From the NCBI GenBank assembly GCA_947627645.1, contig CANQWV010000006.1, positions 1 through 45,362 of the forward strand: 45,362 bases of DNA, read 5' to 3'. Below are positions 1-45,362 of this stretch, in pieces. A program made the translations under genes and the position numbers. Each line of letters opens with the position of its first letter. The first letter of the stretch is position 1. The stretch comes from an uncultured Lachnospiraceae bacterium (lineage in GTDB: Bacteria; Bacillota; Clostridia; Lachnospirales; Lachnospiraceae). The notes beneath the pieces are model-generated. The model saw nothing but the letters and a program-made list of their open reading frames with translations, searched no databases and was not told the DNA's origin.

Positions 1-126
1 CTCATGCTTCATCCAGTTTTTGCGTGTCAATCCCCGCAAAATCCGCCTGTCCTGCTGTCACTGAAAAGCGCCTGTGTGGCCACAAACACAGTCCCTTTCC
101 AGCGTCAGCGGGAGCAAAAGGTATAA
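1..126 (+). CDS. Possible 3' end of an unrecognised ORF entering from the left
   Basis: Frame 1 is open from the first base of the window to a TAA at 124-126, giving a C-terminal fragment of about 41 residues. I do not recognise it. A short minus-strand frame is also open at the very edge, so the coding strand is uncertain. No function is proposed. It matters only because it lies on the same AT-rich flank as the defence operon and may be the end of a mobile-element gene. Confidence 0.2.
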   Translation, partial: LMLHPVFACQSPQNPPVLLSLKSACVATNTVPFQRQREQKV

Positions 127-139
127 CACACTAGACTTT

Positions 140-350
140 CCTGACGGAAAATCGTGTGCCAAAGGGGTGCGGGACGCCGGTGGCGACCTTTGCGTCGCAG
201 ACGCAAAAGCACCGACCGAGCCGACAGGCGAGACCTCTGCCCCTTTGGATACCCCGCCAAGTGGAACGCTGTTGTCTCCGCTTCGCTCCGGTCGGCGCTA
301 AACGTGCGCCACCGGCGCACAGCGCCCCTCTGGACACCTACAATTTTCTT
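140..350. repeat. GC-rich block of nested inverted repeats
   Basis: A ~200-base GC-rich block sits inside AT-rich DNA. Perfect inverted repeats are visible: CCAAAGGGG at 159-167 with CCCCTTTGG at 240-248, TTTGCGTC/GACGCAAA at 189-207 (3-base loop), and GTGCGCC/GGCGCAC at 304-320 (3-base loop). A degenerate direct repeat of the CCCCTYTGGAYACC kind occurs near 240 and 324. All ORFs listed across it lie in overlapping frames and look like shadows. It could be a structured RNA, a relic of transfer DNA (oriT-like) or a short palindromic repeat element. From memory, similar GC-rich blocks occur in Tn1549-like conjugative elements, but I cannot verify that. Confidence 0.5.
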
Positions 351-614
351 CACACAATGGTACCCAAACAGTAAAGCTTAGTTTGGAACCGGCACGAAGA
401 AAATAACAAATCTGAAAACTCTCTTTGATCTGTATTAGTGATTTTTCAGATTTTCCTACATCAGCAATTGCCTTGTGTTTGCAATTTCCCATGTGTCTGC
501 TGTAGACAGATTTATTCTTAGTTACTCAGAGAGAGGACCTTAAACTCAAAAAGGCAAAAGCGAAAAAATACTTAAGGAAAATAAAAAAGGAGAAACTACA
601 GAGGAGGAATGCAT
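351..614 (+). promoter_or_regulatory. AT-rich leader of the defence operon
   Basis: This is non-coding DNA between the GC-rich block and the first gene of the four-gene operon. A small dyad TGTCT-N5-AGACA lies at 494-508 and could be an operator. I see no convincing -35/-10 pair, so the promoter is unplaced. A strong Shine-Dalgarno GAGGAGG (600-606) precedes the gene and decides its start. Confidence 0.35.
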
Positions 615-2174
615 ATGGCTTCACTAACACATGTCTGTATGTGGTCAGAAAACGGCTGGAAGCGTATCACAGCAGAACAAGCCGCCCGATTGCATCCAGG
701 TGGGACTGTATCTGCTCATAGCGGTCTGTTTATGTGTGAACTTTGCGGCCAGTATGTCATTCTTACCGATGGCGACATTAGGATACGCTACTTCAAACAC
801 AGTGCCTATGAAAAAAGCAAAGATTGTCCTGAGCGTACATTCGGAGCTGGCTATTCAATCTCTTACGGTTCTCAGGAACACGATTTACCAATCCGTATTA
901 CAAGCGTATCCTCGTCGTCTTTCAGCTTTGAAGTCGGCTTGATTCGTGCTCCAATAAGTTCTCTCAGCAAGGATTTCCGTATAGAAATCAAACCAAAGGG
1001 AGCATTTGATGTATCCTATGTGTTCACCAAAGAACGACTGAACTACGACAGTATTACATATCTTCCTATCGGTGAAAGGCCATTTGAAAAATACATTCTC
1101 AGTTTCCAAAATGGAAGCAATAGATTACGTGAATTCTGGCCGGCAGAGATTAAAGGCATTGAGCCGGAAGGTACGTTGTTTGAAAAAGTTTCCGGTAAAA
1201 AACTCTCATATGATGCCGATGTTGAGATTGGTAAAGAATACTACCTGCTAAAACGTGGCTACATCTATAGGAAGTCATTTGGCAGCGTGCGAATTCAAGA
1301 AATCATGCAAAAACGAATCGGGTGGGAAACTTGGAGTCTCTATGTGGTTTCTGCATCTGCATTTAATGAAGAGGCAGCCCGATTCTATCTCGACTTCCAT
1401 TGTCGGCTGACAGATCACCCTGTTTCATTGCAACCGGTATGGCCGTTATTTGTCGAAGGAAATTATATTGTTAAGCACAATCAAAACAGTATGTATATGT
1501 TTATCGAAGGTAATGTGGCCGCAGTTAAAACATTTCCTTCTGTGACAGTTCGTCAGCTAAATTACAATTCATCTCAGTCAAAACTATATGAGGTGTTTTG
1601 TTCCGGCAGACAGCAGTTAATATCTGCTGGCCGCACTCAAGCCTTACAATACACATACCTTTGGAAAGAGCCCCTTGACCAGGTGGGCTTGCATCCAGAA
1701 GTTTCAGTAACCGATATTGCAGGTGCTGAGGTTGATCCTGGCGAGACCGATACTCTACCGCACGGCAAAACATTGTGCTTCAAATCAACATTTGATGGAG
1801 AGCTAATTATCTTCAACAATAACCGTGTTGTAGATAAACGGAAATTATCCGCTGACAAATATATGGAGTTGAACGGACTATCCTACGGTTTAGGCGTTCA
1901 AGTTGTCATTGGCCTTGATGTCATCTGGCAAATCGATTTCAAGAAGCAACAGCCCATCGTTGTAAATGACGAAATTGAAATGCTGAAGCGAATTACTAAT
2001 GTATCAGGAGCAACAATCCTGGCTCCGCACTCTTTGCGAAATATGTTAGCGGGTATGAATTGCTATCCGCAGGTATGTCTGTGGATACGAAAATGTATTA
2101 AAAATGGCACCATTAATGAGCAATCATACCGCAGATTGCAAGAGGCCTATCGCAGCATGAATACGAATAGATAA
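615..2174 (+). CDS. Unknown protein with CoiA-like N-terminal zinc ribbon, gene 1 of defence operon
   Basis: The track starts this ORF at 609, but the GAGGAGG ribosome binding site ends only 2 bases before that ATG. The ATG at 615 has ideal spacing and gives 519 aa. Near the N terminus is CELCG (C41, C44) followed by a short beta hairpin, YFKH (H62) and DCPE (C71). This C-x2-C...FxH...C layout resembles the zinc ribbon at the start of CoiA-like nucleases. I see no nuclease motif in the rest, which looks like a beta-rich protein of about 440 residues that I do not recognise. Gene 2 starts 12 bases downstream behind its own AAGGAG site. A DNA-recognition or scaffold role is inference from context. 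Confidence 0.75.
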   Translation: MASLTHVCMWSENGWKRITAEQAARLHPGGTVSAHSGLFMCELCGQYVILTDGDIRIRYFKHSAYEKSKDCPERTFGAGYSISYGSQEHDLPIRITSVSSSSFSFEVGLIRAPISSLSKDFRIEIKPKGAFDVSYVFTKERLNYDSITYLPIGERPFEKYILSFQNGSNRLREFWPAEIKGIEPEGTLFEKVSGKKLSYDADVEIGKEYYLLKRGYIYRKSFGSVRIQEIMQKRIGWETWSLYVVSASAFNEEAARFYLDFHCRLTDHPVSLQPVWPLFVEGNYIVKHNQNSMYMFIEGNVAAVKTFPSVTVRQLNYNSSQSKLYEVFCSGRQQLISAGRTQALQYTYLWKEPLDQVGLHPEVSVTDIAGAEVDPGETDTLPHGKTLCFKSTFDGELIIFNNNRVVDKRKLSADKYMELNGLSYGLGVQVVIGLDVIWQIDFKKQQPIVVNDEIEMLKRITNVSGATILAPHSLRNMLAGMNCYPQVCLWIRKCIKNGTINEQSYRRLQEAYRSMNTNR

Positions 2175-2185
2175 GGAGATGCATT

Positions 2186-4951
2186 ATGAATTATATTGAG
2201 CTTCTTACTCAGGAAGAAAAACCAATCCTCTGCAGAATCATCACTGGTAGGGATTTCAAAGAACTCTTTAAAAGAAACGAACAGGAATTCTTGAAAATAC
2301 GAAAAGGATTCAGAGCCAAATCGTTGACAGAGCAGCAAGCGCTTTCGATTGCTATAGTCAATGTTGATAAGCCCTTTATTGCAATGTGGGTCAATGCAAG
2401 GGTAGATATCTGGCTTAAGGAAATTCAAGAAAACATTGAGGAACTTGAAGAGGAGGGTTCAACGCATGACATTGCCCTGGCATCGACTATGCTTGACTCC
2501 GTCTTTGCCAATAATGTTGATTTATACCTCAAACTTGCAGGAAAAACTATGGATGCGGATGCCCACTCTAAACTTCATGAAAGAATGGAGAGCATCAAAT
2601 CTGAGCGTGCAAGGAATGCAGAGGTGGCTGACCGTATTAAGGTTTTGGAAGAAGAAAAACGCCATCTACTCGATCAAATTGCTACTGCTCAGCAGAGTGT
2701 TAATACTATAAAGGCAGAATACGAACGGAAAATACAAGAGATTAAACAGGATAAAGACACATTGGAATCCTTGTTAGCTGAGGCGCAAGAGAGAATTACT
2801 GAGTTGCAGACTGCTCCTACCGCTGCTAAAAGTGACGATGCCGATTATCTCGCACAGTTTGACGATACAGATACTTCTGTTCTGCCCTCTATTGGTAACG
2901 ATGAAATCGTTTCTTTATGTGGTGTTATCTCAAATTACAATGGACAGAAATGGCTTATTCGTTATGCTGATTTGAGTCATAATGGGCACTATCACATTTT
3001 CCGCAAAAGTGAAGATGTTCCACCGTACTTCACAAATAGAGACAAGATTTTCTATAAGGACGGCCCTTCCAATGACGGTTTTTATGGCATTTGGACTTGG
3101 TCCGCAACTCCGAATGAGAAGGACCCTTCTAAGGATTATATATTATCCCGGTACAACATGGACCTTGATGCTATTGAAGTCGTTATCATTTCAGAAGCAT
3201 CAAACCTTGACAGCCTGATCAATCTGCTGAAAAACGGAATCGAATACCAACCTCATAGCCATAGAATCATGTTCGCCTTTTATGCATCCAAAGGACAGTA
3301 CATGGGCATTCTGTGCAACACTCAAGAACTCAACACGGTTAATGGAAAAACTGCCTTTGCTGAAGATTGCATTGAAGTACCAGTATATGAATTTACCGGT
3401 GGCAACATTTTGCGTTTGGATAATGAGCTCTCTTTCTATAGAAATGCGTTTGCTGGTCTTCCAAGTAAGCTTTATCAATTGAAAAGTCCCCTTGATATTG
3501 TAAAGAATATCGTTTTCTCTTCAATTTCTTGGGGTACATATAAAACAAGGGGGTTGACTCGTGCCGAGTATAGAACCTTCAAGGATTTTCTCGGTGCAAT
3601 TCCGGTTGACGACATAACGTGCAAGATTGAGACTGCGTGCCATTGCTCCAATTCCGCTGCTAAGGAATTGATGGATGAATTCCTAAATGTGGTCTGGAAA
3701 TACGTTGATGGAGATAGTTTAGAAGACAAAATAATCCTCTCTGCTATTTCTGCAAGTACTGAACTTCAGGAAAGAATAAAAGCACTCATTCATACGGATT
3801 GGGAAGCAGAGAATAAAAGTTTATTAGCTGAAGCCCAGAAAAAACTCGATTCACTTGATGCCCAGTTAAAATCTGCTACTGTTAGTTTAATCGAAGCGCA
3901 AGAAACATTTAATAAAACTAAATTGGAAGAAGAACGTCTTGCCGGTATCATAGCTGAAAAGGAAAAACTGGCTGAGGATGTTGAAGTAGCAGTTGCTGAA
4001 AGAATCCAAACAGCGCGCGAAAACGCTGCAGATTTCATTGCAAATATGGCATTCATTGGTGGACAACCAATTCAAGTTGCAGCCACAAAGGCTCCGCCCT
4101 CAGTTGAAGTTTTGTCCAAACCTGTTATTACCCCATATCACACTTTTTCAGCATTCGAGGACCTAAATGATCTCGAAGCTCATCACTCTTGGGCAGATGT
4201 CATTAATACAGCTGCATTTGAGCTCGGAGAGGCCGGTGTATCAGAAAAATACAGAAGCAGCCTAGCCGTGTTCCTCTGCGCTGCCTATATCGAAAAACAG
4301 CCAATTTTTCTTGTTGGCCCTAATGCAATTGACATCGTTCAAGCATTCAGCGCAGCCGTAACAGGTTATAAATATGGAATGCTCTGTTGTGAGGGTGATT
4401 ATTGCAATCAGGAAATCACTGAAATTGGCGCCGATGGCGAAGACATCGTGATAATCAACAATCTTCTTGCAAGTGGCTGGATGAACAGACTCCCGGAAAT
4501 TCTTTCTCAAAAAGATATTTTCTATGTTGCCACCCATCCATATGCAGAAGATATCCAAGTTGAGCCAAAAAGCCTGTACGGATTTATGCTACCGCTGTTT
4601 ACAGAGTTTTTTGTGGATGGAAAAGCTACTGGAAAATACTATGGAGGTTATTTTGCTGAGGACTTCAAAGCCTACTCAACGTCAAAGGGTACACGTAAAG
4701 ATTTAAGGGTCCTTTCAAAATTAAAGATAGGTTCATTAGTCAGGAACCAAATCAACAGACTTGTTGCTACGATGCACGGCATTTACTCTGCAATAACAAC
4801 GGATGAGGACTTCTTATATGCTGTCCTTCCTATTGCTTATGCTTCACTGGAAATGAATGAACTCACAGAGGCGATTGCTGATCCTCAAAAAGGTATTGTA
4901 ATTTCTGAAGGTCTCAAGCGTGATCTGCAGTATGTTTTAGGAGAATTCTAA
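2186..4951 (+). CDS. Coiled-coil protein with degenerate McrB-like AAA+ domain, gene 2 of defence operon
   Basis: A 921-aa protein. Heptad-rich coiled coils are visible at about residues 145-225 and 540-620. The middle part (about 245-520) is unrecognised. From about 690 to 830 the order of elements resembles McrB-type AAA+ ATPases: a helix, then FLVGPNA (708-714) where the Walker A loop should be, then EDIVIINN like a Walker B strand, then IFYVATHP like a sensor 1 strand. The P-loop Lys/Thr and the acidic Walker B pair are missing, so ATP hydrolysis is unlikely. The stop codon overlaps the ATG of gene 3 (TAATG), implying translational coupling. A structural or sensing partner of the helicase is inferred. 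The fold is my reading of motif order only. Confidence 0.75.
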   Translation: MNYIELLTQEEKPILCRIITGRDFKELFKRNEQEFLKIRKGFRAKSLTEQQALSIAIVNVDKPFIAMWVNARVDIWLKEIQENIEELEEEGSTHDIALASTMLDSVFANNVDLYLKLAGKTMDADAHSKLHERMESIKSERARNAEVADRIKVLEEEKRHLLDQIATAQQSVNTIKAEYERKIQEIKQDKDTLESLLAEAQERITELQTAPTAAKSDDADYLAQFDDTDTSVLPSIGNDEIVSLCGVISNYNGQKWLIRYADLSHNGHYHIFRKSEDVPPYFTNRDKIFYKDGPSNDGFYGIWTWSATPNEKDPSKDYILSRYNMDLDAIEVVIISEASNLDSLINLLKNGIEYQPHSHRIMFAFYASKGQYMGILCNTQELNTVNGKTAFAEDCIEVPVYEFTGGNILRLDNELSFYRNAFAGLPSKLYQLKSPLDIVKNIVFSSISWGTYKTRGLTRAEYRTFKDFLGAIPVDDITCKIETACHCSNSAAKELMDEFLNVVWKYVDGDSLEDKIILSAISASTELQERIKALIHTDWEAENKSLLAEAQKKLDSLDAQLKSATVSLIEAQETFNKTKLEEERLAGIIAEKEKLAEDVEVAVAERIQTARENAADFIANMAFIGGQPIQVAATKAPPSVEVLSKPVITPYHTFSAFEDLNDLEAHHSWADVINTAAFELGEAGVSEKYRSSLAVFLCAAYIEKQPIFLVGPNAIDIVQAFSAAVTGYKYGMLCCEGDYCNQEITEIGADGEDIVIINNLLASGWMNRLPEILSQKDIFYVATHPYAEDIQVEPKSLYGFMLPLFTEFFVDGKATGKYYGGYFAEDFKAYSTSKGTRKDLRVLSKLKIGSLVRNQINRLVATMHGIYSAITTDEDFLYAVLPIAYASLEMNELTEAIADPQKGIVISEGLKRDLQYVLGEF

Positions 4952-5961
4952 TGAACAAGTATAATGGGCTGCTTTCGTCAGTGGCGCACAAGTATCATAT
5001 CTGCAAAGGAACACGAGAAACAGAGAATGAATGGAAAACTCGTCTGGTGTATAGTATCTGTGGAATGATGGCGTATGCTTCGCTCTGGGACGACTCGGAA
5101 GAAGACCCCATTTCCATTGTGCACTTAAAAAGAAAAGTCCGCAGTATGCTTGCAAATTACAAATCAATGTACCCGGAGCTTTCTGGCAGCTTACCATATG
5201 TTTCCGAGGAACTCGAAGATGAGATTGTAAATCAATTTTTAAGTACGGGAGTGATTTATCACCGCCCTAACCGAATAGTCCCATCAATGAAGCATGAAGA
5301 ACCGTTTGGCGATATCTTATTTCAAAGAGGCGTTGCTCTGGATAGTATTTCCTGCGTATCCGGTATTGGGTTTTATTCAAAACAGTATGGAGCAAAAAAT
5401 CCAGATAGGATAAAGGCAATGTTCGGTCTCGAACAAGAGAATTTACAAGCATTGTGGCGTATAACGCTATCTTCTGCTTCGTGGAAATCCAATCTGTCGT
5501 TTGAGCAAAATACAGAGTACCTTCGCTTAAAACAACCCTTCTCTCAAGGGTACTGGGTAAACAAGCCGGATACGACTGGTACTGTTTCGATTCTTCGAAC
5601 CGGAATGAAAGGTTCACAGTTGTACTATCTTTACCGCTATTCTGGTACTACGATAGAAGTCAGCCCGCTCCCACAGTGGCAGGTAGAGTCCTACAATTAC
5701 AGATCGCTTGCATGTGCTTGTCTCTCAACCTATGGAACATTGCCACCAATAGAGTATTTCGAAGATGGACCATTAGTCCATGTATATATGAATTATTTGC
5801 TCCCACCACGTGAACTTGAGTCTTTAAAACTCTACAGCTGGCCTGAGATATGCACATCACTCCCGTGCAATTTTAGGCGAAAACTCTCAATAGAAGTCTT
5901 TACAGTCATTAAAAATGTTCTATCTGATAAGGGATATGAATTTAAAGGAGGGACAATCTGA
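4951..5961 (+). CDS. Unknown 336-aa protein, gene 3 of defence operon
   Basis: No domain is recognised. It is a soluble-looking protein with no signal peptide, no membrane segment and no obvious catalytic motif. The N-terminal half is helical and charged; the C-terminal half is rich in Tyr, Trp and Leu. Its start overlaps the stop of gene 2 and its TGA overlaps the ATG of the helicase (TGATG), so the last three genes are translationally coupled and probably made in fixed proportion. Its place directly before a DruE-like helicase is like that of the small hypothetical proteins in Druantia type I operons, but no homology is claimed. Confidence 0.75.
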   Translation: MNKYNGLLSSVAHKYHICKGTRETENEWKTRLVYSICGMMAYASLWDDSEEDPISIVHLKRKVRSMLANYKSMYPELSGSLPYVSEELEDEIVNQFLSTGVIYHRPNRIVPSMKHEEPFGDILFQRGVALDSISCVSGIGFYSKQYGAKNPDRIKAMFGLEQENLQALWRITLSSASWKSNLSFEQNTEYLRLKQPFSQGYWVNKPDTTGTVSILRTGMKGSQLYYLYRYSGTTIEVSPLPQWQVESYNYRSLACACLSTYGTLPPIEYFEDGPLVHVYMNYLLPPRELESLKLYSWPEICTSLPCNFRRKLSIEVFTVIKNVLSDKGYEFKGGTI

Positions 5962-8900
5962 TGCCAAATGGAGCAAATTCTGTTCATAAGCAGTTGCGAA
6001 CGGAGTTGGAAGACTATATTAAATCACAGTATTTCGGAAAGTCTCCCCTCCTGCTCTCTGCCTTAAGCAATCATATTGATGATGAGGGACTGCTTTACCA
6101 GAAACCCTTTATTGAGTCATCTCCGGCATACGTTGCTGTCCAAAACGGCATTGAAACAGCATCCATAGAATCTTGGCTGAAAGATTATTTTTTACAGTTG
6201 GCAGAAGCTGGTATCGGGGTTTTCCCATCTCCATTTGCTCACCAGATATCTGCGCTTGAAGCAGCAACCAGAGGTGAAAACCTGTTTGTGTCAACGGGTA
6301 CCGGCTCTGGTAAAACTGAGTGCTTTATGTGGCCGCTTCTTGCGAAGATGGCTACTGAAGCAAGAGACTCCAAAGAATCATGGGCAAAACGAGGTGTTCG
6401 TACAATTATTATGTACCCCATGAACGCCCTTGTTTCAGATCAGGTTAGCCGACTCAGGAGGATGATTGGAGATCCTGATAAGAAGTTTATCAAGATATTC
6501 AGAAACACCTGCGGTAACGAAGTTCGCCGTCCCCAATTTGGTATGTATACTGGTCGAACCCCATACCCTGGAGCGCAGCCTTCTACAGAACAGGATAGAA
6601 AACTCGAAAAAACTTTGGCCAGAATGTCTTTCCCGCAAAGTGATTCTGAACAGGAATATTTCAATCACCTTCTCAAAGAGGGAAAGATCCCCGCAAAGGC
6701 AGATATGCATCAGTTTCTGCAAGGGCTTCACGAGAGTAGGCATATTCCAAACGATGAGGATGCAGAGCTAATAACTCGCTTTGAAATGCAGCAATTTTGC
6801 CCAGACATTCTCATCACAAACTATTCTATGCTGGAATATATGTTGCTACGCCCCAGAGAACAGAAAATCTGGGATGATACTCGCGAGTGGCTTGCTTCGA
6901 ACAACGAAAACAAATTGCTGTTTGTTATTGATGAAGCACACATGTACCGTGGTTCTTCAGGCGGTGAAGTTGCGTTGCTGATTCGCAGACTTTTCCATAA
7001 ACTTGGCATTAGCCGTGACCGCGTGCAATTTATACTCACAACCGCAAGTATGCCCAACAAGAATCAGCAAGACGTTGATTCAGTAATGAAATTCGCAAAT
7101 GAGTTTACTGCTTCCGACAAAGCAACCCGGTTCTGCTATCTCACCGGCGAAAGAGAAGTCATTGATGGTCAGTTGAAATATGACATACCCGCTGAGCTTC
7201 TCTTAAGGTCAGATCCTAGCCAATTTGAGGACAAGGATGACTTAAAGCTTTCTGCTCTCTTGTCGTTCTGGCGTCAATTGGAAGGCTTTGACCAGAGCAT
7301 CAACTCCATGAAAGCGATCTGCAGCTGGATGTACGACAATCTTGTCTATTATCGCCCGTTCCATGAACTCATCAAGTATTGCCGTGGGAATGCAGTATCT
7401 CTTGGAGAATTGTCTTCTGGTATCTTTCCGGAGCTCAGTCAAGAAAATGCTCTAAAAGCGGTCAGTGTCCTTCTGGCAATTGCACCGCTTGCCAAAAACG
7501 CTAGGGGCTTTGTCCTTTTCCCTGCACGCATGCATATGCTTTTTAAAGGGATTTCTGGAGTATATGCCTGCGCCAATGCGAATTGTAGCTGTTCTCATTC
7601 GGAAGGCGGTCTCACTTTAGGCGAGGTTTATTTGTCTGATGGTAATTTGACCTGCCCCCATTGTGGCAGTGTGGTCTATGAGCTATATAACGACAGACGC
7701 TGTGGTGCGCTATTCTTCAAGGGCTATGTCCTTGAAGATGATTCAGAACTTCATGGAAATGTATACCTGTGGCGCTACCCCGGTCAGTTAATGGATCACA
7801 GGATGAAAGAAGTACATCTGTTTATTCCAACTGACGATTTTGAGCTACCTGTAAAACAGGGTAAAAATGCCATCAAACCCTGTTATCTTGATGTGAAGAG
7901 CGGGTTTATCAACTTTACGGATGACTCTTCCGCTGGTAAGCCATGGATTAGAAAGCTATACTACTGCAACTACTCTGCAAAAGGCAGACCGCAGATCATT
8001 ACCTTCCCGACCTGCCCTCATTGCAGGCACCAACTTTCTACATCGCAGCTTACCTCATTCAGCACTCGAGGTAATCAGTCTTTCTTCAACTTGATTAAGT
8101 CGCAGTTCCAACTGCAACCTGCTGTACCAGGAAAGGACAGTGATCCTGATCGTTTTCCTAACGAGGGACGCAAGGTTTTGCTTTTCTCTGACAGCCGTCA
8201 ACGTGCAGCAAAACTGGCTAGAGATATGTCTGATGCTTCGGACATTTCTGCTGCAAGGCAGTTATTTGCAATAGCGATCAAAACAATGGAAGATCAAACA
8301 ATCGAGCAATCCATGAATACGCTGTACGATTATTTCTGCCTTGCATCTGGTCAGCGTCATGTGCAGATGTTCCATGCCGATGAACGCACAAAATTCGTTG
8401 AAGATTGTGCTTCCGCGCTGAATAATTACAATCGATGCGTAAAACGGGGAAGAGACTACGCTCCGCGATTTACGATTGCGAACGCGCCTGTACAGATGCA
8501 AGAATACCTTCTTCGACTGTTCGCTGGAGGTTATAACACTTTGTACGACTCCGCTACGAGCTGGATTGAACCTACCGATCAGGCACTTTTTGATGCTGTC
8601 GATGCTCTCGAGGAAAACCATGTGACGGTCACTGATGAGGAGTTTATCAATCTCTTTAATGCTTGGATTCTATCGATCTGTGATATGTCTACTGCCCTTG
8701 GCCATACCATCAATGATATGGTTCGGTTAAAGGTTCGCCCAAAGCGAGGTGGTTATGGACTCGATAAAGATTGGGAGTTTTCGAAAGTCATCCGAGAGAT
8801 CATGGGTTGGAGTGACAGAAATGAAACTGAGATGGCTTGGAAACGAGTATTGAAAGAAGCATTCCTTGACTCAGCGCAACCTGATAACGGCAAACTATAT

Positions 8901-11207
8901 ATTGATCTTTCCAGAGTAAAAACACGTTATGATGCTACGCATGTATGGTACAAGTGTGAGCAGTGCTCTGAGCTGACACCTTTCTTCCTAAAAGGCAGAT
9001 GCCCAAGCTGCGGTTCTACTCATATCCACAAGATGGAATCCAACGAATACGAAGCACTTAGTTTCTGGAGAAGGCCAGTTGCTGACGCGGTTCAAGGTGA
9101 GCCAATCCATGTGATCGACACAGAGGAGCATACTGCTCAGCTCTCACATAAAGACCAGCGTGACGACCTTTGGAGTAAGACCGAACAATATGAATTACGC
9201 TTCCAGGACTTGATTCAAGATGGTGAAACGCCTGTCGATATCCTCAGCAGCACAACCACCATGGAAGTTGGTATTGATATTGGCTCCCTAGTTGCAGTTG
9301 GTCTGCGAAACATTCCTCCAATGCGTGAAAACTATCAACAGAGAGCTGGCCGTGCGGGCCGACGTGGATCTAGTTTATCCACAATCGTTACCTTCTGTGA
9401 AGATGGTCCTCATGATACATTGTACTTCAATGACCCGATTCCCATGTTCCGTGGCGATCCTCGCAGGCCGTGGATCGATGTGCGAAGCGAGAAACTCCTC
9501 CAGCGCCATCTGGCTATGGTTGTCTTACAGGAATTTCTCGCAGAAAAACATATGAGCCTTGATACAGTTCCCGCAGCCGTTTTTCTCGAAGATGTCCTTG
9601 ACAGTTTCAAGAACTATCTTGCTTCCTACAGTGTTGATAAGGATAAACTCCTTTTGCCTATTGGAGTGACATTTCATTATTCAGAGTTTGCGGATGAACT
9701 CAAAGAGGCCCTTGATACACTTAAAGAAAAATGCCATACTCATCCCGAGCTTTTTGGTGTAGATGAAGGCGCCAAGGAACGCGATGCAAAAGTTCTCTTG
9801 GATGCTCTTTATGAAGAAGGTATCATCCCAACATATTCGTTCCCGAAGAATATCGTAAGTACCTATATTCCGGATATGTATGGGAAGATTCTCTACGAAG
9901 TTGACCGCGGACTTGATGTAGCTATAGGGGAATATGCTCCTGGTAGAGCACTTGTGGTTGATAAACAAACCTATCAGATTGGCGGATTTTACTATCCTGG
10001 AAGTGAACGTCGTCATGGTCAATCACTCACCCCGGCTCGTGCCTATACAGAAGATCCAAATTATGTGAAGCAGATTATCTCTTGTCCTGAGTGCGGCTGG
10101 TTTGGTTTGATGGAAGAAAACACAAAACGGTGCCCATTCTGTGGGAACGGTGATCTCAAAATCACTCGTGAAATGATGCGTCCTTGGGGCTTTGCACCAA
10201 GAAATGCTGAAGCAATACCGGATATTCAGCTATCAGAAGAATATACCGCTGTACAGCAGCCTCTATATTCAACTCTACCAGATGCAGAAGAAATGAAACT
10301 CGCCCCAGGCTGCAAGAACATACGAATCGCTTCACGAACAAATCAGCGAATCATCATGCTAAATAAAGGATCGGATGACAAGGGCTTTATGGTCTGCAAA
10401 GATTGTGGCGCTGCTATGCCAGGCGACGATATTTCTGTTCTGAATGACGTTAACAGGCCATACAAGTCGAAGTATGCTCGAAGCAGATGCCGTCACGGTA
10501 ATTCCTTTAATGTAAATCTTGGCTATGACTTCATAACTGATATGTTGGTTCTTGAATTCACAATTGACGACAAGCTTATTGATGCACGCCGGAATGATAA
10601 TCCATGGCTTAGCCGTGCAGCTCAATCCTTATCTGAAGCGCTACGACTGGTAGCAAGCAAAAAACTTGATGTTGAATTCACCGAACTTGTTACCGGTTAT
10701 CGTCTCAGGACTGGGACTGAAGCCTCCTATGTCGATATCTATCTTTACGATAGCCTATCGAGCGGCGCTGGTTACGCTGTCAGTGTAGCCGATGCAATTG
10801 CCGAACTACTATCTGATATGAAAGATCTGTTGAGTTCCTGTGATTGTGGATCTGCGTGTTCCAAATGCCTGAAGCATTACAGGAACCAATATGTACATGG
10901 CATGCTTGACCGCTTTGCTGCGCTACAGCTCTTTGAATGGGGCGTTGATGGAATAAAAGCATCTCCTATCAAACAAGAGACACAGATTAACATGATTATG
11001 CCTTTGGCGAATATTCTTAAGCAATCAGGCTGTGAAATCACTGCTGATAGTGAGATTACCGCAACTGGGCGAAGAGGCAAAAAGAAAGTTGTCATCTACC
11101 CGGCAATGTGGGTTGAACCACATGCGACAAACACCATTTTCGTGAGCGATGCTTATATTAAATATGCCAAGCCATATGCCGTCCAAAAAATTCTCGACAA
11201 CATTTGA
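5961..11207 (+). CDS. Giant DEAD/DEAH helicase with C-terminal DUF1998 (DruE-like)
   Basis: A 1748-aa superfamily 2 helicase. A Q-motif-like segment (FAHQ, ~95) precedes Walker A TGTGSGKT (112-119), a YPMNALVSDQ motif Ia, DEAH (324-327), a TTAS motif III (~357) and a motif VI QQRAGRAGRRG (~1126-1136). The helicase halves are separated by about 700 residues containing CxxC zinc pairs (CPHC near 570 and 685). Further zinc ribbons follow at ~1000-1025 and ~1374-1400. Near 1625-1650 is the CDCGSACSKCL cluster typical of DUF1998. One chain combining helicase and DUF1998 at this size matches DruE of Druantia; YprA-type housekeeping helicases are much shorter, and DISARM splits the parts into DrmA and DrmB. 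It presumably translocates on phage DNA. Coupled to gene 3 by a TGATG overlap. Confidence 0.9.
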   Translation: MPNGANSVHKQLRTELEDYIKSQYFGKSPLLLSALSNHIDDEGLLYQKPFIESSPAYVAVQNGIETASIESWLKDYFLQLAEAGIGVFPSPFAHQISALEAATRGENLFVSTGTGSGKTECFMWPLLAKMATEARDSKESWAKRGVRTIIMYPMNALVSDQVSRLRRMIGDPDKKFIKIFRNTCGNEVRRPQFGMYTGRTPYPGAQPSTEQDRKLEKTLARMSFPQSDSEQEYFNHLLKEGKIPAKADMHQFLQGLHESRHIPNDEDAELITRFEMQQFCPDILITNYSMLEYMLLRPREQKIWDDTREWLASNNENKLLFVIDEAHMYRGSSGGEVALLIRRLFHKLGISRDRVQFILTTASMPNKNQQDVDSVMKFANEFTASDKATRFCYLTGEREVIDGQLKYDIPAELLLRSDPSQFEDKDDLKLSALLSFWRQLEGFDQSINSMKAICSWMYDNLVYYRPFHELIKYCRGNAVSLGELSSGIFPELSQENALKAVSVLLAIAPLAKNARGFVLFPARMHMLFKGISGVYACANANCSCSHSEGGLTLGEVYLSDGNLTCPHCGSVVYELYNDRRCGALFFKGYVLEDDSELHGNVYLWRYPGQLMDHRMKEVHLFIPTDDFELPVKQGKNAIKPCYLDVKSGFINFTDDSSAGKPWIRKLYYCNYSAKGRPQIITFPTCPHCRHQLSTSQLTSFSTRGNQSFFNLIKSQFQLQPAVPGKDSDPDRFPNEGRKVLLFSDSRQRAAKLARDMSDASDISAARQLFAIAIKTMEDQTIEQSMNTLYDYFCLASGQRHVQMFHADERTKFVEDCASALNNYNRCVKRGRDYAPRFTIANAPVQMQEYLLRLFAGGYNTLYDSATSWIEPTDQALFDAVDALEENHVTVTDEEFINLFNAWILSICDMSTALGHTINDMVRLKVRPKRGGYGLDKDWEFSKVIREIMGWSDRNETEMAWKRVLKEAFLDSAQPDNGKLYIDLSRVKTRYDATHVWYKCEQCSELTPFFLKGRCPSCGSTHIHKMESNEYEALSFWRRPVADAVQGEPIHVIDTEEHTAQLSHKDQRDDLWSKTEQYELRFQDLIQDGETPVDILSSTTTMEVGIDIGSLVAVGLRNIPPMRENYQQRAGRAGRRGSSLSTIVTFCEDGPHDTLYFNDPIPMFRGDPRRPWIDVRSEKLLQRHLAMVVLQEFLAEKHMSLDTVPAAVFLEDVLDSFKNYLASYSVDKDKLLLPIGVTFHYSEFADELKEALDTLKEKCHTHPELFGVDEGAKERDAKVLLDALYEEGIIPTYSFPKNIVSTYIPDMYGKILYEVDRGLDVAIGEYAPGRALVVDKQTYQIGGFYYPGSERRHGQSLTPARAYTEDPNYVKQIISCPECGWFGLMEENTKRCPFCGNGDLKITREMMRPWGFAPRNAEAIPDIQLSEEYTAVQQPLYSTLPDAEEMKLAPGCKNIRIASRTNQRIIMLNKGSDDKGFMVCKDCGAAMPGDDISVLNDVNRPYKSKYARSRCRHGNSFNVNLGYDFITDMLVLEFTIDDKLIDARRNDNPWLSRAAQSLSEALRLVASKKLDVEFTELVTGYRLRTGTEASYVDIYLYDSLSSGAGYAVSVADAIAELLSDMKDLLSSCDCGSACSKCLKHYRNQYVHGMLDRFAALQLFEWGVDGIKASPIKQETQINMIMPLANILKQSGCEITADSEITATGRRGKKKVVIYPAMWVEPHATNTIFVSDAYIKYAKPYAVQKILDNI

Positions 11208-11251
11208 AACAGACTGTCGTCTTGAAACTCCTGGTTGCGAACTGGAATAAT

Positions 11252-11289
11252 ACAGAGCCCACCGATCATTGTTGACCGCTGGGCTCTGT
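11252..11289. terminator. Inverted repeat after the helicase, possible terminator
   Basis: A perfect 10-base dyad, ACAGAGCCCA and TGGGCTCTGT, with an 18-base loop lies 45 bases after the helicase stop. There is no clear T run on either side. It could end the defence operon on the plus strand and also the DUF6061-like relic on the minus strand. Confidence 0.45.
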
Positions 11290-11295
11290 CACACT

Positions 11296-11551
11296 TATTC
11301 TCAATCAACCGATGCTCCGGTGTACCTTTCACATACCGTTCCAAGTTGCCGTCAAGAACCAGCTACGCATACTCCAGAGGTTTATTATAGATTAGCCAGT
11401 CCAGCTCTGACCGCTGATACATATTGTCGGCAACCTCGTTCTCCACGGCGATCGTGTCAATGGAAATCATGCTACCATCGACAAATTTCAGTTCAACACA
11501 GGCAGTATCCATATTGAACTCAAAGGAAAGCAGGCGTTCCATATTCGTCAC
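11296..11551 (-). pseudogene. DUF6061-like ICE accessory gene with an in-frame amber stop
   Basis: The minus-strand ORF from 11551 encodes 62 residues including ADNMYQRSELDWLIYN, which I recognise as the pattern of DUF6061 proteins found on Tn1549-like integrative elements. It ends at a TAG after PLEYA. The same frame stays open beyond the stop and continues LVLDGNLERYVKGTPEH, which reads as the natural C-terminal continuation. A single nonsense change therefore seems to have truncated it. The lower boundary given is approximate. It ends only 1-2 bases before the rlmD stop region, at the island's right end. The family call is from memory of conserved residues. Confidence 0.55.
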
Positions 11552-11552
11552 C

Positions 11553-13694
11553 TCAAATCATCCCGAAGTGCTTCAATGCCTCCTTAATCGCTTTTTCCTT
11601 ATCCGGCGGACATTGCGGCTGTTTAGCGTCCTCAGACTTTGGCTTATTATAATTTTCTCGCTCGATGATACCGCATTTCTGCTTCACCTGAGCAATATAC
11701 AGGCTGCTGACCTTCAAACCGGTATATTCCAGCACATAATCCTTAATCTCTTGATAGGTAGCTTTCTTCTCGGCGGCTGTCAAATCCATCTCGTCCATGG
11801 TGAGTTCAACCTCGATATGTTGCTTGACATTGAGTTTGGACAATAAGCATACCGTTTCCACATGCACACTGTTTCCAAACATATCTACCGGGCAGACTTT
11901 TTGCACCTCATACCCCCGCCCGCCCAGATATTTCAGATCCCGCGCAAGCGTCGCGGAATCGCAGCTCACGTACACGATGCGCTGCGGCTGCATCTGTACC
12001 ATCGTTTCCAACACGCTCTCCTCGCAGCCTTTGCGCGGCGGATCGACGACGATAACATCCGCGCGGATACCTTCCTCTGCACATTTTTGTATCTGCCCTG
12101 CGCATTTCTGTGGCTCCCTTGCACATTTCTGTGCCTCCCCCACGCATTTCTGTATACCTTCCACGTATTTCTGTGGCTCCTCTACGCATTTTTGTATACC
12201 TTCCGCGCATTTCTGTGGCTTCCCGGTACTTTTCTGCGCTTCTTCCGCATATTTCTGCGGCAGCACATCCTCCGCCCTGCCGACGTAGAATTCCGCATTT
12301 GTGATACCGTTCAGTTCCGCGTTCTGCCGCGCGTCGCGGATCGCTTCCGGCACAATCTCCACACCGTAGACTTTCCGTGCCTTCTTCGCCAGAAAAAGAG
12401 ATATCGTCCCGATGCCGCAGTACAGATCCCAGACGGTCTCCTGCCCGGTCAGGCCCGCATATTCCAGCACCTTTTCGTACAGCTTCTGCGTCTGCAGCGG
12501 GTTGACCTGATAGAACGACAGCGGTGAAATTCGGAAGCGCACGTCCCCGATCAGATCCTCGATATACTCTGTGCCCCACAACACTTTCAGATCTTTCCCC
12601 ATGATCACATTCGTCTTCTCAAAGTTGCTGTTCAGCGTGACGCTCGTCATGCCGGGAATTGCGGCGAGCGTCGCGCAGAGTTCCTCGCTGTGCGGCAGGC
12701 TTCGTCCGTTGACGACGAGACAGACCATGATCTGTCCGGTCCGGAAACCGACGCGCGTCATGACGTGCCGCACCAGCCCGCTCCCGGTCTTCTCATCGTA
12801 GGGCTCGATGCCATACCGCTCCATATGCTTAAGCACTGCGTCCAGAATCCACGCATTCACCTTCGATCCCAGCAGGCAGTCCAGGCACTCGATGATCGTG
12901 TGCGTCCGCCCCGCATAGAACCCGGCGATCAGCCGTCCGTCGCGGCTCCGCCCGATCGGAAACTGCGCCTTATTGCGATAGCGCAGCGGCGTCACCCCAT
13001 CGGCAAGCGCTCTCGCACCCAAGAGCGCTTCCAAACTCGCAGCTGCTCTCGCGCTCTCGACCGCTTCCATGCTCGTAGCTACTTTCGCACTTCCAATCGC
13101 TTCCATGCCCGCAGGCGCCTTCGCACTTCCAACCGCTTCCATGCCCGCAGCTGCTCTCGCGCTCTCGACCGCTTCCATACCCGCAGCTGCTCTCGCACTT
13201 CCAATCACTTCCATGCCCGCAGACGCTCTCGCGCTCCCGACCGCTTCCATGCCCGCAGGCGCCTTCGCACTTCCAATCGCTTCCATGCCCGCAGACGATT
13301 TCTCTCCGGCGACCGCATCTTCGACATTGAACGCATCCATCCCGATGATCGGTTCCATCGGCGGATTCTCGATCCCACCGATGCGCCGCAGGTTGTTTCG
13401 CACCTTGTTCTCCTTGAACGCAAGCTGCGCCTGATAGCGCATTGCCTGGATCTGACAGCCGCCGCACTGCCTCGTCACCGGGCAGGGCGGTTCGACGCGA
13501 TCCGGGCTTTCCTCTATCAGGCGCATCAGCCTCGCGTATCCGTATGTCTTTTTCATCTTCATGACCTTGGCCTCGACCACATCGCCGATCACCGTGTCTT
13601 TCACAAAAAATGTGATCCCGTCGTATTTACCGACGCCCAGCCCTTCATTGCTGAGATCCTCGATTTTCAAAATGATTCTATCATCTTTCTTCAA
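11553..13694 (-). CDS. rlmD: 23S rRNA (uracil-C5)-methyltransferase RlmD/RumA with repeat insertions
   Basis: It uses SAM to methylate uracil-1939 of 23S rRNA. An N-terminal TRAM domain (1-60) is followed by an Fe-S cluster motif (C71, C77, C80, with C270 or C273), the SAM loop DLYCGIGT (423-430), VVDPPRKG (549-556) and the catalytic Cys in YVSCDS (C578). The start is TTG at 13694 behind AGGAG. Two tandem arrays are inserted in the core: eight 12-residue units (135-230) between the Fe-S segment and the central domain, and eight 7-residue units (487-542) just before VVDPPRKG. All catalytic motifs survive, so it may still be active. From about residue 613 the composition drops to that of the island and the last ~100 residues look element-derived, as seen where ICEs integrate in rumA genes. 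Confidence 0.9.
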   Translation of the reverse strand: MKKDDRIILKIEDLSNEGLGVGKYDGITFFVKDTVIGDVVEAKVMKMKKTYGYARLMRLIEESPDRVEPPCPVTRQCGGCQIQAMRYQAQLAFKENKVRNNLRRIGGIENPPMEPIIGMDAFNVEDAVAGEKSSAGMEAIGSAKAPAGMEAVGSARASAGMEVIGSARAAAGMEAVESARAAAGMEAVGSAKAPAGMEAIGSAKVATSMEAVESARAAASLEALLGARALADGVTPLRYRNKAQFPIGRSRDGRLIAGFYAGRTHTIIECLDCLLGSKVNAWILDAVLKHMERYGIEPYDEKTGSGLVRHVMTRVGFRTGQIMVCLVVNGRSLPHSEELCATLAAIPGMTSVTLNSNFEKTNVIMGKDLKVLWGTEYIEDLIGDVRFRISPLSFYQVNPLQTQKLYEKVLEYAGLTGQETVWDLYCGIGTISLFLAKKARKVYGVEIVPEAIRDARQNAELNGITNAEFYVGRAEDVLPQKYAEEAQKSTGKPQKCAEGIQKCVEEPQKYVEGIQKCVGEAQKCAREPQKCAGQIQKCAEEGIRADVIVVDPPRKGCEESVLETMVQMQPQRIVYVSCDSATLARDLKYLGGRGYEVQKVCPVDMFGNSVHVETVCLLSKLNVKQHIEVELTMDEMDLTAAEKKATYQEIKDYVLEYTGLKVSSLYIAQVKQKCGIIERENYNKPKSEDAKQPQCPPDKEKAIKEALKHFGMI
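11841..11864 (-). other. Candidate attachment site of the mobile island inside rlmD
   Basis: The codons for HVETVCLL of RlmD mark the point where GC-rich rlmD sequence changes to the AT-richer DNA that continues through the pseudogene and defence operon. VETV..LS is the usual end of RumA-family proteins, and the 3' end of rumA is a known ICE integration hotspot in Firmicutes. The ~95 following codons restore an open frame. The second att copy would lie left of the window, so the core cannot be delimited here. Confidence 0.5.
12069..12236 (-). repeat. Eight 21-bp tandem repeats inside rlmD
   Basis: Eight contiguous units encode heptapeptides of the QKCAEGI/QKCVEEP type (RlmD residues 487-542). 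The first unit is degenerate. There are no spacers, and the length is a whole number of codons, so the frame is kept. Confidence 0.9.
13005..13292 (-). repeat. Eight 36-bp tandem repeats inside rlmD
   Basis: Eight contiguous 12-residue units of the AGMEAVGSARAA type (RlmD residues 135-230), with the outer units most diverged. Although 36 bases matches a common CRISPR repeat length, there are no spacers and the array is translated. Confidence 0.92.
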
Positions 13695-13937
13695 ACCGCT
13701 CTCCTGTTCTTTCTGATCATTTCGTCAGCGCTTCTGCCCGTTTTTCTCACATATTTTCTCAATACTTTTATCGATCCCTCATGTCCTGCACAGGCTTTAT
13801 CTCCTCGAACACATCACCAGCCCTACATCAGAAACCCGGGATACTTCCACACACGATGCAATACACTGTGCGCCAATACACAGGAAGTCCTGCTAAACCA
13901 AACGCATAGTTTCACCAGCTCTGCAGCTTCCGTTCGT

Positions 13938-14885
13938 TCAAAACTCCGAGCTTTTCCGCAGGTTTGACTCGAACAGCCGGTTGAAACCGAGCCAGTCTGT
14001 GTTGCCACCGGCACTTTTTAACACCTCGCGCATTGTCTCAAGCTTCGCGTCTGTGTTGTCCGCGTAATTCAGCGCCATCGCCTCCGCAAGCGCCGGTTTC
14101 TTCGGAGAGCCGAACTCAAGCTCGCCATGATGCGCCAGGATGCAATGCTGAAGCTCGCTTGCCAGCTTTTTCGGAAAGTCTTTGATGTGGCGGCAGCCGA
14201 AACCGACCAGCTCGCTCCCCATCACGATGTGCCCGAGGAGCTGCCCGTCGTCCGTATAGTCGTTTTCCGGAAAATTCGAGATCTCCTTGAGCTTGCCGAT
14301 GTCATGGAACAGTGCCGCCGTCAACAGCAGATCCTTATTCAGATACGGATATTGCTGCGTGTAAAAGACACAAAGCTTTACAACCCCAAGCGTGTGCTCC
14401 AGCAGCCCGCCGACAAAACTGTGATGCACCGTCTTCGCCGCCGAGTGTTTTTTGAACGCTTCGACGAAGGAAGGATTGTCGATGTAATACATATGGATCA
14501 GCTTCTGCAGATATGGGTTCTCCACCTGCTGCATGATTTCCATCAGTTCGTCGTACATCGAGTCAATATCCTTCTCGCTCACCGGAAGGTAGTCGGCCGC
14601 CACATACTCATTCGCCCGTGCCACGCGCGCACGCCTGACGCTGAGCTGGAGATTGCCCTGAAAATTCGTCACATCGCCGGAAATGAATACGTAATCCATC
14701 ACTCCAAACTCCTCGATCCCGGACGAATTCGGATCCCAGATTTTCGCGTCGATCGTCCCTGTCTTATCCTGGAAGATCACATTCTCGTAGATCTTTCCGT
14801 TCTTCGCAGTCGCGGACTGCCTGTACTTGCAGAGGTAAATATCATTAATCTTGTCCCCTTCGTGAAACGTCTCAATAAACTGCAT
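13938..14885 (-). CDS. yhaM: YhaM-type 3'-5' exoribonuclease
   Basis: A 315-aa protein with an N-terminal OB fold (about 12-90) for nucleic acid binding and a C-terminal HD domain; ALFHDIGK carries the metal-binding H194-D195 and LLEHTLG another His (H164). This is the layout and length of YhaM, a 3'-5' exonuclease acting on RNA and single-stranded DNA in Firmicutes. The track's longer start (14960) is rejected: the ATG at 14885 follows GGGAGG at proper spacing and gives the family's usual N terminus (MQFIETFHEGD). Monocistronic in appearance, with its own promoter at 14984-15012. Confidence 0.9.
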   Translation of the reverse strand: MQFIETFHEGDKINDIYLCKYRQSATAKNGKIYENVIFQDKTGTIDAKIWDPNSSGIEEFGVMDYVFISGDVTNFQGNLQLSVRRARVARANEYVAADYLPVSEKDIDSMYDELMEIMQQVENPYLQKLIHMYYIDNPSFVEAFKKHSAAKTVHHSFVGGLLEHTLGVVKLCVFYTQQYPYLNKDLLLTAALFHDIGKLKEISNFPENDYTDDGQLLGHIVMGSELVGFGCRHIKDFPKKLASELQHCILAHHGELEFGSPKKPALAEAMALNYADNTDAKLETMREVLKSAGGNTDWLGFNRLFESNLRKSSEF

Positions 14886-14983
14886 CGCTGCCTCCCACCA
14901 ATCAAATTGCCGGATCAGCCGTTCGCCGCCTGCTCTGGCAGCGTTTTCCTTTCCGTCCAATATCCGGCGTTCATTCTTGATTC

Positions 14984-15012
14984 ATTATAATTTATTTGTG
15001 GGAGTTATGCAA
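14984..15012 (-). promoter_or_regulatory. Promoter of yhaM
   Basis: On the minus strand TTGCAT (15012-15007), a 17-base spacer and TATAAT (14989-14984) form a near-consensus sigma-A promoter about 100 bases upstream of the chosen yhaM start. Confidence 0.7.
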
Positions 15013-15156
15013 CGGAAAATGTTCTCCCGGAAGCTTCCCAGAAAAATTTGAAAGAATGTAGAATTTAACTCTGCACTAGAATTTAAAATTTCAAGTTACT
15101 CCCGAAAGCTTTCCAAAATCGCTTGTCTTTTCAAACAGACAAGATCAGCTTTGGCA

Positions 15157-17010
15157 TCATTCTTTTTGACTGTGCGCAAGAGAGGCTCCGACGGCAATTG
15201 CCAGAAGATCGCAGAGTACAGACCGCCCAAAGCTCCACAGCGCTTCAAGCTGCCTCTCCCCCTGCGCGCTGCCGAGAAGCCGCAGCAGATTTTTCTTCTG
15301 CTCTGTCCACCATTGCGGCCAGAACGAAAAATCCGACCATCTTGTCGGAATCATGTCAGAAGGAATCTGCAAATGCTCTCTAAGCGTCAGAAAGAGTAAC
15401 GCAGCCATCACGAACAGCAGCGCAGTGCAGGCAGCCTGCTCAAGTGCATCCCTTTTTTTCCCTGCCGGATTTTGACTTCCCGTATCGCCTGCCCAATCAA
15501 GTTTCTGGCCTTCCGCAATGCTCACGCTGTCATAATCCTGGCCTTCCGTAATGCCCACGCTGTCAAGTTTCTGGTCTTCCATGATGCCCACGCTGTCAAG
15601 TTTCTGGCCTTCCATGATGCCCACACTGTCATGATTTTGGCTTACTTTCTTCCTAAGCGCACTCCCATTGCTCTGCTGCGTGCGCATATTCCGAGCATTT
15701 TCTGCCGCCGTTCCGCCCTGCCCTACGGCCTTATCCCGACTCTGTCGCTTGTCCCGTACCGCCGTTCCGCCCTGCTCTGCGGCCTTATCCCGACTTTGTC
15801 GCTTGTCCTGTACCGCCGTTCCGCCCTGCCCTGCGGCCTTATCCTGACTCTGCCGCTTATCCCGTACCGCCGTTCCGCCCTGCTCTGCGGCTTTATCCTG
15901 ACTTTGTCGCTTGTCCTGCACCGCCGTTCCGCCCTGTTCTGCGGCTTTATCCCGACTCTGTCGCTTGTCCGCCCGCAGACAGCTCCACAAGAACCGCATC
16001 AGTCCAAGCGCCAGCAAAGCCGGAAGCAGCAGAAGCAGATTGCCGCAAACCACAGCCGGAAATGTAAAATCCGAAATTTCACCCGTCAGCCCATAGCGCA
16101 GCAAAAACTGCTCCGCGCACGCTTTCGCGTTCGATCCCTGCAATGTTTTGAAAGAAATGTGGTCGAGCGCCAGATTTCCAGCCAAATTGCCGTCTCCTCC
16201 GGACGACAAACCGGTCATTGCGCCGAACGATGAGCCAGTCGTTGCACCGGACAGTCCGGTCAGACTGCTGAAACTTCCTCCCGCTGTATTTCCTGCCCTG
16301 CTTCCGGATCCCGCGCGCAGCACGACCATGCGCTCCAGGCTCTCAAATGTCCCGTACACCGTGTATGCCTCCCCGCCGCACCATACGAGCTGTCCGTTCG
16401 TCTGCTGTGTGCCGAAAAGCTCCTGGGCGGTCGCCGTATCCATCACGCAGCCTTTCTCCTGCCACATAAGAATTCCGCTTCCCCGGATGACAAGCTCTGG
16501 ATTTCCCGTCGTCAGAAGTCCCGTCGCCTGCACAGCTTTTCCAGTCTCCCTGCAGGAAAACCGCAGATCCTTCTGCTCACGCCAGAAACACAGGGACAAC
16601 GCCTGTCCCTGTTCGAAGCTTTGGTCTTGGCCGTTCGCCTGTCTTTGTCCGAAGCTTTGGGCTTGTCCGTCCGCCTGCCCCTGTCCGAAGCTTTGGACTT
16701 GCCCGTTCGCCTGTCCCTGTCCGAAGCTTTGATCCTGCCCGGAATCCTGATCCTGCCCGTTTCTTCGTTCTTCCTCCCAGATCGTTTCTGCCGTTTCTGC
16801 TGTCACCCCGCCATCCGCAAGCGACACCACAGCGATTCGCGCCGCGTCCTGCACGTCCGCGTTATAGCGTACTGCCAGAAAGTAGCAGGCCGCCATAATC
16901 GCAAGTCTGATTCCGGCACTGAATTTTCCCCCTGCTCCCATTATTTTGTCCTTCTTCATATTTGATTCAGCACAGTCCTTGCAGGTGATTGGCAATCCCT
17001 GCAAGGACAT
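15157..17010 (-). CDS. Permease-like membrane protein with three tandem-repeat arrays
   Basis: Up to 617 aa; a start at 16959 (MKKDK) is also possible, neither having a strong ribosome binding site. Membrane segments are seen at about 33-48, 320-345 and 525-545, with a weaker one at 597-610. Between the first two, the segment ending GEAYTVYGTFESLERMVVLRA resembles the extracytoplasmic core domain of MacB/FtsX-type ABC permeases, but the usual C-terminal multi-helix permease unit is not convincing. Three repeat families interrupt it: QDQSFGQGQANG x4, DKRQS(R/Q)DKAAEQGGTAV x5 and QKLDSVGIMEG x5. It lies 28 bases after the HlyD-type adaptor gene, so the two probably work together. No partner ATPase is nearby. 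The permease identity is tentative. Confidence 0.6.
   Translation of the reverse strand: MSLQGLPITCKDCAESNMKKDKIMGAGGKFSAGIRLAIMAACYFLAVRYNADVQDAARIAVVSLADGGVTAETAETIWEEERRNGQDQDSGQDQSFGQGQANGQVQSFGQGQADGQAQSFGQRQANGQDQSFEQGQALSLCFWREQKDLRFSCRETGKAVQATGLLTTGNPELVIRGSGILMWQEKGCVMDTATAQELFGTQQTNGQLVWCGGEAYTVYGTFESLERMVVLRAGSGSRAGNTAGGSFSSLTGLSGATTGSSFGAMTGLSSGGDGNLAGNLALDHISFKTLQGSNAKACAEQFLLRYGLTGEISDFTFPAVVCGNLLLLLPALLALGLMRFLWSCLRADKRQSRDKAAEQGGTAVQDKRQSQDKAAEQGGTAVRDKRQSQDKAAGQGGTAVQDKRQSRDKAAEQGGTAVRDKRQSRDKAVGQGGTAAENARNMRTQQSNGSALRKKVSQNHDSVGIMEGQKLDSVGIMEDQKLDSVGITEGQDYDSVSIAEGQKLDWAGDTGSQNPAGKKRDALEQAACTALLFVMAALLFLTLREHLQIPSDMIPTRWSDFSFWPQWWTEQKKNLLRLLGSAQGERQLEALWSFGRSVLCDLLAIAVGASLAHSQKE
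15475..15639 (-). repeat. Five 33-bp tandem repeats in the permease-like gene
   Basis: Five 11-residue units of the QKLDSVGIMEG type, the last degenerate, just before the third membrane segment (residues 458-512). Confidence 0.85.
15700..15969 (-). repeat. Five 54-bp tandem repeats in the permease-like gene
   Basis: Five highly similar 18-residue units starting DKRQS, directly after the central membrane segment (residues 348-437). Charged and glutamine-rich, probably cytoplasmic and disordered. Confidence 0.92.
16594..16737 (-). repeat. Four 36-bp tandem repeats in the permease-like gene
   Basis: Four 12-residue units of the QDQSFGQGQANG type (residues 92-139), on the extracytoplasmic side of the first membrane segment. 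Confidence 0.9.
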
Positions 17011-17038
17011 TCTCAGAAATTCGTCCGGTTAAGAACAC

Positions 17039-19135
17039 TCACTCAATCCTCACCCTGCTTCCATTGTCGACCGCCTTGTCGGACTGCACGATAATTTCCT
17101 GACTGCTTCCGATTACTCCCTCCGCGAGCGCCGCATAGCTCTCATTCTGCTCCAATACCGTTACGCTGATTTTGCCTGCTCGGCGCTCCGCGCCCATGAT
17201 CGAATCATGCTCTTCCACGGTAAGTACATAGGGCTGCTGTTTGTCGTCCAGATGCAGGGCCGAAAGTGGTACCGTCACCGAATATGCTTCGGATTTTCTG
17301 ATGAAATCCAGGTTCACATTCATACCGGGTTCAAACGTATTCTCCGGAATCTGAACCGTCACATGGTATATGCCCTCATCGTTCTCGTCCGCCGTCACCG
17401 ACTCCACCGGAAGATCCTCTAGCCTGGTTTTCCCGTCCCCGGAGCTCAGCCTGACCAGATCACCCGTGCCGATGTATTTCTGCTGTTCTTTGGTGATGTC
17501 CGCCGTAAACCGATACCCCTTCGACAGATCCGCCATCAAAAGTGCAGTCGTGTCTGTCGTCTTCTCTCCGGTCATGATGTTGATCTTCGTGATCTGGCCG
17601 TCCGCTTCCGCGCGAACCTTTCCCCTTGCTTCTTTCAATCCTTCCAGTTTCGCAAGCGTCAGCTCCATCTGCTCATAGGTGATCTCACTCATACGATCCG
17701 AACTGTTCGAGGGATCGGCAATGTTCGCCGTCGCCACCGCTCTTCCTGAAGTGACCGCCGCCTCGTTCGCCGCGAGCGCCGCGTCCTCATACGCCTGCTG
17801 CGCCGCCTGCACGTCCGCCGCAAGCTGCCTGGCAGTCTGAGTGTTTTCGGAATGATCCGCGGCAAGCTGCTCCTGCTGATATTTCACCAGCGCTGCCTCC
17901 GCCGCTTCCTTTTCGGACTGCGCATCGGCCGCCTTCTGCTGTGCCTCCTCCAGCCTCTGGCTATAATCCGCACGAACGGTCTGCTCGATCCGCGCCAGCT
18001 CCTCCGGCGTGACCGGCTGCGAAGCGGTCTGAGCAGACGCGTCGTCCACGATCATATCGTCGGCGGAAAAGTCCGGGGCGATCTCGTTCCCTTCGTTTGA
18101 ATCCAGGTCGCCCATAGTCTCGGCTCCCAGATCCAGACCGGAGTCATTTCTGTCCCCAACATCCGAATTACTTTCTCCACCGATGCCTGTATCCGAACTC
18201 GTTACGTCCTCAACCTCTATATCAAATTCAAAGTCCCCCTCGCTCCCATCACCTGACAATCCGCCGTCCATACCGAGATCTTCGCTTTCATCCAGGACAA
18301 CGTCGAGGCTGTCGCTTCCACTCTCATCCATGATTTCAGCCGGGGTTTCGTCGTCGTTTTCTATCTGTATATCAACTGAACTGTATTCCTCTTCCGCCGC
18401 CCCGGTAAACACTCTGTCCTCTGCCGTCAGCGCTGCAGTGGCTGTCATCCCATTTGCCGCGTTCTGCTTCGCCGTGTAGACCGCGTTCTCAATCTCCCAT
18501 TCCAGCGTGCGCAGCTCCCCCTGCGCCGCGACATACGCATCGGTCTTCTCCTCAAGCGCCTGCAAAAGCGCCTCTTCAACCTCCGAGTCCGTCCCGCCGG
18601 CTTCGCCGGTCTCCTCTGATTTCGCGGATTCCCGAAATTTTTTGAGCTTCTCTTTCGCCTGATCCAGCTGCTGCTTCGCCCTGGAAAGCTGCACTCCGGC
18701 CTGCCTGGTCGACAGGGAATACTGCTCCGCGGCCTGCGCCTGCGAATTCGCTTTCTGCTGCGCACTGACCTCCTTCTGGCTCTTCGCATCCTTCACCTGG
18801 AGCTCCTGCTTCTCCATCTCCAGCTGCTGATCCAGAATCTTCTCCTCAAGCAAAGCCGTGTCGACTTCAAAGAGCAGGTCTCCCTTCTCCACACGCTGTC
18901 CCTCGCGCACGTAGATCGCCGTCACGCGCTGATCCGGCAGCGTCGTCACCGCCAGCTCCTGGTTCTGTACAATCTTCCCCGAAGTCCTGACCGTATGCTC
19001 GATCATCCGGTTCTGCGGACGCTCCGTCGTCACCGCCGCGACGCTCAACTGATCCGCCGCGCGCGACAGAATCGTGAAGCACAGCATCAGCGCAAAAAAC
19101 ATCGCCGTAGCGCGCACCAGTTTTCCATTTTTCAT
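17039..19135 (-). CDS. HlyD/RND-type periplasmic adaptor (membrane fusion) protein
   Basis: 698 aa from the ATG at 19135, which follows GGAGGGGAG; the track's 19189 start is upstream of that site. A single N-terminal membrane anchor (~8-24) is followed by the first half of a lipoyl-like domain (RVTAIYVREGQRVEKGDLLFEVD), a long coiled-coil hairpin, the second lipoyl half (ADGQITKINIMTGEKTTDT) and beta-barrel domains. Such adaptors link an inner-membrane pump to the exterior. Unusual is an acidic insertion of about 130 residues, rich in Asp, Glu, Ser and Gly, in the middle of the hairpin. It lies in an operon with sugar-type ABC permeases upstream and a permease-like protein downstream. Substrate unknown. 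Confidence 0.85.
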   Translation of the reverse strand: MKNGKLVRATAMFFALMLCFTILSRAADQLSVAAVTTERPQNRMIEHTVRTSGKIVQNQELAVTTLPDQRVTAIYVREGQRVEKGDLLFEVDTALLEEKILDQQLEMEKQELQVKDAKSQKEVSAQQKANSQAQAAEQYSLSTRQAGVQLSRAKQQLDQAKEKLKKFRESAKSEETGEAGGTDSEVEEALLQALEEKTDAYVAAQGELRTLEWEIENAVYTAKQNAANGMTATAALTAEDRVFTGAAEEEYSSVDIQIENDDETPAEIMDESGSDSLDVVLDESEDLGMDGGLSGDGSEGDFEFDIEVEDVTSSDTGIGGESNSDVGDRNDSGLDLGAETMGDLDSNEGNEIAPDFSADDMIVDDASAQTASQPVTPEELARIEQTVRADYSQRLEEAQQKAADAQSEKEAAEAALVKYQQEQLAADHSENTQTARQLAADVQAAQQAYEDAALAANEAAVTSGRAVATANIADPSNSSDRMSEITYEQMELTLAKLEGLKEARGKVRAEADGQITKINIMTGEKTTDTTALLMADLSKGYRFTADITKEQQKYIGTGDLVRLSSGDGKTRLEDLPVESVTADENDEGIYHVTVQIPENTFEPGMNVNLDFIRKSEAYSVTVPLSALHLDDKQQPYVLTVEEHDSIMGAERRAGKISVTVLEQNESYAALAEGVIGSSQEIIVQSDKAVDNGSRVRIE

Positions 19136-19288
19136 ATTCCCGCTCCCCTCCTCAGACAATTCCTCCTTTGGTCGAATGTCTCCGCTCAACCAACTCTGCC
19201 TTTGATCGAATCCCTCTCAGTCAACCCTGCCTTTGATCATATGCCTCCGCTCAGGCAACTCTGCCTGCGCCTTTCGACATCCTGCATA

Positions 19289-20140
19289 TCATTCCTTCAA
19301 CGCGGCTGCCGCGATGCCCTGCTCGAGATACTCCTGCCCGCTCAGGAACAGAAGCAGCGCCGGAACCAGCATCAGAAACGCCGCCGCAAATCCCAGCCCG
19401 GCTTCCTCCAGCCCGATCTCCGGCAGAAACAGCGACAACGGCCACAGCGATTTCGTCTTCAGAAACGTCATCGGCTGCTCGATCAGGTTCCACGATTCCA
19501 AAAATCCCAAAATACCGGACGACACGATGCCGGCCGCCCCGAGCGGAACGCCGATCCACAGGAAAACCTGCAGCTGCCCAGCCCCGTCGATGCGCGCCGC
19601 CTCCAGGATCTCCTCCGAAATCCCGCAGAAAAACCGGTACATGATAAACACAGGAAACGTCGAAAACACAGCCGGCAGAATCACCGCCGCGTGCGTGTCC
19701 AGCAGATGGAAGCGGTCCAGCACGAGATACTGTGGCAGCATGAGCACCTGAAACGGCATGAGCATCAGCACGATATACAGCAGCAAAATCGCCCTCCTGC
19801 CCGGAAACTCAAACCTCGCCAGCCCCCACGCCGTCGGGACGCCGAAGATTGTCTGCCCTGCCAGGATGCACAGGGAGATTTTCAGCGAGTTCCAGAACAT
19901 CACAAAGAACTGCGGAGAGTCCATCAAAAGCTCCACGAGCGATCGCAGCGTCGGGGCATACGGCAGCAGCGGCCAGTCCGCCATTCCCTCTGCTCCCGCG
20001 AGAACCGGAGCCAGATAATCCTCCAGCTCCCACTGCTGCATGAATACGCCCGTCGCCGCAAACAGCACCGGGAAGCAGATAATCCCGGCCAGCAGAATCA
20101 GCGGCAGATATGTAATTCCCTTCATAATTTTTTTTGCCAT
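19289..20140 (-). CDS. Carbohydrate-type ABC transporter permease (MalG/AraQ-like)
   Basis: About 283 aa from the ATG at 20140, which follows AGAGGGG; the track's longer start lacks a good site. Six hydrophobic segments are apparent. The EAA loop reads EEILEAARIDGAGQLQVFLWIGVP, which is where the ATPase docks. MalG-family members form a heterodimer with a MalF-type subunit, here the next gene upstream. The gene for the ATPase is absent from the cluster; in many Firmicutes a shared MsmX/MsmK-type ATPase serves such importers. Confidence 0.88.
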   Translation of the reverse strand: MAKKIMKGITYLPLILLAGIICFPVLFAATGVFMQQWELEDYLAPVLAGAEGMADWPLLPYAPTLRSLVELLMDSPQFFVMFWNSLKISLCILAGQTIFGVPTAWGLARFEFPGRRAILLLYIVLMLMPFQVLMLPQYLVLDRFHLLDTHAAVILPAVFSTFPVFIMYRFFCGISEEILEAARIDGAGQLQVFLWIGVPLGAAGIVSSGILGFLESWNLIEQPMTFLKTKSLWPLSLFLPEIGLEEAGLGFAAAFLMLVPALLLFLSGQEYLEQGIAAAALKE

Positions 20141-20313
20141 CCGCAGCCCCTCTTTTTCCGGGTTATCCATCTTCCCAATGTCAGCCAAATACTGTTTGTC
20201 CGCTTTTCCATAAAGATTTATGCTTTGTTTGTCCGTTTTTTCTACGCATCGCAGCTGTCAATAAAAGCAGACCTAATGCCTTTCCTCTCAGCTGCTTTGA
20301 TTTATCAAAAATC

Positions 20314-21195
20314 TTATTCCCGCTCCCAGCTCCGCCTCAGCACGAGGATCAGCGCCAGCACCACAAGTGCGTTGACGACCGCGGCCGCCGAGATTTTGTC
20401 GAAGGACAGCTCGCGGAACCAGTTGTTGTAGAGATGCTGAAGCAGATACATACTCTGATGCGGATAGTCCCCGGCGACCAGCCACGCCTCCCGGAACACC
20501 TTGAACGAATTGAGAAAAGACAATACCGTGATCGTGTACAGAGACGGCAGAAGGTTTGGAATCGTAATCCGCGTGAAGCACTTCCACTCGCCCGCCCCGT
20601 CGACGCGCGCCGCCTCGTAGATGTCCTCCGGAATCCCGGCCAGTCCTGCCATCCACAGGATCATATCGTAGCCGAGATTTTTCCAGAGGTAGCTGACGAC
20701 CAGCACCGAGAACGCCGCGCCGCTCGTCATCCAGCCGATCTTCTGCGCGCCGAGCTTCACAAGCAGCCCGTTGAGCAGGCCGTTCGCGTGAAACAACGCT
20801 TTCCAGACAAGCACGACCGACGCGGCAGGGACTGCCACCGGGATCAGAAACATACTTTTCAGTAGATTTTTTCCGGCGCGCAGCTTCTGCAGGACGACCG
20901 CGAGCACGAGAGAAAGCGACACCAGCAGCGGAATGCAGACGCCGGTAAAGCGCAGCGTATTCATCGCCGCCATCCGGAACGCCGTGTTCGCAAAGACCGT
21001 CTCATAATTCTTCCAGCCGACCCACTCCGCCGTGACCGCACTCTGGAATGACCTGCGCACCACCTCCGCGAACGGCAGCAGCGTAAAGCAGACGACGCCG
21101 GCAAATCCGGGGGCTAAAAACAGGATTCCGGCAAGCCCCCGTCTGCGTTTTACTCTTTTTTCTTTTCGCTTTCCATGGCTGAATAATCCCCTCAC
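20314..21195 (-). CDS. Carbohydrate-type ABC transporter permease (MalF/UgpA-like)
   Basis: 293 aa. A basic N terminus (KRKEKRVKRRR) precedes six membrane segments. The EAA loop EDIYEAARVDGAGEWKCFTRITIP is well conserved. The start is GTG at 21195 with only a weak purine-rich site before it; no better in-frame start exists. It pairs with the downstream MalG-type permease and probably with the upstream binding protein. The gaps in this operon (150-190 bases) are larger than is usual for a tightly coupled importer. Confidence 0.88.
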   Translation of the reverse strand: MRGLFSHGKRKEKRVKRRRGLAGILFLAPGFAGVVCFTLLPFAEVVRRSFQSAVTAEWVGWKNYETVFANTAFRMAAMNTLRFTGVCIPLLVSLSLVLAVVLQKLRAGKNLLKSMFLIPVAVPAASVVLVWKALFHANGLLNGLLVKLGAQKIGWMTSGAAFSVLVVSYLWKNLGYDMILWMAGLAGIPEDIYEAARVDGAGEWKCFTRITIPNLLPSLYTITVLSFLNSFKVFREAWLVAGDYPHQSMYLLQHLYNNWFRELSFDKISAAAVVNALVVLALILVLRRSWERE

Positions 21196-21385
21196 CTTTC
21201 ACCGCCCCTGTATGCCGCCGGCATTGTATTCTTCTCCGCGGATCAGCCAAAGCGCACCCCGGCATCCTTCATCCATTTTCCTGTATGCTGTCATTGTATC
21301 TTTCCCGGCGTGTCATCCTCGATGCCGGCAATCCATTCCTACTTGCTGAAGGATATGTCGCCCCCGGCTCTGCTCCGCCAGCCTG

Positions 21386-23794
21386 CTACTCCGCCAGGTA
21401 CAGATTGATCCTCTGCAGGATCGCGTTCACGGTCTCGTCCTCGCCGATCTCCCCGCTCAGGCAGCGCTGCATCTCCTCGATTACCACGTCGTGCTGCACA
21501 CGCTCCGTCTCGACCGGCACGCTCACCTGCTGCGCCATCGCCATAAGCGCGTTGATCTCCGTCTCTGTCGGCCACTTATATTCCAGACCGACGTAGTTGC
21601 TTCCGTCGCTGCCGCTGCTGGCATAGAGCCCGCCGCCGTCCTCGAGCGAGTTTGTGCTCATCGTCGTCTCCAGCGCGGTCCGGTTCACCGGAAAACCGTC
21701 GCCGACGATCTGCTCCTGCGTCTGTGCCGAGAACAGGAAACGCACAAACGCGACCGCCTGCTCCTGCTCCTTCGAGCTGCCGAGGACGCCGAGCAGTCCG
21801 CACGGGACAAAGAATTTCTCCTCCGTCAGGTTCGGCAGAGCCATCGCGCACACACCGGTCTGAGTATTCACGGAAGTCAATCCGCAGTAGTCAAGCATCC
21901 GGTACAGCGCGCCCAGCCAGACGCTGTCTGTCTTCGTGAGCAGTTCCAGAGTGGCAACCGAGAGATCGTCGCCGTGCAGCCCGATCGCCTCCATCTCATT
22001 CCAGCCGATTAATCCTCCATCCTGCCGATACCTATCGAGTCCCTCCAGATCCTCCTGCGGGGCGTTCGCCCTCCAAGTATCCATGATCTGTCTGACCGCG
22101 TGCACATACTTCGCCAGCTTCTCCTGATCCAGCGTGCCGTCCTCATTCTTCCACGATCCGGCGCTCACGCGATACAGCAGATCCGAGAGGATTGCGATAT
22201 CGTGTACCGCCAGCGCGCCCGGCTGCGCGGCCAGCGCCTCGATCGCGTCCATGCTGTCGATGCCGCCCATCAGCTCCGGCTGTCCCGCAGTCATCACAAT
22301 CCCGAAGCGCTGCGGAAGCGCATAGAACGCGCCATCCTGCTCGTATGCGCCGACCACGTTGTCCATCAGGCCCTCGCTGCCGCGAAGCTCGGCGACAATC
22401 CCGCTCAAGTCTGTCAGGAGCCCCTGCTCCACATAGCTGTCGGCCGGCAGACTGTCCAGCACAAGAACGTCTGGTCCGTTTCCTGACAGAATTTCCGTGT
22501 TCAGCGTGCGCAGCGCGTCGGAGACCGTCACGCCGTCCTCCCCGCTCATGCCGACCTCGTAATTCACATAGGTGTCCGGGTATTGCGTCTGGAACAATGT
22601 GATCGCCTGCCGGAGCGCATCCCCCTCAAACAGCGAATAGACCGTCAATTCCTTCTGCGGCACGCTCGGCGTGTCGGAGGAATACTCATATTTCAACAGC
22701 TTGTTTTTTCCACTGACGCCGTCGATGCAAACAAGATAAAAGCACTGATTCAGCACGGTCATCGTGCAGAGCGCGGTCGTCGGCGATGCCAGAATCCCCA
22801 GCGTACCGTCCACAACCTGTTCCACAACGCTCCCATCCATCGTGTGCGCAAAAATACCATCCTTCGTGCCGTAATACAGCCGTCCTTCTCCGTCCTCTGT
22901 CATCACGATCGGCACCACATTGTTGCCCGTGATTATATAAGGAAATCCGTAAGCCTGATCGGACGAATTCGCATACAGGGCATCCTCGAGCGTCTCGTCG
23001 CGCGCGTGCGGCTCCCCCGTCGCAGCGTCATAGCGCTGCAGCTCCGTACCCATAAACACAAGCGCCTCCTGCCCGTATGTCCCGATCATGTCCGCACCCT
23101 CCGCAAGCGTGCCCGTGACCTCAGCCGTAGCCGGGTCGAGCGTTACAACCTCACCCGTACTTTTCATCCCGATCAGCCATCCATCCTGCGCAAAATCCAG
23201 CAAGATGTACGTATCGTCGCAATCCTTTCTCACCGTCACATTTCCCTGTGCGTCAAACACGATGATGTAATCCTGATACATTATGCCTTCTTCGGCGGAA
23301 GCCTCTTCCACGGCGTCCCCGCCGTCCGAAAAGGCCGCGTCCAGCCCTATCGCAGTTCCGCCGCCCGTCGGGCTCAGATCGATATCGCTGAACCATACCC
23401 CATACTCCTCCGGCAGCGCGCCGGTCTGCTCCCAGCTTGCGCCGCCGTCCGCGCTGTCCCAAATCGTATAGGAGGTTTCACTCTCGCGCGATCCGATGAT
23501 ACGCAGCGTCCCCTCCGCCGTCCGCACGATATCCATCGGAGCAAAATCCTCCGCCGGCAGGACGACCTCCGATTCAAGATAACGCCCCATCGCGACGCCG
23601 CCCTCTTCGGCGTGCGCCACACTTCCCGCTACCTTCCCGGCCAGCTCCGCCGGCAAAGCCTCTGCCAGGCCGCCCGACAAACCCCGGACGATACTCCACG
23701 GCAGACCGCCCGCAAGCGCTCCCGCCATCGCAAGACAGACCGCGGAGACGCCCGCGCACCACTTTCTCAACAAACCCTTTTTTGTCATCCTCAT
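21386..23794 (-). CDS. Secreted beta-propeller fused to an ABC solute-binding domain
   Basis: 802 aa, starting at the ATG 23794 behind AGGAGG. A signal peptide without a clear lipobox covers the first ~30 residues. Residues ~75-390 look like a beta-propeller, with a BNR-like WDSADGGASWEQTG and several short sheet repeats. From about 395 (LTVYSLFEGDALRQAITLFQ) the chain is a family-1 type solute-binding domain with GPDVLVLDSLP and YALPQRFG. Ordinary sugar-binding proteins are about 400-450 aa, so the propeller is an extra module, perhaps for wall binding or ligand sensing. First gene of the operon; its promoter carries a TTTAGAGAC box shared with the adjacent two-component system. Confidence 0.85.
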   Translation of the reverse strand: MRMTKKGLLRKWCAGVSAVCLAMAGALAGGLPWSIVRGLSGGLAEALPAELAGKVAGSVAHAEEGGVAMGRYLESEVVLPAEDFAPMDIVRTAEGTLRIIGSRESETSYTIWDSADGGASWEQTGALPEEYGVWFSDIDLSPTGGGTAIGLDAAFSDGGDAVEEASAEEGIMYQDYIIVFDAQGNVTVRKDCDDTYILLDFAQDGWLIGMKSTGEVVTLDPATAEVTGTLAEGADMIGTYGQEALVFMGTELQRYDAATGEPHARDETLEDALYANSSDQAYGFPYIITGNNVVPIVMTEDGEGRLYYGTKDGIFAHTMDGSVVEQVVDGTLGILASPTTALCTMTVLNQCFYLVCIDGVSGKNKLLKYEYSSDTPSVPQKELTVYSLFEGDALRQAITLFQTQYPDTYVNYEVGMSGEDGVTVSDALRTLNTEILSGNGPDVLVLDSLPADSYVEQGLLTDLSGIVAELRGSEGLMDNVVGAYEQDGAFYALPQRFGIVMTAGQPELMGGIDSMDAIEALAAQPGALAVHDIAILSDLLYRVSAGSWKNEDGTLDQEKLAKYVHAVRQIMDTWRANAPQEDLEGLDRYRQDGGLIGWNEMEAIGLHGDDLSVATLELLTKTDSVWLGALYRMLDYCGLTSVNTQTGVCAMALPNLTEEKFFVPCGLLGVLGSSKEQEQAVAFVRFLFSAQTQEQIVGDGFPVNRTALETTMSTNSLEDGGGLYASSGSDGSNYVGLEYKWPTETEINALMAMAQQVSVPVETERVQHDVVIEEMQRCLSGEIGEDETVNAILQRINLYLAE

Positions 23795-23912
23795 ACTCTG
23801 ACCTCCTGTTGAATGTTCAGACCCACCTGAACGCGTTTCCGCGCAGATCTATGTCGTGTTTCGTATCTGCACTTCCCGCTGTTCCTGCGTGTCCTTCTGC
23901 ATCTTCCTCGTC

Positions 23913-23969
23913 AGTGTAAACTGCCTGTCTCTAAATTTGCTCTAAGTCCGGGATTAAATTTTCATTAAG
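23913..23969 (-). promoter_or_regulatory. Promoter of the binding-protein operon with tandem response-regulator boxes
   Basis: On the minus strand TACACT (-10, 23918-23913) is preceded at exactly 11 bases by TTTAGA, part of TTTAGAGAC. Further upstream are CTTAGA, TTTAAT and CTTAAT at offsets of 11, 12 and 11 bases. There is no good -35. This is the layout of tandem OmpR-family regulator binding at an activator-dependent promoter; the neighbouring response regulator is the obvious candidate. Confidence 0.6.
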
Positions 23970-24021
23970 TTCGGAAATAAAAACTGATAGCATTGGCAGA
24001 AATGCCCATCGGAAATTTTGT

Positions 24022-24050
24022 TTGACAAGCAATAGAACAATGTATATAAT
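24022..24050 (+). promoter_or_regulatory. Strong promoter of the antisense RNA
   Basis: TTGACA (24022-24027), a 17-base spacer and TATAAT (24045-24050) form a consensus sigma-A promoter. The only thing downstream before the terminator is about 100 bases of non-coding sequence, so it probably drives a small RNA. Confidence 0.85.
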
Positions 24051-24056
24051 GTACTT

Positions 24057-24160
24057 AACAGGACAGCCGGAAGGTGATGGCGCTCACCCGACCCGGCAAT
24101 TTACTGGACTATAAGAAATAGCCGTTCAACCTTCAAGAGCAGAACGGCTATTTCTTATTT
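24057..24160 (+). ncRNA. Antisense RNA, presumed antitoxin of the type I module
   Basis: The predicted transcript starts about 7 bases after the TATAAT box, contains a hairpin-prone segment (GGTGATGGCGCTCACC) and ends in the strong dyad at 24113-24156. It is convergent with the toxin mRNA and overlaps its stop codon and 3' end. This is the arrangement of txpA/RatA-type and par-type loci. Ends are inferred from promoter and terminator only. Confidence 0.65.
24113..24156. terminator. Bidirectional terminator shared by toxin mRNA and antisense RNA
   Basis: AAGAAATAGCCGTTC pairs perfectly with GAACGGCTATTTCTT (15 base pairs, 14-base loop). The toxin stop codon lies in one arm. Confidence 0.8.
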
Positions 24161-24231
24161 GTATAACTCAGAATTGCTACGATAAGCATTGCCACACTGA
24201 TGATGATTGCAAATTCTTCGTATGTACTCAT
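24148..24231 (-). CDS. 27-aa holin-like type I toxin
   Basis: This ORF is too short for the track. The translation begins MSTYEEFAIIISVAML and ends SYTNKK: a short polar head, one hydrophobic helix of about 17 residues and a basic tail. This is the pattern of the small 'putative holin-like toxin' peptides of Firmicutes (MSTYEAL...LIVALLS...KK). Such peptides insert into the membrane and are repressed by an antisense RNA. A consensus promoter for an antisense RNA converges on its 3' end. The long structured 5' leader suggests hidden translation initiation. The Shine-Dalgarno is weak (GAGAAG) and lies inside a hairpin. Confidence 0.8.
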   Translation of the reverse strand: MSTYEEFAIIISVAMLIVAILSYTNKK

Positions 24232-24238
24232 AATATAG

Positions 24239-24310
24239 CTTCTCAGCAGGAATGGACGCTTGCGTACATTCCTCTGAGAAGTTAGCGACAGAATCGACAG
24301 ATTCTGTCGC
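24239..24310 (-). promoter_or_regulatory. Two strong hairpins in the toxin leader
   Basis: CTTCTCAG...CTGAGAAG (24239-24281) is a long stem including AGGAATG/CATTCCT and ACGC/GCGT. It ends 8 bases before the toxin ATG and takes in the GAGAAG ribosome-binding stretch. A second perfect 11-base stem, GCGACAGAATC/GATTCTGTCGC, lies at 24285-24310. Sequestered translation start sites are typical of type I toxin mRNAs. Confidence 0.65.
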
Positions 24311-24381
24311 TTTCCGCAAGGACTCGGAATGGATGAGAGACGTCCCCCGGCTGCCCGGTTAAATACATTATTTTACATCTT

Positions 24382-24410
24382 ATAATATATATAATGTCTC
24401 TAAAAGTCAA
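24382..24410 (-). promoter_or_regulatory. Promoter of the toxin mRNA, with a TTTAGAGAC box
   Basis: On the minus strand TTGACT, a 17-base spacer and TATTAT form a good promoter, giving a leader of about 145 bases. TTTAGAGAC (24404-24396) sits in the spacer, with TTTAGA exactly 11 bases before the -10, as in the two adjacent promoters. Confidence 0.6.
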
Positions 24411-24433
24411 TTATTCTTTTGTGATTTTTATAT

Positions 24434-24467
24434 TTTATAGAAAATTTAGAGACTCCCGTGTTATACT
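24434..24467 (+). promoter_or_regulatory. Promoter of the two-component system with regulator boxes
   Basis: TTTATA (24434) and TTTAGA (24445, within TTTAGAGAC) are spaced 11 bases apart, and the second is 11 bases before TATACT (24462-24467). The same box and spacing occur at the promoter of the divergent operon, suggesting autoregulation. Confidence 0.55.
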
Positions 24468-24601
24468 GAAGTATATCTTATTTTTTTATTTTAAATATTT
24501 ATCCGAAGCTATTGCCTGAATTCCCGGTGCAAAACACGTAATCTCGGACAGATATCCAGAGAGCCCTATTCGGATAAACTCGCAGGGAGGAGAATACCGC
24601 T

Positions 24602-25279
24602 ATGCGCATATTGCTGATTGAGGACGATAAAGAGCTGTGCCGTTCTCTGCGCTCCATGCTGGAGCAGCAGGGCTTTGACGTGACGGTCTCGCACGACGGC
24701 GAGGAGGGGCTATTCTATCTTCTGGAAAATGGGCACGATCTGGTGCTCCTGGACCGGATGCTGCCGGAGATGGACGGCATGGAGGTACTGCGGCTCGCCC
24801 GGAAGCAGCATATAACCGTCCCGGTCATCTTTCTGACAGCGCTCGGCAGCCTCGACGAGCGGATTTCCGGGCTCGACTGCGGCGCGGACGACTATATCGT
24901 CAAACCGTTTGCGTTTGAGGAGCTGATGGCGCGTATCCGCTGCATCTGCCGCCGCCCGCAGCGCCTGGCTGGGATGGAGGGTCTGTCCTTCGGAGATCTC
25001 TCCTACAATCCGGCGCAGAACCTGCTGCAGTGCGGGGATCTCAGCTGTACGCTTTCACGCCGGGAAGGCGATCTGCTCCTGCTCTTTCTGCAGAACACCG
25101 GGCAGACGATTCCCCGCGCAACGATCCTGACACGCGTCTGGGGCCCGGACGCCGAAGTCGAAGACGGCAACCTCGACAACTATATTCACTTCCTGCGCCG
25201 CCGCCTGCGCTCCGTCGGCAGTACGGCAGAACTCAGAACTGTGCGCGGCATAGGCTATCTGCTGTGCTCCGGCAGCTGA
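24602..25279 (+). CDS. OmpR/PhoB-family response regulator
   Basis: 225 aa. The receiver domain shows the acidic pair EDD (7-9), the phosphorylated Asp in LLDRMLPEMDG (D51), T79 and the KPF lysine (K101). The C-terminal half is a winged-helix DNA-binding domain (DGNLDNYIHFLRRRL and VRGIGYLL). ATG at 24602 follows GGGAGGAG. It is co-transcribed with the histidine kinase 13 bases downstream. The shared TTTAGAGAC boxes make the divergent transport operon, and its own promoter, likely targets. Confidence 0.93.
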   Translation: MRILLIEDDKELCRSLRSMLEQQGFDVTVSHDGEEGLFYLLENGHDLVLLDRMLPEMDGMEVLRLARKQHITVPVIFLTALGSLDERISGLDCGADDYIVKPFAFEELMARIRCICRRPQRLAGMEGLSFGDLSYNPAQNLLQCGDLSCTLSRREGDLLLLFLQNTGQTIPRATILTRVWGPDAEVEDGNLDNYIHFLRRRLRSVGSTAELRTVRGIGYLLCSGS

Positions 25280-25292
25280 AAGGAGACGCCCC

Positions 25293-26594
25293 ATGTTTCG
25301 CAAGCTACAGCTTCAGCTCACCGCCCTGTGCGTCGCGGTCTCCGGCCTGGTTCTCGCCATCCTTTCCTGCGTCTGCCTGTACATCTCCGAATCCGACATC
25401 CACAGCCAGGCGCAAGCTTCCTTTCTCGCAAACCTGGATACCATGTACCAAAATCTGGAGCAGCAAACCACCCTGTCCCACACCTGGATCCGGCAGATGG
25501 AACACAACCATCAGTTTTATCTGAGGATCCGCGACAATGGGACGCCGCTCTTTTTCCAGGGACTTGAGGAGGCTCCGATCCCGCCGGAGCTCTGGTCAGC
25601 TGCGGAGGAAGAAGCCAGGGCAAGCTACGGCCTCGATCTACAGAATCCCGGCACGCTCAGTGTCCTGATGCGGGACGCGGAATTTCAAATGACTGATCGC
25701 GGAAAGCATTACAATGCCTCCGTCTGCCTGATTCCCCGCGACAACGGATACATCGGTGTCACTGTGCTGCAGCCGCTTGCCCGGATGGAAACGCGCATTC
25801 TCCGGCAGCGCGTCGCGTTTCTGCTCACCGATCTGGCCGCGCTTTTGCTGCTCGGCATTTTCTTCTGGCATTTTATCAGACGGATGCTCCGCCCGCTCAT
25901 CGAAAGCAAAAAGAAGCAGACGCAGTTTGTCGCGTCTGCCTCACATGAATTGCGCTCGCCGCTTACCGTCATGCTGAGCAATGTTGCCGCCGTGAAAAGC
26001 GGAGCGATGGAATGTGATTCCCGCTTTCTCGACGTACTCGATTCCGAAGGAAACCGGCTGTCCCGGCTGATCGCAGATATGCTGCAGCTTGCCGGGGCAG
26101 ACAGCCGCAGCTGGTCGATCCAGCCAGCGGAAGTCGAGATGGACACGCTGCTGCTTCAGGTCTGGGAGCAATTTGAACCTGTGGCGCGCTCCCACGGCCT
26201 GCGCTGGGAGATTTCACTTCCCGACGCTCCCGTGCCGCGCTGTGTCTGCGACGAGGAACGGATCCGCCAGCTGCTTTCGATCCTGATTGACAACGCGTTC
26301 TCGTATACACCGTCCGGCGGCCTGATCCGGCTCACTTTGTCCCAGACGCGCCGCGGCGCCCTCTGCATTGCCGTCAGCGACAACGGCCCCGGCATCCCGG
26401 ACGATCAGAAGGAAGTCGTCTTTGAGCGTTTCCAGCGGCTCGACCGCTCCCGCACGGACAAAGCCCACTTTGGTCTCGGCCTGTGCATCGCGCAGGAAAT
26501 CGCACATCTGCATCGCGGGCGGATCACCGTCGGCGACACCCCGGGCGGAGGCGCGACTTTCACTGTCACGCTGCCGCTTTCCATGCTCTCATGA
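25293..26594 (+). CDS. Sensor histidine kinase
   Basis: 433 aa. A first membrane helix (~10-31), an extracytoplasmic sensor region of about 145 residues and a second helix (~175-193) are followed by the HisKA box SASHELRSPLT (H218). The ATP-binding domain shows an N box (LIDNAFSYTP), a G1 box (VSDNGPGIP) and a GLGLCIAQ G2 box. There is no clear HAMP domain, the histidine box starting about 15 residues after the membrane. The sensor region has no domain I recognise. It probably phosphorylates the response regulator just upstream. Confidence 0.93.
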   Translation: MFRKLQLQLTALCVAVSGLVLAILSCVCLYISESDIHSQAQASFLANLDTMYQNLEQQTTLSHTWIRQMEHNHQFYLRIRDNGTPLFFQGLEEAPIPPELWSAAEEEARASYGLDLQNPGTLSVLMRDAEFQMTDRGKHYNASVCLIPRDNGYIGVTVLQPLARMETRILRQRVAFLLTDLAALLLLGIFFWHFIRRMLRPLIESKKKQTQFVASASHELRSPLTVMLSNVAAVKSGAMECDSRFLDVLDSEGNRLSRLIADMLQLAGADSRSWSIQPAEVEMDTLLLQVWEQFEPVARSHGLRWEISLPDAPVPRCVCDEERIRQLLSILIDNAFSYTPSGGLIRLTLSQTRRGALCIAVSDNGPGIPDDQKEVVFERFQRLDRSRTDKAHFGLGLCIAQEIAHLHRGRITVGDTPGGGATFTVTLPLSMLS

Positions 26595-26665
26595 AACCTG
26601 GGATGTTTGCATTGCTGGGATATTTACATCGCTGTCATGTCGGCATTCTGGCAGGAGCGTTGATC

Positions 26666-29182
26666 CTACTTCACCTTTACCTTACATTTTACTTTCTTCT
26701 TGCCGACTTTCACGGTGATCGTGGCGCTGCCTTTCTTCTTTGCCTTGATCACGCCCTTGCCCGATACCGTCGCCACGGACGAATCCGACGTCGAGTATTT
26801 AACCTTCTGTATGCAGGTGATCGGGCTCACGGTCGTCTCCAAGGTGAAGCTCTTTCCCTTTTTCAGCGTCACGGATTTTTTGTTTAGGGTGACCTTCGTG
26901 CAGGCCACCTCGTTTTTCTGGACGGTCACCTGGATGTCTTCGGAAAGGCCGCTCTTCAGCGTAACTGTGACCGTCGCCCTGCCCTTTTTCGCCTTTGCTT
27001 TGATCTTTCCCTTGCTGTTCACCGTGACAATCTTTGGATTACTGGACTTCCAGGACGCCACCGCGTCGCCGCTCGCCAGCCCGCTCACCTTGATCTTGTT
27101 GGTAGACTGTTTCGTCTTCAGCTTGATAGACGTGGCGTTCAGTTCCATTGCGGGCGTCAGCTTCGCCACCGCCCTGCTCTCTGTCGCTCCGCAGACCGTG
27201 CAGGTACGTGTCTCGGTTCCCTCTGCCAGTACGGTCGGCTCCTTTGTGACTGTATATGCCCCAAAAGTGTGAACCGTATGCTCCGATTTATTTTCGGTCT
27301 GCCCTGGAGTTTTCTCAGTCTGCGGCGGATTGGGTTCTATCTGTTCAGATTCCTTTTCTAATTTTAGCGTTACCCTGAGCGTCAATTCATCTCCCCTATT
27401 CCCCAATCCGCAGTCAAACACATAAGAGATTTCTTCCGGAAGTGCATTCTTCGGAAATTCAATTACACCACTCGTACTCATCGCCGGTACATCTGTGGTA
27501 AAGCTGACCTTCGCCAGATTTCCGTTTCCCACAAGTTCCGCCATATCCAACTGCCAGCCGTTTGCCTTATACGGAAGCCGGACCATTTTTCGCTGGTTAT
27601 CGCCCCACAATAAATCCAAGGCAAAATTTTTGCTTATATCCAAACTCGTTAACTGATTTCCCTCACAGTGCAGAAACTGTAAGTCATTATTCTTGCTTAC
27701 ATCCAGGCTCGTCAACTGATTTCCCCCACATTCCAAATCCGTAAGGGCGTTATTCTTGCTTACATCCAGATCCGTCAACTGATTTCCTCCACATTCCAAA
27801 TTCGTCAGGGCATTATTCTTGCTTACATCCATGTCCGTCAATTCGTTGCCATAACAATTCAACTGCACCAAGTTGGTATTTTTGCTTACATCCAGGCTTG
27901 TCAACGAGTTACCACCGCACATCAATATTGTTAAGGCTGTGTTTTCGCTTACATCCAGGCTCGTTAATTCGTTGCTGGAACAATTCAGTTCCGCCAGGGC
28001 GGTATTCATATTTACGTCCAGACCCATTAACTGGTTCATGCAGCAATCCAACTCCGTAAGGGCGGTATTCTTACTTACATCCAGGTTCGTCAGCTCGTTA
28101 TCATAACAATACAACTCCGTCAAGGCAGTATTCCCTACGTCCAGATTCGTCAATCCATTTCCATAACAATACAAAACCTTTAAGTCGGTATTATTGCTCA
28201 CATCCAGTCTCATCAGCGAATTATAGGAACAAGTCAGACGCTTCAGGTCAATATTCGTGCTCACATCCAGACTACTCAGCAGATTGCCGTCACACTGCAG
28301 CTCTGTCAGGGCAGTATTCTCGCTTACATTCAGGCTCCCCAATTCGTTCGTACTACACCCCAAATATGTCAATGCAATGTTTTTGCTTACGTCCAAGCTT
28401 GTCAGCCCATTTCCAGAACAGTCCAGCGTTGTCAAGACAGTATTCTCGCTTACATCCAAGCTCGCCAAATCATTGTTAGAACAATTCAAATTCTGCAGAT
28501 TCAGAAAATATTCGATTCCTTTCAGATTACCAATATCAGCAAATGAAACATCTATTACTTCTACCTTATCCGCTTCTTTCTTCGAAAGGCTCCCGTCTCC
28601 ATTCGCATCAAATCCCTGCTCTTTTATATAGTTAAGGAAATTTTCATCCGGGAAACAGCTTGCATCCAACGTCGCCACTACCTCCGAGCCGTCTGCTGCC
28701 ACATCGACCGCTTCCAGCTGAGAGTCTTCATTCCATTCCGCCTCTCCCGAAGCCAGGTCGACCGACAGCTCCGCGTCTGCCTCTATCGAAGCTTCCGCTA
28801 CCGCGTCATATTCCCCGTCTGTTTCATCTGCCGTGAAGAGCTCTGGCTGCGGCAGTCCCGCGAAATCTTCCGCCGCGTCTTCTATAATCTCATCCGAGAA
28901 TTTGCCGTCCGCAGGGGCAGTCTCCGCTGTCTCCTCTGCGAACCCATCGTCCGCAAAAACAGCCTCCTCTGTCTCCTCAGCAAGATACGCTTCGGTACAG
29001 GCAGTCGTATCCTCCGCCGCCTCAAACGCCGCTTCCCCTATGCCGGGCTCTGGCGTCCCCATGTTTTCTGCTGCCACCGTGACCGCCTCTACTGTCTCCT
29101 GTGCAAGCGCCGCCGTGCCGCTGCCAAATACAGAAACAACCGTCAGCGACACCGCCATTGCAAAAGCTGTTTTCCTTTTCAT
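26666..29182 (-). CDS. Secreted leucine-rich-repeat protein with C-terminal BIG2 domains
   Basis: 838 aa from the ATG at 29182 behind AAGGAGGAG; the track's start overlaps that site. A signal peptide is followed by an acidic, Ala/Glu-rich low-complexity region, then an EF-hand-like loop DANGDGSLSKKE, then about fifteen leucine-rich repeats of 21 residues with the core LDVSxNTALTxLxCxxNxLTS. After a linker come two bacterial Ig-like group 2 domains (KIKVSGLASGDAVASWKSSN and the final TLKKGKSFTLETTVSP), ending in a Lys-rich tail. No LPXTG anchor is present. Probably displayed on or bound to the cell surface; the partner is unknown. Its promoter is at 29264-29292. Confidence 0.88.
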   Translation of the reverse strand: MKRKTAFAMAVSLTVVSVFGSGTAALAQETVEAVTVAAENMGTPEPGIGEAAFEAAEDTTACTEAYLAEETEEAVFADDGFAEETAETAPADGKFSDEIIEDAAEDFAGLPQPELFTADETDGEYDAVAEASIEADAELSVDLASGEAEWNEDSQLEAVDVAADGSEVVATLDASCFPDENFLNYIKEQGFDANGDGSLSKKEADKVEVIDVSFADIGNLKGIEYFLNLQNLNCSNNDLASLDVSENTVLTTLDCSGNGLTSLDVSKNIALTYLGCSTNELGSLNVSENTALTELQCDGNLLSSLDVSTNIDLKRLTCSYNSLMRLDVSNNTDLKVLYCYGNGLTNLDVGNTALTELYCYDNELTNLDVSKNTALTELDCCMNQLMGLDVNMNTALAELNCSSNELTSLDVSENTALTILMCGGNSLTSLDVSKNTNLVQLNCYGNELTDMDVSKNNALTNLECGGNQLTDLDVSKNNALTDLECGGNQLTSLDVSKNNDLQFLHCEGNQLTSLDISKNFALDLLWGDNQRKMVRLPYKANGWQLDMAELVGNGNLAKVSFTTDVPAMSTSGVIEFPKNALPEEISYVFDCGLGNRGDELTLRVTLKLEKESEQIEPNPPQTEKTPGQTENKSEHTVHTFGAYTVTKEPTVLAEGTETRTCTVCGATESRAVAKLTPAMELNATSIKLKTKQSTNKIKVSGLASGDAVASWKSSNPKIVTVNSKGKIKAKAKKGRATVTVTLKSGLSEDIQVTVQKNEVACTKVTLNKKSVTLKKGKSFTLETTVSPITCIQKVKYSTSDSSVATVSGKGVIKAKKKGSATITVKVGKKKVKCKVKVK
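27600..28500 (-). repeat. Array of ~63-bp leucine-rich repeat units
   Basis: Contiguous 21-codon units, some nearly identical at the nucleotide level (two adjacent copies encode NQLTDLDVSKNNALTDLECGG). One unit is a residue short (LDVGNTAL). Boundaries are approximate. The near-identity of neighbouring units suggests recent expansion. Confidence 0.85.
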
Positions 29183-29263
29183 GTCCCCATTCTCCTCCTT
29201 CACTAAATACGCAGTCGGAAGGTCAAAAAAATGCTTTTCTTCTTCCGAATTATGCCTTTTTTA

Positions 29264-29292
29264 ATATTATCCTCCCGCCTCTTCCTTGTCAA
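29264..29292 (-). promoter_or_regulatory. Promoter of the leucine-rich-repeat gene
   Basis: TTGACA (29292-29287), a 17-base spacer and TAATAT (29269-29264) on the minus strand, about 80 bases before the chosen start. Confidence 0.75.
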
Positions 29293-29351
29293 GCCATTCT
29301 TTGCATTTTCCAGTTTCCGCGCTAACAGGGAGTCCATCTTCTACGCAAGAA

Positions 29352-29390
29352 AACACCAGCAGACGATCGCTTTCATCCGCTGGTGTTTTT
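29352..29390 (-). terminator. Terminator after the GH5 gene
   Basis: AAACACCAGC pairs with GCTGGTGTTT across an 18-base loop, with T-rich sequence on both sides. It lies just after the stop of the minus-strand cellulase gene. Confidence 0.75.
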
Positions 29391-29404
29391 CTTTTTCACC
29401 GTTT

Positions 29405-31006
29405 CTATGGTTTTTTAACTTTCAATTCTACGATCTTCACCGACGTCACCTTATTCTTCGCAGATGAAGAACTCACGATAAACCCGATATCTGTCACAGA
29501 CTGCTTTGCAGAGATTTTCTTATTATAGGCAGTCGGACGGATGACGACGTATTTATTCTTATAGGTAAATTTGCCGCTCCACTCATTGTTTTTCTGAATC
29601 GCGTACTTAAATTTCACCTTAACTTTCCAATTGGAAATCGTCTTTTTGCTCTTATTTTTGACCGTCAGCTTGTACTGCGTATAATAGCGCTGCCCGTCAG
29701 ACCAGGAGCCCATCGCCTGCACCGTCGCTTTCGCATATTTCGAGCTGGCCTTCACCGCCTTAGATGCGGCTGTTCCGGGCTGGTTTGATTCACTCTGGTT
29801 CGTTCCACTCTGGTTTGTCTCCGTCTGTGTTGTTTCGTTTTGCGTTGTTCCGGACTGGCTGCCCGTCCCATCCTGGCTCGTCCCACCCTGCGCTGTTTCA
29901 TTCTGAGATCCGGTCTGGTTCGCCGACGGATCGTTTTCTATTGTATCAGAGTCGGCTGCCGCCGACGTCCCCGCCTTGCCTTTCGCCAGCTTGCCGCCGT
30001 AAGTCTTCACAAGCCACTGTCCGGACTTGCTCAGATTCGACCAGCTCCAACCGGACTTTTTGCCGGTACTGCTCTTCAGCAGCGCGCTGGATTCTGCTTT
30101 GTTTGAGAGATTCCACGCCACATAGCCGATGCCGTTCTTGTTCAGGAAGCTAATCCACTTATTGCCCTCCGAGGTATCCAGAGAGCCATTTCCGGACGCG
30201 TCCGAGATCCCAAACTCGCTCACAAGCAGCGGCAGCCCAGCTTTGATCGCGGTCTCCGCCTTCTGGCGGTAGGAGTCCTTGTGCGTCCCCGCATAGAAAT
30301 GCAGGGAATAGACCAGGTTGGAACCGGACAGAGGGCTCTTCGCTACCTCGTCCACATCCTGACACCAGGTCGGCGTGCCCACGATGATGATTGCGTCCTT
30401 GTCGATCTTGCGGATCGCCTTGATCACGGCCTTCGCATAGCTCTTTACGTTGCTCCAGCTCCCGCCGTTGCCGCCGTTCGGCTCGTTGCAGATCTCGTAA
30501 AGCACATTTTTTTGATTCTTATATTTCTTTGCCATCTCCCTGAAGAAACTGATGGCGGCCTTCTGCCCGGCCTTGCTGAACGGCTGGTTATTGTCGTTCA
30601 GAATATGCCAGTCGATGATCACGTACATACCGAGATCCGTCGCGGCTTTCACGCCCTCGTTGACCTTCGCCTTCAAGGCAGCCTTGTCGCCGCCCGAGCA
30701 GTACCCGCCGTACTCCGCGGTGTACATCGCCAGACGGACGGTGTTCGCGCCCCACTTGTCGCGCAGATCCTTGAATGCGGCTTTGGACACATACTCTGGA
30801 AACCACGCCAGCCCATGCGTGCTGACGCCCTTGATCTGAAAGGTTTTCCCTTTCGCGTTCACGATCCTTGTTCCCTTGACCGAAAGCTTGCCGTTCGCGG
30901 AGAGCGGCGTAGCGCCGACCGTGCAGCTCATCACCGCAAACCCAAGCACCAGGATCAGCACAAGAGTGCCGAGCCATAAGACTCCCTTTTTCTTATAATG
31001 CTTCAT
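29405..31006 (-). CDS. Secreted GH5 endoglucanase with C-terminal carbohydrate-binding module
   Basis: 533 aa from the ATG at 31006 (AGGGGGAT upstream); the track's 31087 start is unlikely. The N terminus is a signal sequence with a possible lipobox-like VMSC (C28). The catalytic domain is a family 5 barrel of the bacterial endoglucanase type: acid/base E175 in YEICNEPNG and nucleophile E264 in LLVSEFG, with HILNDNNQP before. A Gln/Asn/Ser/Thr/Gly-rich linker follows, then a ~105-residue beta-sandwich resembling a CBM2-type module (MGSWSDGQRYYTQYKLTVKN, NWKVKVKF). It should cut internal beta-1,4-glucan bonds of plant fibre. The exact CBM family is tentative. Confidence 0.9.
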   Translation of the reverse strand: MKHYKKKGVLWLGTLVLILVLGFAVMSCTVGATPLSANGKLSVKGTRIVNAKGKTFQIKGVSTHGLAWFPEYVSKAAFKDLRDKWGANTVRLAMYTAEYGGYCSGGDKAALKAKVNEGVKAATDLGMYVIIDWHILNDNNQPFSKAGQKAAISFFREMAKKYKNQKNVLYEICNEPNGGNGGSWSNVKSYAKAVIKAIRKIDKDAIIIVGTPTWCQDVDEVAKSPLSGSNLVYSLHFYAGTHKDSYRQKAETAIKAGLPLLVSEFGISDASGNGSLDTSEGNKWISFLNKNGIGYVAWNLSNKAESSALLKSSTGKKSGWSWSNLSKSGQWLVKTYGGKLAKGKAGTSAAADSDTIENDPSANQTGSQNETAQGGTSQDGTGSQSGTTQNETTQTETNQSGTNQSESNQPGTAASKAVKASSKYAKATVQAMGSWSDGQRYYTQYKLTVKNKSKKTISNWKVKVKFKYAIQKNNEWSGKFTYKNKYVVIRPTAYNKKISAKQSVTDIGFIVSSSSAKNKVTSVKIVELKVKKP

Positions 31007-31111
31007 ATTCCTATCCCCCTGCAGCCAGGCGTTTCGTCCGCTTTCCCTGAATCCTGCCGAAAAAGCATCCTCACACGGCAAGTCCATGCAGCCAATCTCA
31101 AACGTCCTGTT

Positions 31112-31792
31112 CTAAAATAATCCCTTTACAATAAAAAATATGATCGGAACGGCCAGCGCCGGCAGCATATTGAGCGCCTTGCAGTCCTTGATCTTGAGAA
31201 TGCCAAGCCCTGAGCTGAAGATCAGCACCCCGCCGACCACGCAGAGCTCCGCGATCATATCTTCCGAAAAAAATGTCCCGGAGAGGTTTCGCGCAATCAG
31301 CCAGATCGAGCCCTGCCAGCAGAACAGAACCGGCGCAGCAAACGCCATGCCGATGCCGTAGGTGGACGCCAGCACGGTCGAAGTGACAAAATCGAGCGTC
31401 GCGTTCGTAAACAGATAGGTGTTGTCCCCGTGCAGCGCACTCATCACCGGGCCTAGGATCGACAGCGTTCCGATGCAATACAGGAGAATCCCGGTCGAGA
31501 GCCCCTGTCCCAGGTTGGACTTGGAATATTTTCCGACCAGACCCTGGAATTTCGCGTCCAGGTCGATGATCGAGCCGAGCAGGCTGCCGACCGCCAGGCT
31601 GACGATGAACAGCACCGGATATTTGCTCTTCGGCATATTGCTGACGACGGAGTTGATGCCAAGCACCGTGGCCGCCAGCCCCATCGCCGTGTACAGCGCG
31701 TCCTGATATTTCTCCTTGATACCTTTGCGCAGGACGCTTCCGAGCACGCTGCCCGTCAGGATCGTCCCTGTGTTTACGATTGTTCCCAGCAT
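31112..31792 (-). CDS. DUF554 family membrane protein
   Basis: 226 aa from the ATG at 31792 behind AGAGGA. Begins MLGTIVNTG, has about seven hydrophobic segments and the GLSTGILLYCIGTLSILGP stretch typical of DUF554 (YqgA/YdfK-like) proteins. The molecular function of the family is unknown to me; members are proposed transporters. Lies between the cellulase and citrate synthase genes, with no operon evidence linking it to either. Confidence 0.85.
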   Translation of the reverse strand: MLGTIVNTGTILTGSVLGSVLRKGIKEKYQDALYTAMGLAATVLGINSVVSNMPKSKYPVLFIVSLAVGSLLGSIIDLDAKFQGLVGKYSKSNLGQGLSTGILLYCIGTLSILGPVMSALHGDNTYLFTNATLDFVTSTVLASTYGIGMAFAAPVLFCWQGSIWLIARNLSGTFFSEDMIAELCVVGGVLIFSSGLGILKIKDCKALNMLPALAVPIIFFIVKGLF

Positions 31793-31926
31793 ATGAAACG
31801 CTTTCCTCTTTTCTGTCAAAAATATCGGGCGAACCTTCCCTGTATCACAGGCATACCGTCACACCCGGCAGGCGGGGCACACACTTTTCTTCCATCATGC
31901 TCAAGTAGGGCAGACAAAAAACACAG

Positions 31927-32079
31927 CGCCTCTTTCTGCTCCATCACGCTCAAGTACGCCGGATGAAAAAATCACAGCGCCTCTTTCTGCTCCATCACGC
32001 TCAAGTACGCCGGATGAAAAAATTACAACGCCTCTTTCTGCTCCATCACGCTCAGATACGCCGGGCGGATGATCTTGCC
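31927..32079 (-). repeat. Three 51-bp tandem copies of the 3' end of the citrate synthase gene
   Basis: The segment beginning CGCCTCTTTCTGCTCC starts at 31927, 31978 and 32029, exactly 51 bases apart. The copy at 32029 is the real end of the gene. The two others lie after the stop and each keeps the coding sense of PAYLSVMEQKEAL plus a stop in the same frame. A fourth, degenerate copy is visible near 31885-31926. Confidence 0.92.
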
Positions 32080-33363
32080 CATGCCGATCTGCTCCTCGAT
32101 GCGGTGCGCGCTCCAGCCGACGATACGCGCGATCGCGAAGATCGGCGTGTAGAGCTCCACCGGAATCCCCAGCATCTGGTATACAAAGCCGCTGTAGAAA
32201 TCGACGTTCGGGCTGACCCCCTTGAAAATCTTACGCTTCTTCGCAATCAGCTTCGGCGCGAGCTCCTCGATGTTATTGTAGAGGGCCATGTCGACCTCGC
32301 GGTGTTTCTCGGTCGCGAGCATCTCCACAAAACGCTTGAAAATGCGCTCACGCGGATCCGACAGGGAGTACACCGCGTGCCCCATCCCGTAGATCAGGCC
32401 CTTCCGGTCGAACGCCTCGCCATCAAGCAGCTTCGCGAGATACGCCTCGACCTCGTCCTTGTCCTCGTAATCGTGCACATGGCTGCGAATATCCTCCATC
32501 ATCTCCATCACCTTGATATTCGCCCCGCCGTGCTTCGGCCCCTTCAGCGACGACATGGCTGCGGCCATCGCCGAGTACGTATCGGAACCGGAGGAAGTCA
32601 CGACACGCGTCGTGAACGTGGAATTGTTGCCGCCGCCATGCTCCATGTGCAGGATCAGCGCGATGTCGAGCACCTTCGCCTCCAGCTTCGTGTAGGAGCG
32701 GTCCGGGCGCAGCATCATCAGAAGATTCTCCGCCGTGGAGAGCGAGTGATCCGGACGGTGGATGTACATACTGTCGTTGTGCTCATAATGGTTGTACGCG
32801 TGATAGCCGTACACCGCCAGCAGCGGAAACACACTGATGAGCTGGAGGCACTGCCTCAGGCTGTTGGCGATCTCCGTGTTCGTCGCGTTGTCGTCGTAGG
32901 ATGCGAGCGTCAGAATACTGCGGATCATGGAATTCATGATGTCGCGGCTCGGCGCCTTCATGATCACGTCGCGGGTAAAATTGGTCGGCAGATCACGCCC
33001 CTCCGCCAGAATCTGGCGGAATTCAAGCAGCTCCTGCGCGCTCGGCTTTTCCCCGAACAGCAGGAGGTATGCCGTGGACTCAAAACCAAAACTGTTCCTG
33101 TCCAGCTCCTGGACAAGATGCTGCACCGGATAACCCCGGTACCAGAGCTGACCGTCGCACGGAGTCTTGACCCCATCCACATCCTGAAACGAGACGATCT
33201 TCGAGATGCTGGTCAGGCCGGTCACAACGCCCTTGCCGTTTTGGTCTCTGAGTCCGCGGTACACACCAAACTCCTGAAACAGGTGATCTGAGATCTGATC
33301 GTTCTTCCTGCAAAGCTCTTCCTTTTTTCCTGCGTAACTCATGATGTTTTTCTCATATCCCAT
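32023..33363 (-). CDS. gltA: Citrate synthase
   Basis: 446 aa, start ATG 33363 behind AAGGAGG. Condenses oxaloacetate and acetyl-CoA to citrate, feeding 2-oxoglutarate and glutamate synthesis in anaerobes with a partial TCA cycle. The catalytic triad is seen as H278 (GPKHGG), H329 (GMGHAVY) and D388 (NVDFYSG), and HMEHGGG (239-245) is also conserved. Length and motifs fit the type II-like citrate synthases of Clostridia. No aconitase or isocitrate dehydrogenase gene is adjacent. The last 17 codons have been duplicated in tandem downstream of the stop. Its promoter overlaps a perfect dyad (33382-33409). Confidence 0.95.
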   Translation of the reverse strand: MGYEKNIMSYAGKKEELCRKNDQISDHLFQEFGVYRGLRDQNGKGVVTGLTSISKIVSFQDVDGVKTPCDGQLWYRGYPVQHLVQELDRNSFGFESTAYLLLFGEKPSAQELLEFRQILAEGRDLPTNFTRDVIMKAPSRDIMNSMIRSILTLASYDDNATNTEIANSLRQCLQLISVFPLLAVYGYHAYNHYEHNDSMYIHRPDHSLSTAENLLMMLRPDRSYTKLEAKVLDIALILHMEHGGGNNSTFTTRVVTSSGSDTYSAMAAAMSSLKGPKHGGANIKVMEMMEDIRSHVHDYEDKDEVEAYLAKLLDGEAFDRKGLIYGMGHAVYSLSDPRERIFKRFVEMLATEKHREVDMALYNNIEELAPKLIAKKRKIFKGVSPNVDFYSGFVYQMLGIPVELYTPIFAIARIVGWSAHRIEEQIGMGKIIRPAYLSVMEQKEAL

Positions 33364-33381
33364 TCTGCTGCCTCCTTTTCC

Positions 33382-33431
33382 CTATGATAACAAATATTTT
33401 TTATCATAGCATATCTTTTTCTTTTCCGCAA
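33382..33431 (-). promoter_or_regulatory. Citrate synthase promoter with operator-like dyad
   Basis: TTGCGG (33431-33426), 17 bases, TATGAT (33408-33403). The -10 lies in one arm of the perfect dyad CTATGATAA-N10-TTATCATAG (33409-33382). A repressor bound there would block the promoter. No regulator gene is adjacent. Confidence 0.5.
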
Positions 33432-33440
33432 GTTTCCACG

Positions 33441-33469
33441 TTTACATAATATAGGTTCGATGCTAAAAT
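33441..33469 (+). promoter_or_regulatory. Promoter of the DUF5722 gene
   Basis: TTTACA (33441-33446), a 17-base spacer and TAAAAT (33464-33469), 45 bases before the ATG, divergent from the citrate synthase promoter. Confidence 0.75.
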
Positions 33470-33514
33470 GAAACCGTAACTCTTACCGGTTTTCTACATT
33501 GGGGAGGTAGTTTT

Positions 33515-35818
33515 ATGCGCTCGATCAGAAAAAATCTCATGCTTCTTCTGGCTTTTCTGCTTCTGCTGTCCGCAGAACCGTCACTGCGCGCGTCCGCGGC
33601 CGCCAGACCGGTCAAGCTCACAAAGTGCCAGCTCGCGACAGCGGGCAAGATCAAGATCACCGCTTCGGCCTCAAACCTCAAAAAGATCAATGGCAGCAAG
33701 TGCTACCTGTTCGCCCTTTCTTTTGCAGATTCCGGGATTTCCAGGAAGGCAAAGCCGCTTGCCTCGGTCAAAAAAGCAAAGACCATGAATTTTTCCGTGA
33801 AGCTCAACAATACAAAGGCCTCGAGCCTTCTGTACTCCCGCTTTGTGCTCGCGTCCAAAGACAAGAAAGGAAATTACAAGGCCATTAGCAGCGCCAGATA
33901 TCTCTCCAACCCGAAGAAAGCGGCCAAATATACCTACAAATTCCCAACGGCGTCCTCCAAAAAGGGGCTGCAGGTGAGCGCCAATATGCTCGAAGACGCG
34001 ATCGACCTGAATGTGCAGCATTCTCTTCTGAACATCGTATTCTCGGATCTGCTCCCAACCGCGGCAGAGCGCAACAACGCCTTTTCAATCTCCTACAAAT
34101 ATCACGGCAAAACCTACTGGTTCCGCAAGGCGCTTGTCAACAGCTACGACGCCCAGCTCACCGCTCTGAAGCAGAACAACGTCGTCGTGAGCGCCGTCCT
34201 GCTGCTCGGCTGGCGGGACGATCTCAAGTCTCTGATCTATCCGGGCGGGCGCGAAGCCGGCCACAGCTTTTATGCGTGGAATACCAAGACCGCCTCCGCC
34301 CGCGAACAGCTGCAGGCGACACTTGCGTTCCTCGGGTCACGCTACGGAAGCTCGTCCGCTGAGCATGGACGCATCGTCAACTGGATCGTCGGGAACGAGG
34401 TCAACAATTATAATGTCTACAACTATGCCGGAAGCAGGCCGCTGAAACAGTACGCGCAGCTCTATGCCGACGCGTTCCGCATGACGTACAACACGATGAC
34501 AAGCATCTACGCAAACGCCCGCGTTTATATCTCCCTCGATCATCTTTGGAACACCCGGGTGAGCGGAAGCTTTACCTCGCGGGAGCTGCTGGACGCGTTT
34601 GCCTCAGCGCTCAAAGACCAGGGCAGCATCAGCTGGAACCTGGCCTTCCATCCCTACGGCTCACCTCTGACGGAGCCGCGCTTCTGGGCAAATGTAAACG
34701 GCCAGGCAGTGCAGTCGCTGTCCTCCCCGGTCATCAGCATGAAAAATATCGGCATCCTGACCTCCTACATCCGGCAAAAATACGGCTCCGGGACGCGCAT
34801 CATTCTCTCCGAGCAGGGCTACACCTCCGTGCGGCATATCCCTGTCGTCAGTTTGGGAGACAATGCGGAGAGCAGAGACAAGAATGAAAGTTCCGGAAGC
34901 AAGCCGGATGAGAAAGACGGCGGTTCTGTCGATATCGGAAAGGAAAATGAAACAGATACAACAAAAGATTCCGACAAAGCTAACGATACTGACGCAGGCT
35001 CCGAAAACACGATCCGCGAAAAAAAGGTCGACGCCCAGAAGGAGCAGTCCGCGGCCATCGCCTACAGCTACTATCTCGCCGAGGCCGACAGCATGATCGA
35101 TTCCTTCATCATGAACCGCCATGTAGACCACCAGGCCGAGGTCGCCCAGGGACTCGATCTGGGGCTCTGGACCACCGACGCCGCGAGCAGCCTGCCGGAG
35201 TGGGCCGACGAGAAAAAGGATTCCTGGCAGGTATTCAAGTACATGGACTCCAACAAGGCAAACAGTGTGACCGCAGACGCGCGCGCTGTCATCGGCATCC
35301 AGAAATGGGCCGATCTCATACCAGGCTTTGGCAAGAAACTGTACAGCAAAAACAATTACGCCTCAGCCTCCCTGCTGCAGCTTCCAAATTACAAAAAGAC
35401 CTCGTCCATCGCCGCGGCGTGGAGCGCTTACGGAGCCGTCGCAGCAGGTTCCAGATCCGGCAGCACATTTACCGCCGTCCACGACAACAGCCGGAACCGC
35501 AACAGCCTTTGGGGGTTCTCACAGACATTCAGTAAAAAGCTGAAGTTTACCTCCGCGCCGTATTTTTACACGACGCTGACCGTGCATGGAGCCGCCGCCG
35601 CAAAAGCGCAGGTCACGATCTGCTTCTACAGTGGCAAAAACATTCTCGAGTGCAGCCAGACGATTCCCTGCGACACCCCGGTCAAGCTCGGCGTCTCCCT
35701 CAAAAAGTGGAAATACCGGAAAGCCGTGCAAAAGATCCAAGTCCTGATCTCCCCGGTGAAAAAGGGCTGGACACAAGACGCATACGTCACGATGACACGA
35801 CCGGTGCGCGGGAAATAA
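33515..35818 (+). CDS. Secreted putative glycoside hydrolase, DUF5722 family
   Basis: 767 aa behind GGGGAGG. A signal peptide (~1-30, ending ASAAA) is followed by a beta-rich N-terminal domain (30-140), then a TIM-barrel region with WIVGNEVNN (E295) and RIILSEQGYTS (E433), the spacing and context expected for acid/base and nucleophile of clan GH-A. This matches DUF5722. Between the nucleophile and the next barrel element is a ~65-residue acidic insert (444-508). A C-terminal beta domain (~620-767) may bind carbohydrate. Substrate unknown. With the GH5 enzyme it suggests extracellular polysaccharide degradation. Confidence 0.85.
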   Translation: MRSIRKNLMLLLAFLLLLSAEPSLRASAAARPVKLTKCQLATAGKIKITASASNLKKINGSKCYLFALSFADSGISRKAKPLASVKKAKTMNFSVKLNNTKASSLLYSRFVLASKDKKGNYKAISSARYLSNPKKAAKYTYKFPTASSKKGLQVSANMLEDAIDLNVQHSLLNIVFSDLLPTAAERNNAFSISYKYHGKTYWFRKALVNSYDAQLTALKQNNVVVSAVLLLGWRDDLKSLIYPGGREAGHSFYAWNTKTASAREQLQATLAFLGSRYGSSSAEHGRIVNWIVGNEVNNYNVYNYAGSRPLKQYAQLYADAFRMTYNTMTSIYANARVYISLDHLWNTRVSGSFTSRELLDAFASALKDQGSISWNLAFHPYGSPLTEPRFWANVNGQAVQSLSSPVISMKNIGILTSYIRQKYGSGTRIILSEQGYTSVRHIPVVSLGDNAESRDKNESSGSKPDEKDGGSVDIGKENETDTTKDSDKANDTDAGSENTIREKKVDAQKEQSAAIAYSYYLAEADSMIDSFIMNRHVDHQAEVAQGLDLGLWTTDAASSLPEWADEKKDSWQVFKYMDSNKANSVTADARAVIGIQKWADLIPGFGKKLYSKNNYASASLLQLPNYKKTSSIAAAWSAYGAVAAGSRSGSTFTAVHDNSRNRNSLWGFSQTFSKKLKFTSAPYFYTTLTVHGAAAAKAQVTICFYSGKNILECSQTIPCDTPVKLGVSLKKWKYRKAVQKIQVLISPVKKGWTQDAYVTMTRPVRGK

Positions 35819-35939
35819 CGGGCAACTCAAAGGCTGCAGGCTGAGGCACGCAGACAGCGCAGCAAAACCTTTCTGCGGCTTACGCATCCTCGTCACAGTC
35901 TGCAAAGCAACGCGCAAGTAAGACTTTCGCTAATCAAGC

Positions 35940-35990
35940 GAGCCGGAGTTTGCCGCACCCATACCATGCGGTCAACACCGGCTCATTTTT
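35940..35990. terminator. Bidirectional terminator between DUF5722 and deacetylase genes
   Basis: GAGCCGG (35940) pairs with CCGGCTC (35978-35984), with an inner TGCCGCA/TGCGGTCA part-stem, followed by ATTTTTT on the plus strand. The convergent deacetylase gene ends inside the T run. Confidence 0.75.
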
Positions 35991-36724
35991 TACAGAAGCT
36001 GAGAAACCGACGTCGGCACATAGCCCTGCTGCCGAAGATCCTCGATGATCGTCTCGAGCGCCTGCGCCGTGTGTCTGGCGCCGCCGTGCATACGGATGAT
36101 CGCGCCCGCGTCGAGCTGGGTGTTTTCCGTCACCTTTTTGATGATCGACTCGATCCCGTAGTCTTTCCAGTCCTCCGAATCGACGCTCCAGCGGATCGGC
36201 AGATATCCTTCCGCCACAGCGATGCTGACCAGGGCGCTGTCGTACTCCCCGTACGGAGCCCGAAACAGCTTCATCTGCACTCCGGTGAGGTTCTTTACCT
36301 TCTCGCTGGTTTCCTCCAGGATCCTGCGCACCTCCGCCGGCGATTTTTCCGTCATGCTCTCGCGGTCGGATCCCCTGCTGCCAATGTCATGCCCCTCATC
36401 CGCCATACGCTTCGTCTCCGCCGGATGCGCGTCCACCCAGTCCGCCGTCACAAAAAAAGTCGCCTTCGCCTGCTGCGCCTTGAGAATGTCCAGGATCAGC
36501 CCGACGTCCCCGCTCCCCTGCGTCACGTCAAAGCTCAGCGCCAGAGCGCCGTCCTCCCTCTGTACATAGTCGACCGGCATCGCCTGCGCGCCTGCCAGGC
36601 CGTTCACTGCAATACTTCTTTGGTTTGCCAGATATGCGCCGAAAAAAAATACGAAGGAACACAGGCACACCAGGCCCAGTCCCCTCAAACGATACCACGC
36701 AAAACTGATTTCTTTCTCCATCAT
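35990..36724 (-). CDS. Degenerate polysaccharide deacetylase-like membrane-anchored protein
   Basis: 244 aa with an N-terminal membrane anchor (~14-33). The fold is that of NodB-type deacetylases of the sporulation PdaB/YlxY kind: LALSFDVTQGSGDV (D66), KATFFVTADWVDAHP, EGHDIGS, FRAPYGEYD and a final IIRMHGG (H213). However, the metal-binding HxxxH normally found after 'IGNH' is replaced by RGSDRES (117-123), and the second Asp of motif 1 is absent. Zinc-dependent deacetylation is therefore doubtful. It may bind wall polysaccharide without cutting. Start at 36724 or 36721; the ribosome binding site is weak. Confidence 0.82.
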   Translation of the reverse strand: MMEKEISFAWYRLRGLGLVCLCSFVFFFGAYLANQRSIAVNGLAGAQAMPVDYVQREDGALALSFDVTQGSGDVGLILDILKAQQAKATFFVTADWVDAHPAETKRMADEGHDIGSRGSDRESMTEKSPAEVRRILEETSEKVKNLTGVQMKLFRAPYGEYDSALVSIAVAEGYLPIRWSVDSEDWKDYGIESIIKKVTENTQLDAGAIIRMHGGARHTAQALETIIEDLRQQGYVPTSVSQLL

Positions 36725-36921
36725 GTCTGATCCGCCCCGGGTATTCTTATTAAAACTATATGAGAATTCCCGGTATAAAATGCAATTGTCCAGGCCTGCG
36801 GATCTTTCTATTTTATTACAATTCCATTGCTATTTCTTAAGCTGTTCCCGTATCTTTCACAAGCACATTTTATGAAATCACTCCAAAGCTGTCAGCCGCT
36901 CTTACCAGCCTCCATGCAAAT

Positions 36922-37653
36922 TCATCCGGGAAAATCCAACGTCTCCTTCGCAAAGGCAAGGCGCTCCTCGAACTGCCCGTAAAAATCCCCATTCTCGTAT
37001 GGGCGGACATAAAACAGCTCCAGCAGGAGAAGGTTGACCTTCCTCACGCCCTCATCCGTTTCCAACGCAAGTCGTTCCTGCACATCCTCCAGGAAATAAT
37101 GCCAGTCGTTCACGAAGCGTTCATAGCGGTCCAGGTTCGGCGTGTCGACCCACTTACCGACCTTCACCTTCGTCTTGTTCGGCATCGGGCACTCGTGTAC
37201 CTGAAGGAAATAGCGGAAGCCAGCTGCCTGCCGCCGCGGTAAATCACCCGCCCGGAGCTCACTGCCTGCTGCCGGTTTAGCCGTTTCTGTCGGCAGATAA
37301 TACCGCCCGAGCGGAAACAGACGGCAGATCCCCGGACGCAGCGCGTGGATGCTGCACCGCCCCGCCTTATCCAGAAACGCGCAGGTCTCGCTCTCCGCGC
37401 TCATTTTCAGATTCGGCAGGATCACGCCGTCCACCACATTCAGCTCGATCTTATCCTCCAGCAGCGCCTCAAAAGGAAGTCCCAGGCCAAGTGTCAGCCG
37501 GAAGACGTCGAGCGGGTCGAGGATTATGGAATTCCCCATCCCGCTGCAGCACGCAGAGCAACCTCTGCATCCGCCGCAGCCCGCCCGCACCATATCGTTT
37601 TTTCCGTACAATCTGCCGTCAGAGATCTCCTCCAGACTAACCTGTCGCTTCAT
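36922..37653 (-). CDS. YkgJ-family cysteine-cluster protein
   Basis: 243 aa. The Cys-rich motif CGGCRGCSACC at the start, CAFLDKAGRCSIHALRPGICRLFPLG in the middle and a later HECP match the zinc/iron-chelating UPF0153 (YkgJ) family, which binds a metal or Fe-S cluster of unknown use. An insertion of about 20 residues rich in Ala, Gly and Arg lies after RYYLP. 45 bases separate it from the downstream CDF gene on the same strand, so co-transcription of this gene into that leader is not possible (the CDF gene precedes it on the minus strand); it may instead be read through from the CDF promoter. Confidence 0.85.
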   Translation of the reverse strand: MKRQVSLEEISDGRLYGKNDMVRAGCGGCRGCSACCSGMGNSIILDPLDVFRLTLGLGLPFEALLEDKIELNVVDGVILPNLKMSAESETCAFLDKAGRCSIHALRPGICRLFPLGRYYLPTETAKPAAGSELRAGDLPRRQAAGFRYFLQVHECPMPNKTKVKVGKWVDTPNLDRYERFVNDWHYFLEDVQERLALETDEGVRKVNLLLLELFYVRPYENGDFYGQFEERLAFAKETLDFPG

Positions 37654-37699
37654 ACTGTTCCTCCGCCTGCTTCGTTTCTGTTGTTTATCTGGTTTTAAG

Positions 37700-38602
37700 T
37701 CAGCATGGATTTACGTGTACCATGATGTGTTTCACCTGGCTGAACTGCTTCTCAATCCCCTCGTGCACGCGCTCTGCGATCCCGTGCGCCTCCCGGAGCG
37801 TCAGCTCTCCGTCCGCCGTAATGTCGACGTCCACATAGATCCGGCTGCCGAACGTCCTCGTGCGCAACAAATCGACGCCCTGCACGCCCTGCTGTCCCAG
37901 CACGAACGCGCGCAGCTCCTGTTCCATGACCGGATCGCAGGCCTTGTCTACCATCTTGTCAATCGCGTCCCGGAAGATGTCCACGGCCGCCTTCAGGATA
38001 AACAGGCAGATCACGACGCTCGCGAGCGGATCCATGACCGGGAAGCCCATGCGCGCCCCGAGAATGCCGACGAACGCGCCGACCGACGAGAGCGAGTCCG
38101 AGCGATGGTGCCAAGCGTCCGCCATAAGCGCCGAAGAATTGATTTTCTTCGCATAATACCTCGTGTACCAGTACATCCACTCCTTGACCACAACCGAGAC
38201 GACCGCGGCAGCCAGCGCCAGAATGCCCGGAACCGCAAGGTTTTCGTAATGTCCCGTAGCGATCTTCTCCAGCCCGGACCAGCCGATCTTGTACCCGGTG
38301 ACCGCCAGCACCGCCGCAAGCAGGATCGCCGCGACACACTCCATGCGCTCGTGCCCGTACGGGTGCTCCCGGTCCGCCTCTTTCCCCGAGAGACGAATTC
38401 CCACCATGACAAGGATCGTGCTGAAAACATCCGAAGCGGAGTGAACCGCATCGGAGACCATCGCCCCGGAGGACGCCAGGATTCCGGCGAAAAGCTTCGC
38501 AATCGAGAGCAGAAGATTCACTGCAATGCTCACCCGCGACACACGCATCGCCGTCTGCTCCATCGCGCTGATGTTTTTTTCTTTCATTTTCAGCTTACCC
38601 AT
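37700..38602 (-). CDS. Cation diffusion facilitator, probable Co/Ni efflux (CzcD-like)
   Basis: 300 aa from the ATG at 38602 behind AGGGGGAT; the track's 38674 start runs into the leader terminator and is rejected. Six membrane segments are seen. Metal-site motifs are DAVHSASD (D51, H54, D58) in helix 2 and ADAWHHRSD in helix 5, followed by a C-terminal cytoplasmic ferredoxin-like domain (IYVDVDITADGELTLREAH). CDF proteins export divalent metals in exchange for protons. The leader carries a riboswitch of the NiCo (czcD) type, which points to cobalt or nickel as substrate. The YkgJ-type gene follows 46 bases downstream on the same strand. Confidence 0.9.
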   Translation of the reverse strand: MGKLKMKEKNISAMEQTAMRVSRVSIAVNLLLSIAKLFAGILASSGAMVSDAVHSASDVFSTILVMVGIRLSGKEADREHPYGHERMECVAAILLAAVLAVTGYKIGWSGLEKIATGHYENLAVPGILALAAAVVSVVVKEWMYWYTRYYAKKINSSALMADAWHHRSDSLSSVGAFVGILGARMGFPVMDPLASVVICLFILKAAVDIFRDAIDKMVDKACDPVMEQELRAFVLGQQGVQGVDLLRTRTFGSRIYVDVDITADGELTLREAHGIAERVHEGIEKQFSQVKHIMVHVNPC

Positions 38603-38664
38603 GACATCCCCCTGTTTCTGTATTATATGCGGCGCGGGCGCATTCGCCCCTGGAACGCTATACG

Positions 38665-38790
38665 AAAAAAGCACCTGCGGAACACACGTAACCTACTGTC
38701 CCGCAGATGCTTCCAAATGCTCATCCACTGTCCTGAAAAGACCCGGCCGGGCGGTTTGCACCGCCGCCTGTTCAGCTCGTACCGTACTGT
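38665..38790 (-). ncRNA. NiCo (czcD) riboswitch with intrinsic terminator
   Basis: On the minus strand the leader reads CTGAACAGGC (38775), a GGCGGT/ACCGCC hairpin, GCCGGGTC, GGACAG, an ATG...CAT stem and GCGGGACAGT (38704-38695). This order and the repeated GGACAG/GGGACAG and CAGGC elements match the NiCo aptamer as I remember it. The last aptamer part also forms the 5' arm of a 12-bp terminator, GCATCTGCGGGA/TTCCGCAGGTGC, followed by six T. Metal binding and termination would exclude each other, giving an ON switch. Confidence 0.75.
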
Positions 38791-38879
38791 ATCAATGCCA
38801 TCCGGTCAGCGGCTGTATGGGGCAAAATTTCCCGAACCGCAAAACCAGAGACGACACTGCGTGCAAATTATTTCTAAAA

Positions 38880-38908
38880 AGAATACCAGCGGTTTAAATT
38901 CTTGTCAA
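38880..38908 (-). promoter_or_regulatory. Promoter of the riboswitch-CDF transcript
   Basis: TTGACA (38908-38903), 17 bases, TATTCT (38885-38880) on the minus strand. The start would be near 38873, leaving a leader of about 270 bases that contains the whole aptamer and terminator. Confidence 0.75.
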
Positions 38909-38992
38909 GATGTATCATGAACTAACTTTATGTTGCCTAAACTAACTGTTATTGCTCACTCCGTGACCAGCAGCAACGAACTTTCTTTTGTA

Positions 38993-40456
38993 TCACGCCT
39001 CCTGCAGGAACGCCTTGTAGCCGCGGTAGGCCTCGTAGACGTCCGCCTTGCTCGTGACTTCCATCGGCGCGTGCATATTCAGCACCGCGACGCCGCTGTC
39101 GATCACTTCCATTCCATACAGCGCGGAGATGTACGCGATCGTCCCGCCGCCTCCAACGTCCACCTTGCCGAGCTCCGCGGTCTGGAACGCCACGCCGTGC
39201 TTGTCGAGCATCGCCCGGATCGACGCCACATATTCGGCGTTCGCGTCGTTGCTGCCGCTCTTGCCGCGCGCGCCGGTGTATTTGTTGAACACAAGCCCTT
39301 TGCCAAAGTACGCGCTGTTGCGCTTATCATAGTAAACCGCATACAGCGGATCGTACGCTGCGCTCACGTCCGACGAGAGCATACGGCAGGAGCTTAGAGC
39401 CCTGCGCAGGCCAAGCTCGCTGTACTCCCCGGTAAGCCCCATGAGCTCCGCGACGGCATTCTCAAAAAACCTCGACTGCATACCAGTGGCGCCGACGCTT
39501 CCGATCTCCTCCTTGTCCACGAGCAGACAGCAGCAGGTGTAGGCCTGCGTCTGCACATCGAGCTGCGCCGCGAGCGAGGTGTACGCGCAGACACGGTCGT
39601 CCTGCCCGTATGCCATGATCATACTGCGGTCAAGTCCGCAGTCCCTCGCCTTGTCCGCCGGAACGATCTCAAGCTCCGCGGAGAGGAAATCCTCTTCTTC
39701 CATGCCGTACTTCTCCTTGAGGATCGCGAGGATATTGGCCTTCACTGCTTCCTTCTGAGCCTTTTTGTCCGTGGAATTCTCGCCTGCGTCTTCGGGCATT
39801 TCTGTCAGGGTGTCTTTCGATCTTCCCTCAGCCGCGCCATCTTTCACCGGCGCCGGACGGCTGCCGATCAGAATATCAAGATTCTCGCCTGCAATGAAAA
39901 TGTTCGCTTTCTTGCTCATCTGCTTGCCCGCCAGATGGATCAGCAGATCCGAGACAAGCACGACCGGATCGTCTTCGCTCTCACCAATGCAGACGTCGAC
40001 CACCGAGCCGTCCTTCTTCGCGACGACACCGTGAATCGCGAGTGGAATCGTCACCCACTGGTATTTCTTCACGCCGCCGTAGTAGTGCGTGTCCAGGTAG
40101 GCCAACCCCGTGTCCTCGTACAGCGGATTCTGCTTGATATCCAGGCGCGGGGAATCGATGTGCGCTCCGAGAATACGCATTCCCTCCTCCAGCGGCTTTT
40201 CGCCGATGTGGAACAGCGCCATCACCTTGCCCATATACGTCGCGTAAACCTTGTCCCCGGCAGAGAGCTTTTTCCCAGCGCTCCGCGCATTTTCCAGGCT
40301 GACATAGCCCCGCGCCTCGGCGAGTCTCACTGCCTCTTTCACACACTCGCGCTCCGTCTTTCCGGCATCCAGAAACTCCTTGTAAGAATCCGTGAGCGCC
40401 TTCAGCTCTGAAAGCTGCTCCTCACTGTAGGTTGTCCATGCATTTTTCCGTTCCAT
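38993..40456 (-). CDS. M18 family aminopeptidase
   Basis: 487 aa behind GGAGGAGG, ATG at 40456. A two-metal zinc exopeptidase of the aspartyl aminopeptidase family: GAHIDSPRLD (H99, D101), GQDDRVCAY, DKEEIGS, SSDVSAAYDP and a final NMHAPMEV supply the metal ligands and catalytic acid. It should remove N-terminal acidic or neutral residues from peptides in the cytoplasm. A hydrophilic insert of about 35 residues (roughly PVKDGAAEGRSKD to DKKAQKE) sits in the dimerisation region. It ends 48 bases after... the upstream metG stop is 47 bases before its start, so both may be co-transcribed from the metG promoter. Confidence 0.92.
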   Translation of the reverse strand: MERKNAWTTYSEEQLSELKALTDSYKEFLDAGKTERECVKEAVRLAEARGYVSLENARSAGKKLSAGDKVYATYMGKVMALFHIGEKPLEEGMRILGAHIDSPRLDIKQNPLYEDTGLAYLDTHYYGGVKKYQWVTIPLAIHGVVAKKDGSVVDVCIGESEDDPVVLVSDLLIHLAGKQMSKKANIFIAGENLDILIGSRPAPVKDGAAEGRSKDTLTEMPEDAGENSTDKKAQKEAVKANILAILKEKYGMEEEDFLSAELEIVPADKARDCGLDRSMIMAYGQDDRVCAYTSLAAQLDVQTQAYTCCCLLVDKEEIGSVGATGMQSRFFENAVAELMGLTGEYSELGLRRALSSCRMLSSDVSAAYDPLYAVYYDKRNSAYFGKGLVFNKYTGARGKSGSNDANAEYVASIRAMLDKHGVAFQTAELGKVDVGGGGTIAYISALYGMEVIDSGVAVLNMHAPMEVTSKADVYEAYRGYKAFLQEA

Positions 40457-40503
40457 AATTGCCTCCTCCTACTATAAAATAATTTTTCTTCTCAGTTGGA
40501 TTA

Positions 40504-42618
40504 TCAGCAGATCTCCGCTCCGGAGGGCATCGGCCGCTCCGGCGTCACCAGGGACAGTTTGCCGTCCGCGTCCTCTGCACATAAAAGCATACCCTCGGAC
40601 TTCACGCCCGCCAGGACAGCAGGCTTCAGGTTCGTAAGCACCATAACCTTCTTGCCGACCATTTCTTCCGCCGTATAGTGTGCCTTGATGCCGGACACGA
40701 TCTGGCGCACCTGGCTGCCGATCTTCACCTGCGAACAGAGCAACTTGCGTGACTTCGGAACCTCCTCGCAGGCGATGATCTCACCCACCTGGAACTGCAG
40801 CTTCGCGAAGTCGTCATACGTAATCTCGGACTTCGGCTCGAGATCGATCCTTTCTCCGGCATTTGCAGCTTCTGCCGCGTCAGCCATACCAGCAGTATTG
40901 CATACGCACTTCCCGTCAGCTTTCCCTGCCGCATTTCCGGAATTCTTCCCCGTATTTGCACCCTCTGCGCCGTCTTTGCCAGCCTGGACATTTGCGCCGG
41001 CGGCGCCCTTCGCGGCCTCTTCCGCCGCATTCTGCGCGGCCTGCGCCTTCGCGATCTCTTCCGCCTTCGCCAGCACTTCCTTCAGGTCGAGGCGCGCGAA
41101 GAGAATCTCCGGCTTCTCCGTCACCTTCGTGCCGGACTCATACAAGCCGTACTGCGCCATCTCGTCGAGCGAACGCTTCTTTGCATTCAGCTGGGTGAGG
41201 ATCCTCGCGGAGGTCTCAGGCATGAACGGCTCGAGCAGCGCAGCGCCAATCGAGATGCACTCGATCAGGTTGTAGAGCACCGTCGCGAGACGATCCTGCT
41301 TTGACTCATCCTTCGCGAGCGCCCAGGGCATTGTCTCGTCGATGTATTTGTTACAGCGCTTGAACAACGTAAAGATCTCGGTGATCGCATCCGCAACGCG
41401 CAGATCGTCCATCTTCTTGCTCACCGTGCCCGGCACCGCCAGCGCCAGCGCCTTCAATTCCTCATCGACCGGCTCCGCCGCGCCGCGGTTCTCCACCACG
41501 CCGCCAAAATACTTGTTCGTCATGGAGATCGTGCGGTTCACAAGGTTGCCCAGCGTGTTCGCAAGGTCGGAATTCACGCGCTCTACCATCAGCTCCCAGG
41601 AAATCACGCCGTCGTTGTCGAACGGCATCTCATGCAGTACAAAATAGCGCACAGCGTCCACGCCGAAGACATCCACGAGATCATCCGCGTAGAGCACGTT
41701 GCCCTTCGATTTGCTCATCTTGCCGTCGCCCTGCAGCAGCCACGGATGCCCGAACACCTGCTTCGGCAGCGGCAGCCCGAGCGCCATCAGGAAAATCGGC
41801 CAGTAGATCGTGTGGAAACGGATGATATCCTTGCCGATCAGATGCAGGTCGGCCGGCCAGTTTTTCCTGAACTGCTCCGTGCTCTCGCCGTCGCAGTCGT
41901 AGCCAATGCCGGTGATGTAGTTCGAGAGCGCGTCCAGCCAGACGTAGACGACGTGCTTCTCGTCGAAGGTCACCGGGATGCCCCACTTGAACGAGGTACG
42001 GGACACGCAGAGATCCTGCAGGCCCGGGAGCAGGAAATTGTTCATCATCTCATTTTTGCGCGACACCGGCTGGATGAATTCCGGGTGCGTGTTGATGTGT
42101 TCGATCAGGCGGTCCGCATACTTGCTCATCTTGAAAAAGTACGCCTCCTCCTTCGCCGGCTTCACCTCACGCCCACAGTCCGGGCACTTGCCGTCCACCA
42201 GCTGGGACTCGGTCCAGAAGGACTCGCACGGCGTGCAGTACAGCCCCTCGTACGCGCCCTTGTAAATGTCGCCCTGTTCATAGAATTTCTTGAACATTTT
42301 CTGAATCTGGCGCTCGTGATCTGCGTCGGTCGTGCGGATAAATTTGTCATAGGACGTGTTCATCAGATCCCAGATACGGCGGATTTCGCCTGCCACATTG
42401 TCCACGAATTCCTTCGGCGTGACGCCCGCCTCGGTGGCCTTCAGCTCAATCTTCTGGCCGTGCTCGTCCGTTCCGGTCTGGAAGAACACATCATAGCCCT
42501 GCGCCCTGCGGAAGCGCGCAATGCTGTCCGCCAACACGATCTCGTAGGTGTTGCCGATGTGCGGCTTGCCCGAGGTGTAGGCGATCGCCGTCGTCATGTA
42601 ATATTTTGGTTTGCTCAT
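40504..42618 (-). CDS. metG: Methionyl-tRNA synthetase with C-terminal tRNA-binding domain
   Basis: 704 aa, ATG at 42618 behind AAGGAGG. Charges tRNA-Met. Class I signatures are HIGN (20-23) and KMSKS (300-304); zinc ligands are CTPC and CPDC. The anticodon-binding helical domain is followed by an EMAP/Trbp111-like OB domain (FAKLQFQVGEIIACEEV to the end), which binds tRNA. Between these is a low-complexity Ala/Gly/Asn-rich insert of about 65 residues (AAQNAAEEAAKGAAG to AANAGE), longer than the usual linker. A T-box leader upstream points to control by uncharged tRNA-Met. Confidence 0.95.
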   Translation of the reverse strand: MSKPKYYMTTAIAYTSGKPHIGNTYEIVLADSIARFRRAQGYDVFFQTGTDEHGQKIELKATEAGVTPKEFVDNVAGEIRRIWDLMNTSYDKFIRTTDADHERQIQKMFKKFYEQGDIYKGAYEGLYCTPCESFWTESQLVDGKCPDCGREVKPAKEEAYFFKMSKYADRLIEHINTHPEFIQPVSRKNEMMNNFLLPGLQDLCVSRTSFKWGIPVTFDEKHVVYVWLDALSNYITGIGYDCDGESTEQFRKNWPADLHLIGKDIIRFHTIYWPIFLMALGLPLPKQVFGHPWLLQGDGKMSKSKGNVLYADDLVDVFGVDAVRYFVLHEMPFDNDGVISWELMVERVNSDLANTLGNLVNRTISMTNKYFGGVVENRGAAEPVDEELKALALAVPGTVSKKMDDLRVADAITEIFTLFKRCNKYIDETMPWALAKDESKQDRLATVLYNLIECISIGAALLEPFMPETSARILTQLNAKKRSLDEMAQYGLYESGTKVTEKPEILFARLDLKEVLAKAEEIAKAQAAQNAAEEAAKGAAGANVQAGKDGAEGANTGKNSGNAAGKADGKCVCNTAGMADAAEAANAGERIDLEPKSEITYDDFAKLQFQVGEIIACEEVPKSRKLLCSQVKIGSQVRQIVSGIKAHYTAEEMVGKKVMVLTNLKPAVLAGVKSEGMLLCAEDADGKLSLVTPERPMPSGAEIC

Positions 42619-42779
42619 TTCTCTTCCTCCTTTTATGGTCTCTCCTTTTCAACTTCTCTTTTTTGATATTTCTTTAGTCTTTTTGCTCTTTCCTTTTACT
42701 CGCCCCACGGCACGCGTACTGCTCCCTGAAACGCCGGCTCTGCCGTTGTCAGTAATTGACCTCCTACGCAAATCCGCAT

Positions 42780-43045
42780 AAAAAAACCCGCCTTCCCTCT
42801 GCAAGAAGACGAGCCTGCCCGTGTTACCACTTCTCTTCGCCCACGCCTCACGGCGCAGACCTCTGCGGGTACCAATACCCTGCCGCTGTAACAGGCGGAC
42901 CTGTCGCAGCCTGAAGGCAGATCACCTCTCAGCCGCACCCCTCGGAAGCCATCTTCGGCACACATTTCCGCTTTCCCTCTCACCGCCGGGAAATTCTCTG
43001 TAACGTTCCTGCGCGCTTACTCTTTTCGTCACTGGGTTTTCTGAT
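42780..43045 (-). promoter_or_regulatory. T-box leader of metG
   Basis: On the minus strand AAGTGGTAACACGGG (42832-42818) is a clear T-box sequence. It is followed by a terminator, GCTCGTCTTC pairing with GGAAGGCGGGT, and seven T (42815-42780). Upstream lies a long structured stem I region with AGAGA and GGCGGTGAGAGGG. A possible AUG specifier is at 42952-42950 (GAAG-ATG-GCTTCCGAG). Uncharged tRNA would favour antitermination. Specifier placement is uncertain; the T-box itself is clear. The 160 bases between terminator and metG hold nothing recognisable. Confidence 0.8.
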
Positions 43046-43057
43046 TTTTCTTTTTAA

Positions 43058-43084
43058 ATTATCACAGCTGTTTTTTTCTGTCAA
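43058..43084 (-). promoter_or_regulatory. Probable promoter of the T-box-metG transcript
   Basis: TTGACA (43084-43079) and an extended TGTGATAAT (-10 GATAAT at 43063-43058), with a short 15-base spacer; TAATTT at 18 bases is the alternative. Confidence 0.45.
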
Positions 43085-43099
43085 GCCGGGTTGCTTGAA

Positions 43100-43295
43100 T
43101 TTCCGCAGAATCTCCTCAAAGCAGGACGCGCTATACGTATTTTCGCGGAATCTCCTCAAAATGGGATGCGCTGCACGTATTTCCGCAAAATCTACTCAAA
43201 ACAGAACGCGCTGCCGTATTTCCATGGAATCTACTCAAAACAGAACGCGCTGCCGTATTTCCATGGAATCTACTCAAAACAGAACGCGCTGCACA
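43100..43295. repeat. Five ~39-bp tandem repeats upstream of the DUF885 gene
   Basis: Units of the form CGTATTTCCATGGAATCTAC plus TCAAAACAGAACGCGCTGC, about 39-40 bases, occur five times head to tail. The last two are identical and the first two are diverged. ORFs on both strands cross the array but have no other coding support. It lies between the metG promoter and the DUF885 start, so it may form part of a 5' leader or be neutral. Confidence 0.85.
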
Positions 43296-43395
43296 TTCCG
43301 GGACGCTTATACATATTTTGCAGCCGCCCGCAAGGCATGTTCCTGTCCCATCTGTCATAAACTGTCTTTAAGAGAATGTCCCGGAGCACATTTCC

Positions 43396-45362
43396 ATGTC
43401 CAATCAGCAATCTACGTCATTTTCCCATGCAAGGCAGACAACAGGGAAGGAAGCTGCCTGCAGCGCACCACAGGCTCCGTCTGTTTCTTCCCGCTCAGAA
43501 CATACAGCAGGACAAAACGCTGCGGCAAAACCGGAAAAAACCGCCAGAGGCTTTTCGCATTTCCTCATCCCGGCGCTGACAGTGATTCTGTTCGTCCTGC
43601 TGGCCCGAATCTGCTATCTCCATTCCTTCCCGGCCTTTCTCTTCTCAGAGGATCGGAAATTCGAACGTTTTACCGACAAGGTCTTCCGCGAGGAGATGGA
43701 CGGCAACACGCTTAACCGACATTATATGGTCGCCGACCCGGCAAATTTCAAGCTTGACACCAAAAATGTGACACTCGGCAACGCCAGCCTCGGCGCTCGA
43801 AAAAAAGCCTGCACGGCTGCAGAAAATTATCTGGACAAACTGAGAACCTTCGACTACGAAAAGCTCTCCGAAAAGCACCGGCTCACCTACGACCTTTTCC
43901 GGGATTATCTTGAGACGGAGCTGGAGGGCGCCGAGTGGCTGCTCTACGACGAACCGCTAGGGCCTACGCTCGGCATCCAGGCGCAGCTCCCGGTGCTGCT
44001 CGCAGAGTACAGCTTCCGGACGAAGGGCGACATCGAGGATTACCTGACACTCCTGTCTCAGGTTCCGGATTACTTTTCTTCTGTCCTTGCCTTTGAACAG
44101 GCGAAATCAGAGGAAGGTCTGTTCATGAGCAGCGAGTGTGCGGCCGAGGTTGTGAAACAGTGCCGGGAATTTATTGCGGAGCCGGAGTCCAACTATCTGA
44201 TCGGGATTTTTGACGAGAAGATCGACGCCGTAAAAAATCTGTCCGCAGACGAGAAAATCGCCTACAAAAGCCGCAACCAGTCGATCCTGAGCGGATACGT
44301 GATCCCGGCCTACGAGACCATGATAAACGCGCTTGAAAAATTCTCCGGGAGCGGAACGAACACGCAGGGGCTTTGCTATTATCCGGAGGGGAAGGATTAC
44401 TACCGCTGGCTCGTCAAAAGCACGGTCGGCGACGACCGCACGGTCGAGGAGATTGAGGAGGCCGTCAAGGTGCAGATGGTTGAGGATTTCACAGCGATCC
44501 AGGAGCTGATGAAACGCTCCGAAGCCGCAGGGAATACTGCCAGAAGCGACACTGCGGACAACACGAAAAGCGTCGATGCGGTCCAAGGCAGTGCAGCTGG
44601 TGAATCCGAAGGCGACGCCGCAGACATCACTGCATCCCAAAGCATTACAGTTGACGAATCCGAAGGCGACGCCGCAGACATCACTGCATCCCAAAGCATT
44701 ACAGTTGATGAAGCCAAAAGTGATGTCGCCGAACACGAAGCCATGTCCACGGTCGAAGCATGGAGCAGTCTTGTGAACGCTTCGGCTGGGCAGCGGGAAA
44801 CCCAGAAACAGGCAAATGAACCTGCCGCGATGCTCGCCGAGCTGCGTGAGAAGATCACTGCGGACTTTCCGCTGCTGCCGAATGTATCCTGCACGGTCAA
44901 GTATGTCCACGAGTCCCTGCAGGATTACTTAAGCCCCGCCTTCTATCTGTCGCCTCCGATCGACGACTATGCGAACAATGTCATCTACATCAACCCGGCG
45001 AGCCATTACAGCGACCTCGAACTGTTCACCACGCTCGCGCACGAGGGCTACCCGGGACACCTGTACCAGTCCGTCTACTTCAGCGCACAGGAGCCGGAGC
45101 TGCTGCGGAATCTGCTCGACATCGGCGGTTACACCGAAGGCTGGGCCACCTATGTCGAGATGTACGCCTACTCGCTCTGGGAGGGCGACCCCGTGCAGGC
45201 TGCCCTGGCGCAGCGGAACCGTTCGTTCACGCTCGGCCTCGCCTCCCTGCTCGACATCGGCATTCACTACCGCGGCTACTCTCTCGACCAGGTCAAGGCC
45301 TTCCTGGAGCAGCTCGGCTTCGGAAACGGCACCGCCGAATCGCTGTACCGCGCGATCCTGGA
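43396..45362 (+). CDS. DUF885 membrane-anchored metalloprotease-like protein (cut by window end)
   Basis: Missing from the track because it runs off the right edge; at least 655 residues are present. ATG at 43396 follows GGAG. A polar N-terminal tail is followed by one membrane helix (~55-72), so the enzyme domain is outside the cell. The domain shows the DUF885 pattern: THLNRHYMVADP-like start, LGPTLGIQAQLP, a zinc-binding HEGYPGH (549-555) after TTLA, and GYTEGWATYVE. Such proteins resemble zinc peptidases. A tandem-repeat insert rich in Asp, Ala and Ser (about residues 380-455) lies between the helical region and the HEGYPGH part. Confidence 0.9.
   Translation, partial: MSNQQSTSFSHARQTTGKEAACSAPQAPSVSSRSEHTAGQNAAAKPEKTARGFSHFLIPALTVILFVLLARICYLHSFPAFLFSEDRKFERFTDKVFREEMDGNTLNRHYMVADPANFKLDTKNVTLGNASLGARKKACTAAENYLDKLRTFDYEKLSEKHRLTYDLFRDYLETELEGAEWLLYDEPLGPTLGIQAQLPVLLAEYSFRTKGDIEDYLTLLSQVPDYFSSVLAFEQAKSEEGLFMSSECAAEVVKQCREFIAEPESNYLIGIFDEKIDAVKNLSADEKIAYKSRNQSILSGYVIPAYETMINALEKFSGSGTNTQGLCYYPEGKDYYRWLVKSTVGDDRTVEEIEEAVKVQMVEDFTAIQELMKRSEAAGNTARSDTADNTKSVDAVQGSAAGESEGDAADITASQSITVDESEGDAADITASQSITVDEAKSDVAEHEAMSTVEAWSSLVNASAGQRETQKQANEPAAMLAELREKITADFPLLPNVSCTVKYVHESLQDYLSPAFYLSPPIDDYANNVIYINPASHYSDLELFTTLAHEGYPGHLYQSVYFSAQEPELLRNLLDIGGYTEGWATYVEMYAYSLWEGDPVQAALAQRNRSFTLGLASLLDIGIHYRGYSLDQVKAFLEQLGFGNGTAESLYRAIL
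44602..44709 (+). repeat. Two 54-bp tandem repeats in the DUF885 gene
   Basis: Two nearly identical 18-codon units (ESEGDAADITASQSITVD) starting at 44602 and 44656, followed by a diverged partial third unit. In-frame and low-complexity. Confidence 0.9.

Follow-up and report, generated by a model that had tools for sequence, protein, structure and literature searches.

A NiCo (czcD) riboswitch predicted to switch on a CDF exporter gene, most likely in response to Fe(II), in an uncultured Lachnospiraceae bacterium

In this study, we analysed a riboswitch locus in a 45,362-nucleotide stretch of DNA from an uncultured Lachnospiraceae bacterium of the gut (GenBank assembly GCA_947627645.1, contig CANQWV010000006.1, positions 1 to 45,362), hereafter the window. 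We propose, with a probability of roughly 0.8, that a NiCo riboswitch acts here as an ON switch for a CDF exporter gene, probably together with the YkgJ-like gene behind it, and that the metal is most likely Fe(II). The aptamer match, the terminator, the identity of the exporter gene, and the conserved layout of the locus are established. The proposal assigns metal-dependent regulation to the only CDF gene found in this Lachnospiraceae genome.

NiCo aptamer and overlapping terminator

A NiCo (czcD) aptamer (RF02683) with helices P1-P4 lies on the minus strand at 38785-38694. It was matched by cmscan over the full model (positions 1-96) with 55.0 bits (E = 5.3e-10), above the curated cut-off of 37 bits, so that the NiCo aptamer described in an earlier note on this DNA passes the Infernal search which that note had proposed as a check. 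It is the single NiCo copy in the 2.73-Mb, 88% complete genome (E = 7.6e-12). Four non-standard pairs are marked by cmscan, all within P2 and P3; in the free fold, P1-P4 are all intact and these pairs vanish, P2 being composed of GGC+GGCGGU with a closing GCAA loop. The RNA has the four-helix junction and both G runs of the class (38744-38742 and 38702-38700). In the czcD crystal structure, G45-G47 and G87/G88 ligate the metals (PMC7689651). Equated through the conserved motif only and not through a structure, the first G run of the window RNA (CCGGGUC, 38740-38746, minus strand) is the expected site of G45-G47, and the second (GCGGGACAG, 38696-38704, minus strand) is expected to hold G87/G88 together with the P1 3' strand.

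An intrinsic terminator (38665-38712, minus strand) competes with the aptamer as its expression platform. Its 5' arm (38712-38697) takes in the entire P4 3' strand (38709-38703), the second G run (38702-38700), and half of the P1 3' strand, and pairs with a 3' arm at 38684-38669, with the U tract (UUUUUU) at 38670-38665. The stem has 16 bp (-27.6 kcal/mol), or 14 bp, 12 of them Watson-Crick, when the two tail U's are left out. The overlap with the last element of the aptamer had been noticed before and stands, but the length of 12 bp given for the terminator has to be corrected to 14-16 bp. Because the aptamer 3' arm is reused as the terminator 5' arm, metal binding should turn the gene on. 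In ligand-free folding, the terminator state reaches -52.1 kcal/mol versus -35.9 kcal/mol for the forced aptamer, and this preference for the terminator fits a default OFF, metal-ON switch. The metal-ON logic of the earlier note is therefore supported as a prediction. In the published mechanism of the class, metal likewise relieves the terminator (PMC7689651). We regard it as almost certain that the RNA belongs to the NiCo class and is a transcriptional ON switch, while metal binding, the ON direction, the identity of the metal, and transport are what we infer for this particular locus.

In the proposed mechanism, the segment 38712-38697 would leave the aptamer in the absence of metal and pair with 38684-38669, and the resulting terminator would halt transcription ahead of the coding region. 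When divalent transition metal is plentiful enough, ions on both conserved G runs would hold the four-way junction together. The metal-held junction would keep 38712-38697 in P4 and P1, the terminator would not form, and the exporter would be made. The switch would probably control the YkgJ-like gene behind the CDF gene as well.

Promoter and 5' leader

A promoter with TTGACA and TATTCT boxes spaced by 17 bases and a TG extension (10/12 consensus matches) is predicted at 38880-38908 on the minus strand. Two promoter-like matches were found versus 1.3 expected in shuffles, and a near-identical sequence is present in the close relatives L026, L028, and L173. The limits of the regulatory region reported previously are right: on the minus strand, the -35 TTGACA opens at 38908 and the U tract of the terminator ends at 38665. 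Between promoter and aptamer lies an 89-base 5' leader (38786-38874, minus strand), which folds into a large hairpin (-29.6 kcal/mol, z -2.2 to -3.0) where relatives have a conserved upstream element. The whole leader is more stable than shuffles (z -2.8, 1/200).

The CDF exporter and its neighbour

The metal transporter gene downstream of the aptamer (37700-38602, minus strand) encodes a 300-aa CDF cation efflux transporter starting at ATG 38602, with the Cation_efflux (PF01545, 5.6e-50) and ZT_dimer (PF16916, 3.9e-22) domains and a TIGR01297 score of 248.7 bits. The A-site is intact with an HD-HD quartet (H54, D58, H165, and D169), as is the B-site (D77/H80/H84). AGGGGG upstream of ATG 38602 is a good Shine-Dalgarno sequence. 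The ORF caller placed the start at GTG 38674. We discarded this start, since it falls within the terminator and the extra residues are unconserved, homology beginning at residue 25, which corresponds to ATG 38602. No second CDF was found among the genes of this genome; as the genome is 88% complete, a further exporter may be missing from the assembly.

Among named CDF groups, the protein scores 206.3 bits with MamM, 198.8 with MamB, 146.9 with FieF, and 35.4 with DmeF. All are below the equivalog cut-offs (NF033615, 350; NF033616, 350; NF050169, 420; and NF033827, 250, respectively), and no substrate-specific cut-off tested is passed. By these scores, MamM, MamB, and FieF are its nearest named relatives, not its families.

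A gene encoding a YkgJ-type CxxCxxCC protein (36922-37653, minus strand; PF03692, 3.8e-9) lies 46 bp downstream of the CDF gene and is probably co-transcribed with it. A YkgJ homologue behind the CDF gene occurs in the closest relatives only, at 10/80 of the loci in genome_contigs and 5/166 NiCo loci (window not counted). Given this restriction, the protein may have an accessory, metal-binding role in the window lineage. A search of viral_contigs with the YkgJ-like protein gave no match.

Other gene groups lie elsewhere in the window. Four packed ORFs at 609-11207 (plus strand) probably form a Druantia type I system that has diverged: the last encodes a 1748-aa helicase matching DruE1 of the Druantia defence system (1735 bits), and ahead of it lie a DruD-like protein with a weak match (22 bits) and two ORFs in which no Pfam domain was recognised. 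The adjacent 11553-13694 and 13938-14960 (both minus strand) may be further defence genes; their PADLOC matches, to mad2 (73 bits) and to a Cas3-like HD domain (33 bits), are weak. A GH5 cellulase with a carbohydrate-binding domain (29405-31087, minus strand) adjoins an LRR/Ig-like surface protein (26666-29203, minus strand).

NiCo loci in related genomes

NiCo aptamers are present in 40/116 nearby genomes, 92/392 genomes across the order, and 95/399 across the phylum, and 166 related loci were taken from these three sets; the named relatives are mostly uncultured Lachnospiraceae. CDF is the next gene at 139/166, and most of the other 25 loci have P-type ATPases of the P2 kind. A coarse scan found a comparable terminator reusing the aptamer 3' end at 159/166 loci. 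Both G runs are nearly invariant, with [CT]GGG in 165/166 and GGGA in 166/166 aptamers.

Some of these loci differ in the downstream gene. The P2-like ATPases at L003, L150, and others were assigned by sequence likeness, and those at L168 and L242 have calcium pumps as their best NCBIfam matches, below cut-off. In seven relatives (L002, L007, L021, L152, L166, L194, and L198), the NiCo aptamer directly precedes a CDF with an ND-DD A-site instead of HD-HD. The ND-DD quartet marks the Mn-type CDF clade (PMC5703985). These CDFs bear on the debate over the ligand, and their position indicates that the riboswitch alone does not fix one substrate.

A candidate P0 helix 5' of the aptamer

The first nine aptamer positions (ACAGUAcAA) are unpaired in the Rfam model. 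In Clostridia, a conserved element, UUUGCRCUGCA, occurs in relatives 4-35 bases 5' of the aptamer and is complementary to its conserved, Rfam-unpaired ACAGUACAA; with CAGUACAA, the complementarity is complete save one C-A mismatch. The consensus element, which includes UUUGCACUG, is found in relatives such as L009 and L211. The element is present at 76/86 loci having ACAGUACAAA versus 5/80 lacking it, and the two partners occur together in 13/40 families sampled (Fisher p ~1e-29, uncorrected for kinship). Linkers between element and aptamer are 4-10 or 17-35 bases, the long ones tending toward hairpins (mean z -1.75). The pairing would form a helix, P0, directly abutting P1.

In an alignment of 20 sequences, 97.8% of the candidate P0 cells are standard pairs. 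Among the compensatory changes, U-A is replaced by C-G in L211 and G-C by A-U in L160, and four sequences have C-G or U-A in place of the C-A mismatch. Permutation of whole strands gave no significant covariation (20%), column shuffles were borderline and driven mostly by two sequences, and further sequences drawn from three lineages changed the picture little. These weak statistics are explained by the low variation of both strands. In L067, L079, and L147, the element UUUGCACUGC (or UUUUCACUGC) is retained with a changed presumed aptamer partner, which P0 leaves unexplained.

Two other readings of the element were considered. The upstream TTTGCACTGCA contains TGCAnTGCA and might be a protein-binding DNA operator. 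This is less likely because TTTGCACTGCA tracks the aptamer's ACAGTACAA, because an A-to-G variant retains a G-U pair yet breaks the palindrome, and because the long linkers to the aptamer are mostly hairpins. RNAalifold preferred pairing of the element with the aptamer 3' end. This is disfavoured by co-occurrence, since 38/80 loci without ACAGTACAA retain GGGACAG and only 4 of these 38 have the element.

In the window, the consensus element is lost: a remnant, UUUGCAC, stands at the 5' end of the leader, the partner carries a 5-base insertion, and the leader hairpin lies in between. The close relative L173 has lost both strands, and these losses indicate that P0 is not required for class membership. 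On balance, we lean cautiously towards a P0 helix of the 5' element and ACAGUACAA in many clostridial NiCo RNAs, which abuts and favours P1 and which the window lineage is losing or replacing. With ACAGU held in P0, the P1 strand ACUG would be out of its reach, which should favour P1. If P0 is true, it explains conserved nucleotides that are unpaired in the current model, and reporter or sensor constructs cut at the Rfam boundaries miss a natural part of the switch. The helix may already be described in the original riboswitch papers.

Discussion

The odds that Fe(II) is the main physiological metal of this switch appear slightly better than even. The earlier note had assigned Co or Ni as the probable substrate, and this assignment is not supported: the recent literature favours Fe(II), and the exporter scores 35 bits with DmeF versus 206, 199, and 147 bits with MamM, MamB, and FieF. 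The class name stems from aerobic in-line probing. We suggest, as a useful caution, that "NiCo" should not be taken as the substrate of the exporter. In a later anaerobic study of a czcD riboswitch, as reviewed in PMC7689651, the RNA responded to Fe(II), Co(II), Ni(II), and Zn(II) and weakly to Mn(II), and the affinities, as given there, matched cellular availability for Fe(II) and Mn(II) only. A metalation calculator yielded 74.6% Fe(II) and 0.01% Co occupancy in E. coli, and the reassignment was termed apposite (PMC9434800). One review enters NiCo as an Fe2+ riboswitch (PMC11477304), and another paper describes its ligand as under debate (PMC9294342). The iron-riboswitch experiments concern other members of the class, not the window RNA.

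The profile ranking of the window CDF agrees weakly with Fe(II) over Co/Ni. The WmFieF-like Fe/Zn-CDF cluster typically has a His at the first A-site position and lacks a His-rich loop (PMC1868760), as does the window CDF. CDF substrates are poorly predicted by A-site composition, and HD-HD is the commonest quartet among zinc CDFs (PMC5703985). It is also possible that the metals involved extend beyond Fe(II) to others such as Co, Ni, Zn, and Mn once these reach toxic levels.

The RNA could be read as a generic sensor that raises the alarm when divalent transition metals are in excess, with the CDF as a broad-range or Zn-type exporter. E. coli data with Mn, Fe, Co, Ni, and Zn (PMC7689651), the HD-HD quartet, the ND-DD CDFs behind seven related aptamers, and the standing of this CDF as the sole one found in the genome point in that direction. 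We nevertheless consider this reading rather unlikely, as, by calculation, intracellular Zn cannot occupy the RNA (PMC9434800) and the incompleteness of the genome weakens the argument from a sole exporter. Somewhat less probable is that the same riboswitch and ON mechanism sense Co(II) or Ni(II), which the CDF then exports. The original in-line probing and the induction by Co and Ni in Clostridium (Furukawa 2015), both as summarised in PMC7689651, favour Co or Ni, as do Co-specific reporters in E. coli, which another group interpreted as Co/Ni-specific (PMC7917058). However, Ni and Co affinities of 61-120 nM are too weak for cellular availability (PMC7689651), the calculated Co occupancy in E. 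coli is negligible (PMC9434800), and DmeF, a Co(II)/Ni(II) exporter, is the weakest match of the window CDF among the CDF equivalogs. It is very improbable that the match is true and the switch dead, for although the aptamer scores under most same-genus members, the 5' leader has diverged, and the P0 element is gone, the four helices, both G runs, the overlapping terminator, the promoter, and the Shine-Dalgarno sequence are all intact and the arrangement is kept in the closest relatives.

An ON switch responding chiefly to Fe(II) thus remains our preferred reading, and its parts can be compared with known systems. The window CDF shares the PF01545 and PF16916 architecture and the lack of a His-rich loop with MamM/MamB, FieF (YiiP), and the Fe/Zn-CDF group, and scores under the equivalog cut-offs of MamM, MamB, and FieF. 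The Shewanella and E. coli structures of FieF/YiiP are the closest solved, and FieF has a DD-HD A-site whereas that of the window CDF is HD-HD (PMC5703985). With DmeF, the Co(II)/Ni(II) efflux protein (NF033827), it has the CDF superfamily in common, at the low score given above. The window RNA is distinct from many clostridial members of the NiCo class in its 5' leader, where a large hairpin is present and the conserved upstream element has been lost, and its P2 is shorter than that of RF02683. In sequence, in its four-helix aptamer with both G runs, in its overlapping terminator, and in its place before a CDF gene, it is like the class, and adds one well-formed member to it.
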